NCBI GenBank assembly: GCA_003963005.1
Contig: RXJW01000018.1
Coordinates: 1 to 40,673, forward strand
DNA from: Burkholderiales bacterium
GTDB lineage: Bacteria > Pseudomonadota > Gammaproteobacteria > Burkholderiales > Burkholderiaceae_C
Direction of reading: 5' to 3'
DNA: 40,673 nucleotides
Shown one piece after another: positions 1-40,673 of the stretch; positions within the stretch are counted from its first letter, which is position 1; every line of letters begins with the position of its first letter. The notes under the pieces are model-generated. The model made no database searches. It saw only the letters and a list, made by a program, of their open reading frames with translations, and was not told the DNA's origin. Position numbers and translations under genes: made by a program.

Positions 1-331
1 GGCCGAGCGCAATCAGGCCGGCCACGACGGCGAGCTCCAGCGTGGCGGGAAAGCGTTCGACGATCAGGGCCGACACCTTGCGCCCCTGCCGCAGGCTGAT
101 GCCGAACTCCCCCTGGGCCGCATTGGCAGCGAAGCGCGCGAACTGGACTGGGAAGGGCTGATCCAGGCCCAGGTCCTTGCGCAGCGCGATGCGTTGCTCC
201 TCGGTGGCATCCTGGCCCAGCAGATTTGTGACCGGGTCGCCGACGTACTGGAAGAGCATGAAGGCGATGAAGGCCACCGACAACATGACGACCATCGCCT
301 GAACGAGGCGGCGAAGAATGAAAACCAGCAT
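1..331 (-). CDS. ABC transporter permease, DppB/OppB type (5' part only)
   Basis: The reverse strand from 331 reads without a stop to the window edge, giving the first 110 residues, beginning MLVFILRRLVQAMVVMLSV. This is the usual start of a DppB/OppB-type inner-membrane permease: a first membrane helix (about residues 7-30), then a periplasmic part with GDPVTNLLG and a basic/acidic LRKDLGLDQPFPVQF segment, then GEFGISLRQGRKV. The family imports di/oligopeptides, nickel or similar solutes with a second permease, two ATPases and a binding protein; substrate cannot be told here. The start is the first ATG of the frame; no strong ribosome site is seen before it. It lies 193 bases after a porin and is separated from it by a terminator, so it probably has its own promoter. 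The rest lies outside the window. Confidence 0.85.
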   Translation of the reverse strand, partial: MLVFILRRLVQAMVVMLSVAFIAFMLFQYVGDPVTNLLGQDATEEQRIALRKDLGLDQPFPVQFARFAANAAQGEFGISLRQGRKVSALIVERFPATLELAVVAGLIALG

Positions 332-450
332 GAGGATTCTGTGGCGGGCGCGTCATTGCGCCGCGCGAAGGCGCGATCATGGCGAAGCCTGAGGGTCAGA
401 GGCTCCAGGGAAAGCACCTAGCGCTGCGGTGCAACATGCGATGGCCGCAT

Positions 451-482
451 AAAGAAAAACGGGCCGCTGACGCGGCCCGTTT
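451..482 (-). terminator. Intrinsic terminator after the first porin
   Basis: An 11-bp perfect stem (457-467 with 472-482, loop of 4) is followed on the minus strand by TTTTTCTTT. It sits about 40 bases beyond the porin stop at 524 and separates the porin from the ABC permease gene. Confidence 0.9.
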
Positions 483-523
483 CGGGGTGTTGATCGCGAG
501 GCCGACCGGCCCCGCAGCCATCA

Positions 524-1729
524 TCAGAAGCGGTGACGCAGGCCGAGCATCGTGCCGCCGCGCTTGCTGGCGCCATTGGCGAACTGCACTTCGCCGCTGG
601 TCTTCGTGTAATCCAGCTCAAGATAGGCATCGGTGCGCTTGGAGAAGGCGTAGTCGAACACGACCGCGAAGAAGTCCGCCTTGGACTTGATGTTCGCGTC
701 AGTCGAGAAGCCGAGCGCGTTGCGGAACGGCGCCGCCAGGTTCTGCACGGTGCCGAAGTGCGTCTGCTCGGTGAGCCAGAGGTTGGCGCCGACGTTCAGT
801 TGCGGGGTGAGCTGATACGTCGCGCCGAACATCAGCATCGTGCGCTTGTTGATGTCCGCCGAGTCCGTGTTGAAGACGTTGGCACCGAGGATGCCGCTGG
901 TGTAGGCGCCGCGCGTCAGCAGCGCAACGTTCGCAGCGGAGCCCGGCGCTGCCGAGGCTGCAAAGCCGGCGGCGCTGGTCTGATTCAGCAGCGTGAAGGG
1001 GTTCTCGAACTTGTTCTCGCCCCACGATGCGTGGACGTACAGCGGACCGTCCGTGTAGGAGGCGCCCAGCACGGTGGCCTTGATCTTCTTGCCCGTCTGC
1101 TCGGTGGCTTGCAGGTAGACGCCACCCGCGCCGAACTTGCCGTCGTTGTAGCGCACGAGGCCACCGATGGTCTTGTTCGGCAGCGCTGCGGCGGCGCCCG
1201 ACTGGCCTTCGCCAGCGCTCACCTGGACTTCAGTGTAGAAATTGCCGAACTGGGCAAGCCACTTGACCATGTTGTCCTGGCGGGCGGTCATGGCCATGCC
1301 GATTTCGGGCTTGTAGGCCTCGATGTAGGGCGAATAACGGAAGGAAGCGAAGGTCGACGTGTAGACGTCGAACAGGATGTTGTACTGGCGGCCCAGACGG
1401 ATCTGGCCGAATTCGCTGGATTGCAGGCCCACCCAGGCCTGGCGCCAGAAGTCGGTCGCCGACGAAGCGGCACCGGTGTCGGAATTCAGGCGGTGCTCCA
1501 GATTCACGAGACCCTTCAGGCCACCACCGAGGTCCTCGGTCACATTGACCCCCAGGCGACTCTGCGACATACCCCCAGGGATCAGCTGTTTCTGGCTGGA
1601 ACCCACGTTGGCGTTGGTCGTGTAGCGCGCTGCCGCGTCCACGATGCCGTACAGGGTGACGCTGGACTGGGCCCAGGCGGCAGAGGTGCTGGCAGCCAGG
1701 ACGGCGACAGCGAAAGTTGCTTTTTTCAT
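524..1729 (-). CDS. Gram-negative porin (general diffusion, betaproteobacterial type)
   Basis: A 401-residue outer-membrane porin. It starts MKKATFAVAVLAAS with a signal peptide cut after AWA, followed by QSSVTLYGIVD, the standard first strand of Burkholderiales trimeric porins. It ends LRHRF with the C-terminal phenylalanine needed for BAM-dependent insertion. FGQIRLGRQ and EDLGGGLKGLVNLE are typical family segments. The frame is open further upstream to 1822, but the ATG at 1729 has a good AGGAG seven to nine bases before it and opens the signal peptide, so it is preferred. It is longer than the second porin at 1907, mainly in the middle loops, including an Ala-rich stretch near residue 260. 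Function is passive diffusion of small hydrophilic solutes; selectivity is not readable. Confidence 0.96.
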   Translation of the reverse strand: MKKATFAVAVLAASTSAAWAQSSVTLYGIVDAAARYTTNANVGSSQKQLIPGGMSQSRLGVNVTEDLGGGLKGLVNLEHRLNSDTGAASSATDFWRQAWVGLQSSEFGQIRLGRQYNILFDVYTSTFASFRYSPYIEAYKPEIGMAMTARQDNMVKWLAQFGNFYTEVQVSAGEGQSGAAAALPNKTIGGLVRYNDGKFGAGGVYLQATEQTGKKIKATVLGASYTDGPLYVHASWGENKFENPFTLLNQTSAAGFAASAAPGSAANVALLTRGAYTSGILGANVFNTDSADINKRTMLMFGATYQLTPQLNVGANLWLTEQTHFGTVQNLAAPFRNALGFSTDANIKSKADFFAVVFDYAFSKRTDAYLELDYTKTSGEVQFANGASKRGGTMLGLRHRF

Positions 1730-1803
1730 CAAGGTTGTCTCCTGCAAAGAACGGTGAACCGCCTGATTCTCAGCGAAGCATCGGGCCACAAGGCTTCGCC
1801 TGT

Positions 1804-1818
1804 TGTGGAATGTCCACA
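1804..1818. repeat. Inverted repeat upstream of the first porin
   Basis: TGTGGA-ATG-TCCACA is a perfect 6-3-6 inverted repeat 75 bases before the porin start at 1729 and between it and the terminator of the second porin. It is a possible operator. No regulator is identified. Confidence 0.35.
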
Positions 1819-1843
1819 GCAATTCCCCTGTCTCGACCGGGAC

Positions 1844-1872
1844 AACAAAAAAGGCCGCCCGGAGGCGGCCTT
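1844..1872 (-). terminator. Intrinsic terminator after the second porin
   Basis: A 9-bp perfect stem, AAGGCCGCC (1851-1859) with GGCGGCCTT (1864-1872), has a 4-base loop and a run of T on the minus strand. It lies 35 bases past the stop of the porin at 1907. Confidence 0.9.
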
Positions 1873-1906
1873 CTGCAGAACCAGGCGGCCGGGAGGCCGC
1901 GAGGGA

Positions 1907-2947
1907 TCAGAAGCTGTGGCGGATACCCACGTCGAAACCGGTCGACTTCGCACCCAGACCCGCAGCGCCAGCCACCGTCGCAGGGGAGCCGCCCAGGATG
2001 AAGCGGGTCGTGCCGTCGTTCTTCAGCTCGGCAACCGTGGTGTACAGCGCGGTGCGCTTGGACAGGTTGTAGATGTAGCCCAGGGCCAGCAGCTTGGGCG
2101 TGCCGACCGTGGCGAAACCGACTTCGCCGCTGGTCTTGGCGGAGGTGTACGAACCCCACAGCTGACCCTGACCCAGGGGCGCCGTGGCCGACACAGTCAG
2201 GATTTCCTGCTTGCGCGCCTGGTACTTGTTCTCGGTGTACGAGAACGCCGGGCGGATGACGCCGAAGTCATAAGCCGCGCCGATCGACGCCAGCTTGAAC
2301 TTGTCGGTGTCGGCGGCGTTGCTCGTCGTCGCGTAAGCGCCGGACACGTGCAGCGGGCCGGCCTTGTAGCCAGCGCGAGCAGCGATACCCTTGTTTGTGC
2401 CGACACCTTCGCCGGCCGACACGTCCACGGCGCCGTAGAAGCCACCAAGGTTGCCCGGCAGAGAGTAGGAGACTTGGTTGTCAGCGCGACCGAAGGACGT
2501 GCCATTGCCGCTGCCCAGGTTGCTGTACAGCACGCCGACGTTGCCCAGGCCCGTGAAGGCGGACGGGTCGAAGTCTTCGACGTGCAGACGCGAGACACTC
2601 TTGTTGCGGCCGAGGCGGACTTCACCGAAATCACCCGACAGGCTCACCGTGGTCCGGCGGGCCCAGAAGGCGCCACCGCTGGCGGCGCCGGCGACGCCGG
2701 TGTCGGTGTTGACTTCAGATTCGAGCCAGAAACCCGCCTTCAGGCCGCCGCCGAGGTCTTCCGTGCCACGGACGCCGAAGCGGCTGGTGTTCAGGCCGCT
2801 GGAATCCAGCTTTTTCAGGGTCAGGCTGCCCGTCTTGACGTACTTGACGTCAGCATCGAGCACGCCGAAGAGGGTGACGGACGATTGCGCGACGGCAGCG
2901 CCGCCGGTCAGGCCCAGAACGGCCAGGGCAATCAGAGCTTTTTTCAT
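1907..2947 (-). CDS. Gram-negative porin (second, paralogous)
   Basis: A 346-residue porin with signal peptide MKKALIALAVLGLTGGAAVA, cleaved before QSSVTLFGVLD. It shows GTEDLGGGLKAGFWLESEVN, FWARRTTVSLSGDFGEVRLGR and the C-terminal IRHSF. The start at 2947 has AGGAG at seven bases. It is in tandem with the first porin but each has its own terminator, so the two are likely transcribed separately. They share only the family framework and differ in loop lengths, so this is an old duplication rather than a recent one. Role: passive uptake across the outer membrane. Confidence 0.96.
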   Translation of the reverse strand: MKKALIALAVLGLTGGAAVAQSSVTLFGVLDADVKYVKTGSLTLKKLDSSGLNTSRFGVRGTEDLGGGLKAGFWLESEVNTDTGVAGAASGGAFWARRTTVSLSGDFGEVRLGRNKSVSRLHVEDFDPSAFTGLGNVGVLYSNLGSGNGTSFGRADNQVSYSLPGNLGGFYGAVDVSAGEGVGTNKGIAARAGYKAGPLHVSGAYATTSNAADTDKFKLASIGAAYDFGVIRPAFSYTENKYQARKQEILTVSATAPLGQGQLWGSYTSAKTSGEVGFATVGTPKLLALGYIYNLSKRTALYTTVAELKNDGTTRFILGGSPATVAGAAGLGAKSTGFDVGIRHSF

Positions 2948-3139
2948 TCAATACTCCTAGGTATTCGTCAGAGCCGGGCTGGAAGACGCAGCGGCTCACC
3001 TCCTGTGAGGAAGTGCCCGTATTCCACCAGACCGGGAGGCCCTTCGGGAATTCACGGATATGAAAATGTGTGTTGCCGTTGCGACGCGACAACGTCATTC
3101 GGCATTCATCTATGCTTCATCGAAACACTGCTCAACTGA

Positions 3140-3802
3140 ATGCAACCCGCTGCAAGTCTTTCTGAACGCCGGCGTTCCAGCTTCCAGGACCGGCTCATCG
3201 CCGCCCTGGACTCGGGCCTGCGCACCGTCTTCGTGCCGACACGGCCTTCCCGCGTCAGCCCTGCCGCGGGCCTGCCGTCGCCCCCGATGGGCGAAGCCCA
3301 GCGGCAAGAGGCCGCTGCCCTGATGCGGGTCAACCATGTCGGCGAGATCTGTGCGCAGGCGCTGTACCAGTCTCAGGCGCTGTTCAGTCGCACGGCTTCC
3401 CTGCAATCACATTTTCAGGACGCAGCGCAGGAAGAACTCGACCACCTCGCCTGGACGGCCGACCGCATCCAGCAGCTCGGCAGCCACACCAGCCACCTCG
3501 CCCCGCTGTGGTGGGCAGGTGCCTTTGCCTGGGGCAGCCTGGCCGGGCTGGCCGGCGACAAGTGGAGTCTGGGCTTCGTGGTGGAAACCGAGCGCCAGGT
3601 GGAGGCCCATCTGGCGGGCCACCTGGACCGACTGCCCGAGGATGATGCGCCCTCCCGGGCCATCGTCGAGCAGATGAAGGTCGAGGAAGCCGCTCATGCC
3701 GAATCGGCGCTCGCCGCGGGCGCCGAACGCCTGCCGGCCCCGTTCCCCGCATTGATGCGCGCCGCCGCCAAGGTCATGACGACCGTGGCGCACCGGATCT
3801 GA
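3140..3802 (+). CDS. coq7: 2-polyprenyl-3-methyl-6-methoxy-1,4-benzoquinone monooxygenase (ubiquinone hydroxylase)
   Basis: A 220-residue protein of the Coq7 di-iron family, which adds the C6 hydroxyl in ubiquinone synthesis at the inner membrane. The four-helix di-iron ligands are visible: Glu69 in MRVNHVGEI, Glu99-x-x-His102 in EELDH, Glu149 in VVETER, and Glu183-x-x-His186 in EEAAHAE. The length is normal for the beta- and gammaproteobacterial form. Start is the ATG at 3140; the ribosome site is weak. It is divergent from the porin at 2947 (192 bases between) and converges with the OsmC gene with no spare base: the two stop codons abut at 3802/3803. Confidence 0.96.
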   Translation: MQPAASLSERRRSSFQDRLIAALDSGLRTVFVPTRPSRVSPAAGLPSPPMGEAQRQEAAALMRVNHVGEICAQALYQSQALFSRTASLQSHFQDAAQEELDHLAWTADRIQQLGSHTSHLAPLWWAGAFAWGSLAGLAGDKWSLGFVVETERQVEAHLAGHLDRLPEDDAPSRAIVEQMKVEEAAHAESALAAGAERLPAPFPALMRAAAKVMTTVAHRI

Positions 3803-4240
3803 TCAGGCCTCGACGATCTCGAACGAGGTGCTGATGGCCGACGTCTTGGCCAGCATCGCGGTCGCCGAGCAGTACTTCTCGTGAGACAGCGCCACGGCCC
3901 GCTCGACGATTTCAGACTTGAGCGCCTTGCCGCTCACGACAAAATGAAAGTGGATGGCCGTGAACACCTTGGGGTCGCTCGTCGCCCGCTCGGCCTTGAG
4001 CACGACCTTGCATCCCCGCACGTCATGCCGCCCGCGCTTCAGGATCAGCACCACGTCGTAGGCCGTGCAGCCGCCGGTTCCGGCCAGCACGGTTTCCATC
4101 GGCCGGGGCGCCAGGTTGCGCCCGCCTCCGTCCGGTGCACCATCCATGGACAGCAGATGCCCGCTGCCGGTTTCGGCGACGAAGCTCATGCCACTCGGGC
4201 CCTCGGGGCCCAGCCAACTGACGGTGCATTCCATGGTCAT
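3803..4240 (-). CDS. OsmC/Ohr-family protein
   Basis: About 145 residues of the OsmC family, which reduce organic hydroperoxides with a pair of cysteines. Both cysteines are present, in GTGGCTAYDVV and HEKYCSATAML. The segment RPMETVLAGTGGC and the conserved Asp/Val pattern after it fit the YhfA-like branch more than classical Ohr. Three starts are possible: TTG at 4252, ATG at 4240 and ATG at 4234. I took 4240; the choice changes only six residues. Gene symbol withheld because OsmC, Ohr and YhfA cannot be separated safely by eye. Confidence 0.88.
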   Translation of the reverse strand: MTMECTVSWLGPEGPSGMSFVAETGSGHLLSMDGAPDGGGRNLAPRPMETVLAGTGGCTAYDVVLILKRGRHDVRGCKVVLKAERATSDPKVFTAIHFHFVVSGKALKSEIVERAVALSHEKYCSATAMLAKTSAISTSFEIVEA

Positions 4241-4279
4241 CTCTAGAGTCAAAGCCCCAATTCAGTCACACAAAACATA

Positions 4280-4309
4280 TTGCAGCGCAGCATAACGCGG
4301 CGCTACACT
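4280..4309 (+). promoter_or_regulatory. Candidate promoter for the ilvA leader / small RNA
   Basis: TTGCAG (4280-4285) and TACACT (4304-4309) are separated by 18 bases, giving a predicted start near 4316, just before a 16-bp palindrome and about 85 bases before a strong terminator. The -35 match is weak (3 of 6). Confidence 0.45.
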
Positions 4310-4317
4310 GCAAGCAC

Positions 4318-4333
4318 GCGAAAACGTTTTCGC
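4318..4333. promoter_or_regulatory. 16-bp palindrome, LacI/GalR-type operator candidate
   Basis: GCGAAAACGTTTTCGC is a perfect 16-bp palindrome with the central CG typical of LacI/GalR-family operators (PurR boxes and cre sites look similar). It lies directly downstream of the candidate -10 at 4304, a position where a bound repressor would block initiation. No LacI-family gene is in the window. Confidence 0.5.
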
Positions 4334-4369
4334 ACCGATTGTCTCCTCCACCGCCTCCATGGTGGATTC

Positions 4370-4401
4370 AACCCGAGCTTGCAAGAGCTCGGGTTTTTTT
4401 T
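4370..4401 (+). terminator. Strong intrinsic terminator upstream of ilvA
   Basis: AACCCGAGCT (4370-4379) pairs perfectly with AGCTCGGGTT (4386-4395) around a 6-base loop, followed by a run of eight T (4394-4401). No plus-strand gene precedes it, so it must end a short transcript or attenuate ilvA. Confidence 0.85.
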
Positions 4402-4441
4402 CGCCGAAGGCAGCCGACGCGGCGCATCCAAGGGTCTCCCC

Positions 4442-4447
4442 TATCAT
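4442..4447 (+). promoter_or_regulatory. Possible ilvA -10 element
   Basis: TATCAT follows the terminator and would start transcription about 26 bases before the ilvA ATG. No convincing -35 is seen. Confidence 0.3.
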
Positions 4448-4479
4448 GCGGCGCCGCAACAAGACTGCATGGAGACTCG

Positions 4480-6066
4480 ATGAGCACCGCCCGGCCGCCC
4501 TCGCGACGCCCGTCCGCCCGCCAGGCGACGCCCGCGGTGCCCGCCATGCTGCCGCCCGGCAGCAGCTACCTGCAGCGCATCCTGAACGCCCGCGTCTACG
4601 AGGTCGCCCGGGAGACCTCGCTGGATGCCGCCCCCAAGCTCTCGCGCCGCCTTTCCAACAAGGTCTGGCTCAAGCGCGAGGACGAGCAGGACGTCTTCAG
4701 CTTCAAGCTTCGCGGGGCCTACAACAAGATGGCCCATCTGACGGCTGAGCAGCGCGCCGCCGGCGTCATCTGCGCTTCGGCCGGCAATCATGCCCAGGGC
4801 GTGGCGCTGTCGGCCCGCAAGCTCGGCTGCCGGGCGGTCATCGTGATGCCGGTGACCACCCCGCAGGTCAAGATCGATGCCGTGCGCGGCCATGGCGGCG
4901 AGGTCGTGCTGTTCGGCGAAAGCTTCACCGACGCCTTCGGCCATGCCAAGGAACTCGAACACGACCAGGGACTGACCTTCGTCCATCCGTTCGACGACCC
5001 GGACGTCATCGCCGGCCAGGGCACCATTGCGATGGAACTGCTGCGCCAGCATCCCGGCCCCATCGACGCCATCTTCGTCGCCATCGGCGGTGGCGGCCTG
5101 ATCTCGGGCGTGGCGGCCTACGTCAAGGCGCTGCGCCCGGACATCAAGATCATCGGCGTGCAGACGACCGACTCCGACGCCATGCTGCGCTCCGTCAAGG
5201 CCGGCAAGCGAGTCACCTTGAACGATGTGGGCCTCTTTGCCGACGGCACCGCGGTCAAGCTCGTCGGCGAGGAAACCTTCCGCATCGCCCGCGAGCTGGT
5301 CGACGACTACATCGTCGTGGACACCGACGCCGTCTGCGCGGCCATCAAGGACGTTTTCGAGGACACGCGCTCCATCCTGGAACCCTCCGGGGCAATGAGC
5401 GTCGCGGCGCTGAAGCAATACGTGGCCCGCACCGGCGCCAAGGGCCAGTCGCTCGTGGCGATCACCTGTGGCGCCAACATGAACTTCGACCGGCTGCGCT
5501 TCGTGGCCGAGCGGGCCGAAGTGGGTGAGCAGCGCGAGGCGCTGTTCGCCGTCACCATCCCCGAAGCGCGCGGCAGCTTCAAGCGCTTCTGCGAACTGCT
5601 CGGCCCGCGCAGCGTGACCGAGTTCAACTACCGGATCGCCGATGACAAGGTCGCCCACATCTTCGTCGGCGTGGCGATCTCCAAGGTCGACGAGGCCGCC
5701 AAGCTGGCGCGCACCTTCACCAAGGCCGGATTCCAGACGCTGGACCTGACCCACGACGATCTCGCCAAGGAACACATCCGCCACATGGTGGGGGGCCGCA
5801 GCGAGCTCGCCCGCAACGAGCGGCTGTACCGCTTCGTCTTCCCGGAACGGCCCGGCGCGCTGATGCGTTTTCTGTCGAGCATGCACCCGGACTGGAACAT
5901 CAGCCTCTTCCACTACCGCAACCAGGGCGCCGATCACGGCCGGATCCTGGTCGGCATCCAGGTGCCCAAGGGTGCTGCGAGCGCTTTGCGAGACTTCCTC
6001 GACGGTCTGAACTATCCGTTCGAAGATGAAACCCACAATCCGGTCTACCGCTTGTTCCTCGGTTGA
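4480..6066 (+). CDS. ilvA: Threonine ammonia-lyase, biosynthetic
   Basis: A 528-residue PLP enzyme that deaminates threonine to 2-oxobutanoate, the first step of isoleucine synthesis. The PLP lysine is Lys76 in DVFSFKLRGAYNKM; the substrate loop is SAGNHAQG (100-107) and the phosphate-binding loop GGGGLISG (203-210). After about residue 340 come two ACT-like regulatory domains (from ALFAVTIPEARGSFKRF and from RLYRFVFPERPGALMRF), which mark the long, isoleucine-inhibited form rather than the short catabolic one. The ATG at 4480 has GGAG five bases before it; the frame is open further upstream but crosses the terminator, so earlier starts are rejected. The N-terminal 25 residues are Pro/Arg rich and probably unstructured. 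Confidence 0.96.
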   Translation: MSTARPPSRRPSARQATPAVPAMLPPGSSYLQRILNARVYEVARETSLDAAPKLSRRLSNKVWLKREDEQDVFSFKLRGAYNKMAHLTAEQRAAGVICASAGNHAQGVALSARKLGCRAVIVMPVTTPQVKIDAVRGHGGEVVLFGESFTDAFGHAKELEHDQGLTFVHPFDDPDVIAGQGTIAMELLRQHPGPIDAIFVAIGGGGLISGVAAYVKALRPDIKIIGVQTTDSDAMLRSVKAGKRVTLNDVGLFADGTAVKLVGEETFRIARELVDDYIVVDTDAVCAAIKDVFEDTRSILEPSGAMSVAALKQYVARTGAKGQSLVAITCGANMNFDRLRFVAERAEVGEQREALFAVTIPEARGSFKRFCELLGPRSVTEFNYRIADDKVAHIFVGVAISKVDEAAKLARTFTKAGFQTLDLTHDDLAKEHIRHMVGGRSELARNERLYRFVFPERPGALMRFLSSMHPDWNISLFHYRNQGADHGRILVGIQVPKGAASALRDFLDGLNYPFEDETHNPVYRLFLG

Positions 6067-6098
6067 GTTGAAATCCGGGGTTTTCACCTCCTCGCGCC

Positions 6099-7172
6099 AT
6101 GACCGTTGCCCAACAGTCGCTGATCTCCCCCACCGCCAATCCAGAGCTGGAGCGGGCGCTGCGCGACCGTGTGGACCGCCGCTCGGCAATCGCGGGTGGC
6201 CTGGGCGAATTGGAGCCGCTGGCCGTGCGCCTGGGCCTGGTGCAGAACAGCCTCACGCCGCGCTTCCGCGACCCCGTTCTCGGCCTGTTCGCCGCCGACC
6301 ACGGCATCGTGGTGGACGGCGTCGGTGCCCAGTGGGGCCGCGCGACGCGCGACCAGGTCCAGATGGCGCTGCATGCGCAGTTGCCGGTCTCGGTCTTTGC
6401 CCGCCTGCAAGGCCTGCACCTCACGGTCGTCGACTGCGGCGTCGCCGAGAACCTGCCGCCGCACGCCCGGCTGCTCGCGCGCAAGGTGGCGCACGGCACG
6501 CGCAATGCGCGCACGGCACATGCCATGAGCGTCGATCAGGCGCATGCCGGCGTGCGCGTCGGCATGGAGATCGCCGACAACCTGCCCGGCAACGTGCTGG
6601 CCTGCGCCGCGATGGGCCAGGGGTCGCCGGAATGTGCGGCGCTGGTGCTGTCTCGACTGTCTGACCAGCCGGTGCGCGACTTCGTGGTGTCTGGCCCGAC
6701 GATGCGCCAGGACGATCTCACGCACCTGCTGGACGTGCTCCACGGCGCCCTCGCCCGCCACCGAGACGCCAAGGAGCCGATGGACATCCTGGCAGCCTTC
6801 GGTGGCCACGAGATCGCCGTCATGGTAGGCGCCATGCTGGTGGCCGCCAGCAAACGCAGTCTGATCATCGTGGACGGCATTGCCGCCTGCGCGGCCCTCA
6901 AACTGGCCTCGCTGATCTGCGCCCCGGTCACCGACTACGCCGTCTTCTGCCGCAGCCACGTGCATCGCGGCCTGGACGAAGCCCTGGCCCTCTTCCATGC
7001 ATCGGCTCTGCTTGAACTGGGCATGGACAGCGCCGACGGCACCGGCGCAGCGCTGGCCTGGCCGATGATCCGTGCTGCGGCAGCGCTGCTCACCGACCTG
7101 CACGAAGTGGCCGAGGCCCGCGTGGCACCGCGGCCTGAGCCCGGCGCCAACATTCCGACACTGGGCGCCTGA
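6099..7172 (+). CDS. CobT-like nicotinate-nucleotide phosphoribosyltransferase homologue, catalytic residues changed
   Basis: A 357-residue protein of the CobT fold (nicotinate mononucleotide:dimethylbenzimidazole phosphoribosyltransferase). Matching landmarks are LGELEPLAVRL near residue 35, FAADHGI (64-70), AHGTRNA (131-137), FGGHEI, VDGI and DGTGAALA near the end. Against the Salmonella enzyme, recalled from memory, the important residues differ. Glu174 of GELGMANTT falls at Ala171 in CAAMGQGSPE. Lys213 has no lysine equivalent in RQDDLTHLLD. The general base Glu317 of RLGEGSGA becomes Asp313 in DSADGTGA. The KPPGSLG loop is also lost. It lies 32 bases after ilvA, with no other cobalamin gene in the window. 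It may act on another base, or be inactive. Symbol withheld for this reason. Confidence 0.85.
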   Translation: MTVAQQSLISPTANPELERALRDRVDRRSAIAGGLGELEPLAVRLGLVQNSLTPRFRDPVLGLFAADHGIVVDGVGAQWGRATRDQVQMALHAQLPVSVFARLQGLHLTVVDCGVAENLPPHARLLARKVAHGTRNARTAHAMSVDQAHAGVRVGMEIADNLPGNVLACAAMGQGSPECAALVLSRLSDQPVRDFVVSGPTMRQDDLTHLLDVLHGALARHRDAKEPMDILAAFGGHEIAVMVGAMLVAASKRSLIIVDGIAACAALKLASLICAPVTDYAVFCRSHVHRGLDEALALFHASALLELGMDSADGTGAALAWPMIRAAAALLTDLHEVAEARVAPRPEPGANIPTLGA

Positions 7173-7192
7173 GCGCCCGAGACGCGGGCCGA

Positions 7193-7828
7193 TCAGCGCA
7201 CCTGCTGCTGGCCTTCGTCGCCGCGTGGCGGCTGCCCCGCCGGCGGGGCGCCGTACACCGACGGCATGGCAGCCGGCACGGGCGCCACGGCCGGCGGTGG
7301 GTTCGCCCGCAGCGGCAAGCCCGCCGCGCCTGCGTTCGGATTGCCCCCCAGCACCACATTCGACGGCTGGGCGGGCGGCAACGAGCCCGTGGCCGGCGCC
7401 GCTGGCGGGCTGATCTGGAGCACCTGCACCGGCGCCTGGCCCGCTGCACCGAGACTCGCGCTGCGTGCATCCACCCGCAGCAACCGCAATTCGCCGTCTA
7501 CCACGGCACCCACACGCACCGTGCGTGCCACGCCGTCCACCTCGATCAGCGCCACACCCTCGCCGGCCTCGGCCGCCATCGCGTTTTTGGGGGCGACGAC
7601 GCCCAGCAGGCGCAGGCGCGTCGATGCGGCGACCTCGGGCTCAGGCGCAGCCTCGGGCGGGGTCACGCCGAGCAATCGCCCGAGGTCGACCTGCGCCGAA
7701 CGCCCCTGGCCGGCCGACAGCACCGACTCCGGCATCGGCAACGGCCGCGCGAACAACTGCAGGCCCCAATAGGCCACCGAGCCGCCGAGCAGCAGCCACA
7801 CGGAAAACGTGATGAAGCGAGCAAGCAT
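7193..7828 (-). CDS. gspC: Type II secretion protein C (short form, no PDZ domain)
   Basis: A 211-residue GspC: a short cytoplasmic N-terminus, one membrane helix (about residues 4-25, FITFSVWLLLGGSVAYWGLQ), then the HR domain (RLRLLGVVAPKNAMAAEAGEGVALIEVDGVARTV in outline), which binds the secretin N0 domain. The C-terminal PDZ or coiled coil of longer GspC proteins is absent; instead there is a Pro/Ala/Gly-rich tail. It links inner-membrane GspL/M to GspD. It is divergent from gspG with only 54 bases between start codons, and converges with the cobT-like gene 20 bases away. The split from the main operon is common in betaproteobacteria. Confidence 0.9.
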   Translation of the reverse strand: MLARFITFSVWLLLGGSVAYWGLQLFARPLPMPESVLSAGQGRSAQVDLGRLLGVTPPEAAPEPEVAASTRLRLLGVVAPKNAMAAEAGEGVALIEVDGVARTVRVGAVVDGELRLLRVDARSASLGAAGQAPVQVLQISPPAAPATGSLPPAQPSNVVLGGNPNAGAAGLPLRANPPPAVAPVPAAMPSVYGAPPAGQPPRGDEGQQQVR

Positions 7829-7834
7829 CGGCCC

Positions 7835-7842
7835 ATTATGAT
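7835..7842. promoter_or_regulatory. Overlapping divergent -10 elements between gspC and gspG
   Basis: ATTATGAT holds TATGAT on the plus strand (7837-7842, towards gspG) and CATAAT on the minus strand (7840-7835, towards gspC). The minus-strand element ends six bases before the gspC ATG, so gspC mRNA could be leaderless. No good -35 is seen on either side. Confidence 0.3.
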
Positions 7843-7882
7843 GGCCCGGTCACTGCTGCTTCGCGCTCCCACGCTTCCAGAC

Positions 7883-8305
7883 ATGCGCCGTCATTCCCTT
7901 GCCCGCGGCTTCACGCTGATCGAACTGCTGGTCGTCCTCGTCATCATTGGCGTGCTCGCTGCCCTGGTCGTGCCCAATGTGCTCGACCGCGCCGAAGACG
8001 CCCGCGTCACGGCTGCCCGCACCGACGTCAACAACCTGATGCAGGCGCTGAAGATGTACAAGCTGGACAACCAGCGCTACCCGAGCAGCGAGCAGGGCCT
8101 CGACGCGCTGGTTCACAAGCCCACCACCGGCACCCCGCCGCCGAACTGGAAGCCCTACCTCGAGAAACTGCCGAACGATCCCTGGGGCCACCCGTACCAG
8201 TACGCCAACCCCGGCGTGAAGGGCGAGGTGGATGTCTACAGCTTTGGTGCCGACGGCCGTACCGGCGGTGAGGGCCGTGACGCGGACATCGGCTCCTGGC
8301 AGTAA
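7883..8305 (+). CDS. gspG: Type II secretion major pseudopilin G
   Basis: A 140-residue major pseudopilin. Prepilin peptidase (GspO, not in the window) would cut RG|FTLIELLVVLVII, exposing Phe1 with the essential Glu5. Downstream are DVNNLMQALKMYKLDNQRYPS and the calcium-loop region with LPNDPWGHPYQYANPGVKGEVDVYS (partial), all standard for GspG. An upstream ATG at 7838 would add 15 residues, but 7883 gives the usual short basic leader MRRHSLARG. It is the first gene of an operon continuing to gspF. It forms the shaft of the pseudopilus that pushes substrates through the secretin. Confidence 0.95.
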   Translation: MRRHSLARGFTLIELLVVLVIIGVLAALVVPNVLDRAEDARVTAARTDVNNLMQALKMYKLDNQRYPSSEQGLDALVHKPTTGTPPPNWKPYLEKLPNDPWGHPYQYANPGVKGEVDVYSFGADGRTGGEGRDADIGSWQ

Positions 8306-8315
8306 GGCGGCTTCC

Positions 8316-8765
8316 ATGCCCCGCCGCGTGGCGGGCTTCACGCTCATCGAACTGCTGGTCGTCGTCGCGCTGATCGCGATCAGCAGCGCGACCATCATGC
8401 TGGCCCTGCGTGACCCGGCCGAGCTGCAACTGCAGCGCGAGGCCCAGCGCCTGGCGGCGTTGCTGGAAACCGCGCGCGCGGAGAGCCGGGCTTCGGGCCT
8501 GACGGTGCACTGGATTCCCAAGGGCCTCAAGAGCGGCGAAGACTTCCGCTTCGAAGGCCTGCCCCGAACCCTCACCCTGCCCACCCGCTGGCTCGGCGAC
8601 CCGGTGGCTGTGCAGATCGACAACGCCACGGCCGCTAACCCCGGCTTGACGCTCGGACCCGAGCCCGTCATCCCGGCCCAGCGCCTGCGGCTGCAACTCG
8701 GCTCGCAGCAGCTGCTGATGGGCACCGATGGCCTCGGGCCCTTCGACGTCATCTCGCCCCCATGA
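8316..8765 (+). CDS. gspH: Type II secretion minor pseudopilin H
   Basis: A 149-residue minor pseudopilin with a class III leader, MPRRVAG|FTLIELLVVVALIAI, and Glu5. The body is small and beta-rich, as in GspH. The ATG at 8316 is preceded by AAGGCGG and lies 10 bases after gspG; an earlier in-frame ATG at 8232 lies inside gspG and is rejected. The stop overlaps the gspI start (ATGA at 8762). GspH is thought to sit near the pseudopilus tip. Confidence 0.92.
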   Translation: MPRRVAGFTLIELLVVVALIAISSATIMLALRDPAELQLQREAQRLAALLETARAESRASGLTVHWIPKGLKSGEDFRFEGLPRTLTLPTRWLGDPVAVQIDNATAANPGLTLGPEPVIPAQRLRLQLGSQQLLMGTDGLGPFDVISPP

Positions 8766-9133
8766 AGACCGACCGCGGCTTCACGCTCATCGAGGTGCTG
8801 GTGGCGCTCGTCATCGTCGCGATCGCCCTCGGTGCCGGCATCAAGGCTGCCGGCGCGCTGGGGAACAATGCCGAGCGCCTGGCCCAGGTGAGCGCCGCCC
8901 AATGGTGCGCGGAGAACCTGCTGACCGAGCTGCGCCTGAACCAGCAATCCCAGGGGCAATTTCCCGACATCGGCGAATCGCCGTTCAGCTGCGAACAGCT
9001 CGGTCGCAGCTACACCGGCAAGCTCAAGGTCAGCCCGACGCCCAACCCCAACTTCCGCCGCGTCGATGCCGCCGTGGCCGACGACCGGGGCACGCCGCTG
9101 CTGAGCCTGTCCACCATCATGGGTAAGTTCTGA
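8762..9133 (+). CDS. gspI: Type II secretion minor pseudopilin I
   Basis: A 123-residue minor pseudopilin: leader MKTDRG, cut before FTLIEVLVALVIVAIAL, Glu5 present, and the family segment WCAENLLTELRL. It overlaps gspH by four bases at the start and gspJ by one base at the end, so the three are probably translationally coupled. GspI nucleates the tip complex with GspJ and GspK. Confidence 0.93.
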   Translation: MKTDRGFTLIEVLVALVIVAIALGAGIKAAGALGNNAERLAQVSAAQWCAENLLTELRLNQQSQGQFPDIGESPFSCEQLGRSYTGKLKVSPTPNPNFRRVDAAVADDRGTPLLSLSTIMGKF

Positions 9134-9774
9134 TGCGCCGCGTCACGGCCCCAGGCTCGCGCACCGACGGCGGCTTCACACTGGTCGAAGTGCTGGTCGC
9201 GCTTGTCGTGATGGCCACGATGGCCGCCATGGCCTGGCGGGGCATCGACGCGCTCGTGCGCAGCCGCGAGGTCGCTCAAACCCACCTGGCACAGACGGCC
9301 CGGCTGCGGACCGTCATGGCACAGTGGGAGGTGGACCTGCGCGCGCTGCAGGACAGCCACAGCGCCGTGCAACCGTTGTCCTTCGATGGCGGCAACCTCG
9401 TGCTGACGCGGCAGGGCAATGCCGGGCTCCAGGTGGTGGTGTGGAGCCTGCGCGAAGGCAGCCTCTGGCGCTGGGAGAGCCCGTCGGTGCGCAGCGTGCA
9501 GGACCTCGAAGATCAGCGCCAGCGGGGCCTGCAACAGTTGGCACAACGCAACCCCGCGCTGCGCGCATTCGATGGTGTGGCCGGCTGGCAGTTCTACTGC
9601 TACTGGGACACGGCGTGGAGCAACTGCCAGTCCACCGGCAGCACGGCCAGCGGCACGGGCCCAGTGCGGCCGACGCTGCGCACGCCCGACGGCTTGCGCA
9701 TCTCGATGCAGTTCGCCGACGGCAGCGGCCTGGCCGGCACGCTGACCCGCCAGCTCGAGGTGACCGTGCGATGA
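9133..9774 (+). CDS. gspJ: Type II secretion minor pseudopilin J
   Basis: A 213-residue minor pseudopilin. Its leader is slightly long (MRRVTAPGSRTDGG), before FTLVEVLVALVVMATMA with Glu5. The MAWRGIDALVRSRE segment is typical of GspJ. The stop shares ATGA with gspK. It is part of the I-J-K tip complex. Confidence 0.93.
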   Translation: MRRVTAPGSRTDGGFTLVEVLVALVVMATMAAMAWRGIDALVRSREVAQTHLAQTARLRTVMAQWEVDLRALQDSHSAVQPLSFDGGNLVLTRQGNAGLQVVVWSLREGSLWRWESPSVRSVQDLEDQRQRGLQQLAQRNPALRAFDGVAGWQFYCYWDTAWSNCQSTGSTASGTGPVRPTLRTPDGLRISMQFADGSGLAGTLTRQLEVTVR

Positions 9775-10892
9775 AGGCAGCCCATCATCAGCGCGGGGCG
9801 GCGTTGCTGACCGCGATGATCATCGTCACGCTGATCGCGAGCCTGGCCGCCGGCATGGTCTGGCAGCAGTACCGGGCCGTGCAGATCGAGGCGGCCGACC
9901 GCGCCCGGGCGCAGAGCGCCTGGATCCTCCAGGGCGCACTCGACTGGGCCCGGCTCATCCTCCAGGAAGACGCCAAGCAGAACCGCAACAAGCCGGTCGA
10001 CCATCTCGGCGAACCGTGGGCCGTGCCGCTGGCCGAGGCGCGGCTGTCGACCTTCCTGGCGGCGGACAAGGCCAGCACGTCGGACGATGACGGCCCGGAG
10101 GCCTTTCTGTCGGGCAGCATCGAGGATGCCCAAAGCCGCTACAACCTGCGCGCACTGCTCGGCGGCCCCAAGGTTCCGGAACTGGAGCAGCGGGTGCTGG
10201 AGCGCCTGTGCAGCCAGGTCAACGCACCGCCAGGCACCGCGGCCACCCTCATCGCCGGCCTGCGCGAGGCATTCCCGGACGCCGGCAGCCCAGCGGGAAA
10301 CGCGGGCAATACGGGGACGTCCGGCAAGGGGTCGACAAGCGGTGGGGCGACGACCTTGCCCGAGACCGGCACCAGCGGCGGCACCTCGGCAGGCACGTCC
10401 CCAACGAGCGGCAACACGGCCGGCGGCAATGGCAGCGTCGCCACGACGCAAGTCCGCGAAACCGGCCCGCTGCAGCCAGCGGGGCTCGATCAGCTCAACT
10501 GGTTCGGCCTCGATCCGGACACCATCCGGCGCCTGCAGCCCTATGTCGTGCTGCTGCCTGCCGCCACGCCCGTCAACCTCAACACCGCACCTCGCGAAGT
10601 GATCGCCGCGCTGTTCGACGGGGTGGACCTGGCCACGGCAGAGCGCCTCGTGCAGGGCCGCAAGGGCAAGCCCCTGAACGACGTCGCAACCGACGCCGCC
10701 GCCTACCTGTCCGCCGATGCCCTCGCCCAGGCGACGGCCGGACGGGCCGCTGTGGCCTCCTCGTACTTCATCGTGACCGGGCGCCTGCGCCTGGAAGAAC
10801 GCCAGCTCGAGCAGCGTTCTCTCATTCATCGCAACAACCTGAAGATGGAAGTGCTCGCCCGCGAGCGCATCAACCAGTTGCTGGATCGGTGA
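9771..10892 (+). CDS. gspK: Type II secretion minor pseudopilin K, with a Gly/Ser/Thr-rich insert
   Basis: A 373-residue GspK, the large cap of the pseudopilus. The leader MKAAHHQRG precedes AALLTAMIIVTLIASL; as usual for GspK, the Glu5 of other pseudopilins is missing. The body has WARLILQED, the SRYNLRALLG segment and the NLNTAPREVIAAL helix-hairpin-helix-like region. Between about residues 180 and 225 there is a low-complexity stretch made mainly of Gly, Ser, Thr and Ala, placed in the alpha-helical insert domain. The start overlaps gspJ by four bases. Confidence 0.93.
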   Translation: MKAAHHQRGAALLTAMIIVTLIASLAAGMVWQQYRAVQIEAADRARAQSAWILQGALDWARLILQEDAKQNRNKPVDHLGEPWAVPLAEARLSTFLAADKASTSDDDGPEAFLSGSIEDAQSRYNLRALLGGPKVPELEQRVLERLCSQVNAPPGTAATLIAGLREAFPDAGSPAGNAGNTGTSGKGSTSGGATTLPETGTSGGTSAGTSPTSGNTAGGNGSVATTQVRETGPLQPAGLDQLNWFGLDPDTIRRLQPYVVLLPAATPVNLNTAPREVIAALFDGVDLATAERLVQGRKGKPLNDVATDAAAYLSADALAQATAGRAAVASSYFIVTGRLRLEERQLEQRSLIHRNNLKMEVLARERINQLLDR

Positions 10893-10968
10893 TGCCCCGT
10901 ACACGAACCCGGCTACACCTGTTCACCGTCCTTCGGCGGGCCACCTCGGGAAGGTCACGCCCCCCTCC

Positions 10969-10974
10969 TAGAAT
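10969..10974 (+). promoter_or_regulatory. Possible internal -10 upstream of gspL
   Basis: The only sizeable gap inside the gsp operon (98 bases, 10893-10990) contains TAGAAT 16 bases before the gspL start. The same hexamer precedes the M23 peptidase gene. A good -35 is not seen. Confidence 0.3.
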
Positions 10975-10990
10975 GCGCCGCGCCTGACCT

Positions 10991-12229
10991 ATGAGCACCC
11001 TGCTGCTGTTCCTGCCCCCGCGGCCGCGCCTGCGCGCGCCGGGCCGCGCCGTGGCCGACGCGCCTTCGCGCGAATACGCCTACGCCCTGACGCCCGACGG
11101 CCGCCAGATCACATCCGAAGGCCACGCCGCGCCCGCCTCGTTGCCGGCCGCCGACAGCGTCATCGCCGTGGTGGCCGAATCGGACATCTCCTGGCGCCGC
11201 GTCGAGCTGCCGCGCGCCGGCCGCCAGATGCGCGCCGCCCTCGCCGGCAAACTCGAAGAATCGCTGCTCGACGAGCCGGACGCGCTGCATTTCGCGCTGG
11301 AGCCCGACGCACTGGGCGGCGACACCGCCTGGGTGGCCGTGACCTCCCGCCCCTGGCTGTCCGAGCACCTGGCGCAGCTCGAAGCGGCGCAGGTCTTCAT
11401 CGACCGTGTCGCACCGCTGGCCTGGCCGGACGAACTCGCGCGCGGCCATTTCTTCGAGGGACAGGGCGACAAGGCCGGCAGCGCCATCGCACTGCGCTGG
11501 AGCCACCTCGACGGTGTGGCCACGCTGCCGCTGGACGGCGGCCTTGCCCGCCAGTTCTTCCCACCGGGCCTGGTGCATGCCGCCCAATGGACGGCCACGC
11601 CGCCGGTGGCCACCGCCGCCGAGCGCTGGCTGGGCACCGCCGTCACGGTGCAGACCCCGGCGCAGCGTGCGCTGGCCGTCATCGACAGCGCCTGGGACCT
11701 GCGCCAGTTCGACCTCGCCCCGCGAGCGCGCGGCGTGCGGGCGCTGCGACTGGTCACGCGGGAGTTCCTGCGCAAGCCCTGGCGACCGGTGCGCATCGGC
11801 CTGGCGGGCCTGGCCCTCGTCCAGTTGCTCGGCCTGAACCTCTGGGCCTGGCACCAGAAGCGCGAGATCGCCGCCCGGCGAGATGCGGTCACGACCACCC
11901 TGACCACCGCCTTCCCGCAGGTCCGCGCCATCCTCGACGCGCCGGCGCAGATGCAAAAGCAGCTCGACCTGCTGCGCGTTAGCGCCGGCAGCATCGGCGA
12001 GCAGGATCTCGAAGCCCTGCTGGGCGCGGCCGCCACCGCGTGGCCGGGCGACCGCCCGCCGACCGACGCGCTGGCCTTCGAGCCCGGCCGACTGACGCTG
12101 TCGGCCCAAGGCTGGAGTCCGGCACAGATCGACAACTTCCGCAACCAGCTCCGCAGCGAAGGCTGGCAACTGGACGCGAGCGAGGGCAAGCTGACCATCA
12201 GCCGCGCCAGCCCCCAAGGACGCAGCTGA
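10991..12229 (+). CDS. gspL: Type II secretion inner-membrane protein L
   Basis: A 412-residue GspL: an actin-like cytoplasmic domain that recruits the ATPase GspE, one membrane helix at about residues 268-287 (RIGLAGLALVQLLGLNLW), and a periplasmic ferredoxin-like domain ending in GWQLDASEGKLTISRA. Start ATG at 10991. It follows a 98-base gap that may hold a promoter, and its stop overlaps gspM (TGATG). Confidence 0.92.
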   Translation: MSTLLLFLPPRPRLRAPGRAVADAPSREYAYALTPDGRQITSEGHAAPASLPAADSVIAVVAESDISWRRVELPRAGRQMRAALAGKLEESLLDEPDALHFALEPDALGGDTAWVAVTSRPWLSEHLAQLEAAQVFIDRVAPLAWPDELARGHFFEGQGDKAGSAIALRWSHLDGVATLPLDGGLARQFFPPGLVHAAQWTATPPVATAAERWLGTAVTVQTPAQRALAVIDSAWDLRQFDLAPRARGVRALRLVTREFLRKPWRPVRIGLAGLALVQLLGLNLWAWHQKREIAARRDAVTTTLTTAFPQVRAILDAPAQMQKQLDLLRVSAGSIGEQDLEALLGAAATAWPGDRPPTDALAFEPGRLTLSAQGWSPAQIDNFRNQLRSEGWQLDASEGKLTISRASPQGRS

Positions 12230-12756
12230 TGGCACGCCTGAATTCATCCGCCAACCCTGAAGGCCTGGCTGCCCAGTGGCAACAGCTCAAGACCCAGGCC
12301 CTGACGCAGTGGGAAGCCCTGGGCGAGCGCGAACGGCTGGCCTTGTCAGCCGTCGGCGTGCTGCTGGCGCTGCTGCTGGCCTGGAGCGTGCTGCTCGCCC
12401 CTGCGCTGCGCACGCTCAAGACCGCACCGGCCGAACTGGAAAAGCTCGACCTGCAGCTCCAGCAGATGCAGGCCCAGGCGCAGGAGGCCAAGGCCTTGCG
12501 CGCTGCACCGCCGGTGCCGCCGGCCCAGGCCCAGGCCGCGCTGACGGCCTCGGTGACCCACCTGGGCCCCGCGGCCCGGCTGAACCTGACCGGCGACCGC
12601 GCCGTCGTCACGCTCAATGGCGTGCCGCCCGAGATGCTGCAAGGCTGGCTCGGCGAAGTGCGCGCGGCAGCCCGCGCGCGGCCCGTCGAAGCGCAGCTCA
12701 CACGCGGGCCCAAGGGCTACGCCGGCACCCTCGTGCTGACCCTGGGGGGCAACTGA
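12229..12756 (+). CDS. gspM: Type II secretion inner-membrane protein M
   Basis: A 175-residue GspM with a cytoplasmic N-terminus, one membrane helix (about 38-58, LSAVGVLLALLLAWSVLLAP) and a periplasmic coiled coil plus a small ferredoxin-like domain. It begins on the last base of gspL and its stop overlaps gspN by one base. It stabilises GspL and contacts GspC and the pseudopilus. Confidence 0.92.
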   Translation: MARLNSSANPEGLAAQWQQLKTQALTQWEALGERERLALSAVGVLLALLLAWSVLLAPALRTLKTAPAELEKLDLQLQQMQAQAQEAKALRAAPPVPPAQAQAALTASVTHLGPAARLNLTGDRAVVTLNGVPPEMLQGWLGEVRAAARARPVEAQLTRGPKGYAGTLVLTLGGN

Positions 12757-13643
12757 TGGCCCTGTTCCGAAAGACCCCCCACACACCCGCCACCACCGTG
12801 GCTAGCGACTCCGTGCTCGGCAACGTGACCGCAGGTGGCCGTGCGGTGCGACACATCACCCCGAAGCGCTGGAGCGTTGCCGGCGCTCTGGTCGGCGCCA
12901 TCGCCGCACTCATTGCCTTCGCACCGGCAAGCTGGCTCGCTCGCGCTCTGGCGTCGGCCACCGACGAGCACCTGCTGATCGTCGACACCCGCGGCAGCAT
13001 TTGGAACGGCTCCGGCGTGCTCGTGCTGACCGGCGGTGCCGGCAGCCGCGATGCCTCGGCCCTGCCCGGCCGGCTGCACTGGCACATGGCGCTCAAGGGC
13101 ATGGGCTTCCAGCTGTCGGCGCGGCAGGACTGCTGCATCAACGGCGACCTGCTGCTGGGCATCAAGCCGGGCCTCGGGCGCATGGAAGTGAGCGTCGACA
13201 GCAAGGCCGACTGGCTGGCCCGCGTGCCCGCCGGCCTGCTCGCGGGGCTGGGCACGCCCTGGAACACGCTGCAGCTGGACGGCTCGCTGCGCCTGTCGGC
13301 GCGCGATTTGCGCCTGGAATCGGTGCAGGGCCGCTGGCGCCAGTTCGGCGAGTTGCAGCTCGACCTCGTCAACCTCTCGTCGCGCGTGTCGACCGTCGCG
13401 CCGCTGGGCAGCTACCGCTTCACCGTGACGGCCGATGCGGCCAACCCGGGCGTCAGCACGCTGCGCCTGTCCACGCTCGAAGGCGCGCTGCAACTCTCGG
13501 GCGTCGGCGTGCTCAACAGCGGTGGCAAGAGCCGTTTCACCGGCGAGGCCGGCGCCGCGCCGGGCCGCGAGGAAGCGCTGAACAATCTGCTGAACATCAT
13601 CGGACGCCGCAACGGCGCGCGCTCCGTCCTGACGATCGGATGA
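12756..13643 (+). CDS. gspN: Type II secretion protein N
   Basis: A 295-residue GspN, an accessory inner-membrane protein found in part of the GspC-containing systems. It has an N-terminal membrane helix at about residues 42-62 (VAGALVGAIAALIAFAPASW) and a beta-rich periplasmic domain with RGSIWNGSG, LPGRLHWHMAL and LEGALQLSGVG. It overlaps gspM by one base and gspD by four. Its exact role is not well settled. Confidence 0.9.
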   Translation: MALFRKTPHTPATTVASDSVLGNVTAGGRAVRHITPKRWSVAGALVGAIAALIAFAPASWLARALASATDEHLLIVDTRGSIWNGSGVLVLTGGAGSRDASALPGRLHWHMALKGMGFQLSARQDCCINGDLLLGIKPGLGRMEVSVDSKADWLARVPAGLLAGLGTPWNTLQLDGSLRLSARDLRLESVQGRWRQFGELQLDLVNLSSRVSTVAPLGSYRFTVTADAANPGVSTLRLSTLEGALQLSGVGVLNSGGKSRFTGEAGAAPGREEALNNLLNIIGRRNGARSVLTIG

Positions 13644-15835
13644 TCATGAATCTCCAACGCACTGCCACCTCCGCTGCTGCGATCACGGCCCTGCTGCTCG
13701 CAGCCGGCTCCGCGATGGCCCAGCCCGACAACGCCAACGTACAGCGTGGTCGCCCGGCAGGCCCGGCTGTCAAGGCCAGCTCGCCGGTCACGCTGAACTT
13801 CGTCAACGCCGACATCGAGGCCGTGACCCGCGCCATCGGCGTGATGCTGAACCGCCAGATCATCATCGACCCGCGCGTGAAGGGCACGGTCACGGTCTAC
13901 AGCGAGCAGCCGGTGTCGGTGGCCGAGGCCTACCGCAACTACCTCGCGGCGCTGCGCGGCCTGGGCTTCACGGTGGTGGAGGTGGCCGGCTTCCTGAAGG
14001 TGCTGCCCGAGCCCGACGCCAAGACCCAGGCCGGCTCGGTGGCCGTCGAGAACAGCAGCATCCGCGGCGACCAGATCATCACGCAGATCTTCCGCGTCCA
14101 GCACGAGAACGCCAACAACCTGGTGGCCGTGCTGCGCCCGCTGATCAGCCCGAACAACACGATCAACGCCAACCCCGGCAACAACAGCCTCGTCATCACC
14201 GACTACGCCGACAACCTGCAGCGCATCGGCAAGATCATCGCGGCGATGGACACGCCCGGGACGAGCGACATCGAGATCGTGCCGCTCAAGCATGCGGTCG
14301 CGGCCGACCTCGCACCGCTGGTGCAACGCCTGGCCGATGGCGGCAGCCCCGCCGGCGCGGCGGTGCCGGGCCAGAGCAGCAGCGCGGTCAACGTGCTGGT
14401 GGACCCGCGTTCCAACGGCCTGATCCTGCGCGCCAGCAACCCGGCCCGGCTGGCCGCCGTGCGCAGCATGGTCGACAAGCTCGACCAGCCCAGCACCGAC
14501 GGCGGCAACAACATCCGCGTCGTCTACCTCAAGAACGCGGACGCGACCAAGCTCGCCACGGTGCTGCGTGCGGCCTTCGGTGCGGCTGCGGCCGGGGGCA
14601 ACACGAGCAGTTCGTCGGGCAGCGGCGGCAACAGCCTGCTCACGGCCGGCACCAGCACCGGCAACGCGCAGTCGCTGACCGGCACGAACGCCAACGCGAC
14701 GAACAGCGGCGGCATGAACTCCGCCGCCGCCACGTCGCCGCTGAATCAGTCCGCGGGCCCGTCCACCGGCGGCTTCGTGCAAGCCGACCCGTCCACCAAC
14801 TCGCTGATCATCACCGCGCCAGAGCCGTTGTACCGCCAGGTGCGCGCGGTCATCGAGCAGCTCGACGCACGCCGCGCCCAGATCTACGTCGAGTCCCTGA
14901 TCGTCAAGATCGACAACACCAAGGCCGCGCAGTTCGGCGTGCAGTGGCAGAACGTGTTCGGCTCCAAGGGCGACAGCACGATCACCGCCGCGGGCACGAA
15001 CTTCGGCACCGGGCTGGCCAACATCATCAACGCGACCGGGGTCGTCGCCGGCGGCACGGCGGGCGTGCGCTCCGCCCTGACCAGCGGCGGCGCGGCGCCG
15101 ACCGGCCTGAACATCGGCTTCCTGAAGAAGTTCGGCAGCATCTACACGCTGGGTGCGGTGGCCAACTTCTTCGAGAGCCAGACCGGTGCGAACGTGCTGT
15201 CCACGCCCAACCTCGTCGCGCTGGACAACGAAGAGGCGCGCATCGTCATCGGCCAGAACGTGCCCTTCGTGACCGGTTCCTACGCCGGCGCCACCAGCAC
15301 CGGCGGCACGGTCAACCCGTTCACCACCGTCGACCGCAAGGACGTCGGCCTGACCCTCAAGGTCAAGAGCCAGATCGGCGAGGGCGGCACGGTGCGGATG
15401 GTGGTCTACCAGGAGAACTCGTCCGTCGTGCCGGGCTCCAACGGCACCACGGGCCCGACGCTGGACAAGAGCGCCATCGAGACCTCCATCGTCGTGGACG
15501 ACGGCGACGTCATCGTGCTGGGCGGCCTGCTCAAGGACGAATACCAGGACGGCGACGACAGCGTGCCCGGCCTGTCCAAGATCCCGGTCATCGGCAACCT
15601 CTTCACCAGCAAGAACCGCAAGCGCGTGAAGAGCAACCTGATGGTCTTCCTGCGCCCGGTCGTGCTGCGCACCGCCGAGAGCAGCAACCAGCTCACGCTG
15701 GACCGCTACGAGAGCATCCGCGCCGTGCAGCAAGGCGCCCAGCCCCAGAAGAGCATGATGCTGCCCGACACCGGCGCACCGGTGCTGCCCGACCCGCAGG
15801 CGGCCTCGCCCCGCAAGCCGCTGCCCCAGCAGTAA
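13640..15835 (+). CDS. gspD: Type II secretion secretin D
   Basis: A 731-residue outer-membrane secretin. A signal peptide ends at SAMAQ. N0 starts at VTLNFVNADIEAVTRAIG, N1-N3 follow, and the secretin core includes VLSTPNLVALDNEEARIVIGQ and the VPGLSKIPVIGNLF signature near the end. Inside N3 a loop of about 60 residues rich in Gly, Ser, Asn and Thr (near residues 313-372) enlarges the domain. The extreme C-terminus (Pro-rich, ending LPQQ) is short and no clear pilotin-binding S domain is seen. Start could be 13640 or 13646 (MIMN); the first overlaps the gspN stop. In many gsp operons D comes first; here it follows N. Confidence 0.95.
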   Translation: MIMNLQRTATSAAAITALLLAAGSAMAQPDNANVQRGRPAGPAVKASSPVTLNFVNADIEAVTRAIGVMLNRQIIIDPRVKGTVTVYSEQPVSVAEAYRNYLAALRGLGFTVVEVAGFLKVLPEPDAKTQAGSVAVENSSIRGDQIITQIFRVQHENANNLVAVLRPLISPNNTINANPGNNSLVITDYADNLQRIGKIIAAMDTPGTSDIEIVPLKHAVAADLAPLVQRLADGGSPAGAAVPGQSSSAVNVLVDPRSNGLILRASNPARLAAVRSMVDKLDQPSTDGGNNIRVVYLKNADATKLATVLRAAFGAAAAGGNTSSSSGSGGNSLLTAGTSTGNAQSLTGTNANATNSGGMNSAAATSPLNQSAGPSTGGFVQADPSTNSLIITAPEPLYRQVRAVIEQLDARRAQIYVESLIVKIDNTKAAQFGVQWQNVFGSKGDSTITAAGTNFGTGLANIINATGVVAGGTAGVRSALTSGGAAPTGLNIGFLKKFGSIYTLGAVANFFESQTGANVLSTPNLVALDNEEARIVIGQNVPFVTGSYAGATSTGGTVNPFTTVDRKDVGLTLKVKSQIGEGGTVRMVVYQENSSVVPGSNGTTGPTLDKSAIETSIVVDDGDVIVLGGLLKDEYQDGDDSVPGLSKIPVIGNLFTSKNRKRVKSNLMVFLRPVVLRTAESSNQLTLDRYESIRAVQQGAQPQKSMMLPDTGAPVLPDPQAASPRKPLPQQ

Positions 15836-15849
15836 GGCACCGCAGTCCC

Positions 15850-17274
15850 ATGGCCGCGACCCGCCACCCCCTGCCCTACGCCTTCGCCAAGGCGAACACC
15901 GTCCTGCTGGAGGACGACGGCAACACGCTCACCCTCTGGGCGCCGCCCGAGGTGGGCTGGGCCACGCTCTCCGAGGTGCAGCGCCAGTACGCCGTCGACC
16001 GGCTGGAATCCCTGGCCGCGCCCTCGCTGACGGAGCGCATCAACGCCGCCTACGCCGGCAGCGAGAGCAGTGCCGCGGTCGTGGTGGGCGAAGTGGAGAG
16101 CGCGGTGGACCTGTCCCGCATGATGCAGGACCTGCCCGCCGTGGAAGACCTGCTCGAAGCGGCCAACGACGCGCCGATCATCCGCATGCTCAACGCGCTG
16201 CTGACGCAGGCCGCGAAGGACGGCGCGAGCGACATCCACATCGAGCCCTACGAGCGCAGCAGCTCGGTGCGCTTCCGCGTGGACGGCACGCTGCGCGAGG
16301 TGGTGCAGCCCAACCGCGCGCTGCATGCCGCACTGATCTCGCGCCTGAAGATCATGGCCGAGCTCGACATCGCCGAGAAGCGCCTGCCTCAGGACGGCCG
16401 CATCTCGCTGCGCATCGGCGGCCGCGCGATCGACGTGCGGGTGTCGACGCTGCCGAGTGCCCACGGCGAGCGCGCGGTGCTGCGCCTGCTGGACAAGAGC
16501 GAATCCAAGTTCACGCTCGAAGGCCTGGGCATGGACGGCCAGGTGCTGTCGGCCTTCAAGCGCCTCGTGCAGCAGCCGCACGGCATCGTGCTGGTCACCG
16601 GCCCGACCGGCTCGGGCAAGACGACGTCGCTGTACGCTTCGCTGCAGACCGTGGACACCAGCACCACCAACGTGCTGACCGTGGAAGACCCGATCGAGTA
16701 CGAGCTGCCCGGCATCGGCCAGACGCAGGTCAACAGCAAGATCGACCTGACGTTTGCCAAGGCCCTGCGCGCCATCCTGCGCCAGGACCCGGACGTGATC
16801 ATGATCGGCGAAATCCGCGACTATGAAACCGCGCAGATCGCCATCCAGGCCTCGCTCACCGGCCACCTGGTGCTGGCCACGCTGCACACCAACGACGCGC
16901 CCAGCGCCGTCACCCGCCTGACCGACATGGGCGTGGAGCCCTTCCTGCTCAGCAGCTCGCTGCTCGGCGTGCTCGCCCAGCGCCTGGTGCGCCGCCTGTG
17001 CCCGGTGTGCAAGCGCCAGGATGGCGAAGGCCGCTGGCACCCCGTCGGCTGCGACGCCTGCGGCAGCACCGGCTACAAGGGCCGCACCGGCGTGTACGAA
17101 CTGATGGTGGCGGACGACGCCGTGCGCAGCCTGATCCACAACCGGGCCGCCGAAAGCGAACTGCTCGCCGCCGCACAGGCCGCCGGGCTGCGCTCGATGC
17201 GTGAGGACGGTGAGCGCCTGATCGCGGCCGGCATCACGTCGCTCGAAGAAGTGCTCCGCGTCACGCGCGAATAG
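15850..17274 (+). CDS. gspE: Type II secretion ATPase E
   Basis: A 474-residue hexameric ATPase that drives pseudopilus assembly. Walker A is GPTGSGKT (251-258). The Asp box (VLTVEDPIEYELPGI), Walker B (DPDVIMIGEIRD) and His box (HLVLATLHTNDA) follow. A zinc-binding tetracysteine is present as CPVC and CDAC. It begins 14 bases after gspD; the ATG at 15850 has no strong ribosome site. The cytoplasmic partner is GspL. Confidence 0.97.
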   Translation: MAATRHPLPYAFAKANTVLLEDDGNTLTLWAPPEVGWATLSEVQRQYAVDRLESLAAPSLTERINAAYAGSESSAAVVVGEVESAVDLSRMMQDLPAVEDLLEAANDAPIIRMLNALLTQAAKDGASDIHIEPYERSSSVRFRVDGTLREVVQPNRALHAALISRLKIMAELDIAEKRLPQDGRISLRIGGRAIDVRVSTLPSAHGERAVLRLLDKSESKFTLEGLGMDGQVLSAFKRLVQQPHGIVLVTGPTGSGKTTSLYASLQTVDTSTTNVLTVEDPIEYELPGIGQTQVNSKIDLTFAKALRAILRQDPDVIMIGEIRDYETAQIAIQASLTGHLVLATLHTNDAPSAVTRLTDMGVEPFLLSSSLLGVLAQRLVRRLCPVCKRQDGEGRWHPVGCDACGSTGYKGRTGVYELMVADDAVRSLIHNRAAESELLAAAQAAGLRSMREDGERLIAAGITSLEEVLRVTRE

Positions 17275-17285
17275 GCCGACGCACC

Positions 17286-18497
17286 GTGCCTGCCTACAAG
17301 TACGAAGCGCTCACCGACAGCGGCCGCCAGACCAGCGGCCTGATCGAGGCCGACAACCCGCGGGCCGCGCGCGCCGCCGTGCGCGCGCTGGGGCTCACGC
17401 CGCTGGGCATCGAGCAGGTGCAGCAGCATGGGGCCCAGGAAGGCAGCCGCTTCACGCGCCGCGTGTTCAGCCCGACCGCACTGGCCGTCTGGACGCGCCA
17501 GCTCGCCGGCCTCGTCGGGTCGGGCCTGCCGATCGAACGTGCGTTGACGGCGCTTGCCGACGAGAGCGAAGACACCCGCCAGCGCGAGCTGATCAGCCAG
17601 CTCAAGGCCGAGGTGAACGCCGGCTCGGCCTTCGCCCGCGCACTGGCCTCGGCACCGCGCGAGTTCGACGACGTGTACCGCGGCGTGGTGGCCGCCGGCG
17701 AGCAGAGCGGCGCGCTCGGGCAGGTGCTGGAAAAGCTCGCCGACGATCTCGAAGAGCGCCAGGACCTCAAGGCCAAGGTCGTGGGCGCGATGGCCTACCC
17801 GGCGATCGTCTCGCTGATCTCGGTGTTCATCATCATCTTCCTGGTGACCTACGTCGTGCCGCAGATCGCGACCGTGTTCACGAGCTCCAAGCGCACGCTG
17901 CCGGCGCTCACCGTGGGCATGCTGGCCATCAGCGACTTCGTGCGCAACTGGGGCTGGGCCATGCTCGGCGCGCTGGTCGCGGGCGGTGTCGCCTTGCGCT
18001 ATGCGCTCAAGGCACCCGCATTCCGGCTGCGCTTCGATGCCGCCCTGCTCACGCTGCCGCTGCTCGGCCGGCTCACGCGCGGCTACAACGCGGCGCGCTT
18101 CGCCGGCACGCTGGCGATGCTGGCCGCTGCCGGCGTGCCGATCCTGAAGGCGCTGCAGGCGGCGGCCGAGACGCTGTCCAACCGCGCGATGCAGGCCGAC
18201 GCACTGGACGCGCTCGTCATGGTGCGCGAAGGCGCACCGCTGGGCTCGGCGCTGGCGGGCAAGAAGCGCTTTCCGGGCATCCTGGCCATGTTCGCGCGGC
18301 TGGGTGAGCAGACCGGCGAGCTGCCCGACATGCTCGGCCGCGCCGCGCGCCAGCTCGGCACCGAGGTGCAGCGCCGCTCGATGGCCGCGGCCACGCTGCT
18401 GGAGCCGCTGCTCATCGTCGCGATGGGCGCGGTGGTGCTGTTGATCGTGCTGGCGGTGTTGCTGCCGATCATTCAGCTCAACACCTGGGTGAAATAG
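17286..18497 (+). CDS. gspF: Type II secretion inner-membrane platform protein F
   Basis: A 403-residue polytopic platform protein, starting with GTG (MPAYKYEALTDSGRQTSG). It has two repeated cytoplasmic GspF domains (FTRQLAGLV-type and FAGTLAMLAAAGVP-type) and three membrane helices: near YPAIVSLISVFIIIFLVTYV, near WAMLGALVAGGVALRYAL, and at the end, LLIVAMGAVVLLIVLAVLLP. It is the last gene of the gsp operon, 11 bases after gspE. The hairpins from 18509 on may end the transcript. Confidence 0.95.
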   Translation: MPAYKYEALTDSGRQTSGLIEADNPRAARAAVRALGLTPLGIEQVQQHGAQEGSRFTRRVFSPTALAVWTRQLAGLVGSGLPIERALTALADESEDTRQRELISQLKAEVNAGSAFARALASAPREFDDVYRGVVAAGEQSGALGQVLEKLADDLEERQDLKAKVVGAMAYPAIVSLISVFIIIFLVTYVVPQIATVFTSSKRTLPALTVGMLAISDFVRNWGWAMLGALVAGGVALRYALKAPAFRLRFDAALLTLPLLGRLTRGYNAARFAGTLAMLAAAGVPILKALQAAAETLSNRAMQADALDALVMVREGAPLGSALAGKKRFPGILAMFARLGEQTGELPDMLGRAARQLGTEVQRRSMAAATLLEPLLIVAMGAVVLLIVLAVLLPIIQLNTWVK

Positions 18498-18498
18498 A

Positions 18499-18595
18499 CC
18501 ACCCCCTACCGCAGCGGAGCTGCGGCCCCCTCAAGGGGGCACTCACGGGCGACCGGCGGAGCCGGATCGCCGTGAGTTGCTGGGGGGGCGCGGCA
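18499..18595. repeat. Hairpin-rich intergenic repeat element (REP/BIME-like)
   Basis: Directly after gspF lie three consecutive inverted repeats. CCGCAG/CTGCGG spans 18509-18525. GCCCCC-TCAA-GGGGGC spans 18525-18540. A longer one spans 18541-18577, with ACTCACG pairing CGTGAGT and inner GCGA/TCGC and CCGG/CCGG. A run of seven G follows. Elements of this layout are familiar between genes in Comamonadaceae-like genomes (knowledge, not shown here); this window has one copy. It may also act as a terminator for the gsp operon, although there is no T run. The rest of the gene-free stretch (18596-18790) shows nothing I can support. Confidence 0.55.
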
Positions 18596-18792
18596 CTGCG
18601 TGCGCGCCGGTGCGTGCGGGGGGCGTGGCGGAACCCGGGCCGGCCGCCAGCCGTGGCGCTGGGGCCCCAGGACATGAGCTTCATTGGCCTTCCTGGTCAT
18701 CGGAGCGCATGGTGACGGGGTGCCGCTCGCCGGCCGACCCGTGAACCTGTGACGAATGGCGGGCGTTTCCGTGATTCCTCTAGGTCCACGCA

Positions 18793-18808
18793 GGGCCCGG
18801 TTTTTGCT
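18793..18808 (+). promoter_or_regulatory. Sigma-54-type promoter candidate
   Basis: GGGCCCGGTTTTTGCT matches the -24/-12 consensus TGGCACG-N4-TTGCW with the invariant GG (18794-18795) and GC (18806-18807) exactly 10 bases apart, and mismatches at the first T and the A. Initiation would fall near 18819, just before GGAAGGAG and the ATG of the AAA+ gene at 18837. No enhancer-binding protein is in the window. Confidence 0.5.
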
Positions 18809-18836
18809 TGAATAGGCTCACGGAAGGAGCCTCGGC

Positions 18837-19829
18837 ATGAGCAGTAACGCCCTCACCTGTGTCCCCACCCCACGCATCCCGGTGGCGCGCATGCGCAGCA
18901 TCTACCGGCTGGAAGACGTCTCCCGGCGGCTGGACAAGCTGCCGCCCAAGGAGCACGAGTCGCTGCGCGCCACCTACGAGCGCATGCTCGAAAAGGGGGA
19001 GCAGCGCTTCCAGGTGAAGCCCTCCGGCCTGCCGATCATGGATGCGCTCTACGACGAGCTCCCCAACTTCCACGAGGTGCTCGACGACGTGCGCCGCCAG
19101 ATCGCGCTGTGCAACGACAGCAGCGACGCGCTCGAGATCACGCCGCTGCTGCTGCTCGGCCCGCCGGGCGTGGGCAAGACGCACTTTGCCCGGCAGCTGG
19201 CCGAGTTGCTGGGCACCGGCATGGGCTTCGTGTCGATGAGTTCGCTGACCGCCGGCTGGGTGCTCTCCGGCGCCTCCAGCCAGTGGAAAGGCGCCCGGGC
19301 AGGCAAGGTGTTCGAGGCGCTCGTGGAGGGCGAGTACGCCAACCCGGTGATGGTCGTCGACGAGATCGACAAGGCCGGCGGCGAGGCGGCCTACGACCCG
19401 CTCGGCTCGCTGTACAGCCTGCTGGAGCACGACACGGCGAGCGCCTTCATCGACGAATTCGCCGAAGTGGCGGTGGACGCCAGCCAGGTGATCTGGGTCG
19501 CCACCGCCAACGATGCCCGCGCGATCCCCGACCCCATCCTCAACCGGGTGAACGTGTTCGAAGTGCAGGCACCCGACTTCGCTGCCGCCCGCGCGATTGC
19601 GCAGCGCCTCTACCAGAAGCTGCGCAGCAGCCACGACTGGGGCCGCCGCTTTGACGACCACCCGAGCGACGCCGTGCTCGACCGCATGGCCGAGCTCGCC
19701 CCGCGCGAGATGCGCCGCGCCTGGATGACGGCCTTCGGCAACGCGCGACTCGCGCAGCGCGCCACCGTGCTGTGCGAGGACCTGCCGGCCAGCAGCTCGA
19801 AGAAGGGTCGCATGGGCTTCATGCAGTAG
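18837..19829 (+). CDS. AAA+ family ATPase (Lon-like ATPase domain, no protease)
   Basis: A 330-residue AAA+ protein. Walker A is GPPGVGKT (108-115), Walker B is VMVVDEIDK (171-179), sensor 1 is WVATAN, and an arginine-finger-like LNRVNVFEV follows, with a helical lid to the end. The ATPase core resembles the Lon/HslU side of the superfamily, but no peptidase domain follows. It has a strong ribosome site (GGAAGGAG) and a sigma-54-like promoter directly upstream. It converges with the retron reverse transcriptase gene, 12 bases apart, so it is not in that operon. Substrate unknown; a chaperone or remodelling function is inference. Confidence 0.85.
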   Translation: MSSNALTCVPTPRIPVARMRSIYRLEDVSRRLDKLPPKEHESLRATYERMLEKGEQRFQVKPSGLPIMDALYDELPNFHEVLDDVRRQIALCNDSSDALEITPLLLLGPPGVGKTHFARQLAELLGTGMGFVSMSSLTAGWVLSGASSQWKGARAGKVFEALVEGEYANPVMVVDEIDKAGGEAAYDPLGSLYSLLEHDTASAFIDEFAEVAVDASQVIWVATANDARAIPDPILNRVNVFEVQAPDFAAARAIAQRLYQKLRSSHDWGRRFDDHPSDAVLDRMAELAPREMRRAWMTAFGNARLAQRATVLCEDLPASSSKKGRMGFMQ

Positions 19830-19841
19830 CCGCCCGCCGGG

Positions 19842-21728
19842 TCAGCGGGCCAGCAGCCCCTTCAGCATCACCGCCACGATCGACAGCACGAACACGCCCA
19901 GGCCGAAGCGCCCCCAACCCAGGTCGCGCTTCTTCAAGGACTGGCTGTGCCAGATCAGCGCCAGGAAGAGGAAGGCGGCGCTGTGCAGCACGAGCGCCAT
20001 GAACGCATAGCCGAACACCTGCAGGCCATAACGCTTCCACGGCACGGGCTGCTCGGCGACGGGTGCCGGTCGCGCCACCGGCCTCGCCCCCGGCGTTGCC
20101 GTCGCCGGCTGGGCTGATGGCGCCACCGCGGGCTTGCCGGAGCGCTGGGCGCGTTCCGCATTGAGGCGCGCCTGCCGCGCCGCCTGCATCTGGCCCGCCG
20201 TCAGCGCCAGTTGCGGCTCGGGTGCGGGTACCACCTCCCACCACGGCCCACTGCGGCGCGCGGGCGCCACGCCCTTCACGGCCTGGGCGCGGAAGGCGTC
20301 CGGCCGCGGCGCGTGGCTCGACGCCCCGGGCAGCGCGAGGGCCTGCTTCAGCAGGGGCTGCCCCTGCGCCGCATTGACCATGTGCACGAAGCGCGCGTAG
20401 CCGACCAGCACGTCGCGCGTGGCCGCCTCGCCCTGCCAGGTGGCGGCCTGAACGCCCTGCCGACCCGCGCGGTGCAGGGCTGCGCGGAGCTGGCGCCGCG
20501 CCGCGCGCGACACCGAGGGCTTGTCGTTGACCACCACGCCCGTCACCTCCTGGCGGGCGCCGCGGCGCATGACGCGCTGCTTGTCGGGGTGGGGCGTGAA
20601 GCCCTCGTCGCGCAGCACGTGATGCACCTGGCGCAGCAGGCGGCCCACGCGCTGGGCCGCGTCGCCCGCGGCCGAGAAGCTCAGGTCGTCGGCATAGCGG
20701 GTGTAGGAGAAGCCAAGCTTCAAGGCCAGGCCCTGCAGGCGACGGTCCAGCTTGCGGCACAGAAGGTTGGTCAGCATCGGGCTGGTCGGCGCCCCCTGGG
20801 GCAGCACCCGCTCGCGGCCCTTGCCGCCGACGAAGAAGCGCTCGCCGTCCACGCTGAGCTCGTCGCACACGTTCTCGCTGCACAGCAGGGCCAGCAGGCT
20901 GGCCACCGCATCGCCATAGCCCAGCCCGCGGAACACACCCTTGATGCGCGGGAAATGGATGCTCGGGAAGAAGTCCTTCAGGTCGAGGTTGATGACCACG
21001 TCCTGCCCGCAATGCGGGGCGGCGTTGCTGACGATGCTGCGCCCCGGCAGGAAGCCGTGGGCTGCCGCATGGCTGGGCACCTTGGCCAGCAGGTTGTCGA
21101 GCACCCAATACTGCGCCCGCTTCAGGCGCGGCATCGGCGACGAGATGGTGCGCACACCGCCTGTCTTCTTGGGCAGTTGGAAGCGCCGGTAGTGGGTGGT
21201 GCGCGCCACTTCGCGGTGGAAGCACAGGAAGCGCAGTTCCGGCAGGCTCAGGCCCATGGCCTGCGCCAGCTCCGACGGCGTGGTCAGGGCCGGCAGGCCC
21301 GCAGCCGCCAGGCGCGCCTTGACGGCCTCGGGGTCGACCTCGGCCCCCAGGCCGCCGGACACACCGGGGCCGAGGTAGCCGGCCTCCATCTTGCGGCGCT
21401 CATGCCAGCGCAGCGCGCGCTCGTAGCGCTCGCGCTCGCGGGCCTGGGCGCGGGCCTCGCGCTGCTCGCGGGCCTGGGCCATGCGCTCGCGGCGCATCGC
21501 CTGCAGCGCGGCCTGCGGGTCGCCCTTGACACGCAACTCCTCCTGCAGGGCCGACAGCGCCTGTTGAAGCTCGGCCTCGCGTTCCAGCAGGGCGGCTTGG
21601 ATGACCGGCTGGCCAGCCTCGCCGGGCCAGTAGCCCAGGCGGCGCATCTCGGCCAGCACGACATCTTCCTTGCTGCTGGCCGCAATGCGGGCGAGCAGTT
21701 CGGCGCGGGTGGGCATGCGCTCGCTCAT
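19842..21728 (-). CDS. Retron reverse transcriptase with N-terminal coiled coil and C-terminal membrane tail
   Basis: A 628-residue protein. Residues about 45-110 are highly charged and likely coiled coil. The RT core covers about 170-460. NAAPH (235-239) is the retron region-X NAxxH motif. Motif A is NLDLKDFFPSI, with catalytic Asp249. Motif B is LPQGAPTSPML (309-319). YADD is at 345-348, with Asp347 and Asp348 catalytic. VTG (395-397) is the retron region-Y motif. After a Pro/Ala-rich linker (about 500-560), two hydrophobic helices follow at about 569-592 and 608-626, which is not part of the minimal retron RT. The msr-msd RNA lies just upstream on the same strand, then the SWIM and HEAT genes. 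RT primes from a guanosine 2'-OH in the msr and copies the msd into branched msDNA. Start ATG at 21728 follows GCGGAGG. It is not a group II intron or diversity-generating RT, as no maturase, HNH domain or template repeat is seen. Confidence 0.93.
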   Translation of the reverse strand: MSERMPTRAELLARIAASSKEDVVLAEMRRLGYWPGEAGQPVIQAALLEREAELQQALSALQEELRVKGDPQAALQAMRRERMAQAREQREARAQARERERYERALRWHERRKMEAGYLGPGVSGGLGAEVDPEAVKARLAAAGLPALTTPSELAQAMGLSLPELRFLCFHREVARTTHYRRFQLPKKTGGVRTISSPMPRLKRAQYWVLDNLLAKVPSHAAAHGFLPGRSIVSNAAPHCGQDVVINLDLKDFFPSIHFPRIKGVFRGLGYGDAVASLLALLCSENVCDELSVDGERFFVGGKGRERVLPQGAPTSPMLTNLLCRKLDRRLQGLALKLGFSYTRYADDLSFSAAGDAAQRVGRLLRQVHHVLRDEGFTPHPDKQRVMRRGARQEVTGVVVNDKPSVSRAARRQLRAALHRAGRQGVQAATWQGEAATRDVLVGYARFVHMVNAAQGQPLLKQALALPGASSHAPRPDAFRAQAVKGVAPARRSGPWWEVVPAPEPQLALTAGQMQAARQARLNAERAQRSGKPAVAPSAQPATATPGARPVARPAPVAEQPVPWKRYGLQVFGYAFMALVLHSAAFLFLALIWHSQSLKKRDLGWGRFGLGVFVLSIVAVMLKGLLAR

Positions 21729-21775
21729 GCGCGACCTCCGCGCAGGACGGCCCGCTCAGGCCGGGGAGTCAAGGT

Positions 21776-21787
21776 GGGTGCAGTGCG
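21776..21787. repeat. Retron a2 inverted repeat
   Basis: GGGTGCAGTGCG on the plus strand, the exact reverse complement of the a1 copy at 21993-22004. On the RNA this is the 3' end of the msr-msd and pairs with the 5' end. Confidence 0.88.
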
Positions 21788-21819
21788 CTCCTCATCGAAG
21801 AGCCTGCAAGGCTTGAAGG

Positions 21820-21933
21820 ACGGGAGCTGTCCACTCGACGCCGGGCGCCACCCGTCGCGCTCATGCGTTCGGAGCGAACCCCATCGGCATGGCGCGACGG
21901 GTGGCAGCCCGGCACAGTGAAGACAGCTCCCGT
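21820..21933 (-). ncRNA. msd hairpin (template of the msDNA)
   Basis: Nested stems are seen. The outer 12 bp pair 21820-21831 with 21922-21933 (ACGGGAGCTGTC and its complement). An inner 7 bp pair 21840-21846 with 21907-21913. A central 13 bp pair 21848-21860 with 21892-21904. Then CATGC/GCATG (21862-21866, 21887-21891) and GTTCG/CGAAC (21867-21871, 21875-21879) close a 3-base loop. Bulges lie at 21832-21839/21914-21921 and 21880-21886. A long msd stem of this kind is what retron RTs copy. Confidence 0.87.
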
Positions 21934-21992
21934 GGTGCGTAGAACGGCAGTTCACAAGGGCGGCGAAACACCGCCCGGATTGCAAGAGCCCA

Positions 21993-22004
21993 CGCACTGC
22001 ACCC
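21993..22004. repeat. Retron a1 inverted repeat
   Basis: CGCACTGCACCC on the plus strand; as RNA (minus strand) it is the 5' end of the msr and pairs perfectly over 12 nt with a2 at 21776-21787. Confidence 0.88.
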
Positions 22005-22010
22005 GGCAGC

Positions 22011-22016
22011 AGTGTA
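22011..22016 (-). promoter_or_regulatory. Candidate -10 of the retron RNA
   Basis: TACACT on the minus strand, in GGCTACACT, ends six bases before a1, so transcription would start exactly on the first G of a1 at 22004. The -35 region would overlap the end of the SWIM gene and is poor. The RNA may also come from read-through of the upstream operon. Confidence 0.45.
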
Positions 22017-22032
22017 GCCACAGTTCTCGTCA

Positions 22033-23715
22033 TCACGCCCCCCTGTCGGCGTTGTCGTCCAGCCGCGGCTGGGCCAGCTGGCGCAGGGCCAGCATGTGCG
22101 CGCAGGGGCCGCGTCGGAGCTTGTTCTGGCTGTAGAAATTGCAGCTGCACTGGGCGTCCTGCAATTGCTGGTCGGCATTCAGCGTCAGGCGGGGCGTGAA
22201 CGCGCGGTCGCGCTCCTTGACCGTGCCCTCGATGAGCGTGCGAGCCCCCTCCCGGCGCAGCCCACCCAGGCGCACACCGCGGGCATGCACCAGCGCGAGC
22301 GCTGCGGCCTCCTCGGGGCTGGCAAACCGCAAGGTCTCCAGCGGCAGCGGCTCGCGCGCTAGTTCACGCCAGGCGTAGCGCCCGGTAGGCAGGTCGAAGA
22401 TCGCGCGGCCGGCCTGCACCCACAGCGTCATCGCGGCGTCGACATCCGCCTGCGCCAGCCCGGTGCGCTGGGCCAGTTCAGCGGGCGTCGCGAGCCAGCA
22501 CGACTGCAGGGCCTGGGCCACGGCCAGCTTCGCGGGCTCACTGACCTCGTGCCGCGCCTGCAGCAGGTCGAAGCGGCCAGCGGCCGACCAGTCGTTGGCC
22601 GTCCAGCCCGACAGGCCGAGCGTGACCGTCACGTCGCCCATCTCCACCACCCAGAAGCTCGGCATGCCCGAGCCCAGCAGGTGCACGCGCACGCGGGTGG
22701 CCAGCGCGATCAGCCGCTCCAGCGTCAGCAGGCGCCGCCGCCCCCACAGCCGCACGCTGCGCGGCTCGGACAGCGGCGCGCCGACGATTGCACTGCGCCG
22801 TGCCGTCAGCTCGATGTTCCAGGGCTCCAGCACCATGCGCGCGGGCTGCCCCGGCGCCAGTTCGAACCGCAGCGAGCGGGGCCCGGCGCGCTCCTTGCGC
22901 TGCCGCAGCAGGCTGCACAGGTTGTGCAGGTCCATCGGATGCAGCTCCAGCACGGTAGCCGGCAGCGTCATCGCGCTGGACACCTGCAGGAAGCCCCGCA
23001 CCCAGCTGTCGGGCAGGTCGATCTTCTCCTCGCGGAAGGCCGGGTCGTCGGCGGTGCGGACCGTGAAGCCGGACGGGTCCACCGCGAAGCGCGTCGCCTT
23101 GTAGTCGCGGATCTTCTGGAACTGCTCGAACAGGCTGGCGGAGTAGTCGATGTTGGTCGTGCCGCAGGCCATCTCGCCGACCCGGTCGAACACATCGTGC
23201 CGGATGCTGACGGCGCAGTAGCTGGACTCGTCCTGGCTGAAGGCCTCGAACAGCAGGCGCTCCGGGTGCACGGTGATGACCGGGTCGAGCACGAACCAGG
23301 CGTCGCGGTTGGCCTGGTAGAGCCAATCGAAGTACCGCTTGCGGGCCTTGAAGAAGGGGGCGAGCAGCGCCGCCTTGCGGTCGCGCAGCTGGCTGAGTTC
23401 GGCGCGGATGTCGGCCGCCTGCGCCTTCAGCGACTGGGCGCGGGCCATGAAGCTGGCCAGAAGCTGTGCCTCGTTGGCCTGCAGCCAGGCCTGGTAGGCC
23501 GCGGGGTCGCGGCCGCGCACGCGCAGGTCGCTGACCACCACGGAATGCAGGGCCGACAAGGCCTCGCGGAACACCAGATGCGCATGCGAGTCGCGCCGCA
23601 GCACGCCCTCGAAATGCGTGGGCGGGCGCAGCGTGTCCGGCGCCAGGCTGAACGCCTGCTCGGTGGCACGGTCATCCACCGTGCTCTCGCCGTAGTACTT
23701 GTAGCGGAATTGCAT
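22033..23715 (-). CDS. Winged-helix/SWIM zinc-finger protein, retron-associated
   Basis: A 560-residue protein. Residues 85-125 look like coiled coil. A winged-helix-like segment lies at about 395-450 (AQRTGLAQADVDAAMTLWV and GRYAWREL). The C-terminus holds a SWIM zinc finger, C523-x-C525-x12-C538-x-H540, in CSCNFYSQNKLRRGPCAH. SWIM fingers bind nucleic acid or protein. It begins three bases after the stop of the HEAT protein gene with almost no ribosome site, suggesting coupled translation, and ends 28 bases before the retron RNA. This matches the WHSWIM component described for type XIII retrons, as I recall the classification. Its action on the target cell or phage is unknown. Confidence 0.85.
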   Translation of the reverse strand: MQFRYKYYGESTVDDRATEQAFSLAPDTLRPPTHFEGVLRRDSHAHLVFREALSALHSVVVSDLRVRGRDPAAYQAWLQANEAQLLASFMARAQSLKAQAADIRAELSQLRDRKAALLAPFFKARKRYFDWLYQANRDAWFVLDPVITVHPERLLFEAFSQDESSYCAVSIRHDVFDRVGEMACGTTNIDYSASLFEQFQKIRDYKATRFAVDPSGFTVRTADDPAFREEKIDLPDSWVRGFLQVSSAMTLPATVLELHPMDLHNLCSLLRQRKERAGPRSLRFELAPGQPARMVLEPWNIELTARRSAIVGAPLSEPRSVRLWGRRRLLTLERLIALATRVRVHLLGSGMPSFWVVEMGDVTVTLGLSGWTANDWSAAGRFDLLQARHEVSEPAKLAVAQALQSCWLATPAELAQRTGLAQADVDAAMTLWVQAGRAIFDLPTGRYAWRELAREPLPLETLRFASPEEAAALALVHARGVRLGGLRREGARTLIEGTVKERDRAFTPRLTLNADQQLQDAQCSCNFYSQNKLRRGPCAHMLALRQLAQPRLDDNADRGA

Positions 23716-23718
23716 GGT

Positions 23719-26700
23719 TCAGCGAGCGTGAACGCCGGGCTGCTGCCAGGCCAGGAAGGGCAGCGGCAGGGCTGGGTGGCGGCGAGCGATGTCGCGCAGG
23801 CCGGCGATGTACTGGGGCTTGTCGGTCAGGCTGGCGGTGACGACCTGGCGGGCGAAGATCTCCGCCACCACGGCCGCCGTCTCGGGCGCCTGCACCTGCG
23901 CGCGCAGGAATTCGGTGACGCGGGTCTTGGCCACCCGACCACGGTGGACCTGGCTGAGCACGGTGAGCAGGTAGGGCGTCAGCGAGCGCAGGCGCTGTGC
24001 GAGCACCACCGGGTCGTCGGTGGGCAGCTCCAGCAGCCACTGCGTGACGAACAGCTGCACCTGCGGGCTCGGGTGCTGGCTCAGGCGCGTCAAGCACAGC
24101 GCGGCATCGGCCGCACTCATGCGCCGCACGAGCCGGCTGCGGCCTAGCGCCTGCACCCAGGCCTGCGGATGGTCGACCCAGGTGATCAGCAGCTCCACGC
24201 TGAGCGCGTCGTCCGCCAGCCGGTCACCGAACAGGTCTTGCGCGTAGGCCCGCGCGTCGTCGAAGCCCGCGTCGGCCAGCGGCAGCAGCTCGGCGGCGTC
24301 ATCCGGCGTGGGCTGCGCCGGCAGCCGGGCGTCGAGCGCCTGCATGGCCCAGCGGCGCACGCCCACGTCGGCATGCCGGGCCAGCGTGGCGAGCTGGCGC
24401 AGGCTGTAGTCACCCGCCGACCGCGCCTGCAGCGCCCAGGCGCCGTAGCGCTGCGCCCCGCCGCTGCGCGCCTGCAGCGCACGCCACACGCCGGATGGGT
24501 CCCGTGCGGGGGCGAAGGCCGCGAGATCCTGCGTCAGCCACTGCAGCAGGTCGTCATGCAGACCGTCGCCGGATTCGGCCTGGAACAGCGCCGCATGCAG
24601 CCGGCCGGCCAGCGTCTGGCCCAGGGCGGTGTCGCCGCGCGCCAGGCGCATCAGGGCCGGGCCGACCGCCGCGCGCACGCTCGCAGCGGGCTGTGTGGCC
24701 AGCGTGACGAGCAGCTCCACCTGCGCGGCCAGCACGTCGTCAGGCAGCGCGGCCAGCAAGCGGGCACCGCAGGCCCGCAGCGCGTCATCCGTCGCCCCCA
24801 GCAGCCGCGTGAACACGGACGCCGGCACCACGGCCAACCCGGCGGGGTGCAGCAGCAGCCAGCTCACGGCAAAGCTGACGACCGGTGCGGCCGCCTGCTC
24901 GAGCAAGGGCATCAAGGCCCCGAGCCCTTGCCAGCCCGCCGCTGTGCCGGCCAGCGGCCCCTGCAGCAACTGCTCGGCCAGGGCGGCGCCCGCGGTCAGG
25001 CCGGCATCGTCCGCGTCCGCGGCCAGCAGCGCTGCCAGCAGCTCGTGCAGCAGCGGCTCGGCGGGCGACAACAGCGCCAGCCCCTGCCCCTGCCGCCGGG
25101 CTCGCGAATCGACGGAGAGCAGCAGCGCGACGACCAGCGCCGGATGCCGGGCGAAGGCAGCCGGGTCACCCGCCAGGTGCAGCAGGGCATGGTCGCGCGC
25201 CGGCGCATGGGCGCTGGTGGCCATCAGCAGCAGCCAGGGCACCTGGTCGGCGGTGTCGGTCAGCGCCGCCAGCCGTTCCCGCGCCACGCGCAAGCCCAGG
25301 GCCGCCGCGACTTCATACGGGCTGCGCAGCAGGCTGCCGATGACACCCGGGGGCTGCTGAGCAAGGAAACCGGCATGGTCGTCGAGCGCGCGCGCCACGA
25401 CCGCCTGCACCAGCGCGCTGCGGCTGTGCAGCGCCAGGCGCAGCAAGGCCTCGGGGTGCGCGTCCCACATGGCCTGCAGCGCCTCGGGCCGCTGCGTGAA
25501 CGGCCGCGAGGTGTCCAGCGGCTGGTGGGTCCACCAGCGCCGCGCCCGCGCGCTCGTGTGCAGGCCCGGCCAACGCGCCAGCAGCAGGCGAGGCACGAGC
25601 AGCCAGCCCGCGCCGCGGTGGTGCAGCCGGGTCGCGCGTTCATAGCGGCCGTGCACCAGCATCCAGCGCAGCTCCTCGCGGGGCGACTCCTGCTCGTCGT
25701 CCACGAGCCCGAGCAGCAGGGACACGGCCAGTTCGGGCGCGAAGGGGTGCTGCAGCGCCGCCAGGCGGCGCAGCTGGCGCCAGGCCCTCAAGCGGAGGTA
25801 GTCGCGCGTCTTGCTGCCGAAGGCATGGGCCGGGGCCCGTGCACCGCCCACGGCACGCTGCAGCCAGCCGCCCGTGGTGGGCGAGCGATAGCGCCGGCTG
25901 CCCGCCGGCCCCACCGCGGCCGTGGCGTTCTCGAACCTGGCGTGCAGCAGGCCCAGCACCTCGCTGTCACGCCGCATCTCGGCGGCCTTGTAAACGTAGC
26001 GAATGCCCTGGAAATGCGGTGCCTGCAGCGGCAGCACGCGCAGCAGGCCCAGCAGGGTCGCTCGGGCCTCGGGGCGCACGAGGGCGATGTCGTACCAATC
26101 GGTGAGCAGCGGGGCCCAGGTCGTGGCGCGCAGCGGCAAGGCGCTCTCGAGGCGCGACAGCAGCGCCGCTGCCGGCAGCTCGCTGGCCAGTTCCTCCTGC
26201 CAGTCGGGCAGCAGCCCGGCGGCGTGCTCGGCCTGCTGGGCGGGCGTCGCGAGCATCAGCCCGGCCTGCCGGGCGGCCCGGCAGGTGGCCGGGCTGCGCC
26301 CCTGCAGCGACAGCATCTGCATGGCCTCGCGCGCGCCGGGGTCGCCCAGCCGGCCGATGGCCACGGCCAGGCACAGGTCGAGCAGGTCATCGCCGGTGCC
26401 CAGCAGCTCGACCAGGCGCGGCACCAACCCGCGCAGCGCCTGCTGTGCGGCCCCCGCCGACTGTGCGTCGCTGCACTCCGCCACGCGCCAGGCGGCCCGT
26501 GCACGACGGGCCGGCGCCTCCAGCTTCCAGCGCGCCGGTTGAAAGCGCGCCACCAGCGCCGCGACCGACGCCGGCACCGACCCAGCCGCTGACGAGGCCT
26601 GCGCCGGCACGGCAGCGGCCGGCGCCGCGGGCTCGGGCGCCCAGTCCGCCAGCTCCGGGAAGCCCTGTTGCGACAACAGCCCGTCACCCGCCGACAGACG

Positions 26701-26901
26701 GCGGCGCAGGTACTCGACGGCACGGCGACGCGCTTCGGCCTCGTCGCAGGGGCTTGGCGTCAGCGTGGACTCACGCTCGCCGTCGCGCAGGGTCACGACG
26801 CAGCGCGAGCCGGCGGCGGTGTCCAGGGCCACGAGCTCCACGACACGGCGTTGCTCGGGGTGGCGCGATCGCAGCAGCGTCACGCGAGCGAGTTTTTGCA
26901 T
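23719..26901 (-). CDS. Large HEAT/ARM-type repeat protein, retron-associated
   Basis: A 1060-residue alpha-helical protein, rich in Leu, Ala and Arg, built from many paired-helix units, such as RWAMQALDARLP, QVQLFVTQWLLELP and SVRAAVGPALMRLARGD. An N-terminal small domain (about 1-80) is beta-like and is followed by a Pro/Ala linker near 90-115. No enzyme motif was found. The ATG at 26901 is chosen because GGGAGG lies six bases before it; an upstream in-frame ATG at 26922 lacks this. It is the first gene of HEAT - SWIM - retron RNA - RT on the minus strand. The ARM/HEAT + WHSWIM pair is the accessory set of type XIII retrons. Such scaffolds often sense or hold partners, but that is inference here. 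Confidence 0.83.
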   Translation of the reverse strand: MQKLARVTLLRSRHPEQRRVVELVALDTAAGSRCVVTLRDGERESTLTPSPCDEAEARRRAVEYLRRRLSAGDGLLSQQGFPELADWAPEPAAPAAAVPAQASSAAGSVPASVAALVARFQPARWKLEAPARRARAAWRVAECSDAQSAGAAQQALRGLVPRLVELLGTGDDLLDLCLAVAIGRLGDPGAREAMQMLSLQGRSPATCRAARQAGLMLATPAQQAEHAAGLLPDWQEELASELPAAALLSRLESALPLRATTWAPLLTDWYDIALVRPEARATLLGLLRVLPLQAPHFQGIRYVYKAAEMRRDSEVLGLLHARFENATAAVGPAGSRRYRSPTTGGWLQRAVGGARAPAHAFGSKTRDYLRLRAWRQLRRLAALQHPFAPELAVSLLLGLVDDEQESPREELRWMLVHGRYERATRLHHRGAGWLLVPRLLLARWPGLHTSARARRWWTHQPLDTSRPFTQRPEALQAMWDAHPEALLRLALHSRSALVQAVVARALDDHAGFLAQQPPGVIGSLLRSPYEVAAALGLRVARERLAALTDTADQVPWLLLMATSAHAPARDHALLHLAGDPAAFARHPALVVALLLSVDSRARRQGQGLALLSPAEPLLHELLAALLAADADDAGLTAGAALAEQLLQGPLAGTAAGWQGLGALMPLLEQAAAPVVSFAVSWLLLHPAGLAVVPASVFTRLLGATDDALRACGARLLAALPDDVLAAQVELLVTLATQPAASVRAAVGPALMRLARGDTALGQTLAGRLHAALFQAESGDGLHDDLLQWLTQDLAAFAPARDPSGVWRALQARSGGAQRYGAWALQARSAGDYSLRQLATLARHADVGVRRWAMQALDARLPAQPTPDDAAELLPLADAGFDDARAYAQDLFGDRLADDALSVELLITWVDHPQAWVQALGRSRLVRRMSAADAALCLTRLSQHPSPQVQLFVTQWLLELPTDDPVVLAQRLRSLTPYLLTVLSQVHRGRVAKTRVTEFLRAQVQAPETAAVVAEIFARQVVTASLTDKPQYIAGLRDIARRHPALPLPFLAWQQPGVHAR

Positions 26902-27006
26902 CCAGAGCCTCCCGCAGCTCATTCATCTGGTGTGCCAGCCCGGCACCGCCAAGACCGGCGCCGACAGGCCGACGATGGTAGTCGCCTCCGGCCCCGGTTC
27001 GGCCCC

Positions 27007-27012
27007 TAACAT
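27007..27012 (+). promoter_or_regulatory. Possible -10 for a leaderless 5'-nucleotidase mRNA
   Basis: TAACAT ends seven bases before the ATG at 27020, so the transcript would start at or next to the start codon. No good -35 is visible in the 118-base gap shared with the divergent HEAT gene. Confidence 0.25.
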
Positions 27013-27019
27013 CGGCCTC

Positions 27020-27916
27020 ATGCCAGCCACCCTGAACGGTCAACTCGTCGTTGCCATCTCGTCCCGCGCGCTGTTCGATTTCGAGGCCGAGAACCAGGTC
27101 TTCGAAGCGGCCGACGACCGCGCCTACATGGCCCTGCAGCAGCAGCGGCTGGACGAACCCGCGCCCCCGGGCGTCGCCTTCTCGCTGGTGCAGAAGCTGC
27201 TGGCCTTCAATGCCGGCGGCACGCCGCAGGTGGAGGTGGTGGTGGTGTCGCGCAACGACCCGATCTCGGGCATGCGGGTGTTCCGCTCGGCCAAGCACTA
27301 CGGCCTGACCATCGAGCGTGGGGTGTTCACCCGCGGCGCCTCACCGTGGCGCTATCTGCGGCCGCTGTCGGCGCAGCTCTTCCTGTCGGCCAACGAGGCC
27401 GACGTGCGCCAGGCCCTGCTGGCGGGTGTGGCCGCGGCGCGGGTGATGCCGCAGGCGGCCCGGGCCTCGGCCGCGCATCCGGGCGAGCTGCGCATCGCCT
27501 TCGACGGCGATGCGGTGCTGTTCTCCGACGAAGCCGAGCAGGTGTTCCAACGCGACGGCCTGGCCGCCTTCCAGGCCCACGAGACCTCGCGCGCCCACCA
27601 GCCGCTGCCCGCCGGCCCGTTCAAGCCGGTGCTCGAAGCCCTGCACCGGCTGCAGCACAGCCCAGCCGGCGGCATGCGGGTGCGCACGGCCCTCGTCACG
27701 GCGCGCAGCGCGCCGGCGCACGAGCGCGCCATCCGCACGCTGATGGACTGGCAGATCGAAGTCGATGAAGCGATGTTCCTCGGCGGCCTGGCCAAGGGCG
27801 AGTTCCTGCGGGAGTTCGAACCGGATTTCTTCTTCGACGACCAGGCCGGGCACATCGCCAGCGCCGCGGCACACGTGCCGGCCGGCCATGTGGCCTTGGG
27901 TGTAGCCGCCGGCTGA
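27020..27916 (+). CDS. 5'-nucleotidase (cytosolic 5'-nucleotidase I family)
   Basis: A 298-residue protein of the family to which cytosolic 5'-nucleotidase I belongs, dephosphorylating nucleoside monophosphates. The first part has LVVAISSRALFDFEAEN, where the usual catalytic DxD is replaced by SRALFDF as in this family. VVVVSRNDP and FTRGASP follow. A haloacid-dehalogenase-like segment, LRIAFDGDAVLFSDEAE, contains DGDAV. LVTARSAPAHERAI and a late FFFDDQAGH complete the site. The ATG at 27020 opens the homologous region; earlier in-frame codons lack support. It is divergent from the retron-linked HEAT gene and converges with the HupE-like gene. Confidence 0.88.
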   Translation: MPATLNGQLVVAISSRALFDFEAENQVFEAADDRAYMALQQQRLDEPAPPGVAFSLVQKLLAFNAGGTPQVEVVVVSRNDPISGMRVFRSAKHYGLTIERGVFTRGASPWRYLRPLSAQLFLSANEADVRQALLAGVAAARVMPQAARASAAHPGELRIAFDGDAVLFSDEAEQVFQRDGLAAFQAHETSRAHQPLPAGPFKPVLEALHRLQHSPAGGMRVRTALVTARSAPAHERAIRTLMDWQIEVDEAMFLGGLAKGEFLREFEPDFFFDDQAGHIASAAAHVPAGHVALGVAAG

Positions 27917-27938
27917 GCGGCACGTCGGCAGGCGCCCG

Positions 27939-27963
27939 GTCCCTCAGGGACGCCGCCGGCGGC
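27939..27963. other. Inverted repeats between convergent genes
   Basis: GTCCC-TCA-GGGAC (27939-27951) and the 12-bp palindrome GCCGCCGGCGGC (27952-27963) fill the 53-base gap between the 5'-nucleotidase and HupE genes. They may help to end both transcripts, but there is no T run. Confidence 0.35.
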
Positions 27964-27969
27964 CGGTCG

Positions 27970-29076
27970 TCACGGCAGCAACTGCACGGCCAAGCTGCGT
28001 TCCACGCACCACAACAGCGCCAGCACCGCGATGGCGCCCGATCCCCCCGGCACGATCCAGCGCCGGTACACCACCGCACGCCGACACCACAGTGCCGCTG
28101 GCAGCAGCAGCGCGACGACGGCCAGTTGGCCAAGCTCGACACCGAGGTTGAAGGCCATCAGCGGCAGAACGAGTTCGGCGCCCCGCAGGCCGAGGTCCTT
28201 GAGCGGACCGGCAAAGCCGATACCGTGCACGAGACCGAAGGCCCCCACCATCAGCCAGCGCGGCCCCGGCACGAAGGGGCGCAGATTGTCGAGCGCAGCA
28301 AGCAGCACCGTGAGCGCGATCAACGACTCCACCACGGCGGCCGGTGGATCGATCAGGCCGCTGGCCGCGAGGCCGAGCGTGACCGAGTGAGCCAGTGTGA
28401 ACGCGGTGACCAGCCGCAATGTCTCGGCGAAGGCGCTGCGCGCACTGTCCCGCGGTGCCCAACCGCGGCCGTCGCGACGCCACACGGCCACGAGCAGCAG
28501 GGTGACGAGGAACAGCACATGGTCGAGCCCACTGGCGATGTGAGCGATGCCTTCGGCGATGAAGCCGGTGACGCTGCGCTGCTCCGCACTCAGCGTCTGC
28601 GGCCCCCGGCCCGGCACGAGGACACGGGGCTCACCCGCCGTGCCGGCAATGCGCGCCAGACCGCGATGGGCCGCGTCGGTGCGGGCGAAGAGTCGGTAGT
28701 CGACCTGCAGTTCATGCACATCCTGCGGGCAGCGCCAGTGACTCACCAGCACGGCATGGGTGCCGTCGCTGTGCTCGTCGAGCTGCGGTGGCCCCCGGTC
28801 CAGCCGCGTGCAGGCCGCACCGTCGGCCGTGAAACGCACGCCGTCATCGGCCAGCGCTTCGATGTCGGGCCAGCGTGCCCGCACTTCGCCCCAGCTCAAC
28901 TCGGCATCGCCATTGGCATCCAGCGTGAGGTCGCGGTCCAGGTCGCGCAGCGCGACATCCAGCCGCTGCTCGATCGCGGCACCCTCGACACGGTAGACGA
29001 GGTAGGCCTCGCTCGCCTGATGCGCCTGGGCAGCACTGCACACGAGCGCAAACAGCATCAGCAGAAGACGGGTCAC
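27970..29076 (-). CDS. HupE/UreJ-like membrane protein
   Basis: A 368-residue protein. A signal peptide ends at AAQAHQ. A periplasmic domain of about 170 residues contains an EF-hand-like calcium loop, DANGDAELSWGE. The C-terminal part is a HupE/UreJ_2-type membrane domain of six to seven helices, starting at GIAHIASGLDHVLFLVTLLL and including FTLAHSVTLGLA and GLVHGIGFAGPL. The His-rich helices (HIASGLDH, AHS, VHGIGFA) resemble those of nickel/cobalt permeases, so metal transport is possible but unproven. GTG start, overlapping the stop of the upstream repeat protein by four bases. It is the last gene of a four-gene operon. Confidence 0.85.
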   Translation of the reverse strand: MTRLLLMLFALVCSAAQAHQASEAYLVYRVEGAAIEQRLDVALRDLDRDLTLDANGDAELSWGEVRARWPDIEALADDGVRFTADGAACTRLDRGPPQLDEHSDGTHAVLVSHWRCPQDVHELQVDYRLFARTDAAHRGLARIAGTAGEPRVLVPGRGPQTLSAEQRSVTGFIAEGIAHIASGLDHVLFLVTLLLVAVWRRDGRGWAPRDSARSAFAETLRLVTAFTLAHSVTLGLAASGLIDPPAAVVESLIALTVLLAALDNLRPFVPGPRWLMVGAFGLVHGIGFAGPLKDLGLRGAELVLPLMAFNLGVELGQLAVVALLLPAALWCRRAVVYRRWIVPGGSGAIAVLALLWCVERSLAVQLLP

Positions 29077-30221
29077 GGCAAGAAGCTCCGGTCTAGGGCG
29101 GCCAGGCGCGCATCCTGCCAGCCTTTGGCACGGAGTTCACGTGCCAGCGACGCCAGCACCGGCTGGCCTTCGGCGCCGGCGGCCTGCGCGGCCCGCATCA
29201 GCAGCACGGCATCGACCGGCTCGCGTTGGAGCTGCCAGTTCTTCTGCGCCAGACGCAGGGCCTCACGCGGCTGCCCGTCCACGTCCAGCGCGAAGCGGGC
29301 CTGCTCGCGCGCATGCCGTCCCGGCTCGCGGCGTTCGCCCGCTGCCAGGCGCTCGCGCAGCGTGGCAACCAGCCCTGTATCGCGGCGGCCGAGCTGTTCG
29401 AGCGCGATGACGCGACGCAGCAGCAGCGCATCGGCCTCGGCGTCAGGCGAACGCGCCAGCAGCGCCAGGGCTTCGGCCGCACGCTTTCTCGCCAGCAACC
29501 AGTCGGCGAGCGCGGCCCGGGTGTAGACGGTGTCTTCGCCGGCGAGCGAGAGGCGGTAGAGCGCCGGCGCCTGGGCGTCGTCGCCGAGTCGCTCGGCGAG
29601 CTCCGCACGGACGAGAGCCAGGCCAGGATCGCGCGCGCGAGCGCCTCCGAGCTGTGCCAGCACCTGGGCCGCAGCGCGCGCCTGGCCACCGAGGCTGTCC
29701 AATTCGGCCAGGCAGGCTGCGGCGGGCTGTGGCGCCAGCGGCTGCAATTGCGCGCACAGCGCACGTGCCTCGGGCAGTTCAGCGCGCAGCTGGTGCAGCG
29801 CCGCGGCGTCCAGCAGGGCCTGGGCACGTTCTGCGGGTGCGAGATCCTCGCGTGCCAGCAGGCTGCGCAACTGCGCAGCCGCGAGGTCGAAATCGTGCCG
29901 CGCCTGCAGTACGCGCGCCCTCAGCAGCACGGCCTCGGCCGGTGCATCGACGCGGGCCCACCAGGGAGCCAGCACGGCCTCGGCCACGCCCAGCTCGCGC
30001 GGGTCGCCATGCACCCGTGCGCGCTCCAACGCCTGGCGCGCCGCCGCGGCCGCCAGCGGCAGCTGCGCCGGATCGCGCGCCAGGGCGTCGCGTCGCGCCC
30101 GCTCTGCCGCGTCGGGGCGGTAGGGCAGGCGCTGCACGACGTCGGCATCGCTGCGTGGCACCCAGGGGGCCGCTGCAGCCACCAGCGGCAGCCACAGCAG
30201 CAACGCCGTCAGACGCTTCAC
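29073..30221 (-). CDS. Tetratricopeptide-like repeat protein, secreted
   Basis: A 382-residue protein with a signal peptide (MKRLTALLLWLPLVAAAA) and an almost wholly helical, Ala/Leu/Arg-rich body with a TPR-like rhythm, for example AALADWLLARKRAAEALALLA. No enzyme motif was found. The start is GTG at 30221, overlapping the lipoprotein stop (GTGA); the stop overlaps HupE. Probably a periplasmic scaffold for the HupE-like and DUF4331 products, by context only. Confidence 0.8.
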   Translation of the reverse strand: MKRLTALLLWLPLVAAAAPWVPRSDADVVQRLPYRPDAAERARRDALARDPAQLPLAAAAARQALERARVHGDPRELGVAEAVLAPWWARVDAPAEAVLLRARVLQARHDFDLAAAQLRSLLAREDLAPAERAQALLDAAALHQLRAELPEARALCAQLQPLAPQPAAACLAELDSLGGQARAAAQVLAQLGGARARDPGLALVRAELAERLGDDAQAPALYRLSLAGEDTVYTRAALADWLLARKRAAEALALLARSPDAEADALLLRRVIALEQLGRRDTGLVATLRERLAAGERREPGRHAREQARFALDVDGQPREALRLAQKNWQLQREPVDAVLLMRAAQAAGAEGQPVLASLARELRAKGWQDARLAALDRSFLP

Positions 30222-30490
30222 AAGCTCTGCGGCTCGTCCGTCTCGCTGACGGCGGCGTCCGCAGACGGCAAGGTCAGGGCGTCGGACATCTCGTCATCAG
30301 CCTTCTGAGCCTGCAGATAGCTGACGAGGGCACCAGATGATGCGATGGCACTGTCCGGCACCGCGGTCACCGGTGCCGGTGGGGGCGGCGGCGGCGGGGG
30401 CGGTGTCACGCTGCCGTAGTCACTGCCGCCGCAGGCGGCGAGCAGAGCCGCCGCCGCAACTGCCAGGGACGTGGTCTTGGCCGAGGTCAT
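30218..30490 (-). CDS. Small lipoprotein with proline run
   Basis: A 90-residue protein with a lipobox, LLAACGGS, so likely lipid-anchored, followed by SDYGSVT, a run of nine prolines and a short acidic tail. The start at 30490 has AAGGAGG five bases before it; the GTG at 30505 is part of that ribosome site region and less likely. It lies 11 bases after the DUF4331 gene and overlaps the repeat-protein gene by four bases. Function unknown. Confidence 0.8.
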   Translation of the reverse strand: MTSAKTTSLAVAAAALLAACGGSDYGSVTPPPPPPPPPAPVTAVPDSAIASSGALVSYLQAQKADDEMSDALTLPSADAAVSETDEPQSL

Positions 30491-30501
30491 GGTGGCCTCC
30501 T

Positions 30502-32034
30502 TCACTTCGTGCCCGCGATGGGCGTGTTGAGGTAGGGGAAGGCCGGCAGCAGGGGCACCACCGCCTGGTCGACCGCGTCATGCAGCTTCAAGGAGGTGGC
30601 GCCCAGCGGCACCGCTGACGGCTTGCAGGCTGCGCCGAAGCCCAGCTTGTCGGTGTCGCCGTTGGCCACGCACAGGCCACCCATCACCGCCACCAGCGAC
30701 ACGTCTACGACATCGTCCTTGGGCCGACGGCCGTTCGGGAAGCCGGCGTTGTCATTGCCGCCCGCGAGGATGTTGCCCACGATGCCCAGGCGGTTCTGTT
30801 GCGCGAACGGCACGGGGTTGATCGCGGTGTTCAGGCGCAGCATCTCCGACGGTGTGACTGTCTTGGGCTGGTTCACGCCCTTGATCCCGGTGAGGAAGGT
30901 CGTGACGAGGTCGTTGCGCGGGAAGTTGGTCGGCGCGGTGTTGGGCAAGGCCAGCGCAATCTCCAGCAGCGCCGGCAGCGTTGGGTTGGTGACGTAGTCG
31001 GCGAACTGGGCGTCGTCCTTGGGCTTGGAGCCGTTGAACTTGTCCTTGTCCTTCAGGCCGATGACCACTTCGTTGACGAGCGGCATGCCCAGGCGCGACA
31101 CCTGCACCCAGGCGCCGCCGGCCTTCTCGCTGGTCTGGTGGCCGCTGGCCGGCATCGGGTTGAGCAGACGCCCCTGGCGCATGCTGGCGGTCGTCCAGCC
31201 GCCGATGACGTCGTCGCCCGCCGACTTCAGGCAGTCCTTGTGGATTTCCAGCGCCAGCGTGGTGACGTTCTTGTCACCGATGGTGTTGGGCGCCGCATTG
31301 ATGAGCGACGGGTCGGTGATGACGGACACGGGCGCATTGACCAAGTCGAAGATGGTGCCGAGGTTGACCGCGAACGGGTCCTGGCGCTGGCCGACGAACA
31401 CGCGTCCCTGCGTCGCGCAGCCGGGGATCGTGATCGGGTAGATGTGCTTGGCCGCGTAGGCGGCGTAGTCGGCGATGGTCTTCTTGCCGATGTTGTCGAC
31501 CGGCTTGTCGAACGTGGCCGCTCCGGTCGTGGCATGCGTGATGGCCTGGGCCGTGCCGCTGCGCCGGTCACCGCGAACGACGGTCAGCGTGTAGCTTTCG
31601 TTGAGCTGCAGGTTGGCGTCCTTCACGTTGGAGACGCCGCCGGCCTGGATGAGCGGGATGTTGACCGACTTGCCACCGACCGTGAGCGCCACGCCCTTGC
31701 CGTCGCCGGCGAGCTTGTTCTTGAAGCGGAACTGGAAGGTGATGTCTTCCTTGGCGTCGCCGTTGTTGTCGATGTGGATCTCGTACAGCGCGTTGGGGTC
31801 CATCGAGAAGTAGTTCGGGCCACCGTAGCCGTCCTGCAACGGCTGGTAGTTGGCGATCAGCGTGACCATGCCGTCACGGCCCGCTTCGTAGCTGCGGAAC
31901 ATGTAGAAGTCCGTCGCATCGACCTTGGGCACGGTCGTGATGAAGGGCGCTTCGCGGTGGCTGGAAGCCTGGGCAAAGGCAGCGAGGCAGAACAGGGCGG
32001 CGCCGAGGGCGCAGCGGGTGGGAAGAGCTTTCAT
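30502..32034 (-). CDS. DUF4331 domain protein, secreted
   Basis: A 510-residue protein with signal peptide MKALPTRCALGAALFCLAAFAQA, then SSHREAPFITTVPKVDATDFYMFRSYE, the hallmark start of DUF4331. Later segments (PNALYEIHIDNNGDAKEDITFQFRF, DPFAVNLGTIFDLVN, GRRPKDDVVDVSLV) also fit. No catalytic function is known to me. Two ATGs are possible, 32043 and 32034; I chose 32034 because AGGA lies eight bases before it and the signal peptide then starts properly. It is the first gene of the operon DUF4331 - lipoprotein - TPR-like - HupE. Upstream (32035-32293) is 259 bases with a GC-rich tetranucleotide run near 32150 and a palindrome. Confidence 0.9.
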   Translation of the reverse strand: MKALPTRCALGAALFCLAAFAQASSHREAPFITTVPKVDATDFYMFRSYEAGRDGMVTLIANYQPLQDGYGGPNYFSMDPNALYEIHIDNNGDAKEDITFQFRFKNKLAGDGKGVALTVGGKSVNIPLIQAGGVSNVKDANLQLNESYTLTVVRGDRRSGTAQAITHATTGAATFDKPVDNIGKKTIADYAAYAAKHIYPITIPGCATQGRVFVGQRQDPFAVNLGTIFDLVNAPVSVITDPSLINAAPNTIGDKNVTTLALEIHKDCLKSAGDDVIGGWTTASMRQGRLLNPMPASGHQTSEKAGGAWVQVSRLGMPLVNEVVIGLKDKDKFNGSKPKDDAQFADYVTNPTLPALLEIALALPNTAPTNFPRNDLVTTFLTGIKGVNQPKTVTPSEMLRLNTAINPVPFAQQNRLGIVGNILAGGNDNAGFPNGRRPKDDVVDVSLVAVMGGLCVANGDTDKLGFGAACKPSAVPLGATSLKLHDAVDQAVVPLLPAFPYLNTPIAGTK

Positions 32035-32166
32035 CGAGGGCATCCTGTGGGGCGATGCCGGCTTGGCATCTGGGGCCTTGTACGGGGGCAGCCTGGCGGC
32101 GGATGCAACTCCCCAGGCTCCCCCTCCCTCGCCCCCCTAGCTTCTCTGGCGGGCGGGCGGGCGGGG

Positions 32167-32182
32167 CAGCGACCGGTCGCTG
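32167..32182. promoter_or_regulatory. 16-bp palindrome in the DUF4331/GGDEF divergent region
   Basis: CAGCGACCGGTCGCTG is a perfect 16-bp palindrome, 133 bases before the DUF4331 start and 112 before the GGDEF gene. Possible operator for either gene; no known motif recognised. Confidence 0.4.
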
Positions 32183-32293
32183 TCGTGCAGGAATCATCGC
32201 TTTGGCCCGCGCGCGGGCGGCACGGCGCGACATGGCAGTGCCGGGAGGCGCGACGATCACGCCCAAAGCATTCGAGAGGCCGCGGGGGCGCGC

Positions 32294-33898
32294 GTGACCG
32301 GACAGAACGAAGATGACGCAGCACTGCTGCGTGCGCACGAAGCGCTGGCGCGGGGTGACGTCGAACTGGCGACTGACCTGGCACGCCAGGTGCTGAAGCT
32401 CGCGCAGGCGCGCCGCGATCCGCTGCACGAGGGCCGCGCCCTGGCCTGCCTGGCCGACTGCGACCGCCAGATGTCGCGATTGCGGCGGGCCTTTGGCAAC
32501 AGCCAGTCCGCGGTGCATCTGCTGCGCATGGCGCAGGACCTGTCCGGCGAGGTGATGGCGCTGACCACGCTCTCGCACACCGCGGCCAGCCTGGGCCGCT
32601 CCGACGAGGCCGTCGAAAGCGCGCTGATTGCGGTGTCGCTGTCCGAGCGGATGGCGCTGTCGCACCTGCAGCCGCTGGCCCACAACTACCTCGGCACCGC
32701 CTTCCTGTGGGGGCGCGACTTCGTGCGCGCCGAGGCGGCCTTGGAACGCTCAGCGGACTTGCTGCATGCCGACCAGCCCGGCACGAGCCCGCTGCAACCC
32801 TTGCTCAACCTCGCGTTCCTGGAGATTTGCCGCTGCGCCGTCTTGCGTTTCGAACAGGGCGCGACACCCTCGGTGGACAAACTCAAGGCGCGCCTTGCCG
32901 ACTGCGCGGACATCATCGATCGCCATGGCGACGAGGGGCTCCTGCCGGGGCTGGTCGTCACGACTCGCACGCTGAACCATGTGCTTAACGGCATGGCCGC
33001 CGCATGGGCAGGCGAAATCGACCGCGCTTCGTCGCAGCTGATGTCGTGCGATGCCTGGGAAGTGCGCCACAGCCGCACCAGCTGGCTGACGGCACTGCGT
33101 CGTTGGCTTGAAAGCGAAGCCGCTGCGGCCTGCGGCGACATGGGGCTGGCGGTGGACCTGGCACGGGAGATGATTGCGGCTGCCGTGCAGGCGGAGCACG
33201 AAGAGCTGGCGTGCCTCGGCCACGTCGTCGTGGCCACGCTGGAGCGACGCCGGGGGGACAGCCGCGCCGAGGCCGACGAACTGCGGCGCCTGCGCCAGCG
33301 CGAGCAGATCCTGCGACTGGAGGCTCTGGACAGCCGCGACCGCGCGGCGGCCTGGCAGCTCCAGGCACGCGCCTCGGCGGACCAGATCCAGCGACTGGCG
33401 TCCCGCTCGCAGATGCTGGAACAGATGTCGCTGGAGGACAGCCTCACCCGCATCCCGAACCGGCGCGCCCTCGAACGCAGGCTGATGGCGCGCATGGCCG
33501 CCGGCACTGCGGCCGCTGCCGGTACCTGCGTCGCGCTCATTGACGTCGATCGCTTCAAGCACATCAACGACAGCTTCTCTCACCTGGTGGGCGACGAGGT
33601 GCTGAAGGTGGTGGCCCAGTTGCTGGCGGGTGCCGTGCGTGCCGAGGATTTCGTGGCGCGGCTGGCCGGCGACGAATTCGTCGTGCTGTTCGGTCAGTCG
33701 CTGCTGTCCGCCGCGGAGCAGGCGTGCACCCGCATGAAGACGGCCATCCGCGACCACGACTGGCAGACGATCGCTCCCGGGCTGCAAGTCAGCATCAGTG
33801 TGGGGCTGGATCAGGCGCGGGCGGGTGAGTCGATGCAGGCGCTGCTGGCGCGCAGCGACAGCCGGATGTACGCGGACAAGCGGCGCTCCCGCGCCTGA
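32294..33898 (+). CDS. Diguanylate cyclase (GGDEF domain) with helical-repeat N-terminus
   Basis: A 534-residue cytoplasmic protein. Residues 1-330 are helical and TPR-like, a coiled coil spans about 325-380, and a GGDEF domain runs to the end. The signature is AGDEF (458-462), an accepted active variant. The inhibitory RxxD site is present as RAED (449-452), exactly five residues before it. SLTRIPNRRALERRL and VALIDVDRFKHINDSFSH (part) are typical. It makes cyclic-di-GMP from GTP, with product feedback expected. No membrane segments are seen, so the signal is probably cytoplasmic. Start GTG at 32294. Confidence 0.92.
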   Translation: MTGQNEDDAALLRAHEALARGDVELATDLARQVLKLAQARRDPLHEGRALACLADCDRQMSRLRRAFGNSQSAVHLLRMAQDLSGEVMALTTLSHTAASLGRSDEAVESALIAVSLSERMALSHLQPLAHNYLGTAFLWGRDFVRAEAALERSADLLHADQPGTSPLQPLLNLAFLEICRCAVLRFEQGATPSVDKLKARLADCADIIDRHGDEGLLPGLVVTTRTLNHVLNGMAAAWAGEIDRASSQLMSCDAWEVRHSRTSWLTALRRWLESEAAAACGDMGLAVDLAREMIAAAVQAEHEELACLGHVVVATLERRRGDSRAEADELRRLRQREQILRLEALDSRDRAAAWQLQARASADQIQRLASRSQMLEQMSLEDSLTRIPNRRALERRLMARMAAGTAAAAGTCVALIDVDRFKHINDSFSHLVGDEVLKVVAQLLAGAVRAEDFVARLAGDEFVVLFGQSLLSAAEQACTRMKTAIRDHDWQTIAPGLQVSISVGLDQARAGESMQALLARSDSRMYADKRRSRA

Positions 33899-33911
33899 GG
33901 CGTGGGGGCCG

Positions 33912-35138
33912 TCAGCCCAGCAGCACGCGCGCGAACTTGCGCTTACCGACCTGCAGCACGTGCTCGCCGGCGTCAAGCTTCAGGCCCTTGTCCGACAGCA
34001 CCTCGCCGGAGCGCCGCACGCCGCCCTGCTCGATCATGCGCAGGCCTTCGCTCGTCGAAGCCACCAGCCCTGCGGCCTTGAGGACCTGGGCGATGCCCAT
34101 CGGCGCGCCGCTGAGCTGCACTTCGGGAATCTCGTCCGGGATGCCGCCCTTGGCGCGGTTGTTGAAATCCTGCTCGGCTGCCTCGGCTGCCGCGGCGCTG
34201 TGAAAGCGCGCGGTGATCTCCTTGGCCAGCATCACCTTCGCATCCTTCGGGTTGCGGCCGCCTGCCACCTCGGCCTTCAGCGCGGCGATCTCGGCCAGCG
34301 ACTTGAAGGACAGCAGCTCGTACCACTTCCACATCTGCACGTCGCTGATGGACAGCACCTTGGCGAACATCGTGTTGGCCGGCTCGGTGATGCCGATGTA
34401 GTTGTTCTTGGACTTGGACATCTTCTCGACGCCGTCCAGCCCTTCGAGCAAGGGCATGGTCAGGATGCACTGCGGCTCCTGGCCGTATTCCTGCTGCAGG
34501 TGCCGGCCCATCAGCAGGTTGAACTTCTGGTCGGTGCCGCCCAGTTCGAGGTCGCTCTTGAGCGCGACCGAGTCGTAGCCCTGCATCAGCGGGTACAGGA
34601 ACTCGTGCACCGAGATCGGCGTGCCGGCGGCGTAGCGCTTGGTGAAGTCGTCGCGCTCCATCATGCGGGCCACGGTGTACTTGGCGGCAAGCTGGATCAT
34701 GCCCACGGCACCCAGCGGCTCGCTCCACTCGGAGTTGTAGCGAATCTCGGTGCGCGCCGGGTCGAGCACGAGCTTCGCCTGGGCGTAGTAGGTCTCGGCG
34801 TTGGCCCGGATCTGCTCCTGGGTCAGCGGCGGGCGCGTGGCGTTGCGGCCGGAGGGGTCGCCGATCAGGGAGGTGAAGTCGCCGATCAGGAAGATGACCT
34901 GGTGGCCGAGGTCCTGCAGCTGGCGCATCTTGTTGAGCACCACGGTGTGGCCGACATGGATGTCGGGCGCCGTCGGGTCTAGGCCTAGCTTGATGCGCAG
35001 CGGCACGCCGGTCGCGGCGGAACGGGCGAGCTTCTTCGTCCATTCGGCCTCGGGGAGGAGCTCATCCACCCCCCGGCGGGTGACGGCCAGGGCCTCCAGG
35101 ACGGCATCGGTGACGGGGTATTGCGGGGCGTCGGACAT
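33912..35138 (-). CDS. tyrS: Tyrosyl-tRNA synthetase
   Basis: A 408-residue class I synthetase. The HIGH-type motif is PDIHVGH. KMSKS is exact in [10 protein letters not shown]. The tyrosine-binding region has LGGTDQKFN and [10 protein letters not shown]. The C-terminal S4-type RNA-binding domain ends [11 protein letters not shown]. The sequence fits the TyrZ-like subgroup more than E. coli TyrS. Start ATG at 35138 (MSDAPQYP); an ORF extension to 35171 lacks a better site. It is divergent from the M23 peptidase gene. Confidence 0.95.
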
Positions 35139-35200
35139 GGCGGGCTCGGCTCGGCAACCAGCCGAACTCAATTGTTAAGTTGTTGATCCATCGGGGTTAA

Positions 35201-35212
35201 CCGGCATGCCGG
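35201..35212. repeat. 12-bp palindrome in the tyrS/M23 divergent region
   Basis: CCGGCATGCCGG is a perfect palindrome between the two start regions, upstream of the TAGAAT at 35229. Possible operator; no assignment. Confidence 0.3.
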
Positions 35213-35228
35213 GTAGGACAAAGCCGTT

Positions 35229-35273
35229 AGAATTCACCCTCCAGCTCGGGGGTGTTGCGCACGCGCAACCCCT
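35229..35273 (+). promoter_or_regulatory. Possible promoter and leader hairpin of the M23 peptidase gene
   Basis: TAGAAT (35229-35234) is a likely -10 with initiation near 35241. The leader then has a hairpin GTTGCG-CACG-CGCAAC (35255-35270) extended by GGG/CCC around one bulged T. There is no T run, so it is not an intrinsic terminator. About 140 bases of leader would precede the GTG at 35380. Confidence 0.35.
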
Positions 35274-35379
35274 CGGATCAGGAACAAGGGATTTTAAGGG
35301 CGCGCCCACGAAGCACGCCCCTCGCGTGGAACCGGCCTGGGCCGGGATTGCCCCAGCGACAACCCCCGGAACAGCCAGC

Positions 35380-36768
35380 GTGACCGTTTTCCAGCAACGT
35401 CTTCAGCAACTTCAAGCCGGCCTGCAGCGCGCCGAAGCCTTCGCCGCCCGCCACCCGCGTGCGCTGACGGCCTCGGTCGTCGGCGCCCTGAGCTGCTTTG
35501 CCGTGACGGCCTTTGGCATCGCTCCGCTGGCACCCGATGCCGCTGCGCTGCCCAAGCGCACGCTGATCGAGTCGGTCGCGATGCCCGACATCGAATCCCA
35601 GCTCGACGAACTCGCCGCCCACAGCATCGGCCTTTCCCGCGCCGAAGCCACCCGCACGAGCGACACGCCCGACAGCCTGCTCAAGCGCGCGGGCGCCTTC
35701 GACCCCGCTGCCGCCGCCTTCCTGCGCACCGACCCGCTCGCGCGCCGCATCTTCCAGGGCCGCGCCGGCAAGATGGTTCACCTGACGGCCGACGCCTCGG
35801 GCACCGTGCACCAGATCATTGCCCGCTTCCCCGCGGACAAGGCCGAGCAGCAGGGCACGCACTTCACGCGGCTGACCATCACCCGCAACGGCGGCCGCTT
35901 CACCGCCCGCACCGAGACCGCGCCGCTGCAGGCGCAGGTCGCGCTGGGCAGCGGCACCATCCGCAGCTCCCTGTTTGCCGCCACGGACGAGGCCAACATC
36001 CCCGACGCCATCGCTTCGCAGATGGCCGACATGTTCTCCGGTGACATCGACTTCCACCGCGAACTGCGCAAGGGCGACCGCTTCAGCATCGTCTACGAAA
36101 CCCTTACCGCCGATGGCGAACCCATCACCTGGGACGGCGGCGTCGGCCGCTTGATCGCGGGCGAGTTCACGAACAACGGCCGCACCTATTCAGCGGTCTG
36201 GTTCAAGGACACCGTCACCGGCAAGGGCAGCTTCTATGGCTTCGACGGCCAGAGCAAGCGCCGCGCCTTCCTGGCCAGCCCGATGGAGTTCTCGCGCATC
36301 ACCAGCGGCTTCGCGATGCGCTTCCATCCCATCATGCAGACCTGGCGGCAGCACAACGGCGTCGACTACGGTGCGCCCACGGGCACGGCCGTGCGGTCGG
36401 TGGGGGACGGTGTCGTCGAAATGGCCGGCTGGCAAAACGGCTTCGGCAACGTCGTGCAGGTGCGCCACGCCGGCGACCGCACCACCGTCTACGCCCACCT
36501 GAGCCGCATCGACGTCAAGAAGGGCCAGCGCATCGAACAGGGCCAGCGTGTCGGCGCCGTCGGCATGACCGGCTGGGCCACCGGCCCGCACCTGCACTTC
36601 GAATTCCGCGTCGGTGGCCGCCACATGGACCCGCGCACGATCGCACGGGCCTCCGAGGCCGTCACGCTGCCGGGCTATGCCAAGTCGCAATTCCTGCAGA
36701 CGGTGGCCAGCGTGAAGACGCAGCTCGCCGTGGCGCAGACGATGGATGGCGTCACGGCTGCCGAGTGA
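35380..36768 (+). CDS. M23 family metallopeptidase (peptidoglycan endopeptidase)
   Basis: About 462 residues. One N-terminal membrane anchor (PRALTASVVGALSCFAVTAF) is followed by a periplasmic linker, and the C-terminal LytM/M23 zinc peptidase domain. Zinc ligands are in QHNGVDYGAPTGT (His and Asp) and GPHLHFEF (the last His of HLH). This family cuts peptidoglycan cross-bridges, as in MepM/YebA. The ORF is open back to 35206, before the likely transcription start, so a downstream start is needed; GTG at 35380 gives a short basic N-terminus and fits best, with GTG at 35326 as an alternative. It overlaps anmK by 23 bases. Confidence 0.9.
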   Translation: MTVFQQRLQQLQAGLQRAEAFAARHPRALTASVVGALSCFAVTAFGIAPLAPDAAALPKRTLIESVAMPDIESQLDELAAHSIGLSRAEATRTSDTPDSLLKRAGAFDPAAAAFLRTDPLARRIFQGRAGKMVHLTADASGTVHQIIARFPADKAEQQGTHFTRLTITRNGGRFTARTETAPLQAQVALGSGTIRSSLFAATDEANIPDAIASQMADMFSGDIDFHRELRKGDRFSIVYETLTADGEPITWDGGVGRLIAGEFTNNGRTYSAVWFKDTVTGKGSFYGFDGQSKRRAFLASPMEFSRITSGFAMRFHPIMQTWRQHNGVDYGAPTGTAVRSVGDGVVEMAGWQNGFGNVVQVRHAGDRTTVYAHLSRIDVKKGQRIEQGQRVGAVGMTGWATGPHLHFEFRVGGRHMDPRTIARASEAVTLPGYAKSQFLQTVASVKTQLAVAQTMDGVTAAE

Positions 36769-37861
36769 CCCCCGCCGGCTCTACGTCGGCCTGATGTCGG
36801 GCACCTCGCTCGACGGCACCGATGGCGTGCTGTTCGATGCCGACACGAGCACCGTTCTCGGGCACGTGCACGCCCCGTTCGCCCATGCCCTGCGCGACGA
36901 ACTCCTCGCGCTGAACAGCCCCGGCGGCAACGAGCTGCACCGGGCCGCACTGGCTGCCAATGCGGTCGCCCGCGCCTACGCGGATGTCGTCTCGCAGTTG
37001 CTGGAGCTGACCGGCACGTCGCGCGCGCAGGTCGTCGCGATCGGCGCCCACGGACAGACGGTGCGACACCAGCCCGGCGGCTTCGACGCCTACACGACCC
37101 AGCTCCTCAACGGCGCCCTGCTGGCGGAGCAGTCGGGCATCGATGTGATCTGCGACCTGCGCAGCCGCGACCTGGCCGCGGGCGGCCAGGGCGCGCCGCT
37201 CGTGCCGGCCTTCCACCGCGCCGTGTTCGGCAGTCCCGGGCAGGATGCCGCCGTGCTGAACCTGGGCGGCATCAGCAACCTGAGCCTGCTGCACGCCGAT
37301 GGCCACACCGGCGGTTTCGACAGTGGGCCGGCCAACTGCCTGATGGATGCTTGGATCGCCCTGCATCGCGGCGAAGCCTTCGATGCCGACGGCGCTTGGG
37401 CCGCCACGGGCGCGGTGCTGCCCGAGTTGCTAGATGCGCTGCTCGCCGAACCGTTCTTCGCTGCCGCACCGCCCAAGAGCACGGGGCGCGACCTCTTCCA
37501 CCTCGGCTGGCTGCAGCCCCACCTCGCGCCCGACTGGAAGCCGGAAGACGTGCAGGCCACGCTGCTGCAGCTCACGGCCCGGACCATCACCGACGCGCTA
37601 CAGGCTCACATGCCCCGGGCGCGCCAGCTCATCGCCTGCGGGGGCGGCGCGCGCAACCGGCACCTGCTGCGGACGCTGGCGGGGCTGCTGCCTGGCGTGG
37701 CGGTCGAGTCGAGCGATGCGCATGGGCTGCCGGTCGACCAGGTCGAGGCAGCAGCCTTCGCCTGGCTGGCGTACCGATTCGTGACCCGGGAGCCCGGCAA
37801 CCTGCCGGCGGTCACCGGTGCGGCCGGCCCGCGGGTGCTGGGCGCGCTGCATCCGGCCTGA
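36746..37861 (+). CDS. anmK: Anhydro-N-acetylmuramic acid kinase
   Basis: A 371-residue kinase that opens and phosphorylates 1,6-anhydro-MurNAc from recycled peptidoglycan to MurNAc-6-phosphate. Motifs: GLMSGTSLDGTDGVLFD (ATP-phosphate loop), AIGAHGQTVRHQP with the catalytic Asp region, VLNLGGISNLS, FDSGPANCLMD and CGGGARNRHLL. The ATG at 36746 lies inside the end of the M23 gene, consistent with translational coupling of a wall hydrolase and a wall-recycling enzyme. The 3' end runs into 12-bp direct repeats. Confidence 0.95.
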   Translation: MASRLPSDPRRLYVGLMSGTSLDGTDGVLFDADTSTVLGHVHAPFAHALRDELLALNSPGGNELHRAALAANAVARAYADVVSQLLELTGTSRAQVVAIGAHGQTVRHQPGGFDAYTTQLLNGALLAEQSGIDVICDLRSRDLAAGGQGAPLVPAFHRAVFGSPGQDAAVLNLGGISNLSLLHADGHTGGFDSGPANCLMDAWIALHRGEAFDADGAWAATGAVLPELLDALLAEPFFAAAPPKSTGRDLFHLGWLQPHLAPDWKPEDVQATLLQLTARTITDALQAHMPRARQLIACGGGARNRHLLRTLAGLLPGVAVESSDAHGLPVDQVEAAAFAWLAYRFVTREPGNLPAVTGAAGPRVLGALHPA

Positions 37862-37935
37862 CAAATGGCCTGACAAACGGTCTGATCGAGCGGACCGGTC
37901 GAATCGGCTGGTCGAAGGGGCTGGTCGAACGGCCG
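37855..37935. repeat. Two short degenerate tandem repeats after anmK
   Basis: Three 12-bp units (37855-37866, 37867-37878, 37879-37890) read GGCCTGACAAAT, GGCCTGACAAAC and GGTCTGATCGAG; the first holds the anmK stop. Then three 13-bp units (37897-37909, 37910-37922, 37923-37935) begin with GGTCGAA each. Both arrays lie in the 76-base gap to the MFS gene. Confidence 0.75.
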
Positions 37936-37937
37936 CG

Positions 37938-39395
37938 TCACCGGGCATCCGGCAGATCGGCCGCTGCTTTCGCCGGCGCGGCACGGCTGTCCGCCTCGGC
38001 CAGCTGCCAGAAGATGCCTGCCGACGCGATCGTGATCAGGGCCATGCTGGCAAAGGTCGCGTGGAAGGCGGGCAGTGTCTGGGCACCGCGCAGCCCGGCA
38101 CCGAAGAACTCGGTGAAGGCGGCCAGCACCGCGCCGGCGGCCGCCACGCCCATGCCGATGGCCAGCATCTGCACCATCGACAGCAGGCTGTTGCCGCTGC
38201 TGGCTTCGCGCGGCGCCAGATCCTTCAGGGTCAACGTGTTCATGGCCGTGAACTGCATGGAGTTGACGGCGCCGAAGAGCGCGAGCTGGACCAGCAGCAG
38301 CACCAGCGGCTGGTCCGGCGTCGTCAGCGCGAAGCTCGCCATGGTCAGGCCCACCAGACCCGTGTTCACGACCAGCACCCGCCGGTAGCCGTGGCGCTGT
38401 ATCAGCGGCGTGGTGAGGCGCTTCATGGACATGCTCGCGAGCGCCACGGGCAACATCATCATGCCGGCCTCGGCGGGGGCGTAGCCCATCGTCACCTGCA
38501 GCAGCAGCGGGATCAGGAAGGGCATGCACGAGCTGCCCAGCCGCGAGAACAGGTTGCCGATCAGCCCGATCCGCAGCGAGCCGACATGGAAGAGCTGCGG
38601 CGAGAAGAGCGGTTCAGGCAGGCGCAGCGCGTGCAGCCAGTAGGCGGCGAGGCTCGCCAGGCCGAAGATCATCAGCACCAGCACCGCGGCTTGCCGCAGG
38701 CCGAGGCCGGACAGGCCGTCCAGCGACAGCGAGATCGCCACCATGCCGAAAGCCAGCAGCAGGTAGCCCGCGGCGTCGAACCGCACGCGCAGGCCGGCAG
38801 GCGACGCAGGCATCCAGCGCAGGCTGGCCAGCGCGCCCAGCACGCCCACGGGCAGGTTGATCAGGAAGATCCAGTGCCACGAGGCCGCCTGTACGAGCCA
38901 GCCGCCCAGCGTCGGCCCGATCAGGGGGCCGACCAGCCCGGGGATGGCGACGAAGCTCATCGCCTGCAGGAAGCGCTCGCGCGGAAAGGTGCGCAGCACG
39001 ACCAGCCGCCCAACGGGCAGCAGCAGTGCGCCGCCAAGCCCCTGCATCACGCGGGCCGCGACGAGCATCGTCAGGCTCGAGGCCAGAGCGCAGGCCAGCG
39101 AGCCGAGCGCAAAGAGCACGATGGCCCAAACGTAGATGCGGCGGGTGCCGAAGCGATCCGCCAGCCAGCCCGACGCAGGGATCAGCATCGCCATCGCCAG
39201 CGAGTAGGCGACCACGACCGACTGCATGCGCAGCGGACTCTCGCCGAGCGACTTCGCCATGGCCGGCAACGCGGTGTTGACGATGGTGGCGTCCAGCGTC
39301 TGCATGAAAAAGCCGACTGCCACCAGCCAGAGCAGGCGCTTGAGCGCTCGCTCCTGGTCGGCGTCCAGCGGCGTCGGAGACGAGGGGTGGGCCAT
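37938..39395 (-). CDS. MFS transporter, DHA2 (14-helix, drug:H+ antiporter) family
   Basis: A 485-residue polytopic membrane protein. Motif D1 (LDATIVNTALPAMA), motif A (GWLADRFGTRRIYVW) and motif C (GPLIGPTLGGWL) are all visible, and 13-14 hydrophobic segments fit DHA2. It resembles E. coli MdtD in its overall pattern. DHA2 proteins export drugs or other small molecules by proton antiport; the substrate here is unknown. It sits on the minus strand between anmK (plus) and erpA (minus), with erpA's terminator just upstream, so it needs its own promoter, which is not evident. Confidence 0.92.
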   Translation of the reverse strand: MAHPSSPTPLDADQERALKRLLWLVAVGFFMQTLDATIVNTALPAMAKSLGESPLRMQSVVVAYSLAMAMLIPASGWLADRFGTRRIYVWAIVLFALGSLACALASSLTMLVAARVMQGLGGALLLPVGRLVVLRTFPRERFLQAMSFVAIPGLVGPLIGPTLGGWLVQAASWHWIFLINLPVGVLGALASLRWMPASPAGLRVRFDAAGYLLLAFGMVAISLSLDGLSGLGLRQAAVLVLMIFGLASLAAYWLHALRLPEPLFSPQLFHVGSLRIGLIGNLFSRLGSSCMPFLIPLLLQVTMGYAPAEAGMMMLPVALASMSMKRLTTPLIQRHGYRRVLVVNTGLVGLTMASFALTTPDQPLVLLLVQLALFGAVNSMQFTAMNTLTLKDLAPREASSGNSLLSMVQMLAIGMGVAAAGAVLAAFTEFFGAGLRGAQTLPAFHATFASMALITIASAGIFWQLAEADSRAAPAKAAADLPDAR

Positions 39396-39406
39396 GGCGC
39401 GGCAAT

Positions 39407-39430
39407 GAAAAAGCCGCCCGAAGGCGGCTT
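39407..39430 (-). terminator. Intrinsic terminator after erpA
   Basis: AAGCCGCC (39411-39418) pairs with GGCGGCTT (39423-39430) around a TTCG tetraloop on the minus strand, followed by TTTTT. It separates erpA from the MFS gene. Confidence 0.88.
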
Positions 39431-39468
39431 GTGCAGGGGCGGGTCAGCGCGGGGTCGAACCCAAGGGA

Positions 39469-39831
39469 TCAGACCGAGAAGCTGGAGCCGCAGCCGCAGG
39501 TCGTTGTGGCATTGGGGTTCTTGATGACGAACTGCGCGCCTTGGAGGTCTTCCTTGTAGTCGATCTCGGCGCCCATCAGGTACTGCAGGCTCATGGAGTC
39601 GATCAGCAGCGTGACGCCGTTCTTCTGCATCTGGGTGTCGTCGTCGTTGACGGCCTCGTCGAACGTGAAGCCGTACTGGAAGCCGGAGCAGCCACCGCCC
39701 TGGACGAACACGCGCAGCTTCAGGTCCGGGTTGCCTTCTTCGGCCACCAGGTCACGCACCTTGTCGGCGGCGCTGTCGGTGAACACCAGGGGCACGGGGA
39801 TGTCGGTCGGGGTCTCAAGCACGGCGCTCAT
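39469..39831 (-). CDS. erpA: Iron-sulfur cluster insertion protein
   Basis: A 120-residue A-type carrier that delivers Fe-S clusters to apo-proteins. The three cluster cysteines are in [11 protein letters not shown] and TTCGCGSSF. The ATG at 39831 has AGGAG seven bases upstream; an in-frame ORF extension to 39900 crosses the rpsI terminator and is rejected. The tyrS - M23 - anmK - erpA - rpsI - rplM neighbourhood is common in betaproteobacteria; here an MFS gene lies between anmK and erpA. Confidence 0.95.
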
Positions 39832-39881
39832 GGCGGGGCTCCTGTGGAACGGGTCAGAAACGAATGTGGGGATTGTCGGCC

Positions 39882-39912
39882 CAAAAACAAAAGGCCGCAT
39901 GAAGCGGCCTTT
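39882..39912 (-). terminator. Intrinsic terminator after rpsI
   Basis: AAAGGCCGC (39890-39898) and GCGGCCTTT (39904-39912) form a 9-bp stem with a 5-base loop; a T-rich tail follows on the minus strand. Confidence 0.88.
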
Positions 39913-39944
39913 CGATGTGTGGGCATTGCTGCCCTGGCGGGAGA

Positions 39945-40337
39945 TCAGCGCTTGCTGAATTGCTTGCGGCGACGGGCACCGTGCAGACCGACCTTCTTAC
40001 GCTCGACTTCACGCGCGTCACGCGTGACGAAGCCGGCGCGGCTCAGTTCGGGCTTCAGGGCGGCGTCGTAGTCGATCAGCGCGCGGGTGATGCCCAGGCG
40101 CAGAGCGCCGGCTTGGCCGGACTCGCCACCACCGTGGACGTTCACCTTGACGTCGAAGGCCTCACCGTTGTTCGTCAGCAGCAGGGGCTGCTTGGCGATC
40201 ATGATGGAGGTCTGACGGCCGAAGTAGGTCTCGATGGACTTGCCGTTGACGATGATCTGCCCCGTGCCCTTCTTGATGAAGACGCGAGCGACCGACGACT
40301 TGCGACGGCCGGTACCGTAATTCCAGTTTCCGATCAT
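39945..40337 (-). CDS. rpsI: 30S ribosomal protein S9
   Basis: A 130-residue protein, from [20 protein letters not shown] to the conserved basic tail [31 protein letters not shown] is the family signature. Its ribosome site AAGGA overlaps the stop codon of rplM, 9 bases upstream; the two form the usual rplM-rpsI operon. Confidence 0.98.
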
Positions 40338-40346
40338 GGCCGTTCC

Positions 40347-40673
40347 TTAGATCTCGAGAGCCTTGGGCTGCTGAGCGGTGTGCGGGTGCGTGGGACCTGC
40401 ATAGACCTTCAGCTTCTTGACCATGGCGTAACCCAGCGGGCCCTTGGGCAGCATGCCCTTCACGGCCTTCTCCAGCGCGCGGCCGGGGTGCTTGGCTTGC
40501 ATGTCCTTGAACTTCGTGGCGTAAATGCCGCCGGGGAAGCCGCTGTGACGGTAGTACACCTTGTCGGTGGCCTTGTTGCCGGTCACACGGAGCTTGTCGG
40601 CATTGACGATGACGATGAAATCACCGGTGTCGACGTGAGGCGTGTAGATGGCCTTGTGCTTGCCGCGCAAACG
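40347..40673 (-). CDS. rplM: 50S ribosomal protein L13 (5' end outside the window)
   Basis: 109 residues, C-terminal part only; the frame continues to the window edge (reading [19 protein letters not shown]). [12 protein letters not shown] and the conserved [16 protein letters not shown] are diagnostic. About 35 residues of the N-terminus are missing. Confidence 0.97.

What the first reader, a model, noticed from the sequence alone, without database searches (positions are those of the whole stretch)
19842..22004. Complete retron: msr-msd RNA directly upstream of a retron RT
The gap before the RT is fully explained by an msr-msd RNA. It has 12-nt perfect a1/a2 complements (21993-22004, 21776-21787), an msr hairpin with a UGUUUCG loop, and a 114-nt msd with stems of 12, 7, 13, 5 and 5 bp. 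The RT carries NAAPH, YADD and VTG. Structure, order and spacing all agree.
Basis: partly seen in the sequence, partly recalled or inferred. Interest (0 to 1): 0.93.

Follow-up and report, generated by a model that had tools for sequence, protein, structure and literature searches.

The report
Retron with a clamp-shaped partner
This is a complete bacterial retron: a reverse transcriptase gene beside the structured RNA that it likely copies into DNA, plus two partner genes, one of whose proteins is predicted to fold like the sliding clamps that hold DNA polymerases on DNA, so that a likely phage-defence unit carries an unexpected part.

Summary
The RT (19842-21728, minus strand) carries NAAPH, YADD and VTG, matches PADLOC's RT_XIII best (2.6e-172), and groups with matches to retron RT profiles, away from group II intron RTs. 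The RNA (21776-22004) is real: 44 of 66 pairs covary in 25 mostly Burkholderiales sequences, and a model built from them finds it in 53 of 75 type XIII-like loci outside the model.

Two upstream genes (SWIM_XIII, WGR_XIII) belong to the unit, and empty sites in two same-genus genomes show WGR-SWIM-RNA-RT as a discrete ~7.2-kb cassette. The locus is a type XIII retron, a catalogued kind.

msDNA, phage defence and the effector's action are untested. My searches showed no clamp or membrane-tailed RT reported for retrons, but the founding type XIII paper was not held.

The parts
19832..27001 (-). Whole cassette, about 7.17 kb (ends approximate), absent from two same-genus genomes
   Evidence: BLASTN against empty sites: in L120 window 19831 aligns to 3111 and window 27002 to 3113; in L119 19831 to 1667 and 27019 to 1695 (sequences)
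19842..21728 (-). Retron reverse transcriptase, type XIII (628 aa)
   Evidence: PADLOC RT_XIII 2.6e-172, protein residues 2-475; Pfam RVT_1 6.7e-21; motifs NAAPH, YADD, VTG
19845..20021 (-). C-terminal tail of the RT with two predicted transmembrane helices (about residues 570-628), outside the RT_XIII profile match
   Evidence: hydropathy only; alignment A1
20238..20243 (-). WW pair (W496 W497) in the linker before the hydrophobic tail
   Evidence: invariant in 22 of 22 near relatives; a WW pair in this stretch in 32 of 42 complete alpha/beta/gammaproteobacterial RTs, L037 left out
21776..22004 (-). msr-msd RNA, whole
   Evidence: fold z -9.6; 44 of 66 pairs with changes on both sides in 25 sequences; the one match of model R1 at E <= 0.001 in the genome, 150 of 5910 first-look candidates scored
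21993..22004 (-). a1 repeat
   Evidence: 12-nt perfect complement of a2; 11 of 12 a1/a2 pairs of the consensus have changes on both sides
21983..21983 (-). Predicted branching guanosine (G of CUUGCAA); inferred by position, not tested
   Evidence: GGCTCTTGCAA invariant in the 25 rows of A2, TTGC invariant in the 27 rows of A6, where the G follows a CCUU/AAGG helix; assignment by analogy with known retrons, from recall
21958..21976 (-). msr hairpin GGGCGG-UGUUUCG-CCGCCC
   Evidence: helix 4 of the consensus, 99.5% of cells paired
21820..21933 (-). msd region: long hairpin, predicted template of the msDNA
   Evidence: helices 6-8 of the consensus; helix 7 has 19 of 21 pairs with changes on both sides
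21801..21813 (-). Small hairpin AGCCU-UGC-AGGCU before a2
   Evidence: helix 9, 97.6% of cells paired
21776..21787 (-). a2 repeat
22033..23715 (-). SWIM_XIII protein (560 aa): predicted sliding-clamp fold, then a winged-helix-like part and a SWIM zinc finger C523xC525...C538xH540
   Evidence: PADLOC SWIM_XIII 8.1e-215; Pfam SWIM 0.0012, just under its cut-off; these Cys/His invariant in 52 of 52
22597..23616 (-). Residues 34-373 of that protein, predicted PCNA-like fold
23719..26922 (-). WGR_XIII protein (1067 aa): a head named WGR by PADLOC, then a predicted long HEAT/ARM solenoid
   Evidence: PADLOC WGR_XIII 3.7e-257; model pLDDT 86.9, mostly helical repeats from residue ~118; ARM/HEAT matches

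Best explanation
This is a complete type XIII retron: its RT is predicted to copy the msd part of the adjacent RNA into msDNA, and the RT-msDNA complex would hold two partner proteins, a SWIM protein predicted to be sliding-clamp-shaped and a predicted WGR/HEAT-repeat protein, in an off state until a phage disturbs it. Shown by sequence: the RT with retron motifs, the covarying msr-msd RNA between the SWIM and RT genes, the two partner genes, and their presence together as one cassette. Predicted: the clamp fold, the WGR/HEAT fold, and the membrane anchor at the RT's C-terminus. Inferred from other retrons: priming from a branching G (proposed G at 21983), msDNA formation, phage triggering and growth arrest. 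My commitment on the last step, at low confidence (about 0.3): no catalytic domain was found in either partner, so the released clamp-fold/WGR pair likely acts by binding DNA and blocking replication rather than as an enzymatic toxin, with the RT-msDNA sensor held at the inner membrane.
For: RT_XIII, SWIM_XIII and WGR_XIII are the best matches. RT groups with matches to retron RT profiles, 100/100 apart from 6 group II intron RTs; 12 of 14 PDB sequence relatives are named retron, the other two RNA-directed DNA polymerase. RNA: z -9.6; 44 of 66 pairs with changes on both sides, 97.6% of cells paired, 0 of 500 shuffles as high on all five measures; in 27 sequences not in A2, 24 of 39 pairs, 92.9% of cells; model R1 finds the RNA at E < 1e-7 in 53 of 75 type XIII-like loci outside A2; among 7 RT loci found with the RT_III-A profile and 4 group II intron loci the best match is 8.1 bits, E 0.6. 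Where both partner genes were found, the order WGR-SWIM-RT on one strand holds in 58 of 63 loci (window and L002-L081). Empty sites. Clamp fold; HEAT/ARM solenoid; hydrophobic tail in 29 of 31 complete betaproteobacterial RTs. No catalytic domain in Pfam at E <= 10 or NCBIfam at E <= 0.01 for the two partners. General retron model: PMC13158370, first of two parts read.
Against: No expression, msDNA or phage data. The clamp assignment rests on one predicted model; neither Pfam (E <= 10) nor PDB sequences (E <= 1) show clamp similarity. The membrane tail rests on hydropathy; it was found in 0 of 55 complete RTs assigned to none of the alpha-, beta- and gammaproteobacteria and is missing in 4 of 7 gammaproteobacterial ones, so it cannot be essential to the type. 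Type XIII is one side of a branch only weakly (42/83; 39% of bootstrap trees). A2 rows were picked for having an a1/a2 repeat, so the pairing of those two helices is favoured by the choice. In A6 one covariation measure did not beat shuffles (further pair types, 211 of 500), and MAFFT did not align a1/a2 there. In 22 of 75 loci outside A2 no RNA was found at E < 1e-7. Model R1 also gives antisense matches to the palindromic hairpin (to 7.2e-9). 5 of 63 loci have another gene order, and in 16 of 81 no SWIM gene was found in the stretch held.
Confidence: 0.82

Rival explanations
1. The clamp-fold SWIM protein is not an effector but a helper of the RT: it holds the RT or msDNA as a processivity factor or sensor, and the WGR/HEAT protein is the effector. 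The WWKLF-like C-terminal peptides of many RTs would dock on it like clamp-binding peptides.
For: Clamps normally serve polymerases, and the gene sits beside a polymerase gene. RTs end in WWKLF/WWKFW/WKLW-type peptides in 5 of 13 Myxococcota, 8 of 10 Bacteroidota and 1 of 1 Acidobacteriota; a WW pair stands in the linker of 32 of 42 alpha/beta/gammaproteobacterial RTs. Likeness to clamp-binding peptides is from recall.
Against: Cyanobacterial RTs lack such a tail (0 of 17), although several of these systems keep the SWIM gene. 10 of 42 proteobacterial RTs lack the WW pair. No complex was modelled.
Confidence: 0.3
2. The hydrophobic RT tail is not a membrane anchor but a helical hairpin that packs on a partner protein.
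For: Only hydropathy was used; the tail is poorly conserved in sequence; the WWKLF-type tails elsewhere could bind protein or membrane equally well.
Against: The window's tail has two hydrophobic stretches (Kyte-Doolittle 2.4 each over 17 residues), and at least one such stretch recurs in 29 of 31 complete betaproteobacterial RTs despite divergence.
Confidence: 0.25
3. The RNA is a transcription attenuator or terminator of the operon, not an msr-msd.
For: Long stable hairpins can end transcription; the RNA lies inside the gene row, 28 nt behind the SWIM stop codon.
Against: Closed by covarying a1/a2 repeats about 230 nt apart, with UUGC, msr hairpin and msd hairpin in the same order, found across phyla near this RT; in cyanobacteria L041, L042 and L058 it keeps its place right behind SWIM, 1-2.3 kb from the RT.
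Confidence: 0.03
4. The cassette is intact by sequence but serves something other than phage defence.
For: No phage test exists for this locus; the site lies between ordinary chromosomal genes.
Against: Patchy distribution (RT_XIII at E <= 1e-120 in 2 of 20 same-genus, 16 of 399 same-family and 7 of 399 same-order genomes, own included) and presence as a unit fit a defence cassette; retrons as a class act in phage defence (PMC12548924 passages).
Confidence: 0.1

Closest known systems
Type XIII retron (PADLOC RT_XIII, SWIM_XIII, WGR_XIII; that the type is from Mestre et al. 2020 is recalled, paper not held)
   Same: All three proteins match the type's own profiles best; RNA present.
   Different: The RT has about 150 residues beyond the profile match, ending in a predicted membrane hairpin; clamp fold of the SWIM protein not stated in anything I could read.
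Retron Ec86 (Eco1, type II-A)
   Same: Nearest RT of solved structure by sequence (E 2.8e-54); same a1-msr-msd-a2 layout (recalled).
   Different: Ec86 has a nucleoside deoxyribosyltransferase-like effector and a short RT without tail (recalled); here two partners without a recognised enzyme domain.
Retron Eco8 (RT, msDNA, OLD nuclease)
   Same: Working model in which msDNA holds an effector until a phage protein binds it (PMC13158370).
   Different: Effector is an OLD nuclease; here no nuclease domain was found.
PCNA / 9-1-1 / DnaN sliding clamps
   Same: Predicted fold of residues 34-373.
   Different: No recognisable sequence similarity, a helical insertion at about 71-135, and winged-helix-like and SWIM parts fused behind; ring formation unknown.

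Membership tests
Retron | RT with retron motifs NAxxH, YxDD, VTG | tested here: met
Retron | RT falls with retron RTs in a tree, not with group II introns | tested here: met
   32 retron-like rows 100/100 apart from 6 group II rows; the 12 other retron rows are matches to PADLOC retron RT profiles; no DGR or Abi RTs were included
Retron | msr-msd RNA closed by a1/a2 repeats next to the RT | tested here: met
Retron | Branching guanosine that primes reverse transcription | tested here: inconclusive
   G of UUGC invariant in 25 A2 and 27 A6 rows, behind a CCUU/AAGG helix in A6; chemistry untested
Retron | msDNA is made | not testable with these tools
   needs nucleic acid from the strain
Type XIII retron | RT_XIII, SWIM_XIII and WGR_XIII proteins together | tested here: met
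   2.6e-172, 8.1e-215, 3.7e-257
Type XIII retron | Gene order WGR-SWIM-RNA-RT as in relatives | tested here: met
   window follows the order found in 58 of 63 loci with both partners; L035, L049, L062 and L078 read RT-WGR-SWIM, L029 SWIM-RT-WGR
Type XIII retron | Protects against phage | not testable with these tools
   needs plaque assays
Sliding clamp (PCNA/DnaN) | Two-domain clamp fold | tested here: met
   predicted model only:
Sliding clamp (PCNA/DnaN) | Recognisable clamp sequence family | tested here: not met
   Pfam at E <= 10 gives SWIM only; PDB sequences at E <= 1 give no clamp. So it is described as clamp-shaped, not filed as a clamp
Sliding clamp (PCNA/DnaN) | Forms a ring around DNA | not testable with these tools
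   no assembly was modelled

The most novel reading that the evidence does not exclude
Type XIII retrons carry their own PCNA-like clamp: a bacterial defence polymerase that writes msDNA works with a dedicated clamp-WGR module, and in Proteobacteria the RT has become membrane-anchored, so that phage sensing by msDNA happens at the membrane and release of the clamp stops replication. In other phyla the same system carries tandem, diverged msr-msd RNAs, giving several msDNAs per RT.
Probability: 0.35. Interest if true: 0.88.

Novelty: new variant of a known kind. Interest (0 to 1): 0.62.

Why it matters
Well-studied retron effectors such as those of Ec86 and Eco8 are enzymes (NAD-consuming enzyme, nuclease; PMC13158370). 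No enzyme was recognised in type XIII; a clamp-shaped partner would be a new way for a retron to act and would make the effector question directly testable. A membrane-anchored RT would say where msDNA sensing takes place. Loci with two or three diverged RNAs suggest retrons that make more than one msDNA, of interest for both defence and genome editing. The window's own locus gives a compact cassette with natural empty-site controls.

Tried and rejected

Literature. Mestre et al. 2020 is not held. Searches (papers found; I judged from listings): 'retron'+'type XIII' 1, not on the type from its title and abstract; 'retron'+'SWIM' 50, 20 listed; two of retron/msDNA/WGR 60, 30 listed; retron+transmembrane+reverse transcriptase+ncRNA 18, 15 listed; retron+phage defense+membrane+msDNA+effector 17, 15 listed; retron+sliding clamp 7, all listed, none on this from titles; three of PCNA-like/bacterial/anti-phage/sliding clamp 37, 20 listed; retron+msr-msd+tandem 0; three of retron/defense systems/PADLOC/Retron XIII 51, 10 listed. 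Passages sought for XIII, SWIM and WGR: none in PMC12548924, PMC12262390 and PMC8934634. PADLOC uses msr-msd covariance models (PMC9252829 passages), which I could not run; one for type XIII may exist. So 'not in print' is not claimed.

Full report
Observation. The RNA folds 9.6 standard deviations below dinucleotide shuffles, with a1/a2 closed.

The RT. PADLOC's RT_XIII is the best of 50 matching families (572 bits; next RT_other at 341). NCBIfam's group II intron model scores 55 bits against a cut-off of 300. Of 14 PDB sequence relatives at E <= 1e-10, Ec86 first, 12 are named retron and two only RNA-directed DNA polymerase. A tree of 38 RTs (20 type XIII-like, 12 matches to the RT_XIII or RT_III-A profiles from other loci, two of them found twice, and 6 group II) separates retron-like from group II rows at 100/100; type XIII forms one side of a branch, weakly supported (42/83, 39% of 200 bootstrap trees), and two of the 12 have long branches.

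The RNA. 24 related RNAs, mostly from Burkholderiales and chosen because an a1/a2-like repeat had been found, were aligned with the window (A2). RNAalifold gives 66 pairs, 44 with changes on both sides. Counting pairs: 97.6% of cells paired; no shuffle of 500 reaches the observed value on any of five measures; sliding partners by 1-3 columns drops pairing to 33-49%. 11 of the 12 a1/a2 pairs and 19 of 21 pairs of the long msd helix have changes on both sides. A covariance model from A2 (R1) was run on 87 sources: outside A2 it hits 53 of 75 type XIII-like loci at E < 1e-7 and none of four more distant RT loci (L088-L091). In a second run all 19 further type XIII loci (17 of them in A2) were hit; 7 RT loci found with the RT_III-A profile (two the same genes as L088 and L089) and 4 group II loci gave nothing better than 8.1 bits (E 0.6); antisense matches to the palindromic hairpin occur (to 7.2e-9). 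In the whole genome of the window it has one match at E <= 0.001, this RNA. Model E-values are rough. 27 of the 53 RNAs, picked by hand across alpha- and gammaproteobacteria, Myxococcota, Bacteroidota, Cyanobacteria and others, were aligned anew by MAFFT (A6; some had been located by R1). A fresh prediction on A6 again gives the msr hairpin, the msd stem base and a CCUU/AAGG helix beside a1/a2: 24 of 39 pairs with changes on both sides, 92.9% of cells paired; four of five measures exceed all 500 shuffles, the fifth (further pair types) does not (211 of 500). a1/a2 themselves were not aligned there.

The rest of the unit. Directly upstream lie SWIM_XIII (22033-23715) and WGR_XIII (23719-26922), each best against the type's own profile. 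Among the window and L002-L081, 63 of 81 show both partners, and 58 of these 63 have the order WGR-SWIM-RT on one strand; four read RT-WGR-SWIM and one SWIM-RT-WGR; several of the rest are cut contigs. Two same-genus genomes hold the empty site: in L120 window 19831 and 27002 align to positions two bases apart, in L119 19831 and 27019 to positions 28 bases apart. So the unit is one piece of about 7.2 kb. RT_XIII at E <= 1e-120 occurs in 2 of 20 same-genus genomes, 16 of 399 of the family and 7 of 399 of the order, own genome included.

A membrane tail. The match to the RT_XIII profile ends at residue 475. Beyond it the window's RT has a linker with a WW pair and two hydrophobic stretches. WW is invariant in the 22 near relatives of A1 and present in this stretch in 32 of 42 complete alpha/beta/gammaproteobacterial RTs (L037 left out). 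With a Kyte-Doolittle test (at least one 17-residue stretch of 1.8 or more) on 102 loci, 4 cut ones set aside, a hydrophobic stretch is found in 29 of 31 beta-, 4 of 5 alpha- and 3 of 7 gammaproteobacterial RTs and 0 of 55 others; groups were assigned by hand from record titles or kinship. Outside these, 5 of 13 Myxococcota, 8 of 10 Bacteroidota, 1 of 1 Acidobacteriota and one unassigned proteobacterium end in a short basic-aromatic tail such as KKKWWKLF. Cyanobacterial RTs (17) have neither.

How it likely works. As in studied retrons (PMC13158370, first of two parts read), RT and msDNA would hold the partners inactive, and a phage product acting on the msDNA would release them. No enzyme domain was recognised in either partner, so I propose that the released clamp-fold/WGR pair acts on DNA directly. 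That last step is inference at about 0.3; the main rival is that the clamp serves the RT.

Novelty. The type is catalogued, so this is not a new kind; I rate it a new variant because of the membrane-tailed RT and the clamp-shaped partner, neither of which the type's profiles describe. These, and the tandem RNAs in relatives, were not found in the searches listed under Tried and rejected, but the founding paper could not be read and PADLOC's RNA models could not be run.

Noticed in passing
L018:7264-7497 and 7622-7857; L022:2420-2656 and 2761-2996; L029:2665-2901 and 4115-4351; L032:7462-7690 and 7715-7947; L034:7219-7439, 7448-7683, 7698-7950; L038:7314-7552 and 7661-7900; L067:7477-7710 and 7728-7959: Seven of 87 searched sources carry two or three msr-msd RNAs for one RT; copies are 67-83% identical and by eye differ most in a1/a2 and the msd stem while keeping the hairpin; the first L034 copy shows no closing a1/a2 stem within the match. 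From recall, retrons are described with one RNA.
   Followed up: partly
L041:5772-6008, L042:6759-7007, L058:5426-5672, L048:2630-2865: In cyanobacteria L041, L042 and L058 the RNA starts within 10 nt of the SWIM stop while 1-2.3 kb separates it from the RT; in L048 it lies about 5 kb from the RT and no SWIM gene was detected in the stretch held.
   Followed up: no
L035, L037: The WGR genes of these type XIII loci lie in several open pieces, as if broken. Described only.
   Followed up: no
window 4340-4402 (+): Rfam RF02278, Betaproteobacteria toxic small RNA, 61.1 bits (cut-off 50), at or just before the start of a threonine dehydratase gene.
   Followed up: no
window 26765-27916 (+): The gene beside the cassette matches PADLOC's phage defence candidate PDC-S08 (1e-130), but DNA of this gene is present at both empty sites, so it is not part of the cassette.
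   Followed up: partly
window 9324-18497 (+): Type II secretion genes (proteins K, L, D, E and F by Pfam) on the left flank.
   Followed up: no
window 21990-21986 and 21801-21813: The 5' GGCUC behind a1 could also pair with the GAGCC of the 3' hairpin in many of the betaproteobacterial RNAs, a possible switch between two folds (read by eye from A2; in the window itself the partner is AAGCC).
   Followed up: no
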